A DNA stretch of 64,000 nucleotides from assembly GCA_026125665.1 (NCBI GenBank), contig JAHCKS010000022.1, positions 1-64,000 on the forward strand. The letters run 5' to 3'. Position 1 is the stretch's first letter; every line of letters begins with the position of its first letter. Positions 1-64,000 of the stretch are shown here, piece by piece. Source of the stretch: Rubrivivax sp. Its GTDB lineage: Bacteria; Pseudomonadota; Gammaproteobacteria; Burkholderiales; Burkholderiaceae_C. The notes beneath the pieces are model-generated. The model made no database searches. It was not told where the DNA came from and worked only from the letters and a program-made list of their open reading frames with translations. A program made the position numbers and the translations under genes.

Positions 1-601
1 CTGTCACCTCGTGCACGCGCACGACCGGCTGCGCGGTCGGCGGATCCATCCTGCGCTTGAGCGCGAGCTGCTCGGGCGACAGCGCCTTCACTAGGCTGTC
101 GGCGCGCCCGAGCACGTCGTGCACCGCCCACAGCGGGTCGAGCGCCGCCCTGAGCCCTTCGGACAGCGTCTCGTAGGCGAGGTACTGATTGGCGAACATC
201 GTGTCGCCGCCGACGTCCGGCAGCTCGCGGCAGTACAGGAACGTGCCGATCGGCGCCTGCGGCACGAAGGACCGGTCGGCATGCCACTTGCGCCCGACGG
301 CCCGCGTGCGCGACGGCTCGTGGGCGATCTCGCGGTTGGTGACCGTCATCAGCCCGCGGCAGGCCGGGTCGACGTACTCGTCGAGCCCCTGGTAGCTGCC
401 GAGAACCTCGAGCGCGCCGAAGCGTTCGGTGAAGGCGGCGAAGCCGAGGTTCGTCAGCCGCTGGCGCGGGAAGACGAGCACCAGGTGCTCCATCCATGCG
501 GCAAGGATCGCCTCCAACGTGGCGGCGTCGAGGCGCGACAGGTCCGCGCCGAGCACCTCGGCCCCGAGACCGTGGGCCAGGCGGCGAATCTCGATCGGCA
601 T
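1..601 (-). CDS. TauD/TfdA-family 2-oxoglutarate dioxygenase, 3' end cut by window edge
   Basis: This is the first 200 residues of a cytoplasmic Fe(II)/2-oxoglutarate dioxygenase. The ATG at 601 follows a GGGAGG ribosome site, and the frame stays open to the left edge. The N-terminus (MPIEIRRLAHGLGAEVLGADL) has the TauD pattern seen in the two other TauD paralogues of the window. The iron-binding H-x-D lies near residue 107 in KWHADRSF, followed by GGDTMFANQYLAYETL. The distal His and the 2-oxoglutarate Arg would lie beyond the window. It is downstream of the Bug receptor gene and may be co-transcribed, although a GC-rich hairpin lies between them. Family members hydroxylate sulfonates, aryloxy acids or other carboxylates; the substrate here is unknown. 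Confidence 0.85.
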   Translation of the reverse strand, partial: MPIEIRRLAHGLGAEVLGADLSRLDAATLEAILAAWMEHLVLVFPRQRLTNLGFAAFTERFGALEVLGSYQGLDEYVDPACRGLMTVTNREIAHEPSRTRAVGRKWHADRSFVPQAPIGTFLYCRELPDVGGDTMFANQYLAYETLSEGLRAALDPLWAVHDVLGRADSLVKALSPEQLALKRRMDPPTAQPVVRVHEVT

Positions 602-703
602 GCTTCGTCCTCCCTGCGTGGCCGGCCGCGACGCGGGCGGGCCGGAAGTTGAGCAACGTATATCACCTGGCGGTTGACCGTTAGGTGGCCTTCCCCGATT
701 GAC

Positions 704-737
704 GGCGCCGCCGCGCGGTCGGCCGCACGGCGGCGCC
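704..737. terminator. GC-rich hairpin after the first Bug gene
   Basis: A perfect 10-bp inverted repeat (704-713 with 728-737) with a 14-nt loop lies just beyond the stop codon of the minus-strand Bug gene. There is no T-tract, so it may only attenuate transcription before the TauD gene. Confidence 0.4.
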
Positions 738-743
738 CGCGGC

Positions 744-1730
744 TCACTCGGCGCGGATGTTGCCTTCACGGATGACCTTGCCCCATTTCGCGCGGTCGGC
801 CGCGACCAGCGCGGTCAAGTCGTGCGCCGAGCCGGCACCCGGTTCGGCATTGCCGGCAGCGATGCGCTGGCGGCCCGCCGGGCTTTCCAGCGCCTGCGTG
901 ACTTCGGCGTGCAGCCGGGCGACGATGGCCGGCGGCGTGCCCGCGGGGGCGAACAGAGCCACCCACGACACCACCTGATAGCCCGCCAGCCCGGCCTCCT
1001 CGAGCGTCGGGACGGCGGGCAGGGCGCCCGCGCGGCGCGGCCCGGTGACGGCCAGCGGGCGCAGCTTGCCGGCCTCGATGTGCGGCAGCGCCGGCGGCAG
1101 ATTGCTGAACATCATCTGCACCTGGCCGCCGATCAGGTCGGTGAGCGCCGGGCCGGTGCCTTTGTACGGCACGTGCACGATGTCCACGCCGGCCAGCCGC
1201 TTGAACAGCTCGCCCGACAGGTGCTGCGACTGGCCGTTCCCTGCCGAGGCGAAGTGCAGCGTGCCGGGCCGCGCGCGCGCCAGGCGGATGAGCTCCTCGA
1301 GGCTGTGCGCCGGCACCGCCGGGTTGACGACCAGCACGTTGCCGAAGGTCGCCAGGATCTTGACCGGAACGAGATCGCGGTCGGCGTCGTAGGGCACCTT
1401 GCCCTGCTGCAGCAGCGGCGTGATGACGATGGGGCCGATGTTGCCGGCCAGCAACGTGTAGCCGTCGGGCGCGGCCTTGGCGACGAAGTCGGTGCCGACG
1501 ATGCCGCCGGCTCCCGCCTTGTGCTCCATCACCGCCGGCTGGCCCCAGGCGGAGCGGAAACGCTCGCTGAGCAGTTGCACCACGGTGTCGGTGAAGCCGC
1601 CCGGCGCGGTCGGCACGACGATGCGGATCGGGCGCGCCGGGTAGTCCTCGGCGGCCGCGACCGCCGGCAGCGCGAGCGCGAGCAGGCAAGCCGCAAGACG
1701 CAGCATCGTCATCGCCGCCCTGTCGTTCAT
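744..1730 (-). CDS. Bug/TctC-family periplasmic solute receptor
   Basis: This 328-residue extracytoplasmic receptor has a hydrophobic signal peptide (about residues 7-27, ending PAVAAAED) followed by the family start PARPIRIVVPTAPGGFTD. Other family marks are KAAPDGYTLL, VPYKGTGPALTDLIGGQVQMMF and APAGTPPAIVARL. Bug proteins bind small carboxylates and are greatly expanded in Burkholderiales, usually without a linked permease, and none is present here. The start at 1730 is ten bases from the stop of the upstream acyl-CoA synthetase gene, so the two are probably one transcript. An internal ATG at 1712 would give a more typical short signal peptide. The ligand is probably the acid activated by the neighbouring synthetase (inference). 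Confidence 0.92.
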   Translation of the reverse strand: MNDRAAMTMLRLAACLLALALPAVAAAEDYPARPIRIVVPTAPGGFTDTVVQLLSERFRSAWGQPAVMEHKAGAGGIVGTDFVAKAAPDGYTLLAGNIGPIVITPLLQQGKVPYDADRDLVPVKILATFGNVLVVNPAVPAHSLEELIRLARARPGTLHFASAGNGQSQHLSGELFKRLAGVDIVHVPYKGTGPALTDLIGGQVQMMFSNLPPALPHIEAGKLRPLAVTGPRRAGALPAVPTLEEAGLAGYQVVSWVALFAPAGTPPAIVARLHAEVTQALESPAGRQRIAAGNAEPGAGSAHDLTALVAADRAKWGKVIREGNIRAE

Positions 1731-1740
1731 GCCCGCCGGA

Positions 1741-3861
1741 TCAGCCCGCGCGCGGCACGATCAGCGCATCGAGCGCCAGCACGCCGCGGCCCTTCGGCAG
1801 CACCACCAGCGGGTTGATGTCGATGCTCTCTATCGCCTCGGCATGCGCCGCGGCGTACACCGACAGCGCCGTGATCGCCTGCGCCAGCGCCTCCTCGTCG
1901 GCCGCCGGCTGGCCGCGCACGCCGGCCAGCAGCACGCGCCCCTTCACCTCCGCGATCATTGCCCGCGCCTGTTCGACGCCGAACGGCGCGACACGGAAGG
2001 CGACGTCCTTGAACGCTTCGACGAAGATGCCGCCGACACCGAACATGACCACGGCGCCGAACACCGGGTCGCGGGCCACGCCGAGGATGGTCTCGACGCC
2101 CTTGCCCGCCATCTGCGCGACGACGACGCCTTCGAGCCGCGCCCGCGGGGCGCGCGTGCGCGCCCGCTCCATCAGCGTGGCGTAGGCCTCGCGCACCTGC
2201 GCCTCGTCGGCCAGGCCGACGATGACGCCGCCGATCTCGCTCTTGTGCGCGATGTCGGCCGAGGCGATTTTCAGCACCACGGGATACCCCAGCTCGCGCG
2301 CGGCGCGCAGGGCAGCCGCCTCGTCGGCCGCGACCCGCTCGGCCACGGCCGCGATGCCGGCGCCGGCGAGGATGGCCTTGGCCTGCACCTCGTTGACGGC
2401 CCGCGTCGGCGGCGGCAGCGCGCCTGCAGGCAGGGCCGGTGGTACGTCCGCGAGCGCCGCGCGCCGCGACTGCTCCGCGAAGTACACCAGCGCCGCGGCG
2501 GCGCGCACGGCACGCGTGGGCTCGTCGAACAGCACCACGCCGGCGGTCTCGAAGAGCTTGCGCACCTCGGGCGACGCCAGCGCCGAGACGATCACCGCCC
2601 GGTCGGGGAAGCGCTGCAGCACCTTCTTAAGCTGCTCGAGCAGCTTGCTGCTGAGCTCGACCACCTGGCCGACGCTGGACAGGAAGGCGACGATCACGTC
2701 GTAGCGCCCGGCCTCGAGCATCAGCTCGAAGTTGCGCTCGAACAGCGACAGGTCGTTGACCAGCTGCGCCGTCATGTCCACCGGGTTGCGCGGCCCGCAG
2801 AACGGCAGGATGGCCTTGAGCTTGCGCTGCGCGTCCTCGGGCATCGGCGCGACGTCGAGCGCGCAGTCGTCGGCCACGTCGGCCATCAGCGCGCCGACGC
2901 CGCCCGAGACGGTGAGCAGCCCGGTGCGCCGGCCCTGCGGCACCGGCACGGGCTGCGAGGCGGCATAGGCGACGTCGAACAGCTCGTCGATGCTGCGCGC
3001 GCGCAGCACACCGAACTGGCGGAAGACCCCATCGTAGACCGCGTCGGATCCGGCCAGCGACGCGGTGTGCGAGGCCGCGGCCTGCGCGCCGGCCTCGGAG
3101 CGGCCGACCTTCATGACGACGACGCGCTTGCCGTTCTCGCGGGCGAGAGCCAGCGCGTCGAAGAGGCGCTGGCGGTCGGTGGCCGCCTCGAGGTAGCCGA
3201 CGATGACCTGGGTGCCGTCGTCGCGCGCGAAGTGATCCACGCAGTCGGCGAAGTCGACGTCGCTCTGGTTGCCGGTGGTGACCCACAGGTTGAGGCCGAG
3301 GCCGCGCTGGCGGATGAGCGACAGGCAGTAGCCGCCGAAGGCGCCGCTCTGGCTGACCAGGCTGATGCGCCCCGGCACCAGGCCGAAGCCGGCGGCGCTC
3401 GGCGTGAAGGTGCCGAGCAGGCGCCGCCGCACGTTGATCAGGCCCATGCAATTCGGCCCGACGACGCGCAGCCCGGAGCGCCGCGCCAGCGCGGTGATGC
3501 CGGCCTGCCACTGCACGCCGTCGCCGCCGACCTCGGCGAAGCCCGAGCTGAGCACGACGGCGCCGCGCACGCCCTTGGCCACGCAGTCCTCGAGCGCGCC
3601 GAGCACGCCGGGCGCGGGCACGGCGACGATCGCCAGGTCGACCGGGCCGGGCACCGCGGAAACCGTCGGGAACGACGGCAAGCCCTGGATCTGCGCGGAC
3701 TTCGGGTTGATCGGATACAGCGGGCCGTCGAAGCCGCTCGACTTGAGGAAGTCGAGCGGCCGGCCGCCGATCTTGGTGGGATCGGACGACGCGCCGTAGA
3801 CCGCGATGGCGCGCGGCTCGAACAGCGGGGTCAGCGAGGGCCGGGTGGGGGCAGCGGACAT
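1741..3861 (-). CDS. ADP-forming acyl-CoA synthetase (acetate--CoA ligase family)
   Basis: This 706-residue protein joins an acid to CoA with ATP, giving acyl-CoA, ADP and phosphate. Domains in order are a CoA-binding Rossmann domain (about 10-140, AVYGASSDPTKIGGRP), a succinyl-CoA-ligase-like flavodoxin domain (about 160-300, LVSQSGAFGG and SHTASLAGSD) and a C-terminal ATP-grasp domain (from about 480, GYPVVLKIASADIAHKSEIGG). This is the single-chain, fused alpha-beta arrangement common in Proteobacteria, where many members use acyl substrates other than acetate. It is followed ten bases later by the Bug receptor gene, suggesting that uptake and activation of the same acid are coupled. Confidence 0.9.
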   Translation of the reverse strand: MSAAPTRPSLTPLFEPRAIAVYGASSDPTKIGGRPLDFLKSSGFDGPLYPINPKSAQIQGLPSFPTVSAVPGPVDLAIVAVPAPGVLGALEDCVAKGVRGAVVLSSGFAEVGGDGVQWQAGITALARRSGLRVVGPNCMGLINVRRRLLGTFTPSAAGFGLVPGRISLVSQSGAFGGYCLSLIRQRGLGLNLWVTTGNQSDVDFADCVDHFARDDGTQVIVGYLEAATDRQRLFDALALARENGKRVVVMKVGRSEAGAQAAASHTASLAGSDAVYDGVFRQFGVLRARSIDELFDVAYAASQPVPVPQGRRTGLLTVSGGVGALMADVADDCALDVAPMPEDAQRKLKAILPFCGPRNPVDMTAQLVNDLSLFERNFELMLEAGRYDVIVAFLSSVGQVVELSSKLLEQLKKVLQRFPDRAVIVSALASPEVRKLFETAGVVLFDEPTRAVRAAAALVYFAEQSRRAALADVPPALPAGALPPPTRAVNEVQAKAILAGAGIAAVAERVAADEAAALRAARELGYPVVLKIASADIAHKSEIGGVIVGLADEAQVREAYATLMERARTRAPRARLEGVVVAQMAGKGVETILGVARDPVFGAVVMFGVGGIFVEAFKDVAFRVAPFGVEQARAMIAEVKGRVLLAGVRGQPAADEEALAQAITALSVYAAAHAEAIESIDINPLVVLPKGRGVLALDALIVPRAG

Positions 3862-3874
3862 CGAGGCGGCACTC

Positions 3875-4633
3875 TCAGTGGATCGACATGCCGCCGTCCA
3901 CGCCGATCAACTGGCCGGTGACGTAGCTCGCGCCTTCGGAGGCGAGGAACACCCACACCGGCGCGATCTCCTCGGGCTCGGCCCAGCGGCCGAGCGGAAT
4001 GCGATCGAGCGTGCGCTGCTTGAAGCGCTCGTCGGTGCGGATGGTCTCGGTCATCGGCGTCGACGCGCCCGGCGCGACGCAGTTGACGATGATGTTGTAG
4101 CGCGCCAACTCGCGCGCGGCCGACTTGGTGAAGCCGATCAGGCCCGCCTTGGCCGAGCCGTAGTTGATCTGGCCGATGGTGCCGAGGATGCCCGCGGTGG
4201 AGATGGTATTGATGATCCAGCCGCGCTGGCGCTCCATCATGCCGTTCACCACTGCCTGCAGGCAGTTGAAGCTGCCGGTGAGGTGCACGTCGATCACCTG
4301 CTGCCACTGGTGGGCCGACATCTTGTGCAGCATCGCCGTGCGCGTGATGCCGGCGTTGTTGACGAGCACGTCGACCGGGCCGAACTTCGCGACCACCGCC
4401 GCGACCATCGCATCGACTGCGGCGCGGTCGGCGACGTCGCACTTGAACGCCGCCGCCTGGCCGCCGGCGGAGCGGATCGACTGCGCCACCTGCTCCGCGG
4501 TCTCCAGGTTCCAGTCGACCACGGCGACCTTCGCCGCCTGCGCGGCGTAGGCGCGTGCAATGCCCGCGCCGATGCCCTGGCCGGCGCCGGTGACGATCGC
4601 CACCTTGTTTTCGAGGGCCTTTCCGCTGAACAT
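3875..4633 (-). CDS. Short-chain dehydrogenase/reductase
   Basis: This 252-residue classical SDR oxidises or reduces a hydroxyl/keto group with NAD(P). It shows TGAGQGIG (15-22), NNAG (92-95), the catalytic Ser145, Tyr158 and Lys162 in YGSAK, and the typical C-terminus YVTGQLIGVDGGMSIH. The ATG at 4633 has an AAGGAG ribosome site. An Asp at the end of the second beta strand (VVDW, residue 40) favours NAD. It is transcribed away from the alcohol dehydrogenase gene, and both share a 108-bp promoter region with a candidate operator at 4652-4667. The 3-hydroxyacyl-CoA dehydrogenase step is plausible from context, not proven. Confidence 0.9.
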   Translation of the reverse strand: MFSGKALENKVAIVTGAGQGIGAGIARAYAAQAAKVAVVDWNLETAEQVAQSIRSAGGQAAAFKCDVADRAAVDAMVAAVVAKFGPVDVLVNNAGITRTAMLHKMSAHQWQQVIDVHLTGSFNCLQAVVNGMMERQRGWIINTISTAGILGTIGQINYGSAKAGLIGFTKSAARELARYNIIVNCVAPGASTPMTETIRTDERFKQRTLDRIPLGRWAEPEEIAPVWVFLASEGASYVTGQLIGVDGGMSIH

Positions 4634-4651
4634 CCCGGCTTGCTCCTTGTC

Positions 4652-4667
4652 GAACGAGTGTTTGTTA
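4652..4667. promoter_or_regulatory. Candidate TetR-type operator, copy 1
   Basis: The imperfect palindrome GAACGAGTGTTTGTTA lies in the divergent promoter region between the SDR and alcohol dehydrogenase genes. It matches a site at 20447-20462 in 13 of 16 positions. AACGA...TTTGTT-type palindromes are typical of TetR-family fatty-acid or branched-chain-acyl regulators, but no TetR gene is present in the window. Confidence 0.4.
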
Positions 4668-4741
4668 GACTGAACGATGCCACAGGTCGGGCGGCAGCGC
4701 CAGTGGTCGCCACCCGTGGTCCGGCATCGAAAGGGCGCCCC

Positions 4742-5770
4742 ATGCAGGCCATCGTCCTGAACGGCTACGGCGGGATCGAGCAACTCGTCGCGCGCAGCCT
4801 GACCGACCCCGTACCGCGTGAAGGCGAGGTGCTGGTGCGGCTGCGCGCCTGCGGCGTGTGCTATCACGACGTGATGGCGCGGCAGGGCCACTTCCCGCGC
4901 ACAACGCTGCCCGGCGTCATCGGCCACGAGATGGCCGGCGAGGTGGCCGCGCTCGGGTCGCGCAGCGCGGCGTTCGCCGTCGGCGAGCGCGTCGCCGTCC
5001 TGATGAAGGACCACTGCGGCCATTGCGCGCAGTGCATCCGTGCGCGCGACCACCTCTGCGAGAAGGGCGCCGGCCTGTACGGCGAGGAAGTGCCGGGCGG
5101 CTATGCCGAACTGGTGTGCGTGGCCGAGCGCGCGCTGGTGCGCGTCCCCGACGGTGTGAGCTTCGAGCAGGCGGCGGTCGTGCCGTGCGCGCTCGGCACC
5201 GCCTACCACGGGCTCGAGCGCGTGGCCGCGGTGCGGCCTGGCGAGGCGGTGCTCGTCACCGGTGCCAGCGGCGGTGTCGGCATCCACGCCGTGCAGGTGG
5301 CGCGCATGCTCGGCGCGCGCACCATCGCCGTGACGACCTCGGCCGCCAAGCGCGCCTTCCTGCTCGAGCACGGCGCCGACGACGTCATCGTCAGCCCCGA
5401 GCTCGACTTCGCCGCCGAGGCGCGCCGCCTGACCGGCGGCGCCGGCGTCGACGTGGTCTTCAACATCGTCGGCCAGATGGCCTGGGCCGCGGCGCTGAAG
5501 GGCATGGCCGTCGGTGCGCGCCACGTCTTCGTCGGCAACCTCAACGCCGCGCCGGTGTCGCTGCGCCCGGCGCACGCCATCCTCAAGGAGATGGCCTTCC
5601 TCGGCACCGACGGCGTCATGCGCGCCGAGGTGCAGACGCTGCTCGAACTGGTGCGGCTGGGCCGCCTGAAGCCGGTGGTCGGCGGCAGCCTGCCGCTGGC
5701 CCAGGCGGCGCAGGCGCACCGGGCCATGGAGTCGCGCGAGGCCTGCGGGCGCCTCGTGCTGACGATGTAG
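4742..5770 (+). CDS. Zinc-dependent alcohol dehydrogenase (MDR family)
   Basis: This 342-residue medium-chain dehydrogenase has catalytic zinc ligands Cys40 (ACGVCYHD) and His62-Glu63 (GHEMAGEV). The structural zinc site is the four-Cys set in DHCGHCAQCIRARDHLC. The Rossmann motif is VTGASGGVGIHAVQVARMLG. It should oxidise an alcohol or reduce an aldehyde/ketone with NAD(P) in the cytoplasm. The ATG at 4742 is chosen because the family N-terminus begins there; the frame is open further upstream only as overlap with the opposite gene. It is first in a plus-strand run leading to acyl-CoA enzymes, so it may supply the aldehyde or ketone that enters that pathway. The alternative is a general quinone-oxidoreductase-like enzyme, but the zinc ligands argue against that. 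Confidence 0.9.
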   Translation: MQAIVLNGYGGIEQLVARSLTDPVPREGEVLVRLRACGVCYHDVMARQGHFPRTTLPGVIGHEMAGEVAALGSRSAAFAVGERVAVLMKDHCGHCAQCIRARDHLCEKGAGLYGEEVPGGYAELVCVAERALVRVPDGVSFEQAAVVPCALGTAYHGLERVAAVRPGEAVLVTGASGGVGIHAVQVARMLGARTIAVTTSAAKRAFLLEHGADDVIVSPELDFAAEARRLTGGAGVDVVFNIVGQMAWAAALKGMAVGARHVFVGNLNAAPVSLRPAHAILKEMAFLGTDGVMRAEVQTLLELVRLGRLKPVVGGSLPLAQAAQAHRAMESREACGRLVLTM

Positions 5771-5779
5771 TTCGCGAAC
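5770..5779. repeat. Short palindrome with following CCCGAA repeats
   Basis: A perfect 10-bp palindrome GTTCGCGAAC starts at the last base of the dehydrogenase stop codon and is followed by three CCCGAA units. It could be an mRNA or binding feature in the 46-bp gap before the ACAD gene. Nothing further supports a function. Confidence 0.2.
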
Positions 5780-5816
5780 CCGAACCCGAATCCCGAACGC
5801 AAAGGCGAGAAAGACG

Positions 5817-8108
5817 ATGATCGATCTGACCGAACGGCTCGACGAGCCCACCGAGGTGCAGCGCATGCTGCGCGATGCCGCCGCCGGCTTCTTCGCGGCC
5901 GACGCCGAGACCCAGCGCCTGCGCGAATGGCGCGGCAAGCTCCCGGGCCACGACCGCGCGCGCTGGCAGCGCATGGCCGGGCTCGGCTGGCTCGGCCTGT
6001 GCCTGCCCGAGGCGCTGGGTGGCAGCGGGCTGGGGGTGGCCGAGGCTGCCGTGCTGCTCGAGCAGTGCGGGCGCGCGCTGGCACCCGAGCCGCTGGTGGC
6101 CGGCGCGCTGCTGCCGGCCTGGGCGCTGCTGCACGGTGATTCGAGCGCGCTGCGCGAGCGCTGGCTGCCTGCACTGGCGCGCGGCGAGGTGCAGCTCGCG
6201 CTGGCCGCCGGCGACGACGGCGGCGACGCCCTGCGCGCTGCCGCGCACAGCGCCGGCTTCGTGCTCGACGGGCGCTGCCGCTTCGTGGCCGGCGGCGCGG
6301 GGGCCGACGCTTTCGTGGTGGCGGCGCAGGGGCCGCAAGGTCCGCTGCTGCTGCTCGTCGAGGCGAACCAGCGCGGCCTGCAGGCGACCACACAGCCGCG
6401 CGTGGACGGCGGCTTCTGGGGCGAGCTGCGCCTGGAGGGCGCCGAGGTCGCGGCCGCGCAGGTGCTCGCCGGCCCGGCGCGTGCGCAGGCGGTGCTCGAG
6501 CGCGCGCTCGACCTGGCGCGCATCGCCGAGTCCGCCGAGCTGCTGGGCGTCATGGCCAAGGCGCTCGAGACGAGCCTGGCCTACATCTCGATGCGCGAGC
6601 AGTTCGGGCGCGCCATCGGCGGCTTCCAGGCGCTTCAGCACCGCGCGGCCGACCTGCTGATCCAGGTGGAGCTGACGCGCTCGGTCGTGCTGCAGTCGGC
6701 CGCGGCGGCCGACGCGCACGGCAGCGACGCGCGCCGGCTGGCCACTGCTGCCAGCCAGGCCAAGGCGCGCGCCTCGGCGGCCGCGATCGAGGTCACCAAG
6801 GGCTGCATCCAGCTGCACGGCGGCATCGGCTACACCGACGAGTGCAACATCGGCCTGTACCTGAAGAAGGCGATGTTCGGCGCCGCCTGGCTCGGCAACG
6901 CGGCGCTGCACCGCCGCCGCTACAACGAGTGGGCCGGCGACGGCGAGGAGGCGTCGGCGCCCGAACTGATCGCCGGCGGCGAGCAGCCCATCCGCCGCGA
7001 CGAGCTGCGCCGCTGGCTGGCCGAGAACTTCCCGCACGAGTGGCGCTTTCCGGCCAGCCGCATGAGCCTGAAGGAGACGCGGGCCTGGCACGACAAGCTC
7101 TACCAGAAGGGCTGGGTGGCGCCGAACTGGCCGAAGGAACACGGCGGCATGGGCCTGTCGGGGTACGAGCAGGTGGCGCTGCAGTCGGAGTTCGACCGCC
7201 ACGGCATCGTCACCGCGCCGAACATGGCGGTGATCATGCTGGGGCCGCTGATCATCCGCTTCGGCACCGAGGCGCAGAAGCGCGAGGTGCTGCCTCGCAT
7301 CCTGTCGGGCGAGGTGCGCTGGTGCCAGGGCTACTCCGAGCCCTCGGCGGGCTCCGACCTCGCCAGCCTGCGCACGACGGCCGTGCTCGAGGGCGACGAG
7401 TTTGTCGTCAACGGCCAGAAGATCTGGACGTCGTTCGCGCACGAGGCCGACTGGATCTTCCTGCTCGTGCGCACCGACCCGAAGGCGAAGAAGCAGGAAG
7501 GCATCAGCTTCCTGCTCGCCGACATGCGCACGCCCGGCATCACCGTCAAGCGCATCCGCAACCTCGGCGGCAACGCCGAGTTCTGCGAAACCTTCTTCGA
7601 CAACGTGCGCGTGCCCAAGGCCAACCTCGTGGGCGGGCTGAACCAGGGCTGGACGATGGCCAAGTCGCTGCTGGGCAGCGAGCGCATCATGATCGGCAAC
7701 CCGCGCGGCGCGCGCGCGCCGTTCTCGCGCCTGCTGGCGCTGGCGCGCGCTGCCGGCCTCGATGGTGACGGCGCATGGCGCGCGCGCTACGAGCAGCTGC
7801 GGCTCGACATCGACGATCTCGAGGCGATGTTCGTGCGCTGCGTCGAGGTGCTGCGGCGCGGCCGCGAGCTCGGCGCCGAAGTGTCGATGCTGAAGATCTG
7901 GATCACCGAAGCCCAGCAACGCGTCGCCGACCTGATGCTGGAGACCGCGGGCGCGGCCGGCGTCGCCGACGCTTCGCTCGACCTGCCCGGCGGGGCGCTG
8001 CACCCGGCCCACGTGTTCTTCTCCGCCCGGCCCGCAAGCATCTACGGAGGCAGCAATGAAATCCAGCGCAACATCCTCGCCAAGGCAGTGCTCGAGCTGC
8101 CGGGCTGA
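5817..8108 (+). CDS. Tandem (double-domain) acyl-CoA dehydrogenase
   Basis: This 763-residue protein contains two consecutive acyl-CoA dehydrogenase units; single-domain enzymes are about 380-400 residues. The first unit (about 1-375) ends with REQFGRAIGGFQALQHRAAD and LHGGIGYTDE but has neither a clear catalytic Glu motif nor the substrate/FAD strand motif. The second unit (about 385-763) has the complete FAD/substrate motif YSEPSAGSDLASL, NGQKIWTS, a Glu in GSERIMIG at the isovaleryl-CoA-dehydrogenase-type catalytic position, and IYGGSNEIQRNILAK. By analogy with heteromeric FadE pairs of steroid-degrading actinobacteria, one half is probably structural and the other catalytic. It likely introduces an alpha,beta double bond in a bulky or cyclic acyl-CoA. 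Confidence 0.9.
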   Translation: MIDLTERLDEPTEVQRMLRDAAAGFFAADAETQRLREWRGKLPGHDRARWQRMAGLGWLGLCLPEALGGSGLGVAEAAVLLEQCGRALAPEPLVAGALLPAWALLHGDSSALRERWLPALARGEVQLALAAGDDGGDALRAAAHSAGFVLDGRCRFVAGGAGADAFVVAAQGPQGPLLLLVEANQRGLQATTQPRVDGGFWGELRLEGAEVAAAQVLAGPARAQAVLERALDLARIAESAELLGVMAKALETSLAYISMREQFGRAIGGFQALQHRAADLLIQVELTRSVVLQSAAAADAHGSDARRLATAASQAKARASAAAIEVTKGCIQLHGGIGYTDECNIGLYLKKAMFGAAWLGNAALHRRRYNEWAGDGEEASAPELIAGGEQPIRRDELRRWLAENFPHEWRFPASRMSLKETRAWHDKLYQKGWVAPNWPKEHGGMGLSGYEQVALQSEFDRHGIVTAPNMAVIMLGPLIIRFGTEAQKREVLPRILSGEVRWCQGYSEPSAGSDLASLRTTAVLEGDEFVVNGQKIWTSFAHEADWIFLLVRTDPKAKKQEGISFLLADMRTPGITVKRIRNLGGNAEFCETFFDNVRVPKANLVGGLNQGWTMAKSLLGSERIMIGNPRGARAPFSRLLALARAAGLDGDGAWRARYEQLRLDIDDLEAMFVRCVEVLRRGRELGAEVSMLKIWITEAQQRVADLMLETAGAAGVADASLDLPGGALHPAHVFFSARPASIYGGSNEIQRNILAKAVLELPG

Positions 8109-9087
8109 AGGCGGGCGCCGTCGGCGCTGGCTCGGCGCCGCGCTGCTGGCCGCCCTGGTCTCGTGGGCGGGCGTGGCCCAGGCCGACACGTATCCGTCCA
8201 GGCCGATCCGGCTGGTGGTCGCGTTCGGCACCGGCAGCGTCAACGACATCGTGGCGCGCGACCTCGCGCAGCAGATGTCGGCCACGCTCGGGCAGCCGGT
8301 GATCGTCGAGAACCGCACCGGCGGCGGCGGCACGGTGGGGACGCAGGCGGTCGCCAAGGCCGCGCCCGACGGCTACACGATCGGCCTGGGTACCAGCTCG
8401 CAGCTCGTCATGAACGTGGCGCTGTTCGAGTCGCTGCCCTTCGACGTCGAGCGCGACCTGCAATCGATCGGCCTCGTGTCCCGGACCGGCATGGTGCTCG
8501 CCGCCAGCGCGCAGATGCCGGCGACGCTTGGCGAGCTCATCGCGCAGGCCCGCGGCAAGCCCGGCAAGCTGAGCTTCGGGTCGGGCGGAGCGGGGTCGAT
8601 CAGCCACATCGTCGGCGAATCGTTCGCCAAGGCCGCCGGCGTCAGCCTGCTGCACGTTCCCTACAAGGGCAACGGCGCGGCGATGATCGACCTCAGCGGA
8701 GGGCATGTCGACCTGCTCTTCGACAGTCTGCTGTCGGCGGCACCGCTGGCTGCGCAGGGCCGCGTGCGGCTGCTGGCCGTCGGCGGCGCCAAGCGCAGTG
8801 CGCTGGCCCCCGACACGCCCACGTTCGCCGAGGCCGGGTTGCCGGGCTTCGACGGCTACACCTGGAACAGCCTGATGGTGCCTGCGGGGACTCCGGCGCC
8901 GGTCATTGCCGCGTTGAACGCCGCCCTCAATGCCGCGCTGGCTTCGCCCGCGGTGCAGGAGCGCCTGGGCCGCGCGGGCTCCGTGTCGCTCGGGCCATCG
9001 ACCCCGCAGCAGGCGCACGAGTTTGCCCGCGCCGAGCGCGCCCGCTGGGTGCCGTTCGTGCGGAGTCTGGGCATCAAGCCCGAATGA
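8056..9087 (+). CDS. Bug/TctC-family periplasmic solute receptor
   Basis: This protein of up to 343 residues has a positively charged stretch and hydrophobic signal segment (about residues 21-43, ending GVAQAD), then the family start TYPSRPIRLVVAF. It continues with ENRTGGGGTVGTQAVAKAAPDGYT, HVPYKGNGAAMIDLSGGHVDLLF and VPAGTPAPVIAAL. The first in-frame ATG (8056) overlaps the end of the ACAD gene by 53 bases and follows a GGAGG. That sequence also encodes the conserved ACAD C-terminus, so it may be fortuitous, but no other ATG precedes the signal peptide. The overlap indicates co-transcription with the acyl-CoA genes; its ligand is probably a precursor of the same pathway. Confidence 0.88.
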   Translation: MKSSATSSPRQCSSCRAEGGRRRRWLGAALLAALVSWAGVAQADTYPSRPIRLVVAFGTGSVNDIVARDLAQQMSATLGQPVIVENRTGGGGTVGTQAVAKAAPDGYTIGLGTSSQLVMNVALFESLPFDVERDLQSIGLVSRTGMVLAASAQMPATLGELIAQARGKPGKLSFGSGGAGSISHIVGESFAKAAGVSLLHVPYKGNGAAMIDLSGGHVDLLFDSLLSAAPLAAQGRVRLLAVGGAKRSALAPDTPTFAEAGLPGFDGYTWNSLMVPAGTPAPVIAALNAALNAALASPAVQERLGRAGSVSLGPSTPQQAHEFARAERARWVPFVRSLGIKPE

Positions 9088-9101
9088 AAGGACAGCACCA
9101 C

Positions 9102-9533
9102 ATGAGCAAGCAAGCCGAGCGCGAGACCTGGACCGAGGGCCCGGGGCCCGACGCCGTGTTCGCCAAGCACCTCGCCGATGGCGAGTTCCGCATCCAGCGC
9201 TGCGCCGCCTGCGCGCGCCACGTCTTCTACCCGCGGCTGGCGTGCAGCCACTGCGGCAGCGTCGAGCTCGACTGGGTGGCGCCGAGCGGGCGCGCCACCG
9301 TGTATGCGGTCAGCGTCGTCAGCCGCAGCGCCGACAAGGGCGGCCCGTACAACGTGGTGCTGGTCGATCTGGCCGAGGGCCCGCGCATGATGGGCCGCGT
9401 GGACGGCACCGCGCACGAGGCGGTGCGCATCGGCATGCCGGTGACGGCGCGCGTGGGCAAGGGCGCCGGCGGCGAGCCGTGCGTGGTGTTCGAGGCCGAT
9501 GCCGCCGCCGGCGGCGGAGGGAGCGCGCGATGA
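9102..9533 (+). CDS. DUF35 zinc-ribbon/OB-fold protein (thiolase partner)
   Basis: This 143-residue protein of the DUF35/ChsH2-C-terminal type has a rubredoxin-like zinc ribbon, Cys34-x2-Cys37 and Cys48-x2-Cys51, then an OB-fold beginning near WVAPSGRATVYAVSVV. Such proteins bind CoA and act as obligate partners of thiolase-like proteins, for example with Ltp2 in steroid side-chain retro-aldol cleavage or with archaeal acetoacetyl-CoA thiolase. Its stop codon overlaps the start of the thiolase-like gene (ATGA), fitting a stoichiometric complex. The start at 9102 is preceded by AAGGA. Its role here as a subunit of the downstream protein is inferred from this arrangement. Confidence 0.9.
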   Translation: MSKQAERETWTEGPGPDAVFAKHLADGEFRIQRCAACARHVFYPRLACSHCGSVELDWVAPSGRATVYAVSVVSRSADKGGPYNVVLVDLAEGPRMMGRVDGTAHEAVRIGMPVTARVGKGAGGEPCVVFEADAAAGGGGSAR

Positions 9534-10690
9534 GCGGCGGCAGCATCCGCGGCAGTGCCGCCATCGTCGGCGCGGCGCTTGCCGGCCTGGGCGAGGCGCC
9601 GGGGCGCACCTCGGAGGAGATCGCCATCGAGGCCAGCGTCAAGGCGCTCGCCGAGGCCGGCCTGACCACGCGCCACGTCGATGCGGTGTTCGGCTCGCTG
9701 CCGGGCAATGCCAATCCGCTGTCGGGGCTGCTGATCGCCGAGATGCTCGGCATCCAGCCCAAGTTCACCGACAACAACCGCACCGGCGGCTCGACCTTCC
9801 TGTCGTACACGCTGATGGCGGCGATGGCGCTGAAGGAAGGGCTGTGCGACACGGCGCTGATCTTCTACGGCAGCAACCAGCGCACCTCGGCCGGCAAGCT
9901 GGTGTCGTCGGTCAAGCCGTTTGCCTACGAGGCGCCGTACGCGCCGATCTTCCCGGCCACGTCGTACGCGCTGGCGGCCTCGCGCCACATGCACGAGTTC
10001 GGCACGACGCGCGAGCAGCTCGCCGCGGTGGCGGTGGCGGCGCGCGCCTGGGCCAACAAGAACCCCGAGGCGTTCATGCGCGGCCCGCTGAGCGTGGCCG
10101 ACGTGCTCGCCTCGCGCATGGTGTCCAGCCCGCTGTCGGTGCGCGACTGCTGCCTCGTCACCGACGGCGGGGCAGCGATCGTCATGACGCGCGCCGACCG
10201 CGCGCGCGACCTGCCGAAGAAGCCGGTGTACCTGCTCGGCGCGTCCGCGGCGACGACGCACATGAACATCGTCGCGATGGCCGACCTCACGCGCACCGCG
10301 GCCATCGACTCCGGGCAGCGCGCGATGGCGATGGCCGGGGTGGCGCCGCGCGACTTCGACGTGGTCGAGCTCTACGACGCGTTCACCATCAACACGATCC
10401 TGTTCCTCGAGGACCTGGGCTTCTGCGCCAAGGGCGAGGGCGGGCCGTTCGTCGCCAGCGGCGCCATCGCCCCGGGCGGCTCGCTGCCCGTCAACACCAA
10501 CGGCGGCGGGCTGTCGTGCGTGCATCCGGGCATGTACGGCATGTTCACGCTGGTGGAGGCAGTGCAGCAGCTGCGCGGCGAGGGCGGCGAACGCCAGGTG
10601 GCCGGCGCCGAGCTGGCGCTGTGCCACGGCAACGGCGGCGTGCTGTCGAGCCAGATCACCAACGTGCTCGGCACGGCGGCGACGCTTTGA
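9530..10690 (+). CDS. Thiolase-superfamily protein lacking the nucleophilic Cys (possible retro-aldolase)
   Basis: This 386-residue member of the SCP-x/nonspecific lipid-transfer thiolase branch shows the fold markers DCCLVTDGGAAIV, FDVVELYDAFT, NTNGGGLSCVHPG (the GHP-like region) and CHGNGGVLSSQ near the C-terminus. The active-site Cys motif of thiolases is replaced: residues 82-89 read NNRTGGST, with Arg84 where the Cys would be. Cys-less relatives such as Ltp2 work with a DUF35 protein as C-C lyases on beta-hydroxyacyl-CoA esters. The translationally coupled DUF35 gene makes that role more likely than beta-ketothiolysis. Function is inferred; the family assignment is firm. Confidence 0.88.
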   Translation: MSGGSIRGSAAIVGAALAGLGEAPGRTSEEIAIEASVKALAEAGLTTRHVDAVFGSLPGNANPLSGLLIAEMLGIQPKFTDNNRTGGSTFLSYTLMAAMALKEGLCDTALIFYGSNQRTSAGKLVSSVKPFAYEAPYAPIFPATSYALAASRHMHEFGTTREQLAAVAVAARAWANKNPEAFMRGPLSVADVLASRMVSSPLSVRDCCLVTDGGAAIVMTRADRARDLPKKPVYLLGASAATTHMNIVAMADLTRTAAIDSGQRAMAMAGVAPRDFDVVELYDAFTINTILFLEDLGFCAKGEGGPFVASGAIAPGGSLPVNTNGGGLSCVHPGMYGMFTLVEAVQQLRGEGGERQVAGAELALCHGNGGVLSSQITNVLGTAATL

Positions 10691-10701
10691 GCGGCGCGAA
10701 C

Positions 10702-11586
10702 ATGCACGACATCCGGCCGGAGGTGCTGTTTCCCGGCCTCCGGTTCGACACCTTCCGCATCGCCGGCGTCAAGGCGCTGCGCATCGGCGCCGGCCCGGTG
10801 CTGCTGCTGCTGCACGGCGGCACCGGGTCGTGGACGCACTGGGTGCGCAACATCGAGCCGCTGTCGCGCCGGTTCAGCCTCGTCGTGCCGGATCTGCCGG
10901 GCATGGGCGAGTCGATCGATGTGCCCGCCGACGCGGACCTCGACGGCTACGGCGAGTTCCTGCTCGCGGCCGTGAACGGTGGCCTGGTGCCGCCGGGCAC
11001 CCCGTTCGCGGTGGCGGGCTTCTCCTGGGGCGGCGTCATGACGGCGTGGCTTTCGGCTCGCTTGCCCGACCGGGTGTTCGCAGCCTGCCTGCTGGCGCCG
11101 GGCGGCTTCCCGCCGGGCAGCTGGAACCGGCCGCCGCTGCGCGCGGTGCCGCCGGGCGCAAGCGACGCCCAGGCCGACGCCATCCACCGCGGCAATCTCG
11201 CGATGATGATGATCGGCGATCCGGCGCGCATCGACGACGCGACAGTGGCGATGCAGCGGCGCAATCACGCGATGACGCGCTTCAAGTCGCGCTTCCTCGG
11301 CTACCGCGACACCCTGGGCCCGAGCCTGGCGTGCGTGCGCTGCCCGCTGCTGGCGATCCTGCCGCAGCGCGATCCGCTGCCGCAGCCCGACGCGGCCGCG
11401 CGCGCCGAGTACCTGCGCCGCACCGCGCCGCACATCGATTGCCGCATCGTCGCCGATGCGAGCCACTGGGTTGCCTTCGAGGCGCCGGACACGGTGAACC
11501 GGCTGCTCGCCGAGTTCGTCGGCCGGCACGCACCCGGCGGCGCGCCGCGGCAATCTTCGGCACTCACCGGTTCGAGGCAACCATGA
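10702..11586 (+). CDS. Alpha/beta-hydrolase
   Basis: This 294-residue cytoplasmic alpha/beta-hydrolase has the oxyanion region LLLLHGGTGSWTHW, the nucleophile elbow GFSWGG (Ser108), a probable acid Asp in LPQRDPLPQ and the His in DASHWVAFE. The triad is therefore complete. The ATG at 10702 is preferred, although a TTG at 10687 overlapping the thiolase stop is possible. The gene overlaps the CaiB gene by four bases (ATGA), so it belongs to the same operon. It could be a thioesterase, esterase or C-C hydrolase for an intermediate of this pathway; the sequence does not discriminate between these. Confidence 0.85.
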   Translation: MHDIRPEVLFPGLRFDTFRIAGVKALRIGAGPVLLLLHGGTGSWTHWVRNIEPLSRRFSLVVPDLPGMGESIDVPADADLDGYGEFLLAAVNGGLVPPGTPFAVAGFSWGGVMTAWLSARLPDRVFAACLLAPGGFPPGSWNRPPLRAVPPGASDAQADAIHRGNLAMMMIGDPARIDDATVAMQRRNHAMTRFKSRFLGYRDTLGPSLACVRCPLLAILPQRDPLPQPDAAARAEYLRRTAPHIDCRIVADASHWVAFEAPDTVNRLLAEFVGRHAPGGAPRQSSALTGSRQP

Positions 11587-12809
11587 CGACCCGCATGCTC
11601 GAAGGCATCCGCGTCCTCGACATCACCCGCATCCTGGCCGGGCCGCTGGCCTGCCAGACGCTGGGCGACTACGGGGCCGAAGTGATCAAGGTCGAACGGC
11701 CCGGCGCCGGCGACGACACGCGCACGATGGGCGGCCCGTACCTCAGGAACGCGGCCGGCAAGGAGGTCGGCGAGTCGACCACGTTCCTCGGTTTCAACCG
11801 CAACAAGCGCTCGATCACCGTGGACCTGGCGCGGACCGAGGGGCAGGCGTTGATCCGCGAGTTGGCGGCAAAGTCCGACGTGCTGGTCGAGAACTACAAG
11901 CTCGGCACGCTCACCCGTTACGGGCTGGGCCAAGAGGAGCTGCGCCGCGCCAACCCGCGGCTCATCTACTGCTCGGTGACGGGCTTCGGCCAGGACGGGC
12001 CGTACGCGCGACGCGCCGGCTACGACCCGATCTTCCAGGCCATGGGGGGCCTGATGAGCGTGACGGGCGAGCGCGACGGGCGCCCCGGCGGCGGGCCGAT
12101 GCGTGTCGGGCTGCCCATCGTCGACCTGATGACGGGCATGCATGTCGTCTCGGCGATCCTCGCGGCGCTGTACCACCGCGACCGGAGCACGGGCGTCGGT
12201 CAGTACATCGACGCCGCGCTGCTCGACGTCGAGATCGCGATGCTGGCGCACCTGAACCTCTCGTACCTCGTGAGCGGCAAGGTGCCGCAGCGATGGGGCA
12301 ACGACAACCCGACGCTGGTGCCCTACCAGGTGCTGAAGTGCCAGGGCGGACAGATCATGGTGTCGGTCGGCAACGACTATCAGTGGGGCAAGTTCTGCAC
12401 CGTGCTCGGCGTGCCCGAGCTGACCCGCGACGCCCGCTTTGCCACCAATGCGGGGCGGCTGCAGCACCGCGATGCACTGGTGCCGCTGCTCGAGGCGGCG
12501 CTGGCGCGCGAGGACGCAGCGCATTGGAGCGCGGCGCTCGAGGACGCCGGCGTCGGCTGCGGGCCGATCAACGACGTGCCGGCGGCGCTGGCCGACCCGC
12601 ACGTGCGCCACCGCGCGATGCAGATCGACGTGCCGCATCCGCTTGCCGGCACGATGCCGATGATCCGCCATCCGATGCGCTTCTCCGCGACGCCGCCGCA
12701 GCACTGCGCGCCGCCGCTGCTCGGTGCCGACACGCGAGAGGTGCTGATGAAGCTGCTCGGCAAGACCGCGGCCGAATGCGACGCGCTGGCGAAGGAGGGC
12801 GTGATCTGA
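11583..12809 (+). CDS. CaiB/BaiF class III CoA-transferase
   Basis: This 408-residue class III CoA-transferase moves CoA between carboxylates. It starts MTTRMLEGIRVLDITRILAG, has the CoA-site segments LGDYGAEVIKVERPG and NRNKRSITVDL, and carries the catalytic Asp in VGLPIVDLMTG. The length is normal for the family. It is coupled to the upstream hydrolase by a four-base overlap and to the downstream exporter. It probably activates the pathway's free acid using an acyl-CoA product as donor, which would save ATP. The substrate cannot be read from the sequence. Confidence 0.92.
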   Translation: MTTRMLEGIRVLDITRILAGPLACQTLGDYGAEVIKVERPGAGDDTRTMGGPYLRNAAGKEVGESTTFLGFNRNKRSITVDLARTEGQALIRELAAKSDVLVENYKLGTLTRYGLGQEELRRANPRLIYCSVTGFGQDGPYARRAGYDPIFQAMGGLMSVTGERDGRPGGGPMRVGLPIVDLMTGMHVVSAILAALYHRDRSTGVGQYIDAALLDVEIAMLAHLNLSYLVSGKVPQRWGNDNPTLVPYQVLKCQGGQIMVSVGNDYQWGKFCTVLGVPELTRDARFATNAGRLQHRDALVPLLEAALAREDAAHWSAALEDAGVGCGPINDVPAALADPHVRHRAMQIDVPHPLAGTMPMIRHPMRFSATPPQHCAPPLLGADTREVLMKLLGKTAAECDALAKEGVI

Positions 12810-14221
12810 GCGGCCCTGCGTCCGATGCGGCCGCTGCGGCGGCTGTTGGCGATGCGGCCAACGCGGCCGACGGCCTGCCGCTGCCGCGCCGGGTCTGGGC
12901 GGTCGTCACCCTGGCTCTGGGCATCACCCTGGCGGTGCTCGACAGCAGCATCGCCAACGTCGCGTTGCCGACCATCGCCGGCGGGCTGGGCGTCTCGGCG
13001 GCGCAGTCGGTGTGGATCGTCAACGCCTACCAGCTGACCGTCGCGGCATGCCTGCTGCCGCTGGCGCTGCTTGGCGAGATCGTCGGCTTCCGGCGCGTGT
13101 ATCTCGCCGGGCTGGCGCTGTTCGTCGTCGGGGCGCTCGCTTGCGCGCTGTCGCCGTCGCTGCCGTGGCTGGTGGCCGCGCGGGTGCTGCTCGGCCTGGG
13201 CGGCGCCGGCATCATGAGCGTCAGCACTTCGCTGGTGAGCCTGACCTACCCTCGCGCCATGCTCGGGCGTGCCGTCGGCATCAACGCCATGATCGTCGCC
13301 GGCGGCACGGCGCTCGGCCCGGGCATCGCCGGCGCCGTGCTCTCGGTGGCCGACTGGCCCTGGCTGTTCGCCATCTACCTGCCGATCGGGCTCGTCGCGC
13401 TGGCCGTCGGCCGCCGCGCGTTGCCGGGCAGTCCGCGTGCGTCGCATCGCTTCGATCTCGGCGCGGCGCTCCTCAATGCGGCGACGCTGTGCCTGTTCAT
13501 CGTCGCCATCGACGGCGCCGGCCGTGGAGCCGACGCCTGGGTGGTCGGCGCGGAACTGGGGCTCGCGCTGCTGCTGGGCGCGCTGCTGGTGCGCCGTGAG
13601 CTGCGCTCGCCGCATCCGCTGCTGCCGGTGGACCTGTTGCGCATCCCGGCCTTCGGCCTGTCGATCGCCGGATCGGCGTGCGCCTTCGCGGCGCACACGA
13701 TGGCTTACATCGCGCTGCCGTTCCTCTTCCAGGGCGTCATGGGCAAGTCGCCCGGCGAGATCGGCCTGCTGATGACGCCGTGGGCCGCGGTGATCATGCT
13801 CGTCGCGCCGCTCGCCGGCAGGCTGTCGGACCGCCACCCCGCCGCCGTGCTGGGCGGCCTGGGCATGGCGCTGCTGGCGGCGGGCCTCGCATCACTGGCG
13901 CTGCTGCCCGCGCAGGCGCAGGCGGCCGACATCGTGTGGCGGATGACGCTGTGCGGCATCGGGTTCGGTCTGTTCCAGACCCCGAACAACCGCACGATGA
14001 TCGCCTCGGCACCCCTGCGTCGGCGCGGCGGCGCCAGCGGCATGCAGGCGACGGCGCGGGTCTGCGGCCAAGTGCTCGGCGCGGCGCTGACGGCGTTGGT
14101 GTTCCACCTGCTCGCGGCGCGCGGTGCGCTGGCGGCGCTGTGGCTGGCGGCGGCGTTCGCGCTGCTGGCCGGCGGGGCGAGCCTGCTGAGGTTGGGGCGC
14201 AGGGAGGCCGGCGTGCAGTAG
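12806..14221 (+). CDS. MFS transporter, DHA2 (EmrB/QacA-like) family
   Basis: This roughly 470-residue inner-membrane transporter has many hydrophobic segments and the DHA2 signature in its first helix (LAVLDSSIANVALPTIAGG), followed by QSVWIVNAYQLTVAACLLP and RVLLGLGGAGIM. The family exports drugs or small metabolites by proton antiport. The start is unusual: no ATG, GTG or TTG occurs in frame before the first membrane helix. The best candidate is CTG at 12806, inside the stop region of the CoA-transferase gene and 7 bases after AAGGAGG. It could export a pathway intermediate or an inhibitory compound. No linked EmrA-like subunit is present here. Confidence 0.85.
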   Translation: MSGPASDAAAAAAVGDAANAADGLPLPRRVWAVVTLALGITLAVLDSSIANVALPTIAGGLGVSAAQSVWIVNAYQLTVAACLLPLALLGEIVGFRRVYLAGLALFVVGALACALSPSLPWLVAARVLLGLGGAGIMSVSTSLVSLTYPRAMLGRAVGINAMIVAGGTALGPGIAGAVLSVADWPWLFAIYLPIGLVALAVGRRALPGSPRASHRFDLGAALLNAATLCLFIVAIDGAGRGADAWVVGAELGLALLLGALLVRRELRSPHPLLPVDLLRIPAFGLSIAGSACAFAAHTMAYIALPFLFQGVMGKSPGEIGLLMTPWAAVIMLVAPLAGRLSDRHPAAVLGGLGMALLAAGLASLALLPAQAQAADIVWRMTLCGIGFGLFQTPNNRTMIASAPLRRRGGASGMQATARVCGQVLGAALTALVFHLLAARGALAALWLAAAFALLAGGASLLRLGRREAGVQ

Positions 14222-14224
14222 AGC

Positions 14225-14271
14225 GGCCGGCGCGCAGGGCGCGGTTGTTGCCGCACCGTGCGCCGCCGGCC
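14225..14271. terminator. Possible weak hairpin between exporter and synthetase genes
   Basis: GGCCGGCG (14225-14232) pairs with CGCCGGCC (14264-14271) around a 31-nt loop, directly after the exporter stop codon. No T-run follows. It may separate the synthetase gene from the operon above. Confidence 0.25.
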
Positions 14272-14348
14272 CGCGGGAGCTCCGGGGCCGGCGACGGCCT
14301 GGCGGCCTTACGATGCGCTGCAAGCAGGCATCGACGACGAGGAGACGA

Positions 14349-16349
14349 ATGATGGCGCTCGATGAGGGAGACCTGCTGTGGACGCCGCGCGCGGAATTCG
14401 CGCGGTCATCCGGGGTGTCGCGCTTCATGGACTGGCTGCGGCGCGAACGCGGCCTCGACTTCGCCGACTACCCGGCGCTGTGGCAGTGGTCGGTCGACCG
14501 CGTCGAGGACTTCTGGGCTGCGCTGTGGCAGTACTTCGAGATCGACTCCTCGACGCCCTACGAGTGCGTGCTGAAGCAGCGCGCGATGCCCGGTGCGGTC
14601 TGGTTCCCCGGTGCGCGGGTGAACTTCGCCAAGCACATGCTGCGCAAGGGTCAGCGCGGGCGGCCGGCCATCCACCACCGCAGCGAAATCCGCCCGCCGG
14701 CCACGCTCGACTGGGCGGACCTGCGCGACCGGGTGGCGACGCTCGCCGAGGCGCTGCGCCGGCTGGGCATCCGGCCCGGCGACCGCGTCGCCTCGACGCT
14801 GCCGAACACGCCCGAAGCCGTGATCGCGCTGCTGGCCACGACGGCGATCGGCGCCGTCTGGTCCGCGTGCGCGCCCGACTTCGGTTCGCGCAGCATCCTC
14901 GACCGCTTCCAGCAGATCGAGCCGCGGCTGCTGTTCGCTGTCGACGGCTACCGCTTCGGCGGCAAGGACTTCGATCGCCGCGGCGAACTCGCCCGCCTGG
15001 TCGAGGGGCTGCCGTCGCTCGAGCACCTGATCTTCCTGCCCGACCTCGATCGCACGGCGCCGCGGCCGACGCCGAAAGCGCGACTGTGGTCCGAAGTGAT
15101 GGCCGAGCGGCCCGTTGCCCACGACGACTTCCGCTACGAGGACGTCGACTTCGCCCACCCGTTGTGGATCCTGTATTCGTCGGGCACCACCGGGCTGCCG
15201 AAGGCCATCACGCACGGCCATGGCGGCATGACGCTGGAGGCGCTGAAGGTCATCGCCTTCCATGCGAACCAGACGCCCGACTCGTGCCTGTTCTTCTACA
15301 CGACCACCGGCTGGATGATGTTCAACTTCATGGTCATGGGGCTGGCCGCCGGCGGGCGCATCGTGCTGTACGACGGCAACCCGCTCGCGCCCGACGTCGA
15401 GCGGCTGTGGCAGCTTGCCGCCGAGCACCGCGTGACGATGTTCGGCGCCAGCCCGACCTTCGTGCAGATGATGATGAAGGCCGGCGTGCGCCCGGCGCAG
15501 AAGTACGACCTGTCCGCGCTCGAGGGTGTTCTGCTGGGCGGCTCGCCGGCCATGCCGGAGACCTTCGAGTGGTTCTACCGCGAGGTCAAGCAGGACCTGT
15601 GGGTCACCTCGCAGAGCGGCGGCACGGACATCTGCTCGGCCTTCGTCGGCGCCTCGCCCACGCTGCCGGTGCACGCCGGCGAGATCCAGGCGCGCTTGCT
15701 CGGCGTCGACGCGCACGCGCTCGACGACGACGGGCGGCCGCTGATCGACGCGGTGGGCGAGCTGGTCATCGGCCAGCCGATGCCGTCGATGCCGCTGTAC
15801 TTCTGGGGCGACCAGGACAACCGCCGCTACCGCGAGAGCTACTTCGACGTCTACCCCGGCCAGTGGCGCCATGGCGACTTCTTCAAGGTCAACCGGCGCG
15901 GCGGCTGCTTCATCTACGGGCGTTCCGATTCGACGCTCAACCGCGCCGGCGTGCGCATCGGCACGGCGGAGATCTACCGCATCGTCGAGAACGTCGAGGG
16001 CGTGCAGGACAGCCTGGTGGTGAACCTCGACCTGCCCGGCGGCGCGTTCTTCATGCCGATGTTCGTCGTCGCCAAGCCGGGCCACCGCCTCGACGACGAG
16101 ATGCAGCGGCGCATCACGCAGGCGCTGCGCACGCAAGGCTCGCCGCGGCACGTTCCCGACAGCTACGTCGCCATCGACGCCGTGCCCTACACGCTCACCG
16201 GCAAGAAGCTCGAGCTGCCGGTGCGCAAGATCCTGCTCGGCGCCGCACCGGAGAAGGTAGCCAGCCGCGACGCGATGATGAATCCCGCGGCGCTGGACTT
16301 CTTCGTGAGCTTCGCGAGCGACCGCACGCAGTGGGGCCGCGCCGACTGA
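14349..16349 (+). CDS. Acetoacetyl-CoA synthetase (acetoacetate--CoA ligase)
   Basis: This 666-residue ANL-superfamily ligase makes acetoacetyl-CoA from acetoacetate, ATP and CoA. It has the acetoacetate-ligase N-terminus (SRFMDWLRRERGLDFADYPALW and PGAVWFPGARVNFAKHML), the AMP-binding loop LYSSGTTGLPKAITHGHGG, YFDVYPGQWRHGDF, and the catalytic Lys in YTLTGKKLELPVRK. The length equals the usual 650-670. The ATG at 14349 (or 14352) follows GAGGAG; an ATG at 14313 has no ribosome site. A second copy is fused to a CoA-transferase at 48411-51644. It recovers acetoacetate from HMG-CoA lyase or ketogenic degradation. Confidence 0.92.
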   Translation: MMALDEGDLLWTPRAEFARSSGVSRFMDWLRRERGLDFADYPALWQWSVDRVEDFWAALWQYFEIDSSTPYECVLKQRAMPGAVWFPGARVNFAKHMLRKGQRGRPAIHHRSEIRPPATLDWADLRDRVATLAEALRRLGIRPGDRVASTLPNTPEAVIALLATTAIGAVWSACAPDFGSRSILDRFQQIEPRLLFAVDGYRFGGKDFDRRGELARLVEGLPSLEHLIFLPDLDRTAPRPTPKARLWSEVMAERPVAHDDFRYEDVDFAHPLWILYSSGTTGLPKAITHGHGGMTLEALKVIAFHANQTPDSCLFFYTTTGWMMFNFMVMGLAAGGRIVLYDGNPLAPDVERLWQLAAEHRVTMFGASPTFVQMMMKAGVRPAQKYDLSALEGVLLGGSPAMPETFEWFYREVKQDLWVTSQSGGTDICSAFVGASPTLPVHAGEIQARLLGVDAHALDDDGRPLIDAVGELVIGQPMPSMPLYFWGDQDNRRYRESYFDVYPGQWRHGDFFKVNRRGGCFIYGRSDSTLNRAGVRIGTAEIYRIVENVEGVQDSLVVNLDLPGGAFFMPMFVVAKPGHRLDDEMQRRITQALRTQGSPRHVPDSYVAIDAVPYTLTGKKLELPVRKILLGAAPEKVASRDAMMNPAALDFFVSFASDRTQWGRAD

Positions 16350-16368
16350 ATTTGACGAGCCACTGACT

Positions 16369-17343
16369 TCATTCCAGCTTGACGCCGGTCTCGTCGACGA
16401 TCCGTCCGTAGCGCGGCACCTCGCTCTCGACGAAGCGCCGGAACGCATCGGCCGAACCGAAGCCGATCTGCACGCCCAGCTCGCCGAGCTTTCCCGTGCT
16501 GCGCTCCATCGCCGCGCTCATGGCCGCGTGCAGACGCGTCATGACGGCGTCGGGCGTGCCCGCCGGTGCGGCCATGCCGAACCAGCCCAGCGGCACCTCG
16601 AGGCCCTTGATGCCCAGCTCCGACAAGGTCGGCACGTCGGGAAGCTCGCGCATGCGCTGCGACCCGGTCACCGCCAGCCCCCTGAGGCGGCCAGCGCGGA
16701 CGAACGGGCCGAGTGTCGTCTGGGGGTCCATCATCATGTCCACATGCCCGGCCACCAGGTCGTTCACGGCCGGCGAGCTGCCCTTGTACGGGACGTGCCG
16801 GGCGTTGATGCCCGCAGCCTTCTTCATGATCTCGGCCGACAGGTGGCTCGCCGTCCCGTTGCCAGGCGAAGCGATGGTCAGCGTGTTGGGCGCCGCCTTG
16901 GCGCGGGCGAGCATGCCGGCGAAGTCCGCGAACGGCCGTCCGGGATGCGACGCGAGCACGTAGTTCGTGTAGCCGATCAGACCGATGTAGCGAAAGTCCT
17001 TCAGCGGGTCGTAGGGGACCTGAGGCATGAGCGACACGTTGATGATCGCCGAGCTGCCGACGTAGACGATCGTGTAGCCGTCCGGCGGCGCCGCCTTCGC
17101 GCGCGCCATGCCGATCGTGGCACCCGCGCCCGGAATGTTGTCGATCGTCACCGGCTGGTTCAGGTGTGCCGACATCCCGGCGGCCAGTTCGCGGCACAAC
17201 GCGTCGCTGAAGCTGCCGGCGGAGTACGGGACGATCATGCGCAGCGCACGCGAGGGAAATTCGTCGGCGGCGAACGCCGCCCGGCAGCCGAGCGTGCAGA
17301 GGACGACCATGGCGGCGAACCGGCGCGAGATGAAGGCGGGCAT
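16369..17343 (-). CDS. Bug/TctC-family periplasmic solute receptor
   Basis: This 324-residue receptor has a signal peptide (MPAFISRRFAAMVVLCTLG..., cleavage near AFAAD) and the family landmarks FPSRALRMIVPYSAGSFSDA, KAAPPDGYTIVYVG, HVPYKGSSPAVNDLVAGHVD and APAGTPDAVMTRL. The ATG at 17343 is chosen because a GGGAG lies six bases upstream; the frame is open to 17367. It lies 63 bp downstream of two carboxyltransferase-like genes on the same strand and faces the synthetase gene convergently, so it is probably the last gene of the carboxylase transcript. Ligand unknown. Confidence 0.92.
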   Translation of the reverse strand: MPAFISRRFAAMVVLCTLGCRAAFAADEFPSRALRMIVPYSAGSFSDALCRELAAGMSAHLNQPVTIDNIPGAGATIGMARAKAAPPDGYTIVYVGSSAIINVSLMPQVPYDPLKDFRYIGLIGYTNYVLASHPGRPFADFAGMLARAKAAPNTLTIASPGNGTASHLSAEIMKKAAGINARHVPYKGSSPAVNDLVAGHVDMMMDPQTTLGPFVRAGRLRGLAVTGSQRMRELPDVPTLSELGIKGLEVPLGWFGMAAPAGTPDAVMTRLHAAMSAAMERSTGKLGELGVQIGFGSADAFRRFVESEVPRYGRIVDETGVKLE

Positions 17344-17406
17344 GACGCTCTCCCTGTCTGTGAACATCGAAACGACGACTGCGCAGATCGCCCGCCAAGG
17401 TCGCGC

Positions 17407-18894
17407 CTACATCCGGAACGCGCCGTAGGCGGTGGGACGTGCCGGAACGCGCCCGGCGATGTCGAGCAGCTGGGCGAGCGCTTCGCGCGTGTGCCCGGGC
17501 TCGACGACGGCGTCGCACCAGAGCTGGCGCGCCCAGTTCAGCGCGCCGGCTTCGTGGTCTGGCGCGTCGGGGGACGCCGACGCGCGCGCGCCCGGCCACA
17601 TCAGCAGCGCGTTGGGCTTGAAGGCGCGACCGCACAGCGCGTGATAGCTCGCGCCGTGCACGTGGCCGGTGACGACGGTGAGCTTGGGCACGTCGCAGTT
17701 CGCCACCGCGTTGAGGAGCTTCGCCCCATGTTTGCCCACGCCGCCCTGGCCGGCGCGATCGCTGGCCGCAAAGCCCGGCGAGTCCGCCAGGAACACGAGC
17801 GCAATGTCGCGCTGGCCGCACAGCTCGATGAAGTGCGCACCCTTCGCCGCGGCCTGGGCCGTGAGCTCGCCGTTGCCCGCGACGACGCCGACCTCGAAAC
17901 CTTCGATGCGCGCGAAGCCGCAGACCAGCGTCCCGCCGTGAAGCTGCTTGAACTCCTGGAAGCGGCTGCCGTCGACCAGCCGCGCGATGATTTCCCGGCA
18001 GTCGGCGCCCGCGTGTGCTCCGCAGCGCGCCAGGCCGTTCAGCTGCCCGGGTTCGTGGCGTGGCGGCTCGGCGGCGGCACGCGTCCAGCGCAGTCGCGGC
18101 GGTTCGCCCAGGTGCTGGACGATCCGCCGCGTGATGGCCAGCGCGTCGGCGTCGTCCTCGGCCAGGTGGTCGGTGACGCCGCTGATGCGGCAGTGCATCT
18201 CGGCGCCGCCCAGCGGCTCGACATCGATCACTTCGCCGGTGGCCGCATAGACGAGCTGCGGGCTGCCGAGAAACATCGCGCCCTGGTTGCGCACGATCAC
18301 GACCTCGTCGCACAGCGCGGGGACGTACGAGCCGCCGGCGGTCGACGGCCCGAACACCAGCGCGATCTGCACGATGCCCTCCGACGACATCTTCACCTGG
18401 TTGTACATGATCGAGCCGCCCTGACCGTCGTCGGGGAAGATGTTCTCCAGGTCCGGGAGAAAGGCGCCGCCGGACTGGACCATCGTGATGCAGGGCAGGC
18501 GGTGCTGCCATGCGAACAGCTGCGCGCGCACATGACGCTTGGTCGTCATGCCGAACATCGTGCCGCCCTTCACCGTCGGGTCGTTGACGATGAGCATGCA
18601 CCAGCGGCCACCCACGAGGCCGGCAGCGGTGACCATCGTCGCGCCCGGCGGCACGCCGTCGTACAGGCCGGCGGCGGTGAGCTGGCCGATCTCCAGGAAA
18701 GGGGAACCGTTGTCGAGCAGCGCCTGGATGCGCTCGCGCGGCAGCAGCTGGCCGCGGCTCTTGTGCAACTTGCGGGCCTTCTCGCTGCCGCCCAGGCAGG
18801 CTTGGTCTTTGCACGTCTGCAGCGACGCCATGAGCGCTGCGCGGGTGGCGCGCCGCTGTTCGTCTTCGTCGCCGTGCGCCTGTGAGGTGTCCAT
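17407..18894 (-). CDS. Acyl-CoA carboxylase beta-like subunit, N-type, copy 1
   Basis: This 495-residue carboxyltransferase of the MCC/PCC beta family keeps the acyl-CoA-side N domain: VNDPTVKGGTMFGMTTKRH, QSGGAFLPD, the oxyanion glycines Gly187-Gly188 in GPSTAGGSY, and FLGSPQLVYAATGE. The C domain is shortened. After LLMWPGARAS it jumps to EAGALNWARQLWCD, so the usual MGGEQAA helix and about 45 residues are missing. It is very similar to the next gene, about 85% across 170 residues aligned by eye, with the same shortening, so the pair arose by tandem duplication. The start at 18894 lies 20 bp after the stop of copy 2. It probably works with the plus-strand subunit at 20559 and the biotin carboxylase at 22147. 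Confidence 0.88.
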   Translation of the reverse strand: MDTSQAHGDEDEQRRATRAALMASLQTCKDQACLGGSEKARKLHKSRGQLLPRERIQALLDNGSPFLEIGQLTAAGLYDGVPPGATMVTAAGLVGGRWCMLIVNDPTVKGGTMFGMTTKRHVRAQLFAWQHRLPCITMVQSGGAFLPDLENIFPDDGQGGSIMYNQVKMSSEGIVQIALVFGPSTAGGSYVPALCDEVVIVRNQGAMFLGSPQLVYAATGEVIDVEPLGGAEMHCRISGVTDHLAEDDADALAITRRIVQHLGEPPRLRWTRAAAEPPRHEPGQLNGLARCGAHAGADCREIIARLVDGSRFQEFKQLHGGTLVCGFARIEGFEVGVVAGNGELTAQAAAKGAHFIELCGQRDIALVFLADSPGFAASDRAGQGGVGKHGAKLLNAVANCDVPKLTVVTGHVHGASYHALCGRAFKPNALLMWPGARASASPDAPDHEAGALNWARQLWCDAVVEPGHTREALAQLLDIAGRVPARPTAYGAFRM

Positions 18895-18914
18895 GGACTG
18901 GGTGCCTGCGGGCG

Positions 18915-20417
18915 CTACATGCGGAACGCCCCGTACGCGGTCGGTCGGGCCGGGTTGCGGCCGGCGACGTCGAGCAGCTGTGCCAGCACCGCACGGGTCT
19001 GCTCGGGCTCGACGACCATGTCGCACCACAGCTGGCGCGCCCAGTTCAGCGCGCCGGCTTCGTCGTCCGGCGCGTCGGGTGAAGCCGAGGCGCGCGCGCC
19101 CGGCCACATCAGCAGCGCGTTGGGCTTGAACGAGCGGCCGCCCAGCGCGTAGTAGGCGGCGCCGTGCGCGCTGCCGGTGATGAGGGTGAACTTCGGCACG
19201 TCGGCATTCGCCGTCGCGTTGAGCAGCTTGGCCACATGCTTGCCCACCGTCTGCTGCCCGGGGGCATCGTTGGCGGCCAGCCCGGGCGAGTCGGCCAGGA
19301 ACACGAGCGGAATGTCGCGCTGGCCGCACAGCTCGATGAAGTGCGCACCCTTGGCGCCGGCCTGGGCGGTGAGCTCGCCGTTGCCGGCGACGATGCCGAC
19401 CTCGAAACCTTCGATGCGTGCGAAGCCGCAGACCAGCGTCCCGCCGTGCAGCTGTTTGAATTCCTGCAAGCGGCTGCCGTCGACCAGCCGCGCGATGACC
19501 TCGCGGCAGTCGACGCCGTCGGCGCCGCCGACACGGGCCAGGCCGCCGAGCTCGCGGGCGTCGTGCAGCGGCGCTTCGGCCTCGGCGCGGGTCCAGCGCT
19601 GCCGCGGCGGCTCGCCCAGGTGCTCCACGATCCGCCGCGTGATGGCCAGCGCATGGGCGTCGTCGTCGGCGATGTGGTCGGTGACGCCGCTCACCCGGCT
19701 GTGCATCTCAGCGCCGCCGAGCGGCTCGATGTCGACGATCTCCCCGGTGGCGGCGAACACCAGCTGGGGGCTGCCGAGAAACATGGCGCCTTGGTTGCGG
19801 ATGATGACCACCTCGTCACACAGCGCCGGGATGTACGCGCCGCCGGCCGTCGAGGGACCGTGCACCAGCGCGATCTGCGCGATGCCTTCGGACGACATCT
19901 TCACCTGGTTGTACATGATCGAGCCGGCCTGCCCTTCGTCCGGGAAGATGTTCTCGAGGTCGGGCAGGAAGCCGCCACCCGACTGGACCATCGTGATGCA
20001 GGGCAGGCGGTGCTGCCACGCGAACAGCTGCGCACGCGTGTGCCGCTTGGTCGTCATGCCGAACATCGTGCCGCCCTTCACCGTGGCGTCGTTGACGATC
20101 AGCATGCACCAGCGTGCGCAGACCAGGCCGACCCCGGTGATGATCGTCGCGCCTGGCGGCACGCCCTCGTAGAGATCGGCGCCGGCGAGCTGGCCGATTT
20201 CCAGGAACGGCGAGCCCGGGTCGAGCAACGCGGTGATGCGGTCGCGCGGCAGCATCTGCCCGCGGCTGCTGTGCAGCCTGCGCGCCTTTTCGTGGCCGCC
20301 CAGCAGGGCCGCGGCGCGGCGGGTGTGCAGGACCTCGAGCGCGCGTTGGTAGGCCTGGCGGCGGTGCACGACTTCCGCGGCCGCGGCGCTGAGCGATGTT
20401 CCGAGGGGCGATGTCAT
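18915..20417 (-). CDS. Acyl-CoA carboxylase beta-like subunit, N-type, copy 2
   Basis: This 500-residue paralogue of the adjacent gene has an intact N domain (VNDATVKGGTMFGMTTKRH, QSGGGFLPD, oxyanion Gly192-Gly193 in GPSTAGGAY, LGGAEMHSRVSGVTDH) and the same shortened C domain lacking the MGGEQAA segment. The ATG at 20417 opens the minus-strand transcript, and a candidate operator lies 30 bp upstream. The transcript runs copy 2, copy 1, then the Bug receptor. Family members carboxylate propionyl-, 3-methylcrotonyl-, geranyl- or long-chain acyl-CoA. The presence of two close copies may mean two acyl-CoA specificities sharing one biotin subunit (inference). Confidence 0.88.
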   Translation of the reverse strand: MTSPLGTSLSAAAAEVVHRRQAYQRALEVLHTRRAAALLGGHEKARRLHSSRGQMLPRDRITALLDPGSPFLEIGQLAGADLYEGVPPGATIITGVGLVCARWCMLIVNDATVKGGTMFGMTTKRHTRAQLFAWQHRLPCITMVQSGGGFLPDLENIFPDEGQAGSIMYNQVKMSSEGIAQIALVHGPSTAGGAYIPALCDEVVIIRNQGAMFLGSPQLVFAATGEIVDIEPLGGAEMHSRVSGVTDHIADDDAHALAITRRIVEHLGEPPRQRWTRAEAEAPLHDARELGGLARVGGADGVDCREVIARLVDGSRLQEFKQLHGGTLVCGFARIEGFEVGIVAGNGELTAQAGAKGAHFIELCGQRDIPLVFLADSPGLAANDAPGQQTVGKHVAKLLNATANADVPKFTLITGSAHGAAYYALGGRSFKPNALLMWPGARASASPDAPDDEAGALNWARQLWCDMVVEPEQTRAVLAQLLDVAGRNPARPTAYGAFRM

Positions 20418-20446
20418 GACGATCCGGGTCGATGCCGTTTTCAGCC

Positions 20447-20462
20447 TAACGAATGTTTGGTA
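20447..20462. promoter_or_regulatory. Candidate TetR-type operator, copy 2
   Basis: The imperfect palindrome TAACGAATGTTTGGTA lies between the divergent carboxylase transcripts. It matches the site at 4652-4667 in 13 of 16 positions, and both sit in divergent promoter regions of catabolic genes. The same unlinked regulator could control both loci. Confidence 0.45.
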
Positions 20463-20558
20463 TCTTAGCGGCATGTCGCTTCGCTTCGCAACGATGAAAC
20501 CCACGACCCGCCTGGGCGCCGGCACCTGCCCGTGCGTGACGCCGCGCCGGAGGACACG

Positions 20559-22130
20559 ATGAGCTTGCTCGCCTCCGCGATGACCTCGAGCCCGCAAGAG
20601 CTGCAGGCCAATCGCAGGTCCTACGAGACCCGCGTGACCGATCTGCGCACCCGGCGCGCCGCCTCCTTGGCCGCCGGCTCGCCCGAGGCCCGGCAGAAGC
20701 TGCGCGACGCCGGCCAGTTGCTCGTGCGCGAGCGCGTGAGCGCGCTGCTCGACGCCGGCTCGCCCTTCCTCGAGCTGTGCCAGCTCGCGGGCGAGGGCCT
20801 GTACGGCGACGACCCGCCGGGTGCGGGCCTGGTGACGGGCGTGGGCATGATCGCCGGCCGGCCGTGCATGGTGATCGCCAATGACCCGACCGTGAACGAC
20901 GGCGCCTACAACGCACACACCACCAAGAAGCACGTGCGCGCGCTGCGTTTCGCGTCGCAGCACCGGCTGCCGTGCGTGACGCTGCTGCAGCCGGGCGCGC
21001 AGGCGCCGGGCGCCAAGCCCGGCGTGTTCGCCGACGAGGGCCAGTTCGGCTCCATCCTGTACCTGCAGACGCGCATGTCGCGCGAGGGCATCGCGCAGAT
21101 CGCCAGCGTGCACGGCCCCGCGGCAGACAGCGCCGCGTTCGTCGCCGCGTTGTGCGACGAGGTGGTCGTCGTGCGCGAGCGCGGCGCGCTCGCGTTCGGC
21201 ATGGCCGTGCCGAACCCCGCCGACGCCGACCGCGCCAACCGCGAGGACGGCGTGACCGACCGCCTGGCCGAGAGCGACGCCCACGCCATCGCGATCCTGC
21301 GCGACCTCGTCGGCCATCTGGGCGACGTGCCGAGGCAGCGGCGCGATGTGGCAGAGCCGGTCGAGCCGCTGCACGATCCGGCCGAGATCTACGGCATCGT
21401 CAGCGCCGACCCGCGCATCCCCACGAACAACCGCGAGATCGTGCTGCGTCTCGTCGACGGCAGCGACCTGCACGAGTTCAAGCCCGAGTACGGCGACACG
21501 CTGATCACCGGCTTCGCACGCATCAAGGGCTTCGACATCGGCATCCTGTGCAACAACGGCGTGCTGTTCTCCGAAAGCGCGATGAAGGCCACGCAGTTCA
21601 TCGACCTGTGCTGCAAGCGCGACATCCCGCTGCTGTTCATGGCCGACATCAACGGCTTCATGGTCGGCCGCGAGGCCGAGGAGGCCGGCATCGCCAAGCA
21701 CGGCGCCAAGATGATCACCGCGATGACCTGCGCCGGCGTGCCCAAGTACACCCTGATCCACGGCGGCTCGTACGGCGCGGGCTACCTCGCGATGTGCGGC
21801 CGCGCGTTCAAGCCCAACGCGATGCTCATGTGGCCCAACGGCCGCGCCGCGATCATGGGCCCGGAGCAGGCCGCCACCACGCTGGCGATGGTGAAGGACG
21901 ACCAGCACAAGCGCGACGGCACGAGCTGGACCGACGCCGAGCGCGAGGCCTACAAGGCACCGGTGCGCAAGACCTTCGAGGACTTCGCCAACGCCTACAA
22001 CTTCGCCCGCAACACCTGGTGCGACCTGATCGTCGAGCCGACCGAGACGCGCGACACGATGGCGCTGCTGCTCGACCTCGCCGGCCGCGTGCCGGCGGTG
22101 CCGTCGCGCTTCGGCGTGTTCCGCATGTGA
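20559..22130 (+). CDS. Acyl-CoA carboxylase beta-like subunit, C-type
   Basis: This 523-residue carboxyltransferase-family protein follows a GGAGG five bases before the ATG. Its C domain is canonical: GGSYGAGYLAMCGRAFKP, MWPNGRAAIMGPEQAATTL, the long linker to about residue 495, and the terminal ARNTWCDLIVEPTETRDT. Its N domain has decayed. The oxyanion pair Gly-Gly is Ser191-Ala192 (GPAADSAAF), the QSGG motif is QPGA, and the FLGSPQLVxAATGE segment is missing. This is the mirror image of the two minus-strand copies, suggesting a heteromeric transferase with divided labour. It is followed 16 bp later by the biotin carboxylase gene, so the two are co-transcribed. Confidence 0.88.
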   Translation: MSLLASAMTSSPQELQANRRSYETRVTDLRTRRAASLAAGSPEARQKLRDAGQLLVRERVSALLDAGSPFLELCQLAGEGLYGDDPPGAGLVTGVGMIAGRPCMVIANDPTVNDGAYNAHTTKKHVRALRFASQHRLPCVTLLQPGAQAPGAKPGVFADEGQFGSILYLQTRMSREGIAQIASVHGPAADSAAFVAALCDEVVVVRERGALAFGMAVPNPADADRANREDGVTDRLAESDAHAIAILRDLVGHLGDVPRQRRDVAEPVEPLHDPAEIYGIVSADPRIPTNNREIVLRLVDGSDLHEFKPEYGDTLITGFARIKGFDIGILCNNGVLFSESAMKATQFIDLCCKRDIPLLFMADINGFMVGREAEEAGIAKHGAKMITAMTCAGVPKYTLIHGGSYGAGYLAMCGRAFKPNAMLMWPNGRAAIMGPEQAATTLAMVKDDQHKRDGTSWTDAEREAYKAPVRKTFEDFANAYNFARNTWCDLIVEPTETRDTMALLLDLAGRVPAVPSRFGVFRM

Positions 22131-22146
22131 GCCGGGGGCAAGCAGC

Positions 22147-24141
22147 GTGTTCGACAAGATCCTGATTGCCAACCGCGGCGAGATCGCCTGTCGCATCGTG
22201 CGCACGTGCCGGCGCCTCGGGGTGGCCGCCGCGGGCGTGCATTCCGCCGCCGACCGCGATGCGCTGCATGTGCGCGAGATCGGCGAGTCGGTCGAGATCG
22301 GCGGCGCGGCCGCGTCCGAGAGTTATCTGCGCATCGACGCGGTGATCGCGGCGGCGAAGTCGGTCGGCGCGCAAGCCATCCACCCCGGCTTCGGTTTCCT
22401 TGCCGAGAACGCCGCCTTCGCGCGCGCGGTCGAGGCGGCGGGGCTGGTCTTCATCGGCCCGACGCCCGAGGTCATCGAGCGGCTCGGCGACAAGGCCGCG
22501 GCCAAGCGCGAGGCCGACGCCGCCGGCGTGCCGATCGTGCCCGGCAGCCAGTCGCCCAGCACGGATCCGGCGGAGATCGCCGCCACCGTGCGCCGCATCG
22601 GCCTGCCGGTGATGCTCAAGGCCGCGGCGGGCGGCGGCGGCAAGGGCATGCGCGGTATCGAGGTGCTCGACGGCCTGGAGCAGGAGATCGAGTCGGCCAT
22701 GCGCGAGGCGAAGAACGCCTTCGGCGATGCCGGGCTGATCGTCGAGAAGCTGATCCGGCGCGGGCGCCACGTCGAGATCCAGATCGCCGGTGACGGCCGC
22801 GGCAAGGTCATCCACCTGTTCGAGCGCGAATGCACTCTGCAGCGCCGCCACCAGAAGGTGATCGAGGAGGCGCCGGCGGCCAACCTGAGCGCGGCGATGC
22901 GCGAGCGCATGGCGGCCGACGCGGTGCGGCTGGGCGAGCGGCTCGCATACCGCGGCGTCGGTACGGTCGAGTTCATCGTCGGCGAGAAGGACTACCACTT
23001 CCTCGAGGTCAACCCGCGGCTGCAGGTCGAGCACCCCGTCACCGAAGCGATCACCGGGCTCGATATCGTCGAATTGATGATGCGCATCACCTCCGGCGAG
23101 GGACTGCCGCTGGCACAGGACGACGTGCGCATCAGCGGCCATGCGGTCGAGGCGCGCATCTGCGCCGAGGATCCGGCGGCGAACTTCCTGCCCTCCACCG
23201 GCCGGCTCTCGCAGGTGCGCTTCCCGCGCGCCGGCGTGCGCGTGGAGACCGGCGTCGAGTCGGGCAGCGAGGTCACGCCGTACTACGACTCGATGCTGGC
23301 CAAGCTGATCACGCACGCGCCGACGCGCGACGAGGCGCTCGACCGGCTCGAGCGCGCGCTCGACGACACGGCGGTGTTCGGCGTCACCAGCAACATCGGC
23401 TTCCTGCAGCGTCTGATCGACCTGCCCGAGACGCGCAAGGCCACCTTCCACACGCGGCTGATCGACGAGCAGATCGAAGGCTGGGCGCTCGGCAAGGCGC
23501 AGCACGACGAGCGCACGCTGGCTATCGCCGCGCTGCACTGGCTGCGCAGCCAGCGCGCGGCCGACGCGCGCAGCCTGTGGTCGGGCTGGGGCGGCAGCGG
23601 CTGGCAGCTTTCCGCAGGCGACGACGGCCTGGCGCCGATCCCGAGCCTGCACGTCGAGGCCTCCGACGGCGTGAGCGCCGAGATCCGCTTCGGCCCGCTG
23701 GCCCGCGACGGCAGCCTGCTGGTGGGCGTGAACGATGCGCGGCTGCACCTGCGCCTGGCGCCCGCGGGCGACGACGGGCGCTTCCTCGCCATCGTCGACG
23801 CGCGGCGCGAGACCGTGGGCGTGCACCGCGACGGCGACATGCTCTACGTGCAGGACGGCCGCGGCACGCACGCGCTCAGGGCGGTGCCCTACCTGTCCTA
23901 CATCAGTGCGTCGGCGCAAGCCAGCGGTGACGTGAAGGCGCCGATGATGGGGCTGATCCTGAAAGTCAACGTCGCGCCGGGCGACCGCGTCGAGAAGGGC
24001 GCGGTGGTGGCGATCCTCGAGTCCATGAAGATGGAGATGCGCATCACCGCCGACTGCGCCGGCACCGTGGCGGCGGTGAACTGCAAGACCGGCCAGACGG
24101 TCGAGCGCAACGCGGTGGTGGTGAGCGTCACCCCCGAGTAG
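22147..24141 (+). CDS. Acyl-CoA carboxylase alpha subunit (biotin carboxylase plus BCCP)
   Basis: This 664-residue biotin carboxylase has FDKILIANRGEIACRIVRTC at the start, the ATP-grasp glycine loop AAAGGGGKGMRG, HFLEVNPRLQVEHPVTE, and a C-terminal biotinyl domain with ESMKME (biotinyl-lysine near residue 628). A BT-type linker region lies between. It carboxylates its own biotin with ATP and bicarbonate and passes the carboxyl group to the beta subunits. The start is GTG at 22147, 16 bp after the C-type beta gene. It is the only biotin subunit in the window and must serve all three beta-like genes. Propionyl-, methylcrotonyl- or geranyl-CoA-type substrates are possible. Confidence 0.93.
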   Translation: MFDKILIANRGEIACRIVRTCRRLGVAAAGVHSAADRDALHVREIGESVEIGGAAASESYLRIDAVIAAAKSVGAQAIHPGFGFLAENAAFARAVEAAGLVFIGPTPEVIERLGDKAAAKREADAAGVPIVPGSQSPSTDPAEIAATVRRIGLPVMLKAAAGGGGKGMRGIEVLDGLEQEIESAMREAKNAFGDAGLIVEKLIRRGRHVEIQIAGDGRGKVIHLFERECTLQRRHQKVIEEAPAANLSAAMRERMAADAVRLGERLAYRGVGTVEFIVGEKDYHFLEVNPRLQVEHPVTEAITGLDIVELMMRITSGEGLPLAQDDVRISGHAVEARICAEDPAANFLPSTGRLSQVRFPRAGVRVETGVESGSEVTPYYDSMLAKLITHAPTRDEALDRLERALDDTAVFGVTSNIGFLQRLIDLPETRKATFHTRLIDEQIEGWALGKAQHDERTLAIAALHWLRSQRAADARSLWSGWGGSGWQLSAGDDGLAPIPSLHVEASDGVSAEIRFGPLARDGSLLVGVNDARLHLRLAPAGDDGRFLAIVDARRETVGVHRDGDMLYVQDGRGTHALRAVPYLSYISASAQASGDVKAPMMGLILKVNVAPGDRVEKGAVVAILESMKMEMRITADCAGTVAAVNCKTGQTVERNAVVVSVTPE

Positions 24142-24234
24142 CGCCGGTCCTCCGGCCACCGCGCCGGCGGCCTCGCGAGGCGGGTGCTCGATGCCGGCCG
24201 GCCGCCGTGCGGACCCGCTCGAACAAGGGGTCGC

Positions 24235-25551
24235 TCAGCGCAGCAGCCCCATGGTCTGCGGCAGCCACAGCACCAGGGCCGGGAAGGCGAGGATCAGCGC
24301 CACGTTGGCGAACTGCACCACGAGGAACGGCAGGGTGCCGCGGAAGATGTCCGCGGTGGGCACCTGCGGCAGCGCGCCGCGCAGCACGTAGACGTTCAGC
24401 CCCACCGGCGGGGTGATGAGCGCGATCTCGATCATCTTCACCACCAGGATGCCGAACCAGATCAGGTCGAAGCCCAGCTTCTCGACGATGGGCGCGAAGA
24501 TCGGCAGCGTCAGCGCCATCATGCCGATGGCGTCGAGGAAGCAGCCGAGGATCAGGTAGATGGCGAGCATGCCGATCAGGATGCCCATCGGCGAAAGCCC
24601 CAGCGACAGCACGAACTCGGTGGTGCGCTGCGTGAAGCCGCTGAACGCGAGGAAGCGCGAGAAGATGAGCACGCCGACGATGATCATGAAGATCATCACC
24701 GTGACCCTGGCGGTCTCGAGCATGCCTTCGCCGAGCGCGCGTCGGTCGAGCCGGCGCAAGCCGAGCGCGATCAGGAAGGTGCCGAAGGCCCCGATGCCGC
24801 CCGCCTCGGTGGGCGTGAACACCCCCATGTAGATGCCGCCGAAGACGATGGCGAAGATGGCGATGAAGCCGATGCAGCCGGCGCGAAAGAAGGACGTGCG
24901 CCGCTCGGGCCACGAGGCGCGCGGCGCGGGCGGAGCAAGCTGCGGGTGGCGCACGCCGATGACATAGATCAGCACCGCGAAGCTGGCCGCCTCCATCAGG
25001 CCCGGGATGAAGCCGGCGATCAGCAGCGGCCCGATCGGCGCTTCGACGAGCAGCCCGTAGACGATCATCACCACGCTGGGGGGGATGAGCGCGTCCATCG
25101 CCGCGCCGGCGGCGACGCTGCCCGATGCGAGCCGGCGGTCGTAGCCGGCGGCGAGCATCTCGGGCACGGCCATCTTGCCCATCACGGCGGCGGTCGCGGT
25201 GCTCGACCCGGAGATCGCGCTCCACAGCGCGGTACCCCACGTCGTGGCGATGGCGAGCCCGCCGGGGAGATGACCGACCCAGGCCTTGGCCATGCGGTAC
25301 AGATCGCCGGTGATGCCGGCCGCGCCGGCGAAGGCGCCCATCATGATGAAGAAGGGGATGACGACGAGCGTGTAGCTCGACACCTCGGAGTGCGGCACGC
25401 CCGCGGCCAGCACGCCGGCCGGCAGCACGCCGCGCATCGCGACGAGGCCGGCCAGGCCGACGGCGGCCGTGACGAACGCGATCGGCATGCCGAGGGCGAC
25501 GAACACCAGCACCGCGACCATGCCGAGCACGGCAAGGTGCAGCGGGTCCAT
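24235..25551 (-). CDS. TRAP transporter large permease (DctM)
   Basis: This 438-residue, highly hydrophobic inner-membrane protein of the DctM family has about 12 membrane segments. Family motifs include the N-terminal LGMPIAFVTAAVGLAG, PFFIMMGAFAGAAG, the WGTALWSAISGSSTATAAVMG block, and IPPSVVMIVYG. It forms the sodium-driven translocation unit of a tripartite ATP-independent transporter. The ATG at 25551 is one base from the stop codon of the small permease gene. It completes a P-Q-M operon that is divergent from the ACAD-CaiB-MaoC-CitE operon, implying import of that pathway's acid. Confidence 0.95.
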   Translation of the reverse strand: MDPLHLAVLGMVAVLVFVALGMPIAFVTAAVGLAGLVAMRGVLPAGVLAAGVPHSEVSSYTLVVIPFFIMMGAFAGAAGITGDLYRMAKAWVGHLPGGLAIATTWGTALWSAISGSSTATAAVMGKMAVPEMLAAGYDRRLASGSVAAGAAMDALIPPSVVMIVYGLLVEAPIGPLLIAGFIPGLMEAASFAVLIYVIGVRHPQLAPPAPRASWPERRTSFFRAGCIGFIAIFAIVFGGIYMGVFTPTEAGGIGAFGTFLIALGLRRLDRRALGEGMLETARVTVMIFMIIVGVLIFSRFLAFSGFTQRTTEFVLSLGLSPMGILIGMLAIYLILGCFLDAIGMMALTLPIFAPIVEKLGFDLIWFGILVVKMIEIALITPPVGLNVYVLRGALPQVPTADIFRGTLPFLVVQFANVALILAFPALVLWLPQTMGLLR

Positions 25552-25552
25552 G

Positions 25553-26053
25553 TCAGGCGGGGCGGCGGCCGAAGAGGACGCCGAGGCTGGCCACGAGTTG
25601 CAGTGCGAGGCGCAGGCACAGCAGGCCGAAGCCCAGTGGCACCGCGGCCTTGGACCACCAGGTCGGCAACTGCGCCGTCGGCGTCGAGTCGCCGATGTCC
25701 CAGGCCAGCCACGTGGCGTCTGCGCTGAACCAGGCGATCACGGCGAAGGTGGCGAGCGCGAGCGTCAGTGCGATGCAATCGGCGGCGGCGCGCGCGCGGT
25801 GCGACAGCCGCTCGACCACCAGATCCATGCCGACATGCCCGCGCCGCGCCTGCAGCCAGGCCAGCGCGAGCAGCGCCGCCGGGGCGATGAGCAGTTGCGT
25901 CGTTTCCAGGTGCCCGCGCAGCGGACTGCCGAAGAGGTAGCGCATCGCCACCTCGGCCGTGACGTACAGCATCAGCAGGAACAGGATGCCCGAGGAGGCC
26001 AGGGTCAGCCCCGTCTCGAGGGCCGCATGGGCTTTGCGCAGCGCGACGAGCAT
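25553..26053 (-). CDS. TRAP transporter small permease (DctQ)
   Basis: This 166-residue integral membrane protein has four predicted helices (for example LASSGILFLLMLYVTAEVAMRY and LLIAPAALLALAWL) and the DctQ pattern RRGHVGMDLVVERLS. It partners the DctM subunit. The ATG at 26053 overlaps the receptor stop codon (ATGA), showing translational coupling. The frame is open further upstream, but that part lies inside the receptor gene and is not used. Confidence 0.9.
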   Translation of the reverse strand: MLVALRKAHAALETGLTLASSGILFLLMLYVTAEVAMRYLFGSPLRGHLETTQLLIAPAALLALAWLQARRGHVGMDLVVERLSHRARAAADCIALTLALATFAVIAWFSADATWLAWDIGDSTPTAQLPTWWSKAAVPLGFGLLCLRLALQLVASLGVLFGRRPA

Positions 26054-27066
26054 CACCGGGCGGGCGACAAGTGCTTGCGGGCCAACTCGAGGACTTCCTT
26101 GCCCGGCAGGCCGCGCTTGTCCATGGCTTCGGTCCAGGCCTGCCAATGCTTCTCGGCCGTGGCGACCAGCCTGGCCCGCTCGGCGGCGGGGAAATCGGTC
26201 TTCTGCACGCCCTTCTGCCGGAAAGCCTCGTTGTTCTTCGCGTCGTCGAGCGCATAGGCTTCGGCGAAGCGCGGGATGGCCGCCTCGCGCAGTTCGAGCG
26301 CGAGCTTCTGCTGCTGCGGCGACAGGCGTGCCCAGGCGGCCGACGACACCGCGTAGAAGCAGGGCTGCGCGCCGAGCGAGATCTTGTCGACGAAGAACTT
26401 CGCGACCTCGTGCACCCGGTACGAGAAGAAGGCGTAGGTCGAGGGGAAGGCCACCGCGTCGACGAGGCCGCGTTCGAGCGAGGTATAGACCTCGGGGGCC
26501 GGCACCAGGCTCTTGACGGCGCCGAACTCCTCGATCGGGCGCGCCATCTCGCCGGAGATGCGGATGCGCAGCCCCTTGAAGTCCTCGGCCTTGGCGAGCG
26601 GCTTCTGCCCCATGATCTGGTACTGCGGCAGCGGCAGCGGCAGCAGCATCTCCAGGTTCCAGCGCTTGAACTCGGCGACCACCGCGGGGTGCTGCGAGAC
26701 CGCGAGTTGCGCGCGCGCCAGCGCCGTCATGTCGTCGCCCGCCAGGAACGGCAGGTCGAACACCGAGTACAGGGGGAACTTCGCCGGGTAGTACGACGTG
26801 CAGATCATGCCCAGTTCGAAGGCGCCGGCGCGCAGCGAGTCGGGGATCTCGGTGGCCTTGGCGAGCGCTTCACCGTACACCAGTTCGGCCTTGAACTGGC
26901 CGCCGGTGCGCGCCGTCATCTCCTGCACCCACCACTCGATCGGCTTGGTCGGCGAGCGCGGCGGGCCGAAGAAGCCCGCCTTCCAGCTCGCGGGCTGCGC
27001 GGCGAGCCCTCCGGACACCGCCAGGCAGACGGCGGCAAGGACGATGCGTCGAACGAAGCCGGTCAT
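26053..27066 (-). CDS. TRAP transporter substrate-binding protein (DctP)
   Basis: This 337-residue periplasmic receptor has a signal peptide (MTGFVRRIVLAAVCLAVSGG, cleavage near LAAQP). DctP features include LRAGAFELGMICTSYYPAKFP, LPFLAG, the ligand-Arg region LKGLRIRISG-like (DFKGLRIRISGEMARPIEEF) and SLERGLVDAVAFPSTYAFF. The ATG at 27066 has an AAGGAG ribosome site. It is first in the P-Q-M operon and divergent from an ACAD gene, with an IclR-type palindrome (27159-27174) in the shared promoter region. DctP receptors usually bind carboxylates; a branched dicarboxylate is suggested by the neighbours. Confidence 0.92.
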   Translation of the reverse strand: MTGFVRRIVLAAVCLAVSGGLAAQPASWKAGFFGPPRSPTKPIEWWVQEMTARTGGQFKAELVYGEALAKATEIPDSLRAGAFELGMICTSYYPAKFPLYSVFDLPFLAGDDMTALARAQLAVSQHPAVVAEFKRWNLEMLLPLPLPQYQIMGQKPLAKAEDFKGLRIRISGEMARPIEEFGAVKSLVPAPEVYTSLERGLVDAVAFPSTYAFFSYRVHEVAKFFVDKISLGAQPCFYAVSSAAWARLSPQQQKLALELREAAIPRFAEAYALDDAKNNEAFRQKGVQKTDFPAAERARLVATAEKHWQAWTEAMDKRGLPGKEVLELARKHLSPAR

Positions 27067-27158
27067 GAGACTGCTCCTTGGTGAGTGCGCCAGGCCGGCG
27101 CACTCTAGCGTGCGCTCGCCGCCGCGGCAATGGGCTAGACTGCGGATATGCGCCTGAC

Positions 27159-27174
27159 GTTCGAATATGCGAAC
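27159..27174. promoter_or_regulatory. IclR-type operator palindrome, copy 1
   Basis: GTTCG-AATATG-CGAAC is a 16-bp palindrome with perfect 5-bp arms in the 146-bp divergent promoter region between the TRAP operon and the ACAD operon. The ACAD operon ends with an IclR gene. Related 16-mers lie at 36919-36934 and 47542-47557, each next to another IclR gene. Confidence 0.6.
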
Positions 27175-27212
27175 CGCGACGACGGCCTCGCGGGCCGGCC
27201 GAGGCACCGGCC

Positions 27213-28379
27213 ATGAGCATCGACTTCACGTCCGAGCAGCGGCAGATCCGCGAAGGGGTCGACAGGCTGTGCGCCGGCTTCGACGACCAGTACTGGCTCG
27301 AGCGCGACAGCGACGGGCGCTTCCCGGAGGACTTCTGCCGCGCCATCGCCGACCACGGCTACATGGGCATCGCGATGCCGGTCGAATACGGCGGCTCCGG
27401 GCTCGGCATCACCGAGGCGGCGATCCTCACGCAGGCGATCTCGCAGTCGGGCGCCGGCAACGGCGGCGTCTCGTCGGTCAGCCTGGCGATCTTCGGGCTC
27501 AATCCGGTGGTGCGCTTCGGCACCGAGGAGCAGAAGCGGCGCATGCTGCCACCGATCATCCGGCGCCAGGACATCGCCTGCTTCGGCGTCACCGAGCCGA
27601 ACACCGGCTTGGACACGACACGGCTGAAGACGCGCGCCGTGCGCCGCGGCGACCGCTATGTGGTCAACGGCCAGAAGATCTGGATCTCGACCGCGCAGCA
27701 GGCCAACAAGATCCTGCTGATCGCGCGCACCACCGCCGAGGGGGACTGCGCGCGCCCGATCGACGGCCTGAGCCTGTTCTACGCCGACCTCGACCGCTCC
27801 AAGGTCGAGATGCGCGTCATCGACAAGATGGGCCGCAAGTGCGTCGACTCCAACGAGCTGTTCATCGACGGCCTCGAGATCCCGGTGGAGAACCGCATCG
27901 GCGAGGAGGGCAAGGGCTTCCGCTACCTGCTGCACGGCATCAACCCGGAACGCATCCTGATCGCCGCCGGGCTGGTCGGGCTCGGTCGCGCGGCGCTGCG
28001 GCGGGCCACCGACTATGCCAACCAGCGCGTCGTCTTCGGCCGCCCGATCGGCCAGAACCAGGCGATCCAGCATCCGCTGGCGCAGAGCTGGGCCGAGCTC
28101 GAGGCGGCCAACCTGATGGCCTTCCGTGCCGCGCAGCTCTACGACCGGGGCGACGAATGCGGCGCGCAGGCCAACGCCGCCAAGTTCCTCGCCGGCGAGG
28201 CCGCCTTCGCCGCCTGCACCAACGCCGTGATGACGCACGGCGGCATGGGCTACGCCAAGGAGTTCCACGTCGAGCGCTACCTGCGCGAGGTGCTCATCCA
28301 CCGCATCGCCCCGATCACGCCGCACCTGATCCTGTGCTTCATCGCCGAGAAGGTGCTCGGCCTGCCGAAGTCGTACTGA
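27213..28379 (+). CDS. Acyl-CoA dehydrogenase
   Basis: This 388-residue FAD-dependent dehydrogenase introduces an alpha,beta double bond in an acyl-CoA. It has the FAD/substrate motif CFGVTEPNTGLDTTRLKT, NGQKIWISTAQQ, a Glu in INPERILIAAG at the position used as base by isovaleryl-CoA dehydrogenase, VFGRPIGQNQAIQHPLA, and THGGMGYAKEFHVER. The last helix lacks the usual EGT motif (RIAPITPHLILCFI), consistent with the alternative base. It leads the operon ACAD-CaiB-MaoC-CitE-IclR, and its TGA overlaps the ATG of the CoA-transferase. A methylsuccinyl-CoA-type dehydrogenase would fit the context (inference). Confidence 0.9.
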   Translation: MSIDFTSEQRQIREGVDRLCAGFDDQYWLERDSDGRFPEDFCRAIADHGYMGIAMPVEYGGSGLGITEAAILTQAISQSGAGNGGVSSVSLAIFGLNPVVRFGTEEQKRRMLPPIIRRQDIACFGVTEPNTGLDTTRLKTRAVRRGDRYVVNGQKIWISTAQQANKILLIARTTAEGDCARPIDGLSLFYADLDRSKVEMRVIDKMGRKCVDSNELFIDGLEIPVENRIGEEGKGFRYLLHGINPERILIAAGLVGLGRAALRRATDYANQRVVFGRPIGQNQAIQHPLAQSWAELEAANLMAFRAAQLYDRGDECGAQANAAKFLAGEAAFAACTNAVMTHGGMGYAKEFHVERYLREVLIHRIAPITPHLILCFIAEKVLGLPKSY

Positions 28380-29593
28380 TGGCCGGGCCGCTCGCCGGCA
28401 TCCGCGTCGTCGATGTCTCGACGATGCTGATGGCGCCCTACGTCACGCAGATCCTCGGCGACATGGGCGCCGACGTCGTGAAGGTCGAATCGCCCGCAGG
28501 CGACGCTGTGCGCGGCGTCGGCCCGCTGCGCCACGCTGGCATGGGGGCGATCTTCCTGAACGCCAACCGTGGCAAGCGCAGCGTCGTGCTCGACCTCAAG
28601 CAGGCCGAAGGGCTGTCCGCGCTCGACGCGCTCGTCGCGCGCGCCGACGTGTTTGTCTGCAACCTGCGCCCGCACACGATGGCGCGGCTGGGCATGGGCT
28701 ACGAGCGCGCCGCAGCGAACAACCCGGCGCTGATCTACGCGGCGCTCTACGGCTTTGCCGAATCGGGCCCTTACGGGGCCAAGCCGGCATTCGACGACCT
28801 GATCCAGGGCGCCGTCGCCGTGCCGTGGCTGGCGCACATGGCCGACGGGCGCGAGCCGGCCTACGCGCCGACGGCGATCGTCGACCGCGGCGTCGCGCTG
28901 TGGGCCGTGGGGCAGATCAACGGGGCGCTGTTCCACCGCAGCCGCAGCGGCCAGGGCCAGAAGATCGACATCCCGATGTTCGAGATGATGGCCTCGTTCG
29001 TGCTGGGCGACCACCTCGCCGGCGAGACCTTCGACCCGCCGCTCGGCCCGGCCGGCTATGCGCGCATGCTCAACCCCGAGCGGCGCCCGTACCGCACGCT
29101 CGACGGCTACGTGTGCGCGATGATCTACACCGACCGGCACTGGCGCGCCTTCTACCGCGCGCTCGGGCGCGAGGACGACTTCGAGCGCGACCCGCGCCTG
29201 TGCAGCATGACGACGCGCGGCGAGCACATCCGCGACATCTACGCCGAGCTGTCGGCGCTGATGCGCACGCGCACTACCGCGCAGTGGCTCGCGCTGTTCG
29301 AAAGCGCCGACGTGCCCGCCATGCCGCTGCACACGCCCGCGACGCTGCTCGACGACGAGCACCTGCGTGCCACCGGCTTCTTCACGGTCGTCGACCATCC
29401 GAGCGAAGGCCGCATCCGCGAGATGGCCTACCCGAGCGCGTGGTCGGCGACGCAGCCGCAGCCGGGGCGGCCGGCGCCGCGCCTGGGCGAGCACAGCGCC
29501 GAGGTGCTGCGCGAGATCGGCTACGACGACGGGCGCATCCGCTCGCTCGTCGCCCGCGGCGTGACGGCGTGCGCGCCGCAGCCCGCAACCTGA
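28379..29593 (+). CDS. CaiB/BaiF class III CoA-transferase
   Basis: This 404-residue class III CoA-transferase has MAGPLAGIRVVDVSTMLMAP, LGDMGADVVKVESPAGD, ANRGKRSVVLDL, and the catalytic Asp in PTAIVDRGVAL. The ATG overlaps the ACAD stop codon. In an operon with a MaoC hydratase and a CitE lyase it most likely activates the dicarboxylic substrate, for example with succinyl-CoA or acetyl-CoA as donor. This is the role played by CoA-transferases in itaconate or mesaconate degradation. That pathway role is inferred; the family assignment is secure. Confidence 0.92.
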   Translation: MAGPLAGIRVVDVSTMLMAPYVTQILGDMGADVVKVESPAGDAVRGVGPLRHAGMGAIFLNANRGKRSVVLDLKQAEGLSALDALVARADVFVCNLRPHTMARLGMGYERAAANNPALIYAALYGFAESGPYGAKPAFDDLIQGAVAVPWLAHMADGREPAYAPTAIVDRGVALWAVGQINGALFHRSRSGQGQKIDIPMFEMMASFVLGDHLAGETFDPPLGPAGYARMLNPERRPYRTLDGYVCAMIYTDRHWRAFYRALGREDDFERDPRLCSMTTRGEHIRDIYAELSALMRTRTTAQWLALFESADVPAMPLHTPATLLDDEHLRATGFFTVVDHPSEGRIREMAYPSAWSATQPQPGRPAPRLGEHSAEVLREIGYDDGRIRSLVARGVTACAPQPAT

Positions 29594-29610
29594 AGCGAAA
29601 GGCGCCCCCC

Positions 29611-30063
29611 ATGGCAGGTCTGTACTACGAGGAGTTCGAGGTCGGCATGGAATTCCGCCATGCGCTGACACGCACGGTGACGGAGATGGACAACATCCTC
29701 TTCTGCGCGATGACGCACAACCCGCAGCCGCTGCACCTCGACGAGGAATTCGCGCGCCAGACGATGTACGGGCAGCGCCTCGTCAACAGCCTGTTCACGC
29801 TCGGCCTGGTGATCGGCGTGTCGGTCGCCGAGACGACGCTCGGCACCACGCTCGGCAATCTCGGCATGACCGACATCCGTTTCAAGCACCCGGTGTTCCA
29901 CGGCGACACGGTGCGCGTGGTCACGCGCATCAAGGAACTGCGCGAGAGCAGGTCGCGCCCGAACGAAGGCATCGTCACCTTCGAGCACATCGGCTACAAC
30001 CAGCGCGACGAGGAGGTCTGCTACGTCGTGCGCACCGGCCTGATGCGCAAGAGGCCGGCATGA
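29611..30063 (+). CDS. MaoC-like (R)-specific enoyl-CoA hydratase
   Basis: This 150-residue single hot-dog MaoC-type hydratase has the hydratase motif in FCAMTHNPQPLHLDEEFAR (Asn/Asp and His pair), LVNSLFTLGLVIGVSV and FKHPVFHGDTVRVVTRI. It adds water to a 2-enoyl-CoA. Its start overlaps nothing, and 17 bases separate it from the CoA-transferase; its stop overlaps the CitE start. The MaoC-CitE pairing matches the hydratase/lyase pair of itaconate and mesaconate catabolism, where the product is a malyl- or citramalyl-CoA-like ester. Confidence 0.9.
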   Translation: MAGLYYEEFEVGMEFRHALTRTVTEMDNILFCAMTHNPQPLHLDEEFARQTMYGQRLVNSLFTLGLVIGVSVAETTLGTTLGNLGMTDIRFKHPVFHGDTVRVVTRIKELRESRSRPNEGIVTFEHIGYNQRDEEVCYVVRTGLMRKRPA

Positions 30064-30983
30064 AGGCGCCAGAGGCGGAAGCGGTCGCGCCGATGCTGCG
30101 CTCGTGGCTGTTCGTGCCCGGCGACAGCGAGCGCAAGCTGGACAAGTCGCGCGACAACGCGGCCGATGCGCTGATCCTCGACCTCGAGGACTCGGTGGCG
30201 AAGGACCGGCTGCCGCTCGCGCGCGAGACCGTGCGCGCCTGCCTGCAGGCGCGCACCGAGCGCTCGCGGCAGCAGCTGTGGGTGCGCGTCAACCCGCTCG
30301 ACACGCCGCTGGCGCTCGCCGACCTGGCGGCGGTGATGGCCGGCGCGCCCGACGGCATCTGCGTGCCGAAGGTGTCTTCGGTGGCCGACGTGAACCGGCT
30401 GGCGCACTACCTCGACGCTCTCGAGGCGCGGGAAGGCCTGTCCGCCGGCGCGACGCGCATCCTGGCGGTGGCCACCGAGACCGCGGCCTCGCTGCTCGGC
30501 TTCCACACCTACCTCGAACGCGCCACGCCGCGGCTGGCGGCGTTGACCTGGGGCGGCGAGGATCTGGCGGCGGCGCTCGGCGCCAGCGACAACCGCGACG
30601 CGCGCAGCGGCGACTACGACGATCCGTACCGGCTCGCCAAGTCGCTGTGTCTGGCGGCGGCGCGCGCCATCGGCGCGCAGCCGGTCGGCGCGGTGCACGT
30701 CGACTTCCGCGACCTGGCCGGCCTGGAGGCTGACTGCCTGCGCGACCGACGCGCCGGCTTCGTCGGCAAGATCGCGATCCATCCCGAACAGTCGGCGATC
30801 ATCAACGCCGCGTTCACGCCGTCCGAGGCCGAGATCGCCCACGCGCGCCGCGTGATCGACATCTTCGAGCGCAACCCGGGCCTGGGCACCGTCGGCCTCG
30901 ATGGCAAGATGCTCGACATGCCGCACCTCAAGCAGGCGCGCAACGTCGAGGCCCTCGCCGAGCAGGTGAACCGGCGTTCGTGA
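30060..30983 (+). CDS. CitE-like CoA-ester lyase (HpcH/HpaI family)
   Basis: This 307-residue TIM-barrel protein of the malyl/citramalyl-CoA lyase family has RSWLFVPGDSERKLDKS, the metal-site segments LILDLEDSVA and TWGGEDLAAALG, the Glu in VATETAASLLGF, and KIAIHPEQ. It should cleave a beta-hydroxyacyl-CoA such as (citra)malyl-CoA to acetyl-CoA or propionyl-CoA plus a 2-oxoacid. The ATG overlaps the MaoC stop codon, so hydration and cleavage are translationally coupled. A free citrate lyase beta subunit is unlikely, because no citrate lyase alpha or gamma genes are present. Confidence 0.9.
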   Translation: MKAPEAEAVAPMLRSWLFVPGDSERKLDKSRDNAADALILDLEDSVAKDRLPLARETVRACLQARTERSRQQLWVRVNPLDTPLALADLAAVMAGAPDGICVPKVSSVADVNRLAHYLDALEAREGLSAGATRILAVATETAASLLGFHTYLERATPRLAALTWGGEDLAAALGASDNRDARSGDYDDPYRLAKSLCLAAARAIGAQPVGAVHVDFRDLAGLEADCLRDRRAGFVGKIAIHPEQSAIINAAFTPSEAEIAHARRVIDIFERNPGLGTVGLDGKMLDMPHLKQARNVEALAEQVNRRS

Positions 30984-31026
30984 GCCAGGCGTGCGCACCC
31001 AGCGACAGGCACCCGGCGCTCCGCGC

Positions 31027-31860
31027 ATGGCGCGGCCAAGGCCCGACGCGCCGCCCGCCGCCAAGGCGGTGCGCGCCGGCCCGCAGTCGGTCGGGCGCAT
31101 CGTCGCGATCCTCGATACCGTCGCCGCACAGCGTCGCGGCGCGACGCTCTCGGAGCTGGCGGCGATCGCGGGGGCGCCGAAGACCAGCCTCGTGGGCCTG
31201 TTGGCGGGGCTCGCCGCCGAGGGCTGCGTCGTGCGTGACGCAGGCGGGCGCTACGGCCCCGGGCCGCGTCTGCACGCGCTGGCCATCCAGGCACTGGCCG
31301 GCAGGGAACTGGTCGCGCTCGCCCGGCCTGTGCTGCAAGCGCTCGTCGAGGCGAGCGGCGAGACCGCCGTGCTGGCCGCGCTGGCGCCGGATGCGGATCG
31401 GGTCGTCTACCTCGACCGCGTCGAGAGCGCGCGCCCGATCCGCTATGCGGTGACGGTCGGCGAGCGTCGCGAACTGCACTGCACGGCCTCAGGCAAGGTG
31501 CTGCTGGCGCATTTCGACGCCGGCCGGCTCGCGCGCTATCTGAAATCTGTGCGCCGCCAGCGCTTCACGGCGACGACGATCGTCGAGGCCGATGCGCTGC
31601 GCGACGAGCTCGACGAAGTGCGCCGCGCCGGGCTGGCGCGCACCGACGGCGAGCGCATCGCGGGCGCCAGCGCCGTTGCCGCGCCGGTCCACGGACGCGA
31701 CGGCGCGGTGGTCGCGACCGTGCTCGTCGCCGGGCCGTCGGAGCGCATGCGCTCGCACGCGCGGCGCAACGAGCGCCTGGTGCGCGCGGCGGCGGTCGAG
31801 TGCACGCGGCTGGCCGGCGGCGTTCCCGCGCGGCGCAGCGCACGGCCGGCGGTGCGCTGA
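31027..31860 (+). CDS. IclR-family transcriptional regulator
   Basis: This roughly 277-residue regulator has an N-terminal winged helix (SVGRIVAILDTVAAQRRG, then ATLSELAAIAGAPKTSLVGLLAGL) and a C-terminal effector domain with YLDRVESARPIRYAVTVGERRELHCTASGKVLLA. The ATG at 31027 is chosen; a GTG at 30991 would add twelve residues, and neither has a strong ribosome site. As the last gene of the ACAD-CaiB-MaoC-CitE operon it probably controls that operon and the divergent TRAP genes through the palindrome at 27159-27174. Confidence 0.88.
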   Translation: MARPRPDAPPAAKAVRAGPQSVGRIVAILDTVAAQRRGATLSELAAIAGAPKTSLVGLLAGLAAEGCVVRDAGGRYGPGPRLHALAIQALAGRELVALARPVLQALVEASGETAVLAALAPDADRVVYLDRVESARPIRYAVTVGERRELHCTASGKVLLAHFDAGRLARYLKSVRRQRFTATTIVEADALRDELDEVRRAGLARTDGERIAGASAVAAPVHGRDGAVVATVLVAGPSERMRSHARRNERLVRAAAVECTRLAGGVPARRSARPAVR

Positions 31861-31917
31861 GAGCCACCGAACGACAAGGGGCGCGCCCATGCGCGCGCGG
31901 CGACCCTCTGGCTCTCA
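31858..31917. terminator. Bidirectional hairpin between convergent IclR and TauD genes
   Basis: TGAGAGCCA (31858-31866) pairs perfectly with TGGCTCTCA (31909-31917). The 42-nt loop holds a further palindrome, GGGCGCGCCC (31879-31888). The stem begins with the stop codons of both convergent genes, so a single structure may end both transcripts. There is no T-run. Confidence 0.45.
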
Positions 31918-32790
31918 GGCCGCCGCGTCGTACAGCGCGCCGCTCGGCTCGCCGAGCACCGTGGTGCGGTGCATGTGGCGGTGCGTGCCGGGCACGCGGT
32001 CGCGCAGCGCCTGGTGCATCGTGCTGCGGTTGTCCCACATGATCATGTCGCCCGGCCGCCAGTGGTGGCGGTAGGTGAACTCGGGGCGCACCGAGTGCGC
32101 GAACAGGTACTGCAGGATGCCCTGGCTCTCCTCGCGGGTCATGCCGGCGATGTGGGTGGTGATGCCTTCGCTGACATACAGCGCCAGCCGCCCGGTTTCG
32201 GGGTGGCGCCGCACCATCGGTTGCGTCACCGGCGGGTTGACGTCGATCAGCGCCTTCATGACCGCGGGGTCGCGTGTCGAGGTGGTGTCGTGGATCGCCC
32301 AGGCGTAGCTGTGCACCGCCTGCAGCGGGGCGATCAGCTTCTTCATGCCCTCGGACAGGGTCTCGTAAGCGAGGAACATGTTGGTGAAGCGGGTGTCGCC
32401 GCCGATCTCCGGGATCTCCACGCAGTACAGCAGCGACCCGGTGGCCGGTCGCGTCGTGTACGACAGGTCGGAATGCCAGTTGACCCCGGTCTCGCGCGTG
32501 CTGGACGGCGTACCGTCGGCGTTGGGCCGGGTGGTGACGATGAAGATCTGCGCGAACTCGGGGTGGCGGTACTTGAAGAGCGCCGCGTGGTCGTCGAGCG
32601 CGCCGAAGCGGCTGCTGAAGTCGATGTGCTGCTGCGGCGTGATGTCCTGGTCGCGGATGAGCATGATGCAGTTCTCGACCCAGGCCTTGCGGATCTGGTC
32701 GATCGCCTCCTGTGCGAGCGGGCGCCGCAGGTCGACGCCTTGAACCTCGGCGCCGATGCCGTAGGACAGTCGTTTGATGGTCAGGGACAT
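31915..32790 (-). CDS. TauD/TfdA-family 2-oxoglutarate dioxygenase
   Basis: This 291-residue Fe(II)/2-oxoglutarate dioxygenase is full length for the family. The iron ligands are the His and Asp of NWHSDLSY and the distal His in MIMWDNRSTMHQAL. The 2-oxoglutarate Arg is in HRHMHRTTVLG. The ATG at 32790 follows GGAG by seven bases. It is last in a minus-strand series with two Bug receptors and a class II aldolase. It is clearly related to the proteins at 1-601 and 38829-39710. It oxidises an unknown acid, possibly cleaving a C-S, C-O or C-P-linked group as some relatives do. Confidence 0.93.
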   Translation of the reverse strand: MSLTIKRLSYGIGAEVQGVDLRRPLAQEAIDQIRKAWVENCIMLIRDQDITPQQHIDFSSRFGALDDHAALFKYRHPEFAQIFIVTTRPNADGTPSSTRETGVNWHSDLSYTTRPATGSLLYCVEIPEIGGDTRFTNMFLAYETLSEGMKKLIAPLQAVHSYAWAIHDTTSTRDPAVMKALIDVNPPVTQPMVRRHPETGRLALYVSEGITTHIAGMTREESQGILQYLFAHSVRPEFTYRHHWRPGDMIMWDNRSTMHQALRDRVPGTHRHMHRTTVLGEPSGALYDAAA

Positions 32791-32825
32791 GAGATATCTC
32801 CGATGAAGGGATCTTCGGCCGTGCC

Positions 32826-33800
32826 TCACTCGGCCTTTGCGCCCGAGAGCTTGACGATGCGCGCCCACTTGTCGGTCTCGACGCGCAGGTGCTCGGCAAA
32901 GCGATCGGGGGTGCCCGTCAGCGGCTCCATGCCGAGCGAGGCGAAGCGCTCGCGCAGGTCCGCTTTGGTGGTGATCTCGGCGGTCAACCGAGCGAGCTTC
33001 TGCACGATCTCCGCCGGCGTGCCCGCCGGCGCCATGAGGCCGTACCAGACGTAGAGGTCGAAGCCGCTCAGGCCGAGTTCGGTCATCGTCGGCACCTCGG
33101 GCTCGAGCGCCGAACGCCGCGCCGTGCTGACGGCCAGGTACCTGAGTTTGCCGGCGCGGACGTGCGGGCTCGTCGTCGGCCAGGCGTCGAAGATGACCTG
33201 GATGCGCCCGCCGACCATGTCGGCCACGCCGGCGGCGGTGCCCTTGTACGGGACGTGCGTGATGTCGGCGCCCGCCTGGCTCTTGAGCCACTCCATCGCC
33301 AGGTGCGTGGTGCCGCCGACTCCCGACGAGGCGTAGTTGAGCGCGCCCGGACGGGCCTTCGACAGCGCGATGAGATCGGGCAGCGACTTCACAGGCAGAT
33401 CGGCCGGCACGGTGAGGAACAGCGCCATGCTGCCGACAAGCCCGATCGGCGCGAAGTCCTTCGCCGGATCGAAGGGCATCTTCGCGTACAGCGCCGGGTT
33501 GACCGCCAGCGGCCCGGCGGCGCCGAAGAACAGCGTGTAGCCGTCGGGCGCCGCCTTGGCCGCCGCGCTGCCTGCCAGGTTGCCGCCGGCGCCGGCGCGG
33601 TTGTCGACGATGACCTGCGCGCCGAGCCCTGCAGCGAGCTTCTCGGCGAATGCGCGCGCCATGATGTCGCTCGCGCCGCCGGCGGGGTACGGCACGATGA
33701 GCTGCACCGGGCGCGAGGGATAGGGCTGGGCATGGGCGCCACCGGCAGCGGCGCACAGCAGGGCCATCGTCAGGGCGATCAGCGATTTCATCCGGGGCAT
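32826..33800 (-). CDS. Bug/TctC-family periplasmic solute receptor
   Basis: This 324-residue receptor has a signal peptide (MKSLIALTMALLCAAAGG..., cleavage near AHAQP) and the family landmarks YPSRPVQLIVPYPAGGASDI, DNRAGAGGNLAG, KAAPDGYTLFFG, HVPYKGTAAGVADMVGGRIQ and APAGTPAEIVQKL. It lies 35 bp upstream of the TauD gene on the same strand and probably delivers that enzyme's substrate. The start could also be the Met at 33791. Confidence 0.93.
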   Translation of the reverse strand: MPRMKSLIALTMALLCAAAGGAHAQPYPSRPVQLIVPYPAGGASDIMARAFAEKLAAGLGAQVIVDNRAGAGGNLAGSAAAKAAPDGYTLFFGAAGPLAVNPALYAKMPFDPAKDFAPIGLVGSMALFLTVPADLPVKSLPDLIALSKARPGALNYASSGVGGTTHLAMEWLKSQAGADITHVPYKGTAAGVADMVGGRIQVIFDAWPTTSPHVRAGKLRYLAVSTARRSALEPEVPTMTELGLSGFDLYVWYGLMAPAGTPAEIVQKLARLTAEITTKADLRERFASLGMEPLTGTPDRFAEHLRVETDKWARIVKLSGAKAE

Positions 33801-33903
33801 GGATTCGTTTCTCTCGAAGGGTTTGAAAGGAAGGCGCGCCGGTGCGGGCGAAGCGGCGCGCGTGTTGCCGCACGGTCGCCCGCCCGGGCGGCGTGCGAAT
33901 GGG

Positions 33904-34677
33904 TCAGTCGCGGTAGCCCGGCTCCTCGCGGTCGAGCTTGCGCAGCAGCGCAGCCCACTCTAGCCGGCCCTGAGGCACGAAGCCGTCCTTGCCGAAGACC
34001 TGTGTGCCCTGCGCCGCGCAGCGTGCGACGACCTCGGGCGCGATCGGGTACAGCGGCTGCTCGCCGCCGAGCGCGGCCACCTGCATGCGGCAGGCGCGCT
34101 CGAGCTGGTACATGAGCATGAAGGTCTCGCCCATCGTCGCGCCGCAGCTCAGGGTGCCGTGGTTGCGCAGCAGCAGCAGCTTCTTCTCGGCCCCGAGGTC
34201 GCGAATCAGGCTGCGCTTCTCGTCGTCGTCGAGCGCCAGCCCCTCGAACTCGTGATAGGCGAGCTTGTCCCACACCACCAGGGCGTGCTGCGAGGCCGGC
34301 AGCAGCCCGTGGCGCTGCATCGACACCGCCGTGCCGTCGCGCGTGTGCAGGTGCATGACGCAGTTGAGGTCGGGGCGCGCATCGTGCACCGCGGCATGGA
34401 TGACCAGTACGGCCGGGTTGATGCCGAACGGGCTGGCGCTGTAGATCGTTCCACGAGAGTCGGTCTTGATGAGCGACGAGGCGGTGATCTCGTCGAACAG
34501 CATGCCGTACGGGTTGATGAGGAAGCGGTCCGGCTCGCCCGGCACCCGGTGCGAGATGTGCGCCGAGATGATGTCCGACCAGCCCATGCGGTCGGCAAGG
34601 CGATAGCACGCCGCGAGGTCGCGGCGCGCCTGCTCCTCGGCGGCGGAAGGGCGTTCGACTTGCGAAACGGCGTTCAT
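33904..34677 (-). CDS. Class II aldolase/adducin-family protein
   Basis: This 257-residue zinc-dependent class II aldolase-fold protein (fuculose-phosphate aldolase/adducin type) has SDIISAHISHRVPGEPDRFLINP, the metal His pair in CVMHLHTRDGTAV, QHALVVWDKLAYHEFEG, and LLLRNHGTLSCGATMGE with the third His. The ATG at 34677 is used; the frame extends upstream, but the homology starts here. It is close kin of the plus-strand gene at 36943. In the operon it sits between two Bug receptors. Members cleave or form C-C bonds or decarboxylate hydroxy-keto acids; the substrate is unknown. Confidence 0.9.
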   Translation of the reverse strand: MNAVSQVERPSAAEEQARRDLAACYRLADRMGWSDIISAHISHRVPGEPDRFLINPYGMLFDEITASSLIKTDSRGTIYSASPFGINPAVLVIHAAVHDARPDLNCVMHLHTRDGTAVSMQRHGLLPASQHALVVWDKLAYHEFEGLALDDDEKRSLIRDLGAEKKLLLLRNHGTLSCGATMGETFMLMYQLERACRMQVAALGGEQPLYPIAPEVVARCAAQGTQVFGKDGFVPQGRLEWAALLRKLDREEPGYRD

Positions 34678-34806
34678 GCAGGCACTCCAGGTTGCGGAGC
34701 CGCTCGGGCTCACGTTCTCGGCAATCGCGGCTGTCGCGGTCCGCGCTGCTCGTCGATGGGGATGTCCGCCGGACGGCGGTGCTCGACTTCATGCGCAGGC
34801 TCGTGC

Positions 34807-35775
34807 TCACTGCTGCTGGATGTTCGCCTCGCGCGCGACGCGCTGCCAGGTCTCGGCCTCGGCGCGGATCGCCGTGCCGGTCTGCGCCGCCGAGCCGCCC
34901 AGCGGCTCGAGGCCGAGGGCGGCGAACTTCTCCTTGACCTCGCGGTCGCGCGCGATGTCGGCCAGGTCGGCATTGATGCGATCGACCAGCGCCGGCGGCG
35001 TGCCCGCGGGGACGGCGACGCCGAACCACAGCGTGACATCGAAGCCGGGCACCATCTCGGCGATCGGTGGCGCGTCGGGCAGCAGCGCAGAGCGGTTGGG
35101 GGTGGTCACCGCGAGCGCCCGCAGCTTGCCGGCGCGCACGTGCGGCAGCGCCGCGGCGACGGTCTCGAACATCACCTGCGCTTCGCCGGAGAGCACGGCG
35201 TTGAGCGACGGCGCGTTGCCCTTGTAGGAGACGTCGAGCACGTCGATGCCGACCTTCGATTTGAACAGCGCCATCGAAAGCTGGCCGGCACCTCCGCCGA
35301 TGGCCGCGTTGAGCTTGCCGGGCGACGCCTTGGCCAGGTCGACGAACTCCTTCAGCGAGCGCGCCGGGACGGACGGATTGACGACCAGCACGAACGCCGA
35401 GCCGACGATCTTGGCCACGTGGACGAAGTCGGCGTTCGGGTCGTAGGGCAGCTTGGCGATGAGCACCGGGTTCATCGTCATGTTGCCGTTGTAGCCGAAC
35501 GTCCACGTGTAGCCGTCGGGCGCCGAGCGCGCGCCGGCCTGCGTGCCGATGGCGCCGTTGGCGCCGGGGCGGTTTTCGATGACCACCGGCTGCGGCCAGC
35601 GTTCGGCGAGCTTCTGCGCGACCAGGCGGGCGACGATGTCGGTCGTTCCGCCGGGCTGGAACGGGACGATCCAACGCACCGGCCGTGCCGGAAAGGCTTC
35701 GGCAGCTTGAAGCTGTGGCACCCAGGCGAGGGCGAGGGTGAGGGCGCAGGCGGCGAGCAGTCGGCCCAATGACAT
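34807..35775 (-). CDS. Bug/TctC-family periplasmic solute receptor
   Basis: This 322-residue receptor has a clear signal peptide (MSLGRLLAACALTLALAWV..., cleavage near LQAAE) and the landmarks FPARPVRWIVPFQPGGTTDI, ENRPGANGAIGTQAGA, VSYKGNAPSLNAVLSGEAQ and VPAGTPPALVDRI. An AAGGAG ribosome site precedes the ATG at 35775. It is 64 bp downstream of the IclR gene and leads the minus-strand arm of Bug, aldolase, Bug, TauD. The 129-bp gap after it, before the aldolase gene, shows no convincing gene. Confidence 0.93.
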   Translation of the reverse strand: MSLGRLLAACALTLALAWVPQLQAAEAFPARPVRWIVPFQPGGTTDIVARLVAQKLAERWPQPVVIENRPGANGAIGTQAGARSAPDGYTWTFGYNGNMTMNPVLIAKLPYDPNADFVHVAKIVGSAFVLVVNPSVPARSLKEFVDLAKASPGKLNAAIGGGAGQLSMALFKSKVGIDVLDVSYKGNAPSLNAVLSGEAQVMFETVAAALPHVRAGKLRALAVTTPNRSALLPDAPPIAEMVPGFDVTLWFGVAVPAGTPPALVDRINADLADIARDREVKEKFAALGLEPLGGSAAQTGTAIRAEAETWQRVAREANIQQQ

Positions 35776-35839
35776 GGTTTGTCTCCTTTTGTCTTCGTCG
35801 CTGTGATCGGTCGGCTTGTTCTCGGATGCGGTGCCTTGG

Positions 35840-36754
35840 TCAGCGCGGCAGGCGCGTGGCAGCGCGCTCGCTGCGCCGGCTCGCCCGCGGCGTCTGCTCG
35901 CGGCGCTCGGACGCCCCGTCCGGCGCGACGGGCGGCGGCAGGTGCCCGAGCGCCAGCGAGATGTCGTTCGCGGCCTGGCGCACGAGGCCCGCGTACTCCC
36001 CCGGATCGGCGCGCGTTCGGCTCACCGGCGCAGCCATGGCCAGTGCGGCGATGACACGGTCGTGGTGATCGAAGATCGGGGCGGCGAAGCCGGCGACGTC
36101 GCTCGACACTTCGCCGACCGTCACGGCGAGCCGCTGCTCCCGGATGCGCGGCAGCATGTCGCGCAACTCGGCGCCGCGGGTCAACGTCTGCGGGGTCAGC
36201 GCCGGAAAAGGCGCACGGCGCAGGAACGCTTCGATGAACTCGTCGTCGGCGAAGGCGAGCAGCACCCGCCCGGCCGCCGAGCAGTACAGCGGCCGCATCG
36301 TGCCGAGCGAGACGCTGTAGCGGATCGACTGCGCGCTCTCCACCTTCTCGACGTACACGGCGGCCGCCGACGCCCGGTCGAGCACGGCGATGAGTGCGGT
36401 CTCGCCGCTGCGGTCGACGAGGCGGCGCATCGCCGGCGCGGCGGTGCGCGACAGCGACATCGTCGGCATGATCGCCACGCCCAGGCGAAAGGCCGATGGT
36501 CCGAGCGTGTAGCTGCCGTCGGTGTGCGCGAGGTAGCCGTAGCGGCACAGCGGACGCAGCAGTCCGAGCAGGCTGCTCTTGGGCAATGCCAGGTCGCCGC
36601 TGAGCGCGCTCAGCGACAGGCCGGCGCGCGCGTGCGCCAGATGCTCGATGAGGCGCAACGTGCGGTGCAGCGAGCGCGGGCCGGCCGCCGCGTCGCCGCT
36701 CGCATCGGCAACGGCCTGCGAGGAGGCGGTCGCGATGTGGCGGCGAGGGTGCAT
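35840..36754 (-). CDS. IclR-family transcriptional regulator
   Basis: This roughly 304-residue regulator has the winged helix RSLHRTLRLIEHLAHARAGLS...ALPKSSLLGLLRPL and the effector domain VYVEKVESAQSIRYSVSLG, LYCSAAGRVLLA and VAGFAAPIFDHHDRVIAALA. The frame is open to 36955. The ATG at 36754 keeps the conserved part plus a short tail, but the true start is uncertain. It lies between two mirrored arms of Bug/TauD/aldolase genes, with a palindrome at 36919-36934 near the plus-strand aldolase start. It probably regulates both arms. Confidence 0.85.
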   Translation of the reverse strand: MHPRRHIATASSQAVADASGDAAAGPRSLHRTLRLIEHLAHARAGLSLSALSGDLALPKSSLLGLLRPLCRYGYLAHTDGSYTLGPSAFRLGVAIMPTMSLSRTAAPAMRRLVDRSGETALIAVLDRASAAAVYVEKVESAQSIRYSVSLGTMRPLYCSAAGRVLLAFADDEFIEAFLRRAPFPALTPQTLTRGAELRDMLPRIREQRLAVTVGEVSSDVAGFAAPIFDHHDRVIAALAMAAPVSRTRADPGEYAGLVRQAANDISLALGHLPPPVAPDGASERREQTPRASRRSERAATRLPR

Positions 36755-36910
36755 GGGCGTTGCCGAGGCCGCCGGGCGGGCACGGCTCTTCACGGTCGGG
36801 CCGGCTTCAGCCCGATCTCGGGACGCCGGGGACGGAGGGCACGGGCTCGCACGTTTCGCTTGTCTCGACTCTTTCCGGGATGAACCAGTATAGTCACGAC
36901 GCTGGATCCC

Positions 36911-36934
36911 CGAACGCCGTTCGTAAATCCGAAC
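36911..36934. promoter_or_regulatory. IclR-type operator palindrome, copy 2, with overlapping inverted repeat
   Basis: GTTCG-TAAATC-CGAAC (36919-36934) matches the IclR-type 16-mers at 27159 and 47542. It shares its left arm with a second perfect repeat, CGAAC-gcc-GTTCG (36911-36923), giving three half-sites in a row. It lies just upstream of the class II aldolase gene and 157 bp from the divergent IclR start. A TATAGT (36889-36894) upstream could be a -10 element. Confidence 0.55.
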
Positions 36935-36942
36935 ACGCCACC

Positions 36943-37749
36943 ATGAACACTGCAACGAGCGCCCTGCCGACCCGTCCCGTCTCCGAGGGCGCGCGCCGGC
37001 GCGACATGTCCGAAGCCGAGTGGAAGATGCGCTGCGATCTCGCGGCGCTGTACCGCCTGGCCGCGATCCATGGCTGGGGCGACCTGCTCGCCACGCACAT
37101 CTCGGCGCGCGTTCCCGACGCGCGCGACCAGTTCCTCATCAACCCCTACGGCATGCTGTTCGAGGAGATCACCGCTTCGAGCCTGGTGAAGGTCGACGAG
37201 CACGGCAAGGTGCTGAGCGAAACCGACTACATCATCAACCCGGCCGGCTTCGTGATCCACAGCTGCATCCACGTGGCGCGCCAGGACGTCGACTGCGTGA
37301 TGCACCTGCACACGCGCGACGGAACCGCGGTGGCAACGCAGGCCGGCGGTCTGCTGCCGGCGACGCAGCACGCGCTCGTCATCTACGACCAGGTCACGTA
37401 CCACGAGTTCGAGGGGCCGGCGCTGGATCCCGATGAGCAGACGCGGCTCGTTGCCGACCTCGGCGACAAGCGCATCATGATCCTGCGCAACCACGGCACG
37501 CTGACGGCCGGGCGCACGGTCGGCGAGGCCTTCGTCCTCATGTACCGCATCGAGCGCGCCTGCCGCATGCAGATTGCCGCGCAGTCGGGCGGGCAGCCGC
37601 TGCACCCGCTGCCGCAGTCGGTGATCGACAAGAGCGTCGAGTGCGGACGCAGCATCTTCTCAAAGAGCGGCTTCGGGGGTGAAGGGCACCGCGAATGGGC
37701 CGCGATGCTGCGCAAGCTGCAGCGGGAAGGCTCGGACCACGCGCGGTGA
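36943..37749 (+). CDS. Class II aldolase/adducin-family protein
   Basis: This 268-residue paralogue of the protein at 33904-34677 has the same motifs: GDLLATHISARVPDARDQFLINP, CVMHLHTRDGTAVA, QHALVIYDQVTYHEFEG and MILRNHGTLTAGRTVGE with the metal-binding His residues. The ATG at 36943 lies nine bases after the candidate IclR operator, so repression of this arm by blocking the promoter or start region is plausible. Its stop overlaps the start of the reductase gene (GTGA). Its role alongside the TauD dioxygenase is unknown. Confidence 0.9.
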   Translation: MNTATSALPTRPVSEGARRRDMSEAEWKMRCDLAALYRLAAIHGWGDLLATHISARVPDARDQFLINPYGMLFEEITASSLVKVDEHGKVLSETDYIINPAGFVIHSCIHVARQDVDCVMHLHTRDGTAVATQAGGLLPATQHALVIYDQVTYHEFEGPALDPDEQTRLVADLGDKRIMILRNHGTLTAGRTVGEAFVLMYRIERACRMQIAAQSGGQPLHPLPQSVIDKSVECGRSIFSKSGFGGEGHREWAAMLRKLQREGSDHAR

Positions 37750-38783
37750 AGATCTGCGTCGTCGGTGCCGGAGCGATCGGCGGTTTCCTGGCCGGGCGAC
37801 TGGCGCTCGCCGGGCACGACGTGTCGGTGGTGGCGCGCGGCGCGCACCTCGAGGCGATCCGCCGCGACGGCCTGAAGCTCGTCGACCAGCACGGCGAGGC
37901 GACGCCCGCGCTGCGCGTGCGCGCCGAAAGCGCCGTGCGCTGCGACGCGCTCGGCGCGCAGGATCTCGTCGTGCTCGCGCTCAAGTCGCACCAGATCGCC
38001 GACGTCGCGCCGCACCTCGAGGCGCTCTACGCTGTACGCACGCCGGTCATCACGCTGCAGAACGGCATTCCGTGGTGGTACTTCCATGCGCACGGCGGGC
38101 CGCTGGCCGGGCGCCGGCTCGAGTCGGTCGACCCCGGCGGGCGCATCGCCGGGCACATCGACCCGCAGCGCGTCATCGGCTCGGTGGCGCACAAGGGGGC
38201 GGAACTGGCCGCTCCGGGCGTCGTGCGGCACATCGTCACGGCGGCCGACCGCTTCCCGCTCGGCGAGCCCGACGGCAGCAGCGGCGAGCGCGTACTCGCC
38301 CTCTCCGACGTCTTCGCGCGCGCCGGCGTCGCCGCTCCGGTGACGCCGGACATCCGCACCGAGAAGTGGTTCAAGCTCTGGGGCAACGTGGTCTGGAACC
38401 CGGTGTGCGCGCTGACGCAGGCGACGGTCACCGACCTCTACCACCTGCCCGTGGCGCGCCAGCTCGGCGTGACGCTGATGCTCGAGATGCGCGATCTCGC
38501 ACGCCGCCTCGGCGTCGAGATTCCGGGCACGCCCGAGCAGCGCCTGTCGCGTGCGCTCGAAGTCGGCGCGGCGCGGCCGTCGATGCTCCAGGACGTTCAG
38601 GCCGGCCGCCCGATCGAGATCGAGGCGCTGCTTGGCGCGCTGGTCGAGCTGGCCGACCTCACCTCGACGCCGGTGCCGTCGATCCGGGCGGTCTACGCCT
38701 GTGCCCGACTGCTCGACACCGTGCTGCGCGAGCGCAACGTCCGTCTGGACGGCCGCATCGATGCGGCCGTCGAGCCGTCCTGA
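37746..38783 (+). CDS. Ketopantoate reductase-family (ApbA/PanE) 2-oxoacid reductase
   Basis: This 345-residue NADPH-dependent reductase family member has the Rossmann start VKICVVGAGAIGGFLAGRLALAG, LVVLALKSHQ, ITLQNGIPWW, the catalytic-Lys region TEKWFKLWGNVVWNPVCALT and the C-terminal RPSMLQDVQAGRPIEIEAL. The start is GTG at 37746, overlapping the aldolase stop codon. A biosynthetic role in pantothenate is unlikely given the catabolic operon; it probably reduces a 2-keto acid formed by the aldolase (inference). It is followed 45 bp later by a TauD gene. Confidence 0.9.
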   Translation: MKICVVGAGAIGGFLAGRLALAGHDVSVVARGAHLEAIRRDGLKLVDQHGEATPALRVRAESAVRCDALGAQDLVVLALKSHQIADVAPHLEALYAVRTPVITLQNGIPWWYFHAHGGPLAGRRLESVDPGGRIAGHIDPQRVIGSVAHKGAELAAPGVVRHIVTAADRFPLGEPDGSSGERVLALSDVFARAGVAAPVTPDIRTEKWFKLWGNVVWNPVCALTQATVTDLYHLPVARQLGVTLMLEMRDLARRLGVEIPGTPEQRLSRALEVGAARPSMLQDVQAGRPIEIEALLGALVELADLTSTPVPSIRAVYACARLLDTVLRERNVRLDGRIDAAVEPS

Positions 38784-38828
38784 CCTTTCCGATTGCATCG
38801 CGATCGCCAACCCAGAAGGAGCGAGTTC

Positions 38829-39710
38829 ATGCCCATCCAAGTTCGGCCGCTGTCGTACGGCATCGGCGCGGAGATATCCGGCGTCGACCTCGGCCGCCCG
38901 GTCGATGACGCCACGCGTGCGGCCATCCGTCAGGCGTGGCTCGATCATCTGGTCATCGTCTTCCGCGGCCAGGACTTGCCGCCACCCCGCCAGATCGCGT
39001 TCGGGCGCATGTTCGGCGAACTCGACGATCACAAGTCGGTGCCGTTCTACCGCCACCCCGAACATCCGGAGATCTACCTGATCACGAACAAGAAGATCGG
39101 CGGCAAGGAATCTCAGACCAAGGACACCGGCCGGCTGTGGCACTCGGACCACTCGTTCACCACGCACCCGACGATGGCGACGATGCTCTACTGCCTGGAG
39201 ATTCCCCCGGTGGGCGGCACGACGATGGTGTGCAACATGTACCGCGCCTACGAGACCCTGTCACCGGCGCTGCGTGCGGTGCTGGACAAGCTCGACGCGG
39301 TGCACAGCCTCGAGCATTACAGCGCGCACAACCCGTACTTCACCAGCCGCGACCCCGAGCAGATCCGCAAGATGAACGAGTTGTCGCCGCCGGTTGCGCA
39401 GCCGGTGGTGCGCGTGCATCCGGAAACGGGACGCAAGGCGCTCTACATCAGCGAAGGTCAGACCCAGCGCTTCGTCGGCATGAGCCAGGCCGAGAGCGCC
39501 GGGCTGCTGCAATATCTGTTCGAACATTCGGTGAAGCCGGAGTTCACCTACCGCCACGCGTGGAAGGTGAACGACATGTTGATGTGGGACAACCGCTGCA
39601 CCAACCACCTCGCCGTGCCCGACTACAGCCACCAGACCACGCGCCACATGCACCGGTTGACGGTGCTCGGAACGCCGAGCGGCCGCTTGCTTGAGCCTCA
39701 GGAGCGCTGA
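38829..39710 (+). CDS. TauD/TfdA-family 2-oxoglutarate dioxygenase
   Basis: This 293-residue dioxygenase has iron ligands in LWHSDHSF and in LMWDNRCTNHLAV, and the 2-oxoglutarate Arg near RHMHRLTVLG. The ATG at 38829 has an AAGGAG ribosome site. It parallels the minus-strand TauD gene at 31915, including the N-terminal LSYGIGAE pattern and the C-terminal TVLGTPSGRLLE. It is last in the plus arm of aldolase, reductase, TauD, and is separated from the convergent DctP gene by a hairpin. Substrate unknown. Confidence 0.93.
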   Translation: MPIQVRPLSYGIGAEISGVDLGRPVDDATRAAIRQAWLDHLVIVFRGQDLPPPRQIAFGRMFGELDDHKSVPFYRHPEHPEIYLITNKKIGGKESQTKDTGRLWHSDHSFTTHPTMATMLYCLEIPPVGGTTMVCNMYRAYETLSPALRAVLDKLDAVHSLEHYSAHNPYFTSRDPEQIRKMNELSPPVAQPVVRVHPETGRKALYISEGQTQRFVGMSQAESAGLLQYLFEHSVKPEFTYRHAWKVNDMLMWDNRCTNHLAVPDYSHQTTRHMHRLTVLGTPSGRLLEPQER

Positions 39711-39719
39711 CGAACCGCA

Positions 39720-39756
39720 GGCGTTCCGCCCGTCGCGCGCCGAGGGGCGGAGCGCC
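39720..39756. terminator. Bidirectional terminator-like hairpin
   Basis: GGCGTTCCGCCC (39720-39731) pairs with GGGCGGAGCGCC (39745-39756), a 12-bp stem with one T/G mismatch and a 13-nt loop. It lies centrally in the 55-bp gap between the convergent TauD and DctP genes. Confidence 0.55.
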
Positions 39757-39765
39757 GCACCGAAC

Positions 39766-40818
39766 TCAGCGGCTGCCGCGTGCCGCCAGCGTTGCCTTGA
39801 GCACCTCGCTGCCGGGCTTGCCGCGTTTGTCGAGCTCGGCCGCCCAGTCGTTCGCCACCTGGCCGAGCAGTTGCGACAGCGCTGCGACGTCGGCTTCCGA
39901 CCAGCGCACGATCGACACGCCCTTCGCGCGCAACTTCTCCTGGTCCACGGTCTCTTCCTTGTCCATGCCGGCGCACAGGCTCGCCCCGGCCTCGACGCCG
40001 GCATCGGTCATGGCCTTGCGGACGTGTTCGGGCCACTGCTTCCAGCGGCTTTCGCTGACGATGAATACCGCCGCGGCCGAGCCGAAGCCCTTTCCGGCCG
40101 TGGCGAACTTCGTCGGGATGTTGTAGTTGGTGGTGACCCCGTAAGAGAAGATCGCGCCGTCGAGCGTGCCGCGGCTGATGGCCTCGAATGCCTCGGTCGA
40201 GGCCATGCGCACCGGCACGCCGCCCATGCGGCGCACCGTCAAGTCCATGGCGCCGCCGAGCACGCGCAGCTTCATGCCGTCGACGTCCTTGAGCGTGGCG
40301 ATGCTGCGCTTGGCGGAAACCATCTGATAGGGCGGATACACCGCCGCGAACAGCACGCGCACGCCGTTCGGCGCGTACTCCTGGCGGCCGAGGATGCCCT
40401 CCGGCGCAGCCAGCTTGGCAAAGACCTGCGAGCCCTTGCATGAGGTGTCGAACAGGCCAGGCAGTTCCAGCGCGGCCGTCAGCGGCATCTTGTCCGAGGC
40501 ATACGAAGGCGCGAACAGCACGATGTCGGCCACGCCGTTCTGCACCACCGTGAGCAGATCCTTGGCCTTGCCCAACTGCTCGGCGGGATAGTGCTCGAAC
40601 TGCACCTCGCCATTGGTGGCCCTCGTCACGGCTTCCATCCAGGGCTTGATGCCGTAGCGGGGCACGAAATGGCCCTGTGGAAACTGGTCGGCGACACGCA
40701 GCACCATCTTGCCGGACGCCTGCGCAAGGGAAAGCGTCGGCATCAGCGCGACCGTCGCAAGGGCGGCGATCGCGCAAGCGCGGTTGGAAGTCCGGAACAG
40801 GCGGAACAGGCGGTTCAT
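39766..40818 (-). CDS. TRAP transporter substrate-binding protein (DctP), orphan
   Basis: This 350-residue periplasmic receptor has a signal peptide (residues about 10-32, cleavage near SLAQA) and DctP features: YPAEQLGKAKDLLTVVQNGVADI, LPGLFD, the ligand-Arg region DVDGMKLRVLGGAMDLTVRR and EAISRGTLDGAIFSYG. No DctQ or DctM permease genes adjoin it, so it must share a permease encoded elsewhere, possibly the one at 24235-26053. It ends the minus-strand operon that begins at the IclR gene (47524), so it likely imports that pathway's substrate. Confidence 0.9.
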   Translation of the reverse strand: MNRLFRLFRTSNRACAIAALATVALMPTLSLAQASGKMVLRVADQFPQGHFVPRYGIKPWMEAVTRATNGEVQFEHYPAEQLGKAKDLLTVVQNGVADIVLFAPSYASDKMPLTAALELPGLFDTSCKGSQVFAKLAAPEGILGRQEYAPNGVRVLFAAVYPPYQMVSAKRSIATLKDVDGMKLRVLGGAMDLTVRRMGGVPVRMASTEAFEAISRGTLDGAIFSYGVTTNYNIPTKFATAGKGFGSAAAVFIVSESRWKQWPEHVRKAMTDAGVEAGASLCAGMDKEETVDQEKLRAKGVSIVRWSEADVAALSQLLGQVANDWAAELDKRGKPGSEVLKATLAARGSR

Positions 40819-40849
40819 AGGGTCTGCTCGTGGCGGTGGTGTGTCGGCC

Positions 40850-42016
40850 TCAGCGGCGAAGCTTGCCCAGCAGGCTGTCGCCGATGATGTTGCGCTGGAT
40901 CTGATTCGTCCCTTCGATGATCTGCAAGACCTTGGCGTCGCGGAAGTAGCGGTTGATCGGCGTGTCGGACGAGATGCCGGCGGCGCCGAACAGTTGCACC
41001 GCGTCGGTGGCGACCTTCATCGCGGTGTCGGTGGCGAAGCACTTGGCCATCGCGGCCACCGGCGCCAGGCCGATGCCGGAGAGTCCGCCATCGACGGCGG
41101 CCGCGGCGTGGTAGACGATCTGCCGCGCCGCCTCGGTCTGGATCGCCATGTCGGCGAGCATCCAGCGGATGCCTTGGTTCTCGCTCACCGGCCGGCCCCA
41201 GGTGACGCGATTGGTGACGAACTCGATGCTGTGGTCGATCGCGCCCTGCGCCAGGCCAACGCCGCGTGCGCCGATCAGCGGACGGCTCTTATTGAACGCT
41301 TCCATCACGTCCTTGAATCCGCGACCGTCCTCGCCGAGGCGGTTGGCTTCAGGCACAAAGACGTCGTCGAGGAACAGCGGGCACGACGGCACGCCGCGCG
41401 CGCCCATCTTGTCTTCCTTGCGACCGATCGTGAAGCCCTTGCTGCCGCGCTCGACGATGAACAGGTTGACCGCGCCGGCGCCGTCGCCGTCGCCGGTTTT
41501 CGCGGCCACCAGCACGAAGTCGGCGACCGGCGAATTGGTGCACCAGATCTTGGCTCCGTTGATGCGGTATCCGCCCTCGCAGCGCTTGGCCCGCGTGCGG
41601 ATGCCCGCCACGTCGGAGCCGCTCTGGGGTTCGGTGGTCGAGAACGCGCCGCGCATCTGGCCGGCGGCGAGCGGGCCGAGCAGCCGCTGCTTCTGCTCGT
41701 CGCTGCCCGCGGCGAGGATGGCGCCGAACGGCACCCACTGCACGACCAGAAGGTAGGCCGTGTTGTAGCAAACCCGTCCCAACTCCTCGATGGCCACCGC
41801 CGCGGACAGCATGCTGTCGGTGCCGCCGTAATCCTTGGGAAAGGGAATGCAGAACAGGCCGGCATCGCGCAGCAGATCGAACATGTCCTGTGGATACTCG
41901 GCGCTGCGGTCGATCTCGGCGGCACGCGGCGCGACGCGCTCGCGCGCCAGGCGGCGCACCATCTCGCGGATCTGCCGCTGCTCGTCGTTCAGTGCGTAGG
42001 CTTGGGTCATGGTCAT
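40850..42016 (-). CDS. Acyl-CoA dehydrogenase
   Basis: This 388-residue ACAD has AFSTTEPQSGSDVAGIRTRA, NGAKIWCTNS, the Arg/FAD region TWGRPVSENQGIRWMLADM, and IIEGTNQIQRNIIG. The Glu of EGTNQ sits at the position of the catalytic base of short- and medium-chain dehydrogenases. It differs in type from the ACAD at 43336, which uses an isovaleryl-type base, so the operon encodes two distinct dehydrogenation steps. The ATG at 42016 opens the gene 19 bp after the MaoC stop. Confidence 0.92.
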   Translation of the reverse strand: MTMTQAYALNDEQRQIREMVRRLARERVAPRAAEIDRSAEYPQDMFDLLRDAGLFCIPFPKDYGGTDSMLSAAVAIEELGRVCYNTAYLLVVQWVPFGAILAAGSDEQKQRLLGPLAAGQMRGAFSTTEPQSGSDVAGIRTRAKRCEGGYRINGAKIWCTNSPVADFVLVAAKTGDGDGAGAVNLFIVERGSKGFTIGRKEDKMGARGVPSCPLFLDDVFVPEANRLGEDGRGFKDVMEAFNKSRPLIGARGVGLAQGAIDHSIEFVTNRVTWGRPVSENQGIRWMLADMAIQTEAARQIVYHAAAAVDGGLSGIGLAPVAAMAKCFATDTAMKVATDAVQLFGAAGISSDTPINRYFRDAKVLQIIEGTNQIQRNIIGDSLLGKLRR

Positions 42017-42035
42017 GCTGCCTGGTGCCGCGGCG

Positions 42036-42506
42036 TTACTTCGCCGTCGCGTCGCGGCACTTGATCATGCGCAGCGGCGTGTAGGTGATGGCCAGGGTGC
42101 CGTCGTGCTTGACGATGCGATTGCGCGTGCGTACCAGGCCGCGACCCGGCCGGCTCGCGCTGCGCCGTGCCTCGAGGACCTCGCACTCGACGTGAATCGT
42201 GTCGCCGGCGAACACCGGGTTGTGCACCTTGAAGTCCATCTCGAGGAAGGCGTAGCCGGTGTGCTGCATGGTCGAGTGCACGAGCAGTCCCTCGGCAAAC
42301 GTGTAGGCGAGCGCGCCCGGCGCGAGCCGCCCCTTGATGTCGGATTCGTTGCGCAGGAACTCGAGGTTGGTGAACAGCACTTCGGTCATGCCGGTGGTGC
42401 TGCAGAAGGCAACGATGTCGGCCTCGGTCACCGTGCGCCCGATGGTCCGGAACTGTCTGCCGACGGGCAGGTCTTCGAAATGCAGGCCGAGGCCGAGCGT
42501 TTCCAT
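42036..42506 (-). CDS. MaoC-like enoyl-CoA hydratase
   Basis: This 156-residue hot-dog protein of the MaoC family has GLHFEDLPVGRQFRTIGRTVTEADIVAF, LAPGALAYTFAEGLLV, and HNPVFAGDTIHVECEVLEAR. The usual hydratase Asp/His pair is altered: the segment after TEADIVAF reads CSTTGMTEVLF with no PxHxD, so hydratase activity is uncertain. The ATG at 42506 is used because the family begins there and an AAAGG lies upstream; the frame extends to 42719 only through the NUDIX gene. It is within the minus-strand acyl-CoA operon. Confidence 0.85.
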   Translation of the reverse strand: METLGLGLHFEDLPVGRQFRTIGRTVTEADIVAFCSTTGMTEVLFTNLEFLRNESDIKGRLAPGALAYTFAEGLLVHSTMQHTGYAFLEMDFKVHNPVFAGDTIHVECEVLEARRSASRPGRGLVRTRNRIVKHDGTLAITYTPLRMIKCRDATAK

Positions 42507-42529
42507 GGGTTGCCTTTCTCGAGGGTGGA

Positions 42530-43333
42530 TCAACGCGCCACCAGGTCCATCAGGGCCGGCGACAGGTCGGGATAGCCGCAACCGGGCGGCAGCACCGGCA
42601 CTCTCTTGCCGTCGCCGCGTTCGCCCAGCGTGGGTTGCAGGCGCCGGACCGGACGAGCACGCGCCGCGTCGACGGCCGCGTTCGCATCTGCGCTCTGCGC
42701 CAGCAGCGCCAGATTGCACAGGGTGGGGAAGATGATGGTGCGGCGCCGCTGTTCGCAGTCGTCCAGGGCGTCCAGTGGCCGCACCCAGAACGAGTCGACC
42801 GCCTCCCAGCCGTCGTGCTCGGCGACCTGCCCTTCGGGAGCGAGCGCAATGTAGAAGTGCGTGTCGAAGCGCTTGGGCGAGACCTCCGGCGTCACCCAGT
42901 GGGCGTAGGGGTGCAGCAGGTCGAGCGCCAGCTCCAGCTGCTCGGCGACGACCATCTCGACGAACACCTCGGCCGAGGCGGCCACGCGCTCGCGCCAGCG
43001 CCGGTGCATCTCGGCGCGATCTTCGCCGCCGAGCAGCCGGTTTCCTCGTCGCACCAGCAGCAGACCGCTTTCCTCGAAGGTCTCCCGCACCGCGGCCACG
43101 CGCAGCGACAGCTCCAGGTCGTCGCCGCCGCTCACCGGGCTGCGTTCACGCAGCCGCGGGTCGCGGTCCGCGGCGGCCACCTTGCCGCCGGGGAAGACCG
43201 CAGCGCCCCGTGCGAAGTCGATCTCGTGGTGGCGCACCACCATCAGCGTCTCGAGACCCCGTGGACCATCGCGCACGAGCACGATGGTCGCGGCCGCCGC
43301 GGGGACGGCGATCGGCGGTGCAGGCGAGGGCAC
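42530..43333 (-). CDS. NUDIX hydrolase, NUDT19-like (putative acyl-CoA diphosphatase)
   Basis: This 267-residue NUDIX protein has AAVFPGGKVAAADRD (about 44-58) and, after an insertion, the second half of the box VRETFEESGLLL (82-93). The spaced layout with a long segment between PGGK and REXXEE is characteristic of the NUDT19/RP2-type CoA diphosphatases. These cleave CoA or acyl-CoA to phosphopantetheine compounds and 3',5'-ADP. The likely start is GTG at 43333, two bases after the ACAD stop. In an acyl-CoA operon it may rescue trapped CoA esters (inference). Confidence 0.85.
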   Translation of the reverse strand: MPSPAPPIAVPAAAATIVLVRDGPRGLETLMVVRHHEIDFARGAAVFPGGKVAAADRDPRLRERSPVSGGDDLELSLRVAAVRETFEESGLLLVRRGNRLLGGEDRAEMHRRWRERVAASAEVFVEMVVAEQLELALDLLHPYAHWVTPEVSPKRFDTHFYIALAPEGQVAEHDGWEAVDSFWVRPLDALDDCEQRRRTIIFPTLCNLALLAQSADANAAVDAARARPVRRLQPTLGERGDGKRVPVLPPGCGYPDLSPALMDLVAR

Positions 43334-43335
43334 CG

Positions 43336-44478
43336 TCAGACCCGCATTTCCTGGGCGATGATCGTGCGCTGGATCTGCGACGTGCCGCCGCCGATGGTCG
43401 ACTGCATGCCCTCGCGAAAATAGCGCTCCATGTCGGACTCCGGCAGCATGCCGTGCCCGCCCATGATCTGCATGCCCTGCCGTGTCACAGTCTGCAGGTT
43501 CTCCGACGCGAACAGCTTCGCCATCGCCACTTCCTTGCGGTAGCTCTGGCCGCTCGACGCGACCTCCGCGGCGCGGTACATCAGCAGCCGCGCCGCGTCG
43601 GTGTTGGTCTGCATGTCGGCCAGCATGTGCCGGATGACCTGGAACTCGTAGATCGGCTTGCCGAACTGGATGCGCTGCTTGGCATAGGCGAGGGCATCGT
43701 CGACCGCCCCTTGGGCATTGCCGACATTGCTGGCGGCCACCGCGATGCGCTCCAGGGCGAGGTGCTCGCCGGCAATGATGTGGAAGCCCTGGCCTTCTTC
43801 GCCCAGCCGGTTGACCGCCGGCACGCGGACGTTGTCGAGGAAGATTTCGGTGGTGGTGATGGAGCGGCGCGCGAGCGTGTTCAGCGGCCGGATCGTCATG
43901 CCCGGCAGGTCGTTGGGAACGATCAGCACCGTCAGGCCGTTGCGCTTGTCGGGCGTCTGCGCGGTGCGAACCAGCATCAGGATGACGGCGCCCCGGTTGC
44001 CCGCGCCGCTGCACCACAGCTTCTGTCCGTTGAGGACGTAGTCGTCCCCGTCGCGTACCGCGCGCGTCTGAACGTTGGCGACGTCGGAGCCGGCGTTCGG
44101 CTCGGACATGGAGATCGGGAAGCGGATCTCGCCGCGCATGAACGGCTGCAGGAACTGCTTCTTCTGGTACTCCGTGCCGTGCAGCGACAGATTCATCGCG
44201 GTGAAGATGCCGCCGCAGATCGCGACGGCGAAGTCCACGCCGTAGCAGGCCATCGCTTCGCACATCAACGCATAGGCCCAGATGTCGCCGCCGTCTCCGC
44301 CGTCAGCCTCCGGGACCAGCAGGCTGTGGTAGCCCAGCTTGGCGGCCTTTTCGTACGCCTCGAAGGGGAAGGTGCGGGTCATGTCGCACTTGCGGATGTA
44401 CTCGCGACCGACGTCCCGATCGACCCAGCGGCGCACCGAGTCCTTCCAGGCTTGCCGTTCCTCGTCAAGAAAGTTCAT
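43336..44478 (-). CDS. Acyl-CoA dehydrogenase
   Basis: This 380-residue ACAD has PISMSEPNAGSDVANVQTRA, NGQKLWCSGAGN, QFGKPIYEFQVIRHMLADMQ, and a Glu in HLALERIAVAAS at the isovaleryl-CoA-dehydrogenase base position. The C-terminal motif is TIGGGTSQIQRTIIAQ, with Gly where short-chain enzymes have Glu. It is the first dehydrogenase of the operon, 24 bp after the MmgE/PrpD gene. The family is secure; the acyl substrate is not known. Confidence 0.92.
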   Translation of the reverse strand: MNFLDEERQAWKDSVRRWVDRDVGREYIRKCDMTRTFPFEAYEKAAKLGYHSLLVPEADGGDGGDIWAYALMCEAMACYGVDFAVAICGGIFTAMNLSLHGTEYQKKQFLQPFMRGEIRFPISMSEPNAGSDVANVQTRAVRDGDDYVLNGQKLWCSGAGNRGAVILMLVRTAQTPDKRNGLTVLIVPNDLPGMTIRPLNTLARRSITTTEIFLDNVRVPAVNRLGEEGQGFHIIAGEHLALERIAVAASNVGNAQGAVDDALAYAKQRIQFGKPIYEFQVIRHMLADMQTNTDAARLLMYRAAEVASSGQSYRKEVAMAKLFASENLQTVTRQGMQIMGGHGMLPESDMERYFREGMQSTIGGGTSQIQRTIIAQEMRV

Positions 44479-44502
44479 CTCCGGGGTCCTTGCTGCACAG
44501 GT

Positions 44503-45918
44503 TCAATGAATGCGACGTGGCGCGCCGGCGGCGCCGAGCAGACCGGCCAGTGGCGACAGGTCGGGCAGGTCTTCCAGGCGATCGACGAGGTCGATCAGTT
44601 CGTCGCAAGCCTCGGCGGTGAGCCTCGATCCGGCCATCGAGCGGAATTTCTGCTCGAGCCGCAGACGCTGCTCCGCCAGGTCGGTCACGGGCAAGCCGAC
44701 GTCGTGGTGGCGGCGCAGCAGCACCCCATCGGTGGTCTCGATCACGACTTCCGCGCGACTCATCTCCTGGCACTCGCGATGAAGCTCTACGTGCACGCGC
44801 TCGCGCAGGCGGCGCAGGTCGCGGTCGTTCGTGACTTCGTCGGTGAAGCTCGACATCGAGGCCGTGTCGATCCCCGCGAGGGCCATTGCCACCGCATGGC
44901 GCAGGCTGAACTTCGCCTCCAGCCCCGTGCACGGTTCGGCGATGTTGCACACGCCCTCGCTGAGCGCCGACGCGTGCACGACGATGCGCCGCACATCGCT
45001 GTCCGCCAGGCCGTGCCGTTGCCGCAGGTGCCGGGCCGCCTCGATGGCGGCATGGGTGCCGTAGCAGGCGGCGTGGTACTTGAAGAGGTTGTCGCGCAGG
45101 TGCAGGCCGCGTGCCGGCTCGCGCAACGCGGCAGCGGGGTCGAAGTCGGGCCCGTGGGTGGCGGCGAAGCCCTGCGCGGCCTCGAGCGCGTCGCCGCGGC
45201 CGGCGAATCCGCGCGCGGCGAGGTGGGCGGCCATCATGCCGTCGGCGCCGGCGCGTCCGGCGTGCAGCGGCTTGTACATCGTGCCGAACATCGACTTCAG
45301 GCCCGTGGCCTCCGTCGCCGCGATGCCCAGCGCCACCGCGGTGTCGTCCGGGTCGAGCCGCAGCAGGCGCGCACAGGCGGCGGCCGCGCCGAAGGTGCCG
45401 ATCGTCCCGGTGGCGTGGAAGCCGGATACGTGGTGCCCGGGCGACACCGCCGCGCCGATGCGGCACAGGGTCTCGTAGCCGGCGACGAACGCCGTCATGA
45501 ACGCCGCGCCGCTTTCGCCGCGCGCCTCGGCGAGCGCGAGCAGCGGCGGCACGAGCACCGCACTCGGATGCCCCGTGAAGCACATGTTGACGTCGTCGTC
45601 GTCGAGCGCGTGCGAGGCCGCCCCGTTGACCAGTGCAGCCTGGCGGCAGCTCGTGGCGAAGCCCTGCCCGACGACGGTGGACTGCGGGTGGCCGCCCTGC
45701 TCGCGCGCCTCTTCCGCCAGCATGCAGGCGAGCGGCTCGTGGGCACCCGCTAGCGCGACCGCGATCCAGTCGAGCAGGCATTGGCGCGCGAGCTCGCGGG
45801 CATCGCCGGGCAGCGCCAGGAAGTGCCACGCGGCATTGCGCTCGGCCAGCGCGCCGGTCAGGTTCAGGGTCTGCGGCGCGGCCTTGGGCGGCGCTGCGGT
45901 TGCGATCCGAGCGTTCAT
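44503..45918 (-). CDS. MmgE/PrpD-family protein
   Basis: This 471-residue protein belongs to the 2-methylcitrate dehydratase/cis-aconitate decarboxylase fold. Visible landmarks are CLLDWIAVALAGAHEP, NGAASHALDDDDVNMCFTGHPSA, FHATGTIGTFGAAAACARLL and GLKSMFGTMYKPLHAGRAGADG. PrpD acts in the methylcitrate cycle, but no prpB or prpC is nearby, so this may be another hydroxy-acid dehydratase or an itaconate-type enzyme. The ATG at 45918 is one base from the stop of the enoyl-CoA hydratase gene, so it is in the same operon. Confidence 0.9.
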   Translation of the reverse strand: MNARIATAAPPKAAPQTLNLTGALAERNAAWHFLALPGDARELARQCLLDWIAVALAGAHEPLACMLAEEAREQGGHPQSTVVGQGFATSCRQAALVNGAASHALDDDDVNMCFTGHPSAVLVPPLLALAEARGESGAAFMTAFVAGYETLCRIGAAVSPGHHVSGFHATGTIGTFGAAAACARLLRLDPDDTAVALGIAATEATGLKSMFGTMYKPLHAGRAGADGMMAAHLAARGFAGRGDALEAAQGFAATHGPDFDPAAALREPARGLHLRDNLFKYHAACYGTHAAIEAARHLRQRHGLADSDVRRIVVHASALSEGVCNIAEPCTGLEAKFSLRHAVAMALAGIDTASMSSFTDEVTNDRDLRRLRERVHVELHRECQEMSRAEVVIETTDGVLLRRHHDVGLPVTDLAEQRLRLEQKFRSMAGSRLTAEACDELIDLVDRLEDLPDLSPLAGLLGAAGAPRRIH

Positions 45919-45919
45919 C

Positions 45920-46681
45920 TCATCGACCCTTCCATTGCGGTTTGCGCTTCTCGCGGAAAGAACGCGGTCCTTCGAGCGCGTCCTCGCTCAGGTAGACGGC
46001 GTCGAACGCGCGCTGCGATGCACGCAGCGCGGCCGTGCGCCCCATCTCGGTGGCCATGCGCACCATCTCCTTGGCCCCGCGCACGGTGAGCGGGGCGTTC
46101 ACGGTGATGCGCGCCGCCAGCTCCCGGGCGCCCTGCAGGGCCTGTCCCGCCGGCATGACACGGTTCACGTAGCCCAGTTCGTAGGCGCGTTGCGCCGACA
46201 GCGGATCGCAGGTCATCGCCACTTCCATGAGGATGCGCTGCGGCAGCATGTGGATCACCGGCGAAGCCCACGGCATGCCGCGACCGACGCGGCCTTCGGT
46301 GATGGCGAACTTGGCCGTCTCGTCGGCCACGCACAGGTCGCACATCTGGGCGAGCAGCCAGCCCCCCGCGTAGGCATAACCCTGCACGGCCGCGATCACC
46401 GGCTTGGTGACCTCGACGTTGTCGCCGAGCACGGCCATGAAGTTCTTCGGCGGGATGCGCAGCACGGTGTCCGCGGCTTCCACGAGGTCCATGCCGGCGC
46501 AGAAGGTGTCGCCCTTGCCGGTGAGGATGGCGACCTGCGCGGACTCGTCCGCCTCGAACCGCGGCCAGACCTCGAACATCGCCTGCCGTACCGCCCGGTT
46601 CAGGGCGTTCTTGCGCTCGGGGCGATTGATCGTGATGACGGCCACCCCGTCGTTTACCTCGTAAAGCAGTTCGTCGCTCAT
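45920..46681 (-). CDS. Enoyl-CoA hydratase/isomerase (crotonase) family protein
   Basis: This 253-residue crotonase has VAVITINRPERKNALN, the first oxyanion segment DTFCAGMDL and the second AAVQGYAYAGGWLLAQMCD. The first catalytic Glu of hydratases (GGxCE) is replaced, since the segment reads AGGWLLA. A Glu remains in AITEGRVGRGMP. It may therefore be an isomerase, hydrolase or lyase rather than a classical hydratase. It is first after the IclR gene in the minus-strand operon and six bases from it. Confidence 0.9.
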   Translation of the reverse strand: MSDELLYEVNDGVAVITINRPERKNALNRAVRQAMFEVWPRFEADESAQVAILTGKGDTFCAGMDLVEAADTVLRIPPKNFMAVLGDNVEVTKPVIAAVQGYAYAGGWLLAQMCDLCVADETAKFAITEGRVGRGMPWASPVIHMLPQRILMEVAMTCDPLSAQRAYELGYVNRVMPAGQALQGARELAARITVNAPLTVRGAKEMVRMATEMGRTAALRASQRAFDAVYLSEDALEGPRSFREKRKPQWKGR

Positions 46682-46687
46682 GGTCGC

Positions 46688-47524
46688 TCAGTTCGTGAGT
46701 TGGGGGGAAGTGCCGGCGCCGCAGGGCCGATGGCCGAGCGCGAGCGAAAGCCCCTGCGCGGTGTCGACGGCGACAGCCGTCAGTCGCTCGGCGGCGGCGC
46801 GCCCGCGCTCGATGGGGGCCGCGATGATCAAGGCCGCGTTGACGCGGCCGTCGGCTTCGAAGATGGGCGCCGCGAAGCCCGCGACGTCGGGCGTGACTTC
46901 GCCGATCGTGGTGGCATGGCCATCGGCGCGGATACGGTCGAGTATGCGGACGAGCTGGCGTCGGTCGGTGACCGTGGATTCCGTCAGCGCGCGCAGCTCG
47001 GCGGTGCGCAAATAGTCGCGCGTCCAGCCGTCCGGTTGATGGGCCAGCAGCACGCGACCCGCCGACGTGGCGAACAACGGCCGGGTGGTGCCTGCCGGGA
47101 CGGTGTAGCGCACCGGCTTGTGGCTTTCGACGATCTGCGTGTACGTCAACCGTGCCGCCGCGCGGTCGATCGTTGCGATGAGCACCGTCTCGCCCGACTT
47201 CGCGCGCGCATCGTGCAGGAACGGCGTCGCCACGATGCCGAGCGACCGGGCGGTCACCAGCGCCGCGCCGAGCGCGAACGACTCGGTGCCGAGCCGGTAG
47301 GTGGCGTCGCTGCGCTGCAGGTAGGCGTCGGCGACCAGGCCGCGCAGCAGTGCATGCAGGCTGGTCTTGGGCACGCCGAGCTGGGCTTGGAGCTGTGCCA
47401 GCGTCATGCCGTCGGGCTCCTCGGCGAGCAGCCGCAGCACGCGCAGCACCCGCGCCAGCGCCATCGGCGCGGCATCGCTGCGTCGATGCGCCGAGTCGTA
47501 GGCGATGGCCTGCGCCAGTTGCAA
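46688..47524 (-). CDS. IclR-family transcriptional regulator
   Basis: This roughly 278-residue regulator has the winged helix ALARVLRVLRLLAEEPDGMTLAQLQAQLGVPKTSLHALLRGL and the effector domain YTQIVESHKPVRYTVPAGTTRPLFATSAGRVLLA and VAGFAAPIFEADGRVNAALI. The preferred start is TTG at 47524 with GGAG at 47533-47536; the ATG at 47464 is an alternative without a clear ribosome site. A perfect 16-bp palindrome lies 18 bp upstream of the start, so the gene and the downstream operon (to 39766) are probably autoregulated. Confidence 0.9.
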   Translation of the reverse strand: MQLAQAIAYDSAHRRSDAAPMALARVLRVLRLLAEEPDGMTLAQLQAQLGVPKTSLHALLRGLVADAYLQRSDATYRLGTESFALGAALVTARSLGIVATPFLHDARAKSGETVLIATIDRAAARLTYTQIVESHKPVRYTVPAGTTRPLFATSAGRVLLAHQPDGWTRDYLRTAELRALTESTVTDRRQLVRILDRIRADGHATTIGEVTPDVAGFAAPIFEADGRVNAALIIAAPIERGRAAAERLTAVAVDTAQGLSLALGHRPCGAGTSPQLTN

Positions 47525-47541
47525 GAGCCTGTCTCCGTATC

Positions 47542-47557
47542 GTTCCGATATCGGAAC
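47542..47557. promoter_or_regulatory. IclR-type operator, perfect 16-bp palindrome, copy 3
   Basis: GTTCCGATATCGGAAC is perfectly symmetric and lies directly upstream of the IclR gene. It shares GTTC-N8-GAAC and the central ATAT/AAAT core with the palindromes at 27159 and 36919. Confidence 0.65.
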
Positions 47558-47564
47558 ACATGTT

Positions 47565-47579
47565 CTGATGTCAGATCAG
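47565..47579. promoter_or_regulatory. Second inverted repeat upstream of the IclR gene
   Basis: CTGAT-gtcag-ATCAG is a perfect 5-bp-arm repeat eight bases beyond the IclR palindrome. It could be part of the promoter or a binding site for a second factor. Confidence 0.3.
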
Positions 47580-47875
47580 CCTACGAGGGCAAGAGCATCC
47601 CGTCAAGGGGGTTTAGCCGCCCTTTCCCTATGCCCGAAGCGACGCCCGGCACGGCGCCCGGCACGGCGCCCCGATGCCGGGCCGCGCGGCCTCACGCGGG
47701 GTGCGGGATGAGCTTGCGCAGGTCGGCGGACGGATCGGACAGCGCGGCGCGATCGGGCAGCCGATCGCTCGACAGGAGCCGCCGCAAGCAGAAAGGTCGC
47801 GCGGATTGCTCACGCAAGCCACGCCGACCGCGCGCCCCTGCCGGAGCTGGTGTGGCCGACGTTCAGCCGTGGTCT
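47580..47875. other. No gene identified
   Basis: This stretch contains no frame with recognisable homology. It holds a tandem GCCCGGCACGGC repeat near 47651-47675. The minus-strand reading ending LSDPSADLRKLIPHPA has coding-like base use but no clear start or family. It may be residue of a lost gene. Confidence 0.4.
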
Positions 47876-48131
47876 CAGCGGAGGAGCCCTTCCTTGGTGA
47901 TCACCTTCGCGCGCGGTGGATACGCGGCCGAGACGACGGCGAACATTGGGAACGCGATCACCTTCACGCGCGGTGGATACGCACCGTGAGCAAGGCGAAA
48001 GTCATGTCGGCGCTGCGCGCCAGCGCAGCCTCGTAGGTCGCGTCGTGCTCGTCATGGACCTCCACCGGGAGCAGGTCCTTGACCGCCGACGCCCGCGGAT
48101 ACCGCTCCGACAACTGGTATAGGGGAGACAC
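47876..48131 (-). pseudogene. Probable gene remnant with internal 57-bp duplication and frameshift
   Basis: A minus-strand reading from GTG 48131 (MSPLYQLSERYPRASAVKDLL...) has strongly G/C-ended codons like the real genes, but stops at 47964 after 55 residues. The next frame then continues as AYPPRVKVIAFPMFAVV, AYPPRAKVITKEGLLR to a TGA at 47876. The DNA repeats with a 57-bp period (47899-47925 and 47956-47982, 26 of 27 identical). I do not recognise the parent gene. There is no ribosome site before the GTG. A tiny real gene at 47964-48131 is the alternative. Confidence 0.3.
47899..47982. repeat. Direct repeat, 27 bp, 57-bp period
   Basis: GATCACCTTC(G/A)CGCGCGG... occurs at 47899-47925 and 47956-47982 with a single difference. 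The spacing (57 bp, 19 codons) would keep the reading frame, consistent with a duplication inside a former coding region. Confidence 0.75.
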
Positions 48132-48134
48132 AAA

Positions 48135-48153
48135 CTAACAGTAGTTATGTTAG
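48135..48153. promoter_or_regulatory. CTAACA-N7-TGTTAG operator-like palindrome
   Basis: A perfect 6-bp-arm inverted repeat sits in the most A+T-rich patch of this region, about 260 bp before the CoA-transferase/synthetase fusion gene. It resembles a dimeric repressor or activator site. No regulator gene is next to it. Confidence 0.4.
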
Positions 48154-48410
48154 CCTCGGCCAGTCAATACTTGGCATGCAACGACTCCTTCCTTGATGGC
48201 CGACGCCAGTCGATCCCGATCGAACGCCAATGCGGGTAGTGCGCGCGCCGCGGCCGGCACCGACAACCAGGAGAACGCGGACGCAATCACCGGCGGCCAC
48301 TCGTCGACCCTGGAGGACCTGCCAGGCCGGCGCACCCGGATCTCGGCGAGACGCCAGAGCCCGGGCGCCGCGCCCTGACGGCAACTGTCCGGTCTCCGGC
48401 GAAGGCAACC
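48154..48410. other. Leader region before the fusion gene; no gene identified
   Basis: A short plus-strand frame (48193-48378) encodes a low-complexity peptide with no recognisable family and no ribosome site, and I do not call it. The region probably holds the promoter and leader of the operon starting at 48411. Confidence 0.35.
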
Positions 48411-51400
48411 ATGGCAGGCGTGCTGGACGGCATCACGGTGGTCGACCTGTCCAGGCTGATTGCTGGACCCTACGCGTCGATGGCGCTCGCCGACCTCGGC
48501 GCGCGCGTCATCAAGGTCGAGTCCCTGTCGGGCGACGACGGCCGTCACCTCGGCCCACCCTTCCTGCAGGGTTCGAGCATGTTGTTCATGGCGAGCAACC
48601 GCGGCAAGGAGTCGCTGGCGTTGGACATCCGCAAGCCGGCGGGACGCGAGATCCTGCATCGGCTGATCGAGCGGGCGCAGGTGGTGGTGCACAACTTCCG
48701 CGCCGACTTCGCCGAAGAGCATGGGCTGACCTACGACGCACTGCGCGCGCTGAAGCCCGACCTCATCTACGCCGCGGTGAGCGCCTTCGGCGAGGAGGGT
48801 GCCTACCGCCTGCGACCGGCGGTGGACAGCGTCGTGCAGGGCGCGGCCGGCGGCTTCTATGCCAGCGGCGAAGCCGGCGACGACCCGATCCGCATCGGCC
48901 TGCCGATCGTCGACGTGACGTGCGGCATGTGCGGTGCCTTCGGCATCCTCGCGGCGATCATGCACTGGCGCCAGACCGGCCGCGGCCAGCGGGTGGAGAC
49001 CGTGCTGGCCGATGCCATGTTCAACCTGATGGCCACCCGCGTGGCCGAGTACGCGCTCGAAGGCCGAGAGCCGGCGCGTGCCATCAACCTGCCGCTGGCC
49101 GCGCCCAGCCGCCACTTCCGGGCCGCCGACCGGCGCTGGTTCAACGTCTCGGTGGTCAACGATCCGGCCTTCGCACGCTTCTGCGCGGTCATCGGCAGGC
49201 CCGAATGGGTGGGCGATGCGCGCTATGCCACCAACGCAGGCCGCGTCACGCACCGGCCCGAGATGGCCGAGGCGCTCGCGGCGATCTTTGCCACGCGCCC
49301 GGCGGCGGCTTGGGTCGATGCCTTCGCCGCGGCCGACCTGCCGTGCGGGCCGGTCAACACCGTTGCCGAGGCGATGGCCGATCCGGTGCTCGCGGCGCGC
49401 TTCGTCGAACACCCGGAGTTGCCCGGCCTGCCGCTGATCCCGTTCCCCGCGCATCTGGGCGAGGGCGGTGCGAGGCCGGACGCCATCGCGCCGCCGCCGC
49501 GGCTGGGCCAGCACAGCGCGGCGGTGCTGAAGGAACTCGGCTTCGGCGGCGACGCCGTCGCGCAGCTGGTGCGTGAGCGCGTCGTCCGCCTGGCCGCCGA
49601 TGGCCCGGCCAGCGTGGCCGCCTTACGAGGAGACGAGCCCATGAACGCCGCAGCTGCCCCCGAAGCGATCTGGCGCCCGAGTCGCGAGCGCGTCGAGCGC
49701 GCGCGCCTGACGAACTTCATCGGCTGGCTGAAGCAGCGGCACGGCCGCGACTTCGCTGACTACCACGCGCTGTGGCAGTGGTCGGTCGACGATCTCGAAG
49801 GCTTCTGGGCCGCGCTCGTGGAGTACTTCGACCTGCCGCTGCAGGGCGAGCGCACGCCCGTCATTGCGGAGCGCCGCATGCCCGGTGCGCGCTGGTTTCC
49901 CGGCGCCCGCACCAACTACGTCAGCCAGATCTTCCGCAACGCCAGCACCGAGCGGCCGGCCATCGTGTTCCGTAACGAGGCCGATGCGCGCGACGAGGTG
50001 TCGTGGGCGCGGCTGCAAGCCGAGGTCGGAGCGCTGGCCGCGTGGCTGCGCCGGCAAGGCGTGAAGCCGGGCGACCGTGTCGTCGCCTGGCTGCCCAACA
50101 TCCCGCAGGCGGTGTCGGCCTTCCTCGCAGTGGCCAGCGTCGGTGCGGTGTGGTCGCTGTGCTCGCCGGAGATGGGCGTGGCCGCGGTCGCCGACCGCTT
50201 CCGGCAGATCGAGCCGAAGGTGCTCTTCGCCGTGGACGGCTACCGCTGGAGCGGCAAGGCGCACGACCGCCGCGCCGTGCTGGACGAGATGCTCGCGCAA
50301 CTGCCCTCGCTTGAGCGCGTCGTACTCGTGCCCTACCTCGACCCGGCTGCCGATGCCGCGGCCGTGCGCAACGGTGTGAACTGGCGCGACGCGCTGCGCG
50401 ACAGCGCGCCCTTGCAGATCGAGCCGCTGCCGTTCGACCACCCGCTGTGGGTGGTGTATTCGTCGGGCACCACAGGGCTGCCCAAAGCCATCGTGCACGG
50501 CCACGGCGGCATCCTCGTCGAGCACGTCAAGACGATGGCGCTGCACAACGACGTCGTCGCGGGCGACCGCTTCCACTGGTACACGACCACCGGCTGGGTG
50601 ATGTGGAACCTCAACGTCGCAGCGCTGCTGGTCGGCGCGGTGATGTGCACCTACGACGGCAACCCGGCCTGGCCCGACTACGGCACGCTGTGGCGCTTCT
50701 GCGGCGAGATGGACCTCGACTTCTTCGGCGCCGGGGCCGCGTTCTTCACCCTGTGCGAGAAGCACGGCATCGAGCCACGCAGCGTGGCGGCGATGGGCAA
50801 GCTGCGCACTGTCGGCTCGACCGGCTCGCCGCTGTCGCCGGAGAGCTACCGCTGGGTCTACGACAAGGTGCGCCGCGACGTCTGGCTCACGCCGATGTCC
50901 GGCGGCACCGACTTCGCAGGTGCCTTCGTCGGCGGCGTGCCGACGCTGCCGGTGTACGTGGGCGAGATGCAGGTGCGCTGCCTGGGTGCCGACGTGCAGG
51001 CCTGGGACGACGCGGGCAAGCCGCTCGTCGACGAGGTGGGTGAACTGGTGTGCACACAGCCCATTCCGTCGATGCCGCTGTACCTGTGGAACGACTCCGG
51101 TGGCCAGCGCCTGCACGACAGCTACTTCGATGTTTATCCCGGGGTGTGGCGGCACGGTGACTGGCTGCGCATCACGCCGCGCGGCGGTGCGGTCATCTAC
51201 GGGCGCAGCGACGCCACCATCAACCGCCACGGCGTGCGCATGGGCACCAGCGAGCTGTACAGCGTGGTCGAGGCGCTGCCCGAGGTGATGGACAGCCTGG
51301 TCGTCGACCTCGAGTTCCTCGGCCGCGAGAGCTGGATGCCACTGTTCGTGGTGCTGCGCCCGGGCAGTGCGCTCGACACCACGCTCGTCGGCCGCATCAC

Positions 51401-51644
51401 CGCGGCCATCCGCGAGTCGCTGTCGGCGCGCCATGTGCCCAACGACGTGATCGCCGTGCCCGAGATTCCGCGCACGCTCACCGGCAAGAAGCTCGAGGTG
51501 CCGGTGAAGAAGCTGCTGCTAGGCCAGCCGGCCGACAAGGTGGCCAACCGCGATGCGATGGCCAACCCGGTGAGCCTGGACTGGTTCGTCGAGTTCGCGC
51601 AGCGCCGCGCGAGGCAACCCGTCAACGCCACCGACCCCAACTGA
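48411..51644 (+). CDS. Fusion of CaiB/BaiF CoA-transferase and acetoacetyl-CoA synthetase
   Basis: This continuous 1077-residue frame has no stop between two complete enzymes. Residues 1 to about 395 are a class III CoA-transferase (MAGVLDGITVVDLSRLIAGP, LADLGARVIKVESLSGDDG, catalytic Asp in IGLPIVDVTCG). Residues 411-1077 are an acetoacetyl-CoA synthetase (NFIGWLKQRHGRDFADYHALW, VYSSGTTGLPKAIVHGHGG, YFDVYPGVWRHGDW, TLTGKKLEVPVKKLLLG). An internal ATG at 49641 follows an AGGAG, so the synthetase may also be made alone. The junction is about 15 residues longer than a normal CaiB end, which hints at loss of a stop codon. Two separate genes with a sequencing or stop-codon change are the alternative. 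Confidence 0.88.
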   Translation: MAGVLDGITVVDLSRLIAGPYASMALADLGARVIKVESLSGDDGRHLGPPFLQGSSMLFMASNRGKESLALDIRKPAGREILHRLIERAQVVVHNFRADFAEEHGLTYDALRALKPDLIYAAVSAFGEEGAYRLRPAVDSVVQGAAGGFYASGEAGDDPIRIGLPIVDVTCGMCGAFGILAAIMHWRQTGRGQRVETVLADAMFNLMATRVAEYALEGREPARAINLPLAAPSRHFRAADRRWFNVSVVNDPAFARFCAVIGRPEWVGDARYATNAGRVTHRPEMAEALAAIFATRPAAAWVDAFAAADLPCGPVNTVAEAMADPVLAARFVEHPELPGLPLIPFPAHLGEGGARPDAIAPPPRLGQHSAAVLKELGFGGDAVAQLVRERVVRLAADGPASVAALRGDEPMNAAAAPEAIWRPSRERVERARLTNFIGWLKQRHGRDFADYHALWQWSVDDLEGFWAALVEYFDLPLQGERTPVIAERRMPGARWFPGARTNYVSQIFRNASTERPAIVFRNEADARDEVSWARLQAEVGALAAWLRRQGVKPGDRVVAWLPNIPQAVSAFLAVASVGAVWSLCSPEMGVAAVADRFRQIEPKVLFAVDGYRWSGKAHDRRAVLDEMLAQLPSLERVVLVPYLDPAADAAAVRNGVNWRDALRDSAPLQIEPLPFDHPLWVVYSSGTTGLPKAIVHGHGGILVEHVKTMALHNDVVAGDRFHWYTTTGWVMWNLNVAALLVGAVMCTYDGNPAWPDYGTLWRFCGEMDLDFFGAGAAFFTLCEKHGIEPRSVAAMGKLRTVGSTGSPLSPESYRWVYDKVRRDVWLTPMSGGTDFAGAFVGGVPTLPVYVGEMQVRCLGADVQAWDDAGKPLVDEVGELVCTQPIPSMPLYLWNDSGGQRLHDSYFDVYPGVWRHGDWLRITPRGGAVIYGRSDATINRHGVRMGTSELYSVVEALPEVMDSLVVDLEFLGRESWMPLFVVLRPGSALDTTLVGRITAAIRESLSARHVPNDVIAVPEIPRTLTGKKLEVPVKKLLLGQPADKVANRDAMANPVSLDWFVEFAQRRARQPVNATDPN

Positions 51645-51683
51645 GTCACCCAACCCCCACCACCACCGATCGGAGAACCGAGC

Positions 51684-52466
51684 ATGTCGGACAAAGAGGT
51701 CTATCTCGAGGTCAAGGACTACGTCGCCACCCTCACCATCAACCGGCCCAAGCAGCTCAACGCCTTCACCGGCGACAACATCGTCGAGATGCAGCGGCTG
51801 CTCGACGTGGCCGCCAACGACAAGAAGGTCGGCGTCATCGTGCTCACGGGCACCGGCGACCGTGCGTTCTGCGTCGGCGGCGACGTGAACTGGGAGAAAG
51901 GCAGTGGCGGCAAGAGCGGCCTCGAGGACCTGAACTTCACCTTCAACCGCCAGATCGTCGAATGCCCGAAGCCGGTGATCGCACGCGTCAGCGGCTACGC
52001 CATCGGCGGCGGCCACCACATCGCCTACTTCTGCGATTTCACGGTCGCGGCCGACCACTCCATCTTCGGCCAGAACGGCCCGCGCGTCGGCTCGCCGGCG
52101 GGTGGCTACATCGTCTCGCATTCGGCCAACGTGCTTGGCCACAAGCGCGCGCGCGAGCTGTGGATGATGTGCCGGCGCTACACCGCGCAGCAGGCGCTCG
52201 ACTGGGGCCTGGCGAACTCGGTCGTCCCGAAGGAGAAGCTCGACGAGGAGGTGCGCAAGTTCGCCGACGAGCTGCTTTCTCTCAGCCCGACTTGCCTGCG
52301 CATCGTCAAGCGCTCGTTCTACCACCACATGCAGCCAATCATGGGGCGTGACATGAAGGAGCTGATCGAAGAAGTGGCGCCGAAGTACTTCGAGACCGGC
52401 GAGCAGCAGGAGGGCGCCAACGCCTTCCTCGAGAAGCGCAAGCCGGACTTCTCGCGCTTCCGCTGA
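51684..52466 (+). CDS. Crotonase, MenB/BadI-like subgroup
   Basis: This 260-residue crotonase-superfamily protein resembles dihydroxynaphthoyl-CoA synthase (MenB) and 2-ketocyclohexanecarboxyl-CoA hydrolase (BadI). It has GDRAFCVGGDVNW, GYAIGGGHHIAYFCDFTVA, FGQNGPRVGSPAGGY, KRARELWMMCRRY and the C-terminal EGANAFLEKRKPDFSRF. The MenB active-site Ser is kept (Ser137), but the nearby Asp of MenB/BadI (VGSxD) is absent. A ring-forming or ring-opening reaction on a beta-keto or cyclic acyl-CoA is plausible. It lies 39 bp after the fusion gene, with an AGAAC-type weak ribosome site. Confidence 0.88.
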   Translation: MSDKEVYLEVKDYVATLTINRPKQLNAFTGDNIVEMQRLLDVAANDKKVGVIVLTGTGDRAFCVGGDVNWEKGSGGKSGLEDLNFTFNRQIVECPKPVIARVSGYAIGGGHHIAYFCDFTVAADHSIFGQNGPRVGSPAGGYIVSHSANVLGHKRARELWMMCRRYTAQQALDWGLANSVVPKEKLDEEVRKFADELLSLSPTCLRIVKRSFYHHMQPIMGRDMKELIEEVAPKYFETGEQQEGANAFLEKRKPDFSRFR

Positions 52467-52499
52467 AGCGCCCCGGGCCGGCACGTACGCGGCGCCGCG

Positions 52500-53234
52500 A
52501 TGAACGCTCGGACGGTCGTGTTCGTCCACGGCGCTCTGCACGGTGCGTGGTGCTGGGCCGCCGTACAGGCCGAGCTCGACCGCCGTGGCGTCCCCAGCGA
52601 GGCGGTCGATCTGCCCGGTCACGGCGCGTCGGCGCAGTCGCTCGGCGACACGCTCGGCAACGCGGCCGCGGTTACCGCGGCCGTTGAGCATGTCGTCGCG
52701 CGCAGCGGCGGCCCGGTCGTGCTTGTCGGCCATTCCTACGGCGGGGTGGTGATCGGCCAGGCGGCGCAGCGCGGCCAGGTCGATCATCTGGTGTTCATCA
52801 GCGCGCTCGTCGCCGACGTCGGCGAGAGCGCCAACGGCGTCGCCGCAGGCCTGCCGCCGGCGGACTTCGGCGGCACCGCGCCGCCGCGCCTGTTCCGGCG
52901 CCACGACGATGGCACGCTCAGCGCCGACCCGGCCGCAGCCGCCGCCGTCTTCTACGACGACTGCCCGCCCAAGGTCGCCGCAGCCGCGGTGGCGCGCCTG
53001 TGCCGGCAGCGCAGCGCGAGCCTCGAGCAGCCGGTCACGCGCGCCGCCTGGCGCGACTTGCCCTGTACCTACGTCTGCTGCAGTCGCGACCGGGCGATCT
53101 CCTACGCGGCGCAGCAGGGGCTGCTCGGCCGCTTGCCGCGGCCGGCGGTGGCGACGCTGCCGAGCGGACACTCGCCGTTCTTTTCCACGCCCGCCGCTGC
53201 GGCCGACATCCTCGCGGCGCTGGCCTGGCGCTGA
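52500..53234 (+). CDS. Alpha/beta-hydrolase
   Basis: This 244-residue hydrolase has VVFVHGALHGAWCW, the nucleophile elbow GHSYGG (Ser79), a probable acid in CCSRDRAI and the His in LPSGHSPFFS. It is similar to salicylate-esterase/MES-like plant and bacterial hydrolases with the WxW(A/P)V start. It is the last gene of the plus-strand operon. It may hydrolyse an ester or a ring-opened thioester intermediate. Confidence 0.87.
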   Translation: MNARTVVFVHGALHGAWCWAAVQAELDRRGVPSEAVDLPGHGASAQSLGDTLGNAAAVTAAVEHVVARSGGPVVLVGHSYGGVVIGQAAQRGQVDHLVFISALVADVGESANGVAAGLPPADFGGTAPPRLFRRHDDGTLSADPAAAAAVFYDDCPPKVAAAAVARLCRQRSASLEQPVTRAAWRDLPCTYVCCSRDRAISYAAQQGLLGRLPRPAVATLPSGHSPFFSTPAAAADILAALAWR

Positions 53235-53281
53235 GTGCCATCGCCTGCGTTGCGCGACTGCCAGCCGCTGCTGCGCTTCAG

Positions 53282-53296
53282 GCCGGCATAGCCGGC
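53282..53296. terminator. Short hairpin between convergent genes
   Basis: GCCGGC-ATA-GCCGGC lies in the 71-bp gap between the convergent hydrolase and universal stress genes. The stem is only six pairs and there is no T-run. Confidence 0.3.
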
Positions 53297-53305
53297 GCGC
53301 CGCGA

Positions 53306-53764
53306 TCAAGCCGCGCGCTGGGGCGGCGCGGCATCGTTCGAGACGGACACCAGCACGCTGCACGGCGCGCGCGACAGCAGCGAGGCGCCCACCGAGCCGC
53401 GCCACCAGCGCGCGAATGAACTCTGCTCGCGATGGCCTACGACGATGAGGTCGGCCCCCACCTCGCGCGCCACCCGCCAGATCTCCTCGACCGCACGGCC
53501 GGCCGCCAGATGTGTCCGCGCCTGCAGGCCCAGTCCGGCCAACTTCCGAGCGCCCTCGTCGAGGACGGCACGGACTTCGTTCAACTCCAGCTCGGGCCGG
53601 TTGGAGAACGAGGCGTCCTCGGCAAGCGATTCGCCGATGCCGGGATCGACGACGGCCAGCAGGTGCACGGTCGCGCTGGCGAGCACGGCCAGGTCGGCGC
53701 CCTGGCGCAATGCTGCGCGCGCCTCGCGGCTGCCGTCATAGGCCAACAGGATCGTCCGGTACAT
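53306..53764 (-). CDS. Universal stress protein (UspA family)
   Basis: This 152-residue single-domain UspA-fold protein has MYRTILLAYDGSREARAALRQG, VHLLAVVDPG and the C-terminal VVGHREQSSFARWWRGSVGASLLSRAPCSVLV. The ATP-binding motif G-x2-G-x9-G-S is partly altered (GHRE...GSV). The ATG at 53764 has GAGGG seven bases upstream; a TTG at 53791 is less likely. It is divergent from the MarR gene and shares a 77-bp A+T-rich promoter region with it. Function is general stress response. Confidence 0.9.
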   Translation of the reverse strand: MYRTILLAYDGSREARAALRQGADLAVLASATVHLLAVVDPGIGESLAEDASFSNRPELELNEVRAVLDEGARKLAGLGLQARTHLAAGRAVEEIWRVAREVGADLIVVGHREQSSFARWWRGSVGASLLSRAPCSVLVSVSNDAAPPQRAA

Positions 53765-53789
53765 CTTGCACCCTCGATTCGGGATCGCC

Positions 53790-53809
53790 AATTAGATGAA
53801 AGTTCAATT
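53790..53809. promoter_or_regulatory. Candidate MarR operator in divergent promoter
   Basis: AATTAGATGAAAGTTCAATT is an imperfect 20-bp palindrome in an unusually A+T-rich patch between the universal stress and MarR genes. MarR proteins usually bind 16-20 bp palindromes overlapping their own promoter. Confidence 0.4.
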
Positions 53810-53841
53810 ATCATCGCATTATCCAATTCAGCAGGGAAGCG

Positions 53842-54327
53842 ATGGCGCAGTCTTCGGCCGCCACGCAGGAGTCGTTCGGCACGCTCCTCGGGCAGGTGGC
53901 ACGGCTTTGGCGCAGCGAGGTCGACCGTAGGCTGGCGGCCTTCGGACTGACCGAGTCGCGCTGGCTGGCCCTGCTGCATCTCTCGCGCACCGGCGGCTCG
54001 GCGAGCCAGCGCGAGCTGTCGGAGTGGATGGGGGTGCAGGCAACGACGCTGGTCCACATCCTCGACGGCCTGGAGGCCGACGGTTTGGTGGAGCGACGCA
54101 CGGCAAACAACGACCGGCGCAGCAAGTCCGTGCATTTGAGCCGCAAGGCGCGCCCGGTGCTCGTGCGCATCGAGGCGACCGCGGCGGGCGTGCGTTCCGA
54201 GATCTTCGCCGGCGTCCCGCAGTCCGATCTGCAGACGTGCCTCGACGTGTTCGGGCAGATCGTCGGGCGCCTGGGCGGCACGGCTCGCCTGGCGCGGCTC
54301 GTGGGCGAGCAGCGGAGCGCGCGGTGA
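53842..54327 (+). CDS. MarR-family transcriptional regulator
   Basis: This 161-residue regulator has the winged-helix core LTESRWLALLHLSRTGGSASQRELSEWMGVQATTLVHILDGLEADGLVERRTANNDRRSKSVHLS, including the wing DRRSK. It is immediately followed, with a GTGA overlap, by EmrA- and EmrB-like efflux genes, the classical MarR-emrAB arrangement. It probably represses the efflux operon until bound by a phenolic or lipophilic compound. Effector unknown. Confidence 0.92.
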   Translation: MAQSSAATQESFGTLLGQVARLWRSEVDRRLAAFGLTESRWLALLHLSRTGGSASQRELSEWMGVQATTLVHILDGLEADGLVERRTANNDRRSKSVHLSRKARPVLVRIEATAAGVRSEIFAGVPQSDLQTCLDVFGQIVGRLGGTARLARLVGEQRSAR

Positions 54328-55424
54328 ACGCCGGCACGACCCGCGCGAGGGGGCGCTCGGCGCGCATCTACCTCGCGCTGCTGGTCGGGCTGGCGATGCT
54401 GGGTCTGGGCGGCCGGTGGCTGCACCGCCAGTTCACACACATCGTCGTGACGGATGCGCGCATTGCCGCCGACATGGTCGTGGTCAGCAGTCGTTTGCCC
54501 GGCTGGGTCACGGCGGTCGAAGTGGCCGAAGGCGACGCGGTGCGCAAGGGCGCCGTGCTGGTACGGGTCGACGACCGCGAAAGCCGGGCGCAGGCGCGCG
54601 AACTCGAGGCGCAGCTTGCCGGCGTGCCGCTGCGGCGGGCGGAAATCGATGCCCGCATCGCGCTGGCCGACCGGCAGACGAGAAGCGAGGTCGCGGTACA
54701 GCGGGCGAACGTCGAAGCAACCAAGGCCGCGCTGGCCGCGGCGAAGGCGCAACGTGTGCTGGCCGCGGCGGAGCATGAACGCATCGTCGACCTCGTCCGC
54801 CTGGGCATGGTCACGCCACTGCGCCAGGACCAGACGCTCGCCGCACTGGAGACGGCGCGCCAGCAGGTGTCCATCGCCGAAGCCAACCTGCAAAGGGCCC
54901 ATGCCTCCGTCGCGCAGGCGCAGGCGGCGCGCGAGAACCTCCAGGTGCTGAGCCGCCAGCGGGCCGAGCTCGGCCCCGAGGAGGAGCGGCTGCGTGCCGT
55001 GCGGGCACGTGCGCAGTTCGATCTGGAGGACCGGGTGGTCACGATGCCGTTCGACGGTGTGGTCAACCGCCTGTTCGTCGACCGCGGCGAGTACGTCGTC
55101 CCCGGCCAGCGGCTGCTGATGGCGCACGACCCGGCGCGCGTGCGCGTCGATGCGAACGTGAAGGAGACCGACATCCGCTTCTTCAGGCCCGGCAAGCCGG
55201 TCGCGGTGACGGTCGATGCGTTGCCCGGCCGGACCTTCCAGGGCACGGTCGAGCGCGTCGGGCAGGCCGCCACCAGCGAATTCGCGCTGCTGCCCAATCC
55301 GAATCCGAGCGGCAACTTCACGAAGATCACGCAGCGGCTGCCGATACGCGTGGCGGTGCGGCAGATCGACGGTCTGCTGAAACCCGGCATGATGGTCGAA
55401 GTGGAGGCCGTTGCCGATGACTAG
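54324..55424 (+). CDS. emrA: HlyD/EmrA-family membrane fusion protein
   Basis: This 366-residue periplasmic adaptor is anchored by one N-terminal helix (about residues 14-33). It has the biotinyl-lipoyl half motifs DARIAADMVVVSSRLPGWVTAVEV and TMPFDGVVNRLFVDRGEYVVPGQ, with a coiled-coil hairpin (about 85-215, ending EEERLRAVRARAQFDLEDR) between them. It bridges the EmrB-like pump and an outer membrane channel; no tolC-like gene is present here. The start is GTG at 54324, overlapping the MarR stop. It overlaps the pump gene by eight bases. Confidence 0.92.
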   Translation: MNAGTTRARGRSARIYLALLVGLAMLGLGGRWLHRQFTHIVVTDARIAADMVVVSSRLPGWVTAVEVAEGDAVRKGAVLVRVDDRESRAQARELEAQLAGVPLRRAEIDARIALADRQTRSEVAVQRANVEATKAALAAAKAQRVLAAAEHERIVDLVRLGMVTPLRQDQTLAALETARQQVSIAEANLQRAHASVAQAQAARENLQVLSRQRAELGPEEERLRAVRARAQFDLEDRVVTMPFDGVVNRLFVDRGEYVVPGQRLLMAHDPARVRVDANVKETDIRFFRPGKPVAVTVDALPGRTFQGTVERVGQAATSEFALLPNPNPSGNFTKITQRLPIRVAVRQIDGLLKPGMMVEVEAVADD

Positions 55425-57000
55425 CGAGGCCGCCCGGAACGCGCCGCCGGCCGCAAGTACCGAGCACCTGGTCGCGCGCTACGGTGCGTCGTACCGCTGG
55501 CTGGCCACATTGACTGTGATGGTCGGAACGATCGCCACCGTGCTGTCCTCCACCATCGTCAACGTCGCGCTGCCCGACATGATGGGCGCCTTCGGGATGG
55601 GGCAGGACAAGGCGCAGCTGCTGTCGACCGGCTTCCTGGCGGCAATGACGGCCACCATGCTACTGAGCGCCTGGATGGTCGACGCTCTCGGGCAGCGGTT
55701 CACCTACGTGGCGACGCTGCTGGCGTTCCTCGGCGGCTCGGTGATAGGCGGGCTGGCGCCCTCCGAAGGGGTGCTGGTCCTCGCGCGCATCTTGCAGGGT
55801 GCTACGGCGGGCTTGCTGCAGCCCCTGGCCATGCAGGTGATCTTCCGGGTGTTCCCGAGCGACAAGCGCGGCGCGGCGATGGGCGTGTACGGCATCGGGG
55901 TTGTGCTGGCGCCGGCCCTGGGCCCGGTGCTCGGCGGCCTGTTCGTCGACACCTTCAGCTGGCGCTATGTGTTCTTCATGCCGTTGCCGTTCTGCGTGCT
56001 GGGCATCCTGCTGGGGACGGTGTTCCTCCCCGAGCGCGAACAAGCCGGGCCGATGCGGCCCTTCGACTGGATCGGCCTGGGCCTGCTGGCGTTCTTCCTG
56101 CTGACCCTGCTCGACGGCCTGACGCATGGCCAGCGCGACGGTTGGGGTTCGGACCGTGTCGTCATCGCGTTCGCCGCCGCGCTCGCCTCCGGTGCCGCTT
56201 TCCTGGCCTGGGAACTGCGCACGCCGGCCCCGATGCTGAACCTGGCGATGTTCGCGAACCGATCCTTCGCCGGCGCGGCGATCGTCTCGTTCATCTTCGG
56301 CGCCGGCATCTTCGGCACCACCTACCTGATCCCGCTGTTCGTGCAGATCGTCCAGGGCTACACGGCCACGCGCTCGGGCCTGCTGTTGATGCCGGGCGGG
56401 CTCGTCATGGGCATCATGTTCCCGCTGGCCGGCCGGCTCACGGACCGCGTGCCCGCCTATGCGACGACGATCATGGCCGGGCTCGGCATCTTCGCCGTCT
56501 CGTCGTTCCTGATGGCGGCGGCCGACACCCAGACTTCGTTCTGGCAGTTCGCCTGGTGGGTGGTGCTGGGCCGCATCGGACTGAGCTTCATCATGCCCGG
56601 CCTGAGCGCCGGGGCGCTGACGGCGCTTCCCCCGCACCTGATCGGCCAGGGCTCGGGTGCGCTGAACTTCGCCCGTCAGCTGGGCGGAGCAATCGGCGTC
56701 AACCTGCTGTCGGTCCACCTCGAGCGGCGCACCCAGCTCCACGTGTCCGGATTCACGGCTGCGCAGGACGCCGCCAACGGCACGACGACCGAGCTCCTCG
56801 GCGGCGTCGGCGGGCTGCTGGCGCAGGCGGGTCTGCCGGAGGCCCAGGCCGCCGCCAACGCGACCAGCTATCTCGGCCAGGTGATCCATGCGCAGGCCAA
56901 CATGCTCGGCTACCGGGACAGCTTCTTCATCGTCGGCATCATCTTCGTTGTCGGCCTGCTGCCGGCGCTGCTCATGGCTCGCCCGGGCCGCCGCCGTTGA
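55417..57000 (+). CDS. emrB: DHA2-family MFS efflux pump (EmrB-like)
   Basis: This 527-residue, 14-helix inner-membrane drug:H+ antiporter has the DHA2 signature TVLSSTIVNVALPDMMGAFG, STGFLAAMTATMLLSAWMVDALGQRFTYV, ARILQGATAGLLQPLAMQVIF, and LGPVLGGLFVDTFSWRYVFF. It works with the EmrA-like adaptor to expel hydrophobic compounds. The ATG at 55417 has GGAGG nine bases upstream; TTG at 55411 is too close to it. Three genes MarR-EmrA-EmrB form one operon. Confidence 0.93.
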   Translation: MTSEAARNAPPAASTEHLVARYGASYRWLATLTVMVGTIATVLSSTIVNVALPDMMGAFGMGQDKAQLLSTGFLAAMTATMLLSAWMVDALGQRFTYVATLLAFLGGSVIGGLAPSEGVLVLARILQGATAGLLQPLAMQVIFRVFPSDKRGAAMGVYGIGVVLAPALGPVLGGLFVDTFSWRYVFFMPLPFCVLGILLGTVFLPEREQAGPMRPFDWIGLGLLAFFLLTLLDGLTHGQRDGWGSDRVVIAFAAALASGAAFLAWELRTPAPMLNLAMFANRSFAGAAIVSFIFGAGIFGTTYLIPLFVQIVQGYTATRSGLLLMPGGLVMGIMFPLAGRLTDRVPAYATTIMAGLGIFAVSSFLMAAADTQTSFWQFAWWVVLGRIGLSFIMPGLSAGALTALPPHLIGQGSGALNFARQLGGAIGVNLLSVHLERRTQLHVSGFTAAQDAANGTTTELLGGVGGLLAQAGLPEAQAAANATSYLGQVIHAQANMLGYRDSFFIVGIIFVVGLLPALLMARPGRRR

Positions 57001-57022
57001 ACGCCTTCGGCCGAGCGAGGAT

Positions 57023-57784
<762 letters not shown>

Positions 57785-57803
57785 GGGAGTGAATCTCTTG
57801 CGT

Positions 57804-59558
57804 TCAGACGGTGGCGACCGCCGCGTTGGACGCGGAGGCTGCGTGCGCGTCCGGCTTGCTCGCCTGGTCCGCAACGTGGTTGCCGGCGATGTAGCCGAAG
57901 GTCAAGCCGGGACCGAGCGTGATGCCGGCGCCGGTGTACTCGCCGCCCATCACGCTGGCGGCGTCGTTGCCGGCGGCGTAGAGGCCGTCGATGGCTCGGC
58001 CCGAGGTGTCGACGACCTGCGCGTGGGCGTTGGTCTTGATGCCCATGAACGAGCCCAGGTCGCCGGCAACCAGCTTGATGGCGTACAAGGGCGCGTTGCG
58101 CAGCGGCTCGACGCACGGGTTCGGGCCGTGCAGGGCGTCGCCCTGGTAGCGGTTGTAGGCCTTGCTGCCGCGGCCGAACTCGGGGTCACGCCCGTGCTGT
58201 GCGTGCTCGTTGTAGCGGCGAATGGTGTTCTCCAGTGCGGCTGGGCTGACACCGATCTTCTCCGCCAACTCAGCCGCGCTTCGGCCCCGCCTGAGATAGC
58301 CGCTGCGCAGGTGTTTGCCCAGCGGCAGCGGGAAAGGCTTGACGAAGCCGAGCCCGTAGCGGCGGACTGCGCGGTGGTCGGCGACCAGCCAGCAGGCGGT
58401 TTCGCTCTTGCCTGCGCAGGCCTTGACCATCGCTTGCACGACGTCGTGGTACGAATTCGCTTCGTTCGTGAAACGGCGGCCATCGAGGTCCACGGCGATC
58501 ACGCCGGGCTTCGCCCGGTCGATGAAGTGCGGCATGAACCCATGCTTGCCGTCGCTGCGCGGCACCAGCGACACCGGTGTCCAGGCCGCGGCGTTGCTCA
58601 GCGTGTCGTCGAAGGCTCCGCCCGCCGCTTCGGCCATGCGCGCCCCGTCGCCGGTGTTGCCTTGCGGCGTCGGCGACCAGTGGCCATGGCCCCGGGCCAC
58701 GTGCGCATACGTGCGCTCGAGCCGCGTGGTGTCGTGCGGAAAGCCGCCGCTGGCCAGCACGACGCCATCGCGCGCACGCACGCTCACCCGCTGGCCCTTG
58801 CGCTCGACGACGGCGCCCGTCACCCGAACTCCATCGCGCAGCAACTGCACCGCAGGCGAAGACAGCCACACCGGGATCCGCGAGTCGCTGGCCGACCTGG
58901 CGAGCCGCGCGGCCAGCGCGTTGCCGTTGGTCAGCAGCATGCCGCGGCCGTGCATGAGCACCTCCAGGAAGTGCCTGGTCAGTCGCTGGGTCACGTACCA
59001 GGCAGATTCCAGCGAGCGCGTGGCCCGCATGAAATGGACGATGTCTTTACCGGAGCCGATCGTCACGCCGAACACGGTCAGCTCGGGCAGCACGGGCCCC
59101 AGCGTCTTCAGCAGCGGGCCGAGTTCGCGCGCGTCGTACGGCCGGGTCACCATCGAGCGGCCGCCCTGCGCGCCGCCCGGGGCTTCGGCGTGGTAGTCCG
59201 GAAAGGTGAGCGGCATGTCGAACTGGACCGCGGTGTTCGCCATGAAGAACTCGATCGCCTTCGGACCCTGTTCGAGAAACGCCCGGACGCGGGGCTCATC
59301 GAAGCCGGTGCCGGCCTGGTCGCGGATGTACTCCAGCGCCTGATCAGGGCGCTCTTCATGCCCCAGTGCCTTGGCCAGGTGCGTGCCGGGCACCCAGAGC
59401 CATCCGCCTGACCGTGCGGTCGTTCCGCCGTAGCAGGCGGCCTTCTCCGTCACCACGACCTTCAGGCCGCGCCGCGCTGCCGTGATCGCGGCCGCCATGC
59501 CGGCGACGCCGCTGCCGATCACCAGAACGTCGCAGTCAACCTGCTCACCCGTTGCCAT
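57804..59558 (-). CDS. FAD-dependent oxidoreductase, 3-ketosteroid dehydrogenase-like
   Basis: This 584-residue flavoprotein has the FAD-binding start VLVIGSGVAGMAAAITAARRG (GxGxxG 15-20), KAACYGGTTARSGGWLWVPG, and the terminal block GLYAAGNDAASVMGGEYTGAGITLGPGLTFGYIAGNH. The Y-x-G-x-G pattern of this block matches the Tyr/Gly active-site pair of 3-ketosteroid delta-1-dehydrogenase. The wider family also includes fumarate reductase-like flavoproteins, so a non-steroid cyclic ketone is possible. The ATG at 59558 overlaps the racemase gene by 14 bases. It follows racemase and Liv importer genes. Confidence 0.88.
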   Translation of the reverse strand: MATGEQVDCDVLVIGSGVAGMAAAITAARRGLKVVVTEKAACYGGTTARSGGWLWVPGTHLAKALGHEERPDQALEYIRDQAGTGFDEPRVRAFLEQGPKAIEFFMANTAVQFDMPLTFPDYHAEAPGGAQGGRSMVTRPYDARELGPLLKTLGPVLPELTVFGVTIGSGKDIVHFMRATRSLESAWYVTQRLTRHFLEVLMHGRGMLLTNGNALAARLARSASDSRIPVWLSSPAVQLLRDGVRVTGAVVERKGQRVSVRARDGVVLASGGFPHDTTRLERTYAHVARGHGHWSPTPQGNTGDGARMAEAAGGAFDDTLSNAAAWTPVSLVPRSDGKHGFMPHFIDRAKPGVIAVDLDGRRFTNEANSYHDVVQAMVKACAGKSETACWLVADHRAVRRYGLGFVKPFPLPLGKHLRSGYLRRGRSAAELAEKIGVSPAALENTIRRYNEHAQHGRDPEFGRGSKAYNRYQGDALHGPNPCVEPLRNAPLYAIKLVAGDLGSFMGIKTNAHAQVVDTSGRAIDGLYAAGNDAASVMGGEYTGAGITLGPGLTFGYIAGNHVADQASKPDAHAASASNAAVATV

Positions 59559-60660
59559 GGAGCAGTTCCTCATCCTGTTCCCCGATGTACGGTGCCGGTG
59601 CAGGCCGCGCTGCCGGGGTGCGGCTGAAACGTGGCGCAGGCGACGGCTGCCAGACACCATCCGACTCGAAGAAGGTGGCGCGCGCCACGTTGTGGGGATG
59701 CAGCGCTGCCTCGGCGGTGGTGAGCACCGGCGCGAAGCAGACATCGGTGTTCTCCATCAGCGCGCACCAGTGCGCCGCGGGCTGGCTGCGGAACAGCGCC
59801 GCCAGCCGGGCCTTCAGTGCGGGCCAGGCGGCGGGGTCGCGCTGGCGGCGGAACTCGGGGTCGCCGGCCAGGCCCAATTTGTCAAGCAGCAAGGTGTAGA
59901 ACTGCGGCTCGAGCGAGCCGATCGAGATCCACCGGCCGTCGGCGCACTCATAGGTGTCGTAGAAGTGCGAGCCGCCGTCGAGCAGGTTGCCTTGCCGCTG
60001 GTCGCGCCACAGGCCCAGCGCACGCAGTTCGCAGACGATGGAGGTGAGCAGTGCGGCGCCATCGAGCACGGCGGCGTCGACCACTTGGCCCTTGCCCGAG
60101 GCGCGCGCCTCGAGCATCGCGCAGACGATGCCGAAGGCGAGCATCATGCCGCCGCCGCCCAGGTCGCCGACCATCGCCGCCGGTGCGACCGGCCCGCCCT
60201 CCTTGCGACCGATGGTCGCCAGCGCGCCCGACAGCGCGATGTAGTTGATGTCGTGGCCTGCGGACTGCGCGAGCGGGCCGTCCTGTCCCCACCCCGTCAT
60301 GCGCCCGATCACCAGCCGCGGGTTGCGCGCCAGCAGCACGTCGGGGCCGAACCCCAGGCGCTCCAGCACCCCCGGCCGATAGCCTTCGATCACGGCATCG
60401 GCGCCGTCGATCATCGCCAGCACCTGTTCGCGGTGCCCGGGATCCTTCAGGTCCACCGCCACCGAGCGACGCCCGCGGTGCAGCACGCTGCGCCGGCCGG
60501 AGGCCAGGAAACCGGGCGAGCCCCGGTCCTTGCCCTTGTCGGCCTTGCGGTCCAGCCGGATGACTTCGGCGCCCATGTCCGCCAGCATCATGGCGCAGAA
60601 CGGCCCGGGCCCGATGCCGCCGAACTCGATCACCTTCAGACCCTGCAGTGGACCTGCCAT
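59545..60660 (-). CDS. Alpha-methylacyl-CoA racemase (CaiB/BaiF family)
   Basis: This 371-residue racemase interconverts (2R)- and (2S)-2-methylacyl-CoA. It differs from the CoA-transferases in the window by the racemase landmarks VIEFGGIGPGPFCAMMLADMG, GRMTGWGQDGPLAQSAGHDINYIALSGAL (active-site His), VGDLGGGGMMLAFG (Asp) and IGSLEPQFYTLLLDKL (Glu region). The ATG at 60660 has a purine-rich ribosome site. Racemases are needed for beta-oxidation of isoprenoid and sterol side chains. Together with the KstD-like gene it suggests a branched or steroid-like substrate. Confidence 0.93.
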   Translation of the reverse strand: MAGPLQGLKVIEFGGIGPGPFCAMMLADMGAEVIRLDRKADKGKDRGSPGFLASGRRSVLHRGRRSVAVDLKDPGHREQVLAMIDGADAVIEGYRPGVLERLGFGPDVLLARNPRLVIGRMTGWGQDGPLAQSAGHDINYIALSGALATIGRKEGGPVAPAAMVGDLGGGGMMLAFGIVCAMLEARASGKGQVVDAAVLDGAALLTSIVCELRALGLWRDQRQGNLLDGGSHFYDTYECADGRWISIGSLEPQFYTLLLDKLGLAGDPEFRRQRDPAAWPALKARLAALFRSQPAAHWCALMENTDVCFAPVLTTAEAALHPHNVARATFFESDGVWQPSPAPRFSRTPAARPAPAPYIGEQDEELLHGNG

Positions 60661-60683
60661 GGCTTCTTCCCTTCTCGTTGGAG

Positions 60684-61559
60684 TCAACCCAGCCAGCGCT
60701 TGCGCCGCCGGTAGTGCTTGACCTCGCGAAAGCTCTTGCGGCCACCTTCGCGGTCCAGGCCGAGGTAGAACTCGCGCACGTCCTCGTTGGCGCTCAGCTC
60801 GTCGGCGCGGCCCTCGAGCACGATGCGCCCGCCTTCCATCACGTAGCCGTAGTCGGCGATCTCGAGCGCCACGCGGGTGTTCTGCTCGACGATCAGCAGC
60901 GCCAGCCCCTGTTCGCGCAGCCGGTGCAGCACGCCGAACACCTCCTCGATCATGCGCGGCGCCAGGCCCAGCGAGGGCTCGTCGATGAGCATCAGCTTGG
61001 GCTCGGCCATGATGGCGCGGCCGATCACCAGCATCTGCTGTTCGCCGCCGGAGAGGTAGCCCGCCGTGCGTGTGCGCAACTCGGCCAGCCGCGGGATGGC
61101 CTGGTACACGCCGTCGAGCGCGCGGCGCATCGCCGCGGCGCTCGGGAACATGTGGCCGCCGATGATCAGGTTCTGCTCTACCGTCATGTGCGGCAGCACG
61201 CGCCGGCCTTCCATCACATGCACGAGGCCGCCGCGCACGATGTTGGCCGTGTCGTGCCCGCGGATGGCCCGGCCTTCGAAGGCGATGCTGCCGCCCGAGA
61301 CGCGCCCGTCGTCGGAGTCGATGACGCCGGAGATGGCCTTGAGCGTGGTGCTCTTGCCGGCGCCGTTGGCACCGAGCAGCGCGACGCAGCCGCCCGGCGC
61401 GACCTTCAGCGAAACACCCTTGAGCGCGAGGATCACATCCGCGTACAGCACCTCGACGTTGAGCAGTTCCAGCATCGGCGCGCCGACGGCCGCGGCCGGC
61501 CCTGCGGCAGCACGCTGGTGCTGCAGTCGTGCCGCCTCGACCGCCGCCGATTCGCTCAC
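60684..61559 (-). CDS. livF: Branched-chain amino acid-type ABC transporter ATP-binding protein (LivF)
   Basis: This ATPase of about 291 residues has Walker A GANGAGKST, signature LSGGEQQML, Walker B LMLIDEPSLGLAPRM and the switch His-region VEQNTRVALEIADYGYVMEGG. The start is uncertain: GTG at 61559 (or 61568) lies just after the receptor stop, while the homology begins near the ATG at 61475. It powers import by the LivH/LivM channel. Paralogous Liv systems often carry carboxylates rather than amino acids. Confidence 0.9.
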   Translation of the reverse strand: MSESAAVEAARLQHQRAAAGPAAAVGAPMLELLNVEVLYADVILALKGVSLKVAPGGCVALLGANGAGKSTTLKAISGVIDSDDGRVSGGSIAFEGRAIRGHDTANIVRGGLVHVMEGRRVLPHMTVEQNLIIGGHMFPSAAAMRRALDGVYQAIPRLAELRTRTAGYLSGGEQQMLVIGRAIMAEPKLMLIDEPSLGLAPRMIEEVFGVLHRLREQGLALLIVEQNTRVALEIADYGYVMEGGRIVLEGRADELSANEDVREFYLGLDREGGRKSFREVKHYRRRKRWLG

Positions 61560-61572
61560 CTCGGCCACCGGG

Positions 61573-62799
61573 TCACCACTTCGGGATCGCCGGCACCGGC
61601 GCATCCGCGGCCACGCGGGTGACCTTGCCGTCTTTGAGCGTGGCCACGTTGACCTTGGCCGTCCCGGTGGGGAAGGGGTTCTCGGGCTTGAAGTCCACCC
61701 CGGGCAGGACGCCCATCAGATCCGCGCCGGTGAAATTGGTCGCCGTCAGCGCCGCGTACACCGATTCGCCGGTCACGCCGCCGGCGCCCTTGGCCTTGAC
61801 GGCCGTCTCGACCGCGCGGACCGCGACGATGGCCTGCCCCAGGCCGAGCATCGTCATCGAGTTCCAGTTCGACTTGAGGCCGTACCTGGCCTGCAACATC
61901 GTGTAGAACTTGCGCGCCGGCGTGTCGTCCTCGCTGGCGTCGGCGATCGCTCCGACCTCGTAGTCGCCGGCGAAGCCGTTCGGGTTGCCGAGCGCCTTCG
62001 ACGAGCCGAGCAGGCCGTTGTGCAGCGAGAGCATGATCGGGATGTTCTTGCCCAATGCCTGCAGCGCGCGCTTGGTGGCGACGGCCTGCGCGGTGTTGGT
62101 CTGGATCACGATCACGTCGGTGCCGGCGTTGGCGAGGCGGCGCACCTGCAGCGTCAGGTCAGTGGGCTGCACCTCGGTCCAGATGGCCTCGACGAAGGTC
62201 GCCTTGTCCGGGTTGGCCTTGGCGTAGGCCTGCAGGCCCTTGGCCATGTCGGCATAGGCGGGCGTGGCCTCCGACGTGATGATGCCGACCTTGACCGCAC
62301 GCTTGCCATCGAGCTTGGCGGTGCGGAACCACTCGATGAAGCCGGCGGCTTCGTGAGGATAGGTCGGCCGCACGTTCAGCGCCCACTGGCCGGGCTTCCA
62401 GCCGAAGCCGTAGGCGGCGGTGCCGAACAGCATCGGTACCTTGTCCTCGGGCAGGCGCTGCTGCAGCGCCGCGGCGTCGGGGCCACCCAGGCCGAGCACC
62501 AGCGCGGGCCTCAGTTCGGCCTTGATGCCGGGCCACAGGCTCGCCGTCTGCGCCACGTCGTAGCGCGTGTCGTAGGTCTTGACGGCGATGCGCACATTGA
62601 GCTTCTCGCCGACCTCCTTGTTCCACCAGTCGACGACGGCCAGCCGGCCGCCCTGCATGTCGTTCATCACGTTGGCGTAGGGCCCGGCGAAATCGGCGAA
62701 GGCAGCGATGTTGACCGTCGTCTGTGCCGAGGCCACCGAGCCGAGTGCCAGACCGGCGGCGAGCACGAGGCCGCGTGCGATGAGATGGCGTCGATTCAT
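61573..62799 (-). CDS. livK: ABC transporter periplasmic substrate-binding protein (LivK-like)
   Basis: This 408-residue type I periplasmic binding protein has a signal peptide (MNRRHLIARGLVLAAGLALG, cleavage near ASAQT). Landmarks include FADFAGPYANVMNDMQGGRLAVVDWWNKEVG, the two lobes with KVGIITSEATPAYADMAKGLQ, and FAGDYEVGAIADASEDDTPA. An AAGGAG ribosome site precedes the ATG at 62799. It probably binds the acid that is processed by the racemase and flavoprotein downstream. Confidence 0.92.
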   Translation of the reverse strand: MNRRHLIARGLVLAAGLALGSVASAQTTVNIAAFADFAGPYANVMNDMQGGRLAVVDWWNKEVGEKLNVRIAVKTYDTRYDVAQTASLWPGIKAELRPALVLGLGGPDAAALQQRLPEDKVPMLFGTAAYGFGWKPGQWALNVRPTYPHEAAGFIEWFRTAKLDGKRAVKVGIITSEATPAYADMAKGLQAYAKANPDKATFVEAIWTEVQPTDLTLQVRRLANAGTDVIVIQTNTAQAVATKRALQALGKNIPIMLSLHNGLLGSSKALGNPNGFAGDYEVGAIADASEDDTPARKFYTMLQARYGLKSNWNSMTMLGLGQAIVAVRAVETAVKAKGAGGVTGESVYAALTATNFTGADLMGVLPGVDFKPENPFPTGTAKVNVATLKDGKVTRVAADAPVPAIPKW

Positions 62800-62851
62800 G
62801 AAAATCTCCTTGTGGGAAGCGCGCCGCGACCGGCGCGGGTTGTTGACACGA

Positions 62852-63904
62852 TCAGTGCGGGAAGGGCCACAGCCGGTAGGTGGCCTTGAAGATGTTCCAG
62901 CGGTGCATCAGGCCTTTGGGTTCCAGCAGCAGGAAGCCGGTGATCACCAGGCCCAGGAACACGTTCATGCTCGCGAACACCAGGTCGGTGCCGAGTACCG
63001 GGAAGCGCTCGATCAGACCGGGTCCGAGGCTGGTGATCGACTCCTGCACGGCGCGGATCACGACCGTTCCGACGAGCGCACCGACGATCGAGCCGAGCCC
63101 GCCGACGATCATCATCGCGATGAACCAGATCGAATTGAACAGCGTGAACTGGTCCACCGAGACGAAGCGGATCTGGTAGGCCCACAGCGCGCCGCCGATG
63201 CCGGCATAAAACGCGCCGATGACGAAGGCTCGCGCCTTGGTGCCGGCGACGTCGATGCCCATCATGCCGGCGGCCACGTCGTCGTCGCGCACGGCCTCGA
63301 AGGCCCGGCCGTGCCGGCTGCGCACGATGCCGAAGGCACCGGCCACCATCACCGCGGCGACGACGAGGAACAGGAAGTACAGCGAGCGGTCGCTGTCGAA
63401 CACGAGGCCGCCCAGCCTGGCCGGCTGCAGGCTGAAGCCGTTGACGCCGCCGAGCCAGGAAGAGGGCAGGTTGAGCACCACGAACACGAACAGGAACTGG
63501 GCCGCGATGGTGGTGAGCGCGAGGTAGAAGCCCTTGATCCGCGACGCCGTCAACCCGAAGGCCCAACCAGCGGACGCCGCGAGCAGCCCGCCCACGGGCA
63601 CTGCCACCCAGAATGGCAGGCCGAGCTTGACCTCCATCGCGCTGGCGCCGTAGGCGCCCACGCCCATGAAGGCCGCCTGGCCGAGGTTGATCTGCCCGGC
63701 GTACCCAGTGGTGATCTGCAGCCCAACGACGACGATGGCGGTGACGAACATCAGGTTGGCCACCGCCACCAGGCGGGGCGAAGCGAACCAGGGAAAGACC
63801 AGCAGCGCCGCGGCGAACACGGCCAGCGCGGCCCATTGCGCCCGTGTGCGCAAGAGTGCGCTGTCCTGCTCGTAGCGCGTGAAGAAGATGCCGGACGGAT
63901 CCAT
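62852..63904 (-). CDS. livM: ABC transporter permease (LivM-like)
   Basis: This 350-residue inner-membrane permease has about eight to ten hydrophobic segments and the LivM motifs LQITTGYAGQINLGQAAFMGVGAYG, SRIKGFYLALTTIAAQFLF, SRHGRAFEAVRDDDVAAGMMGID and IVGGLGSIVGALVGTVVI. It lies 19 bp downstream of the truncated LivH gene. The livG ATPase gene is not in the window and may be beyond the edge. The 52 bp before the receptor gene holds only a short GC-rich repeat. Confidence 0.93.
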   Translation of the reverse strand: MDPSGIFFTRYEQDSALLRTRAQWAALAVFAAALLVFPWFASPRLVAVANLMFVTAIVVVGLQITTGYAGQINLGQAAFMGVGAYGASAMEVKLGLPFWVAVPVGGLLAASAGWAFGLTASRIKGFYLALTTIAAQFLFVFVVLNLPSSWLGGVNGFSLQPARLGGLVFDSDRSLYFLFLVVAAVMVAGAFGIVRSRHGRAFEAVRDDDVAAGMMGIDVAGTKARAFVIGAFYAGIGGALWAYQIRFVSVDQFTLFNSIWFIAMMIVGGLGSIVGALVGTVVIRAVQESITSLGPGLIERFPVLGTDLVFASMNVFLGLVITGFLLLEPKGLMHRWNIFKATYRLWPFPH

Positions 63905-63923
63905 CGCAATCGAACTCTCTGTC

Positions 63924-64000
63924 TCAGACCCGCTCGATGCGCTTCCAGCCGAACATCCCGTTGGGACGCACGGCCAGCACGACGAGCATGAAGATGTAGG
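63924..64000 (-). CDS. livH: ABC transporter permease (LivH-like), 5' part beyond window
   Basis: Only the last 24 codons are present. The sequence YIFMLVVLAVRPNGMFGWKR with a final IERV is the typical LivH C-terminus (RPxGLFG). It is followed by LivM on the same strand, as expected. Confidence 0.75.
   Translation of the reverse strand, partial: YIFMLVVLAVRPNGMFGWKRIERV

Follow-up and report, generated by a model that had tools for sequence, protein, structure and literature searches.

A candidate heteromeric acyl-CoA carboxylase whose beta-like subunits have lost opposite half-sites

How could an acyl-CoA carboxylase work if each of its beta-like subunits has lost one half of the active site? 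The question is raised by four genes, A to D, in the 64-kb stretch of DNA analysed here (the window; Table 1). In 3-methylcrotonyl-CoA carboxylase (MCC), according to an excerpt of PMC4347857, the active site sits between two beta chains, and an excerpt of PMC5534430 has the CoA ester bound by one half and carboxybiotin by the other. A and B are 78% identical. All three beta-like proteins match the Pfam carboxyltransferase profile PF01039 (A 345, B 323 and C 337 bits; cut-off 22.3 bits), the matches of A and B ending at profile position 404 of 493, and D is the sole alpha gene found within the window.

A preliminary description of the locus had proposed a heteromer with a single common biotin subunit, to which the two beta types contribute one half-site each. 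Comparative tests support this reading for a candidate complex, and we consider it likely that the locus encodes an acyl-CoA carboxylase of the MCC/GCC class (GCC, geranyl-CoA carboxylase) that is obligately heteromeric, each A/B:C dimer having one working site.

Table 1. Features of the window. Counts given with "at least" are minima, because the A/B-type loci extend no further than 10 kb from the match or to the contig end.
Feature	Position	Strand	Remark
NDP-type acyl-CoA synthetase	1741-3861	-	at least 8 of 20 A/B-type loci
SDR	within 3875-5719	-	at least 8 of 20 A/B-type loci
Double acyl-CoA dehydrogenase	5817-8108	+	at least 10 of 20 A/B-type loci
DUF35/ChsH2-like protein and SCP-x-type thiolase	within 9102..12809	+	each in 11 of 20 A/B-type loci
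Alpha/beta hydrolase	within 9102..12809	+	13 of 20 A/B-type loci
CoA-transferase III	11583-12809	+	close match only in near-identical assembly L084
Acetoacetate--CoA ligase	14349..16349	+	beside 8 of 20 A/B-type loci
Gene A, short beta-like subunit	17407..18894	-	495 aa
Gene B, short beta-like subunit	18915..20417	-	500 aa
B/C intergenic gap	20418..20531		up to GTG start of divergent C
Gene C, divergent beta-like subunit	20532..22130	+	523 aa from ATG at 20559
Gene D, alpha subunit	22147..24141	+	664 aa; biotin carboxylase and biotinyl domains

Reciprocal loss of half-sites

Alignment confirms that A and B keep the N (acyl-CoA) half and have lost much of the C (biotin) half, and that C shows the reverse. 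The Gly-Gly pair described at residues 187-188 of A and 192-193 of B checks out in residue number, coordinate and strand, as does Ser-Ala at residues 191-192 of C, which is numbered throughout from its ATG and not from the GTG start at 20532. The reported loss in A and B of the C-domain stretch containing MGGEQAA also stands, but its size has to be corrected from 45 to a net loss of about 36 residues: in an alignment with C and solved MCC chains, A and B have about 14-24 residues, unrelated or remnant, in place of a stretch of about 42-60. C can be aligned over its whole length yet is about 12 residues shorter around FLGSPQLV, the segment it was said to have lost. The pattern first described was right but understated, since further motifs are lost in both halves: C additionally lacks SGGA.LP and other N-half motifs, and in the C half of A and B, GFMVG and a YGAG glycine are missing as well. 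The alignment does not show the missing segments to be replaced by equivalent residues, and the same losses are common to relatives in several genera.

The losses were quantified at 117 near-invariant residues (64 in the N half, 53 in the C half) defined from 108 full-length relatives, a reference set that excludes rows L003, L005 and L006. A keeps 61 of 64 N-half and 39 of 53 C-half residues (Fisher p = 1.2e-3), B keeps 64/64 and 37/53 (p = 7e-7) and C keeps 39/64 and 52/53 (p = 3e-7), p values that place the loss pattern far from chance. The N half of B and the C half of C together retain 116 of the 117 residues; the N half of C and the C half of B retain only 76.

Gly-Gly is found in all 26 A/B rows, in none of the 16 C rows and in all 111 full-length rows, and GAG of the C half in 16/16 C rows and 0/26 A/B rows. 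Part of the 26 A/B rows represent one gene cut differently at locus ends. The A/B class was defined partly by a missing MGGEQAA-like motif, which makes its absence from these rows a matter of definition; Gly-Gly and GAG played no part in that definition. Proteins had to be at least 470 aa long and to carry the usual family end, R and then M, L or I. Besides broken and cut genes, this filter took out another full-length paralogue type, with about 56-57% identity to C (e.g., L078, L081 and L083), which is therefore in no tree, rate or reference row; three rows of this type have motifs intact in both halves. No full-length row in the tree is more than 66% identical to A, B or C.

We take Gly-Gly and the YGAG motif to be oxyanion holes. 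Loss of GAG is no proof of a dead half, because AAA or AAG stands in its place in 16 of the 29 closer full-length relatives, and the C half of the A/B type is not erased, as it still has GA of this motif and 37-46 of the 53 invariants. Such retention would suit A/B and C being separate homomeric enzymes that share the alpha subunit, with the odd halves not dead but adapted for decarboxylation or for new substrates, as would the purifying selection on all halves described below. We nevertheless judge this account unlikely. Gly-Gly gives way to six different replacements among the 16 C rows (one Gly is left in five of them), which looks like drift and not like a new motif; the intact halves are complementary at all but one of the invariant positions; and the two types are linked and co-occur.

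Constraint, selection and recurrence of the gene pair

Substitution rates are reciprocal as well. The relative speeds of the N and C halves are 0.67 versus 1.38 in A/B and 1.52 versus 0.52 in C, whose C half is the slowest partition among the measured groups. Corresponding values are 1.18 versus 0.83 in the MCC sample and 0.71 versus 1.29 in the full-length C65-type relatives; because the C half of the latter is also fast, a fast C half alone is no proof of loss. Removal of near-identical rows left 17 of 26 A/B, 10 of 16 C, 5 of 9 C65-type and 69 of 79 MCC-like rows, and the MCC-like speeds were computed on a random draw of 16 of these 69. Compared with full-length Bradyrhizobium relatives, amino-acid differences are 0.176 (N) and 0.404 (C) for A/B and 0.380 (N) and 0.176 (C) for C. 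With completeness of the intact halves, reciprocal rates and co-occurrence all in agreement, the idea of complementary half-sites is supported.

Summed omega was calculated over pairs with 1-9% amino-acid difference and dS of at most 1.2. It is 0.066 (N) and 0.163 (C) for A/B (17 pairs) and 0.099 (N) and 0.073 (C) for C (23 pairs), where the contrast between halves is weak. These low values in all four halves indicate purifying selection throughout the close pairs tested. The deleted segments, together with a second A/B gene whose reading frame is broken in one relative (L072/L094), might suggest that A/B and C are decaying, functionless duplicates; but the frames are open in the window, the genes are conserved in several genera, and the selection seen on every half in the usable pairs led us to reject pseudogene decay, an account to which we give almost no weight.

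A search for the two-type arrangement elsewhere finds a C-type gene adjoining 18 of 20 A/B-type loci, with the divergent A/B-C order in 18 of the 20. Eight of the 18 C-adjacent loci have one A/B and one C gene in the examined stretch (loci of this simpler kind occur in Hydrogenophaga intermedia and Ramlibacter albus), and in Bradyrhizobium the pair is present in full-length form. Of 399 family genomes, the same 8 (own genome counted) have the A/B type and the C type; they are not independent, as they fall under only five genus codes. The metagenome bin FW602_bin.10 (L099) has an A/B-type gene with no C type found in the bin and none adjacent, although the bin may be incomplete.

A full-length C65-type gene is present in 13/13 A/B genomes searched, including this bin. 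It could in principle complete the A/B site, or another beta protein could, leaving C a structural or regulatory role. We find this slightly less probable still than separate homomers, given that the C half of C is the slowest and best preserved, as for a catalytic half, and that in L082 the C65-type gene has its own alpha gene about 3.3 kb downstream.

Proposed complex, substrate and origin

Monomer models of B and C contain both domains, and A aligns along B. The ten best matches of these models are MCC or AccD1 chains (TM 0.91-0.95, query length), and TM against PCC is about 0.42. An N-terminal helix, an approximately 30-residue trait of the MCC/GCC class, spans residues 14-39 in the B model and 12-37 in the C model; connectivity and this helix together predict that the beta-like subunits belong to that class. 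The C model has helices at 435-453 and 459-477, where the B model has two helices of 4 and 6 residues, and pLDDT in the acyl half of the B model is below 50 at 147-164, 214-219 and 231-234.

The acyl pocket of MCC has Phe at position 191, and that of GCC has Gly there and three residues fewer just before it (excerpt of PMC4673880). A has Gly and B has Ala at this position (Ala in 19 and Gly in 7 of the 26 A/B rows), and the preceding stretch has the MCC length in an alignment with MCC-like rows only. The A/B type thus lacks the Phe of MCC and the shortening of GCC, and fits neither published pocket rule fully. C has Phe in 16/16 rows, but other pocket motifs are missing. We reject a plain MCC or GCC because of the pocket residue and what is lost from the half-sites; that each type has lost residues in one half, as read from the alignments, also speaks against a self-sufficient homomeric beta subunit.

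From these observations we infer an A/B:C complex, together with its site number, reaction and substrate. As each type is without the opposite half-site, only a mixed pair should work. The two beta types, which are linked and co-occur, may share one core, in which A or B would supply the acyl-CoA-binding N domain and C the carboxybiotin-binding C domain. An A/B:C pair would then hold one complete and one dead site, and a six-chain core three sites, not six. D would carboxylate its own biotin and bring it to the intact site. Probably A and B are interchangeable in acyl binding and share C and D, their Gly or Ala opening the pocket that is filled by Phe191 in MCC. A bulky enoyl-CoA with a beta branch is the probable substrate, in a pathway releasing acetoacetate. 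The neighbouring acetoacetate--CoA ligase (98% identical in L084 and 82-86% in the seven other loci) suggests acetoacetate as the pathway product.

The C65-type gene may also bear on the origin of the pair. In half trees of 46 chosen rows, its N half groups on the C side, with the A/B side rejected by the AU test (p = 6.6e-5), and its C half groups on the A/B side (support 57) with the alternative not rejected (AU p = 0.07). The gene may therefore fuse the two lost halves, N(C) and C(A/B), a candidate fusion only, given the p value for the C-half placement. We tentatively sketch a history that, taken as a whole, is possible but somewhat doubtful. A two-site mixed ancestor would have paired N(A/B) with C(C) in a large-pocket site and N(C) with C(A/B) in a small-pocket one, and its full-length form would persist in Bradyrhizobium and a Rhodocyclaceae bin. 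Recombination in Burkholderiales would have joined both small-pocket halves in a single chain, the C65-type protein, to which that reaction passed. The mixed enzyme, no longer needed for it, would then have lost its second site one half at a time and ended up locked into two complementary subunits, each half-dead.

Significance and comparison with known carboxylases

In the titles and abstract openings of one open-licence library, among the matches listed, we found no description of an A/B plus C gene pair. If the proposed heteromer is real, it is a natural case of a homomer that became an obligate heteromer through the loss, in each subunit type, of the half-site that the other type keeps. 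Full-length and partly eroded living relatives could show the order of events, making the lock-in of enzymes into multi-subunit form directly testable. It would also suggest a modular carboxylase in which different acyl-binding subunits use one common biotin-binding subunit, and to read an A/B- or C-type gene on its own as a complete carboxylase subunit would be a mistake.

The beta subunits of MCC and GCC resemble A, B and C in predicted fold class, domain order, long N-terminal helix and type of alpha subunit, and structural alignments give 40-46% identity to solved MCC or AccD1 chains. MCC and GCC have one beta type with both half-sites, whereas here each chain type misses one half, and A/B differ from MCC in the pocket residue while keeping the MCC length. 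The mycobacterial long-chain acyl-CoA carboxylase likewise has two beta paralogues in one complex, as is only proposed here: its solved entries hold 24 AccD5 and 12 AccD4 chains over 6 entries, and an excerpt of PMC4347857 reports a pull-down link. Its core has the PCC-type topology, which the present models match poorly. AccA/AccD of acetyl-CoA carboxylase has the CoA ester on one chain and carboxybiotin on the other (excerpt of PMC5534430), as proposed for A/B and C. In AccA/AccD, as in MdcD/MdcE of malonate decarboxylase (30 kD and 28 kD), each chain is a single domain that forms one half; the beta-like subunits described here, going by the B and C models, keep two domains per chain, one of them worn out in each.

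Locus and recurrence of the two subunit types

Profile comparison matched A and B (short beta-like subunits keeping the N, or acyl-CoA, half) and C (a beta-like subunit keeping the C, or biotin, half) to the carboxyltransferase family, and D, the alpha subunit, to biotin carboxylase and biotinyl carrier. The best sequence matches of B and C among solved chains are MCC-type (MCC, AccD1). The window is part of contig 124 in a draft genome of 6.3 Mb and 88.6% completeness, and B is identical in a named assembly, Burkholderiales bacterium NC_groundwater_1989 (L084).

Positions of the features discussed (window coordinates unless a contig or locus is named)
Feature	Position	Strand	Remark
A, B, C, D cluster	17407-24141	A, B minus; C, D plus	B/C divergent
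Double-length acyl-CoA dehydrogenase	5817-8108
Five TctC-type solute receptors	744-1730, 8173-9087, 16369-17367, 32826-33791, 34807-35679		in 36 kb
Two DctP-type solute receptors	26053-27066, 39766-40818
TRAP transporter module after D	24235-31860		with acyl-CoA dehydrogenase, CoA-transferase, MaoC, CitE-like lyase, IclR
C65-type beta gene, own genome	C65:7829-9433; L075 7628-9433		full length, Phe at pocket
Rhodocyclaceae bin array with D	L109 6708-13611		tandem of three full-length beta genes whose pocket residues are, in order, A-like, C-like and B-like
Second A/B-type gene	L072 13241-15029		same stretch in L094; frame broken
Beta genes of G012	contig C7, 262-391 kb		MCC-like near 262, 377, 389 kb; A/B/C locus at 318-323 kb

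B was searched against 84,980 genomes in one scan and the best 80 of 399 relatives were kept. Among these are 20 A/B-type loci (L084-L101, L111, L113), found in 18 genomes and each with a match to B of at least 72%, L111 ending before the point where the C-half deletion would show; eight Bradyrhizobium-like loci, L108 and L109 match at 61-62%, and the next match is at 45%. The preliminary description had proposed looking for the two-type arrangement elsewhere, and it recurs: a C-type gene divergently adjoins the A/B-type gene in 18 of the 20 loci (partial in L089), and L095, one of the two lacking it, stops at a contig end. Within the stretch compared, eight loci (L086, L091, L092, L096, L097, L098, L101, L113) hold exactly one gene of each type, and therefore one of each seems enough. 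The metagenome bin FW602_bin.10 carries an A/B-type gene (L099) with no C-type gene beside it, and none of that bin's six matches to C at E <1e-30 is of the C type; either the bin is incomplete or A/B is able to work with another partner. Named hosts of A/B-type loci include Schlegelella koreensis, Hydrogenophaga intermedia, Xenophilus azovorans, Ramlibacter albus, Caenimonas sedimenti and Extensimonas species.

Among 399 same-family genomes including our own, scored on the best three candidates per genome, the same eight, from five genus codes, carry both the C type (E <=4.3e-268) and the A/B type (best E <=8.9e-245), and no other genome carries either. Among 399 order-level genomes, again including our own, a C-type match of that strength was found only in our own; G070 carries full-length relatives. 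The arrangement is real, conserved and unusual.

Losses and rates in the two halves

Invariants were defined as positions at least 99% conserved in 108 full-length relatives. B keeps 64/64 of these in the N half and 37/53 in the C half, A keeps 61/64 and 39/53, and C keeps 39/64 and 52/53; combined, the intact halves retain 116 of 117 and the worn halves 76 of 117. Under a stricter measure, with invariants taken from 79 MCC-like rows alone, the fractions kept in the N and C halves are 0.80 and 0.66 for A/B, 0.52 and 0.78 for the C type, 0.84 and 0.77 for 20 closer full-length relatives, and 0.85 and 0.75 for nine rows of a third, full-length beta gene type (C65-type, after a contig of our genome). 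By this stricter measure, then, C has lost much of its N half, whereas the C-half loss of A/B is moderate. The N-half Gly-Gly pair, which we take to hold the acyl-CoA enolate, is absent from all 16 C rows, where six different pairs replace it and one Gly is left in five rows. In the alignment and predicted models, the two long helices of the C model (435-453 and 459-477) correspond to short remnants in A/B, which are about 36 residues shorter there overall; L099, L113 and the Extensimonas loci still have parts of the missing segment.

Partitioned trees show half-speeds running opposite ways in A/B versus the C type. In pairwise comparison the N half changes more than the C half in 1 of 136 A/B pairs, 45 of 45 C-type pairs and 1507 of 2346 MCC-like pairs; full-length C65-type pairs (0 of 10) behave like A/B, which is a control against over-reading the rate pattern. 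Omega for the N versus the C half is 0.066 versus 0.163 in A/B, a clear contrast, and 0.099 versus 0.073 in the C type, a weak one; as omega is low in all halves, both genes are in use.

Full-length pairs and the third gene

At eight loci (L102-L107, L110, L112; seven titled Bradyrhizobium, Afipia or Hyphomicrobiales) D accompanies a divergent full-length beta pair with an acyl-CoA dehydrogenase gene between its members. In the tree the C clade has one member of this pair as its sister and the A/B clade has the other (supports 0.918 and 0.979), and the pair therefore separated before the losses. The tandem array of L109 is perhaps close to the ancestral state. The broken frame in L072 and L094 reflects either real decay or assembly error.

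Up to roughly residue 280 the C65-type gene is similar to the C lineage, and past that point mostly to the A/B lineage; its tree placement is firm for the N half and not firm for the C half. The search covered 13 of the 18 A/B genomes, and all 13 carry a C65-type gene with at least 86% identity to that of L082. In six of six genomes with the full-length pair (from the eight loci and L109's genome, leaving out L103, L105 and L106) the best match reaches only 74-76%, and coordinates show it to be the pair's own C-like member. These observations underlie a possible scenario of fusion and takeover, in which the C65-type gene is possibly a domain fusion with its N half from the C side and its C half maybe from the A/B side.

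Pathway, mechanism and substrate

Within the compared stretches beside the 20 A/B-type loci, we counted an alpha/beta hydrolase at 13, an SCP-x-type thiolase with its DUF35 partner at 11, a double acyl-CoA dehydrogenase at 10, acetoacetate--CoA ligase at eight, and an SDR and acyl-CoA synthetase at eight; the Extensimonas loci have none of these within the stretch compared. Taken with the gamma-carboxylation typical of the class, this set suggests a pathway that degrades a branched and perhaps isoprenoid acid and releases acetoacetate. The window's double acyl-CoA dehydrogenase has its N- and C-terminal domains twice and its middle domain once (residues 503-597), so one half there may be worn out too. 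The TRAP transporter module is complete, among the loci compared, only in the near-identical assembly. The beta genes and A/B/C locus of G012 suggest one large catabolic region.

The MCC active site is described as buried in the symmetric interface of two CT chains that both contact substrate (PMC4347857). One half carries the CoA ester, the other carboxybiotin (PMC5534430). On this basis an A/B:C dimer would hold a single complete site and a single broken one. The comparative evidence strongly supports a putative heteromer in which A/B would give the N half-site and C the C half-site, sharing D as the one biotin subunit. The acyl pocket is described as built mainly from N-domain helices, its size set by Phe191 in MCC versus Gly in GCC (PMC4673880). 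At that position A/B have Gly or Ala and C has Phe; by the pocket rule of MCC and GCC, the substrate would be bulky, and A and B would be alternative acyl-binding subunits.
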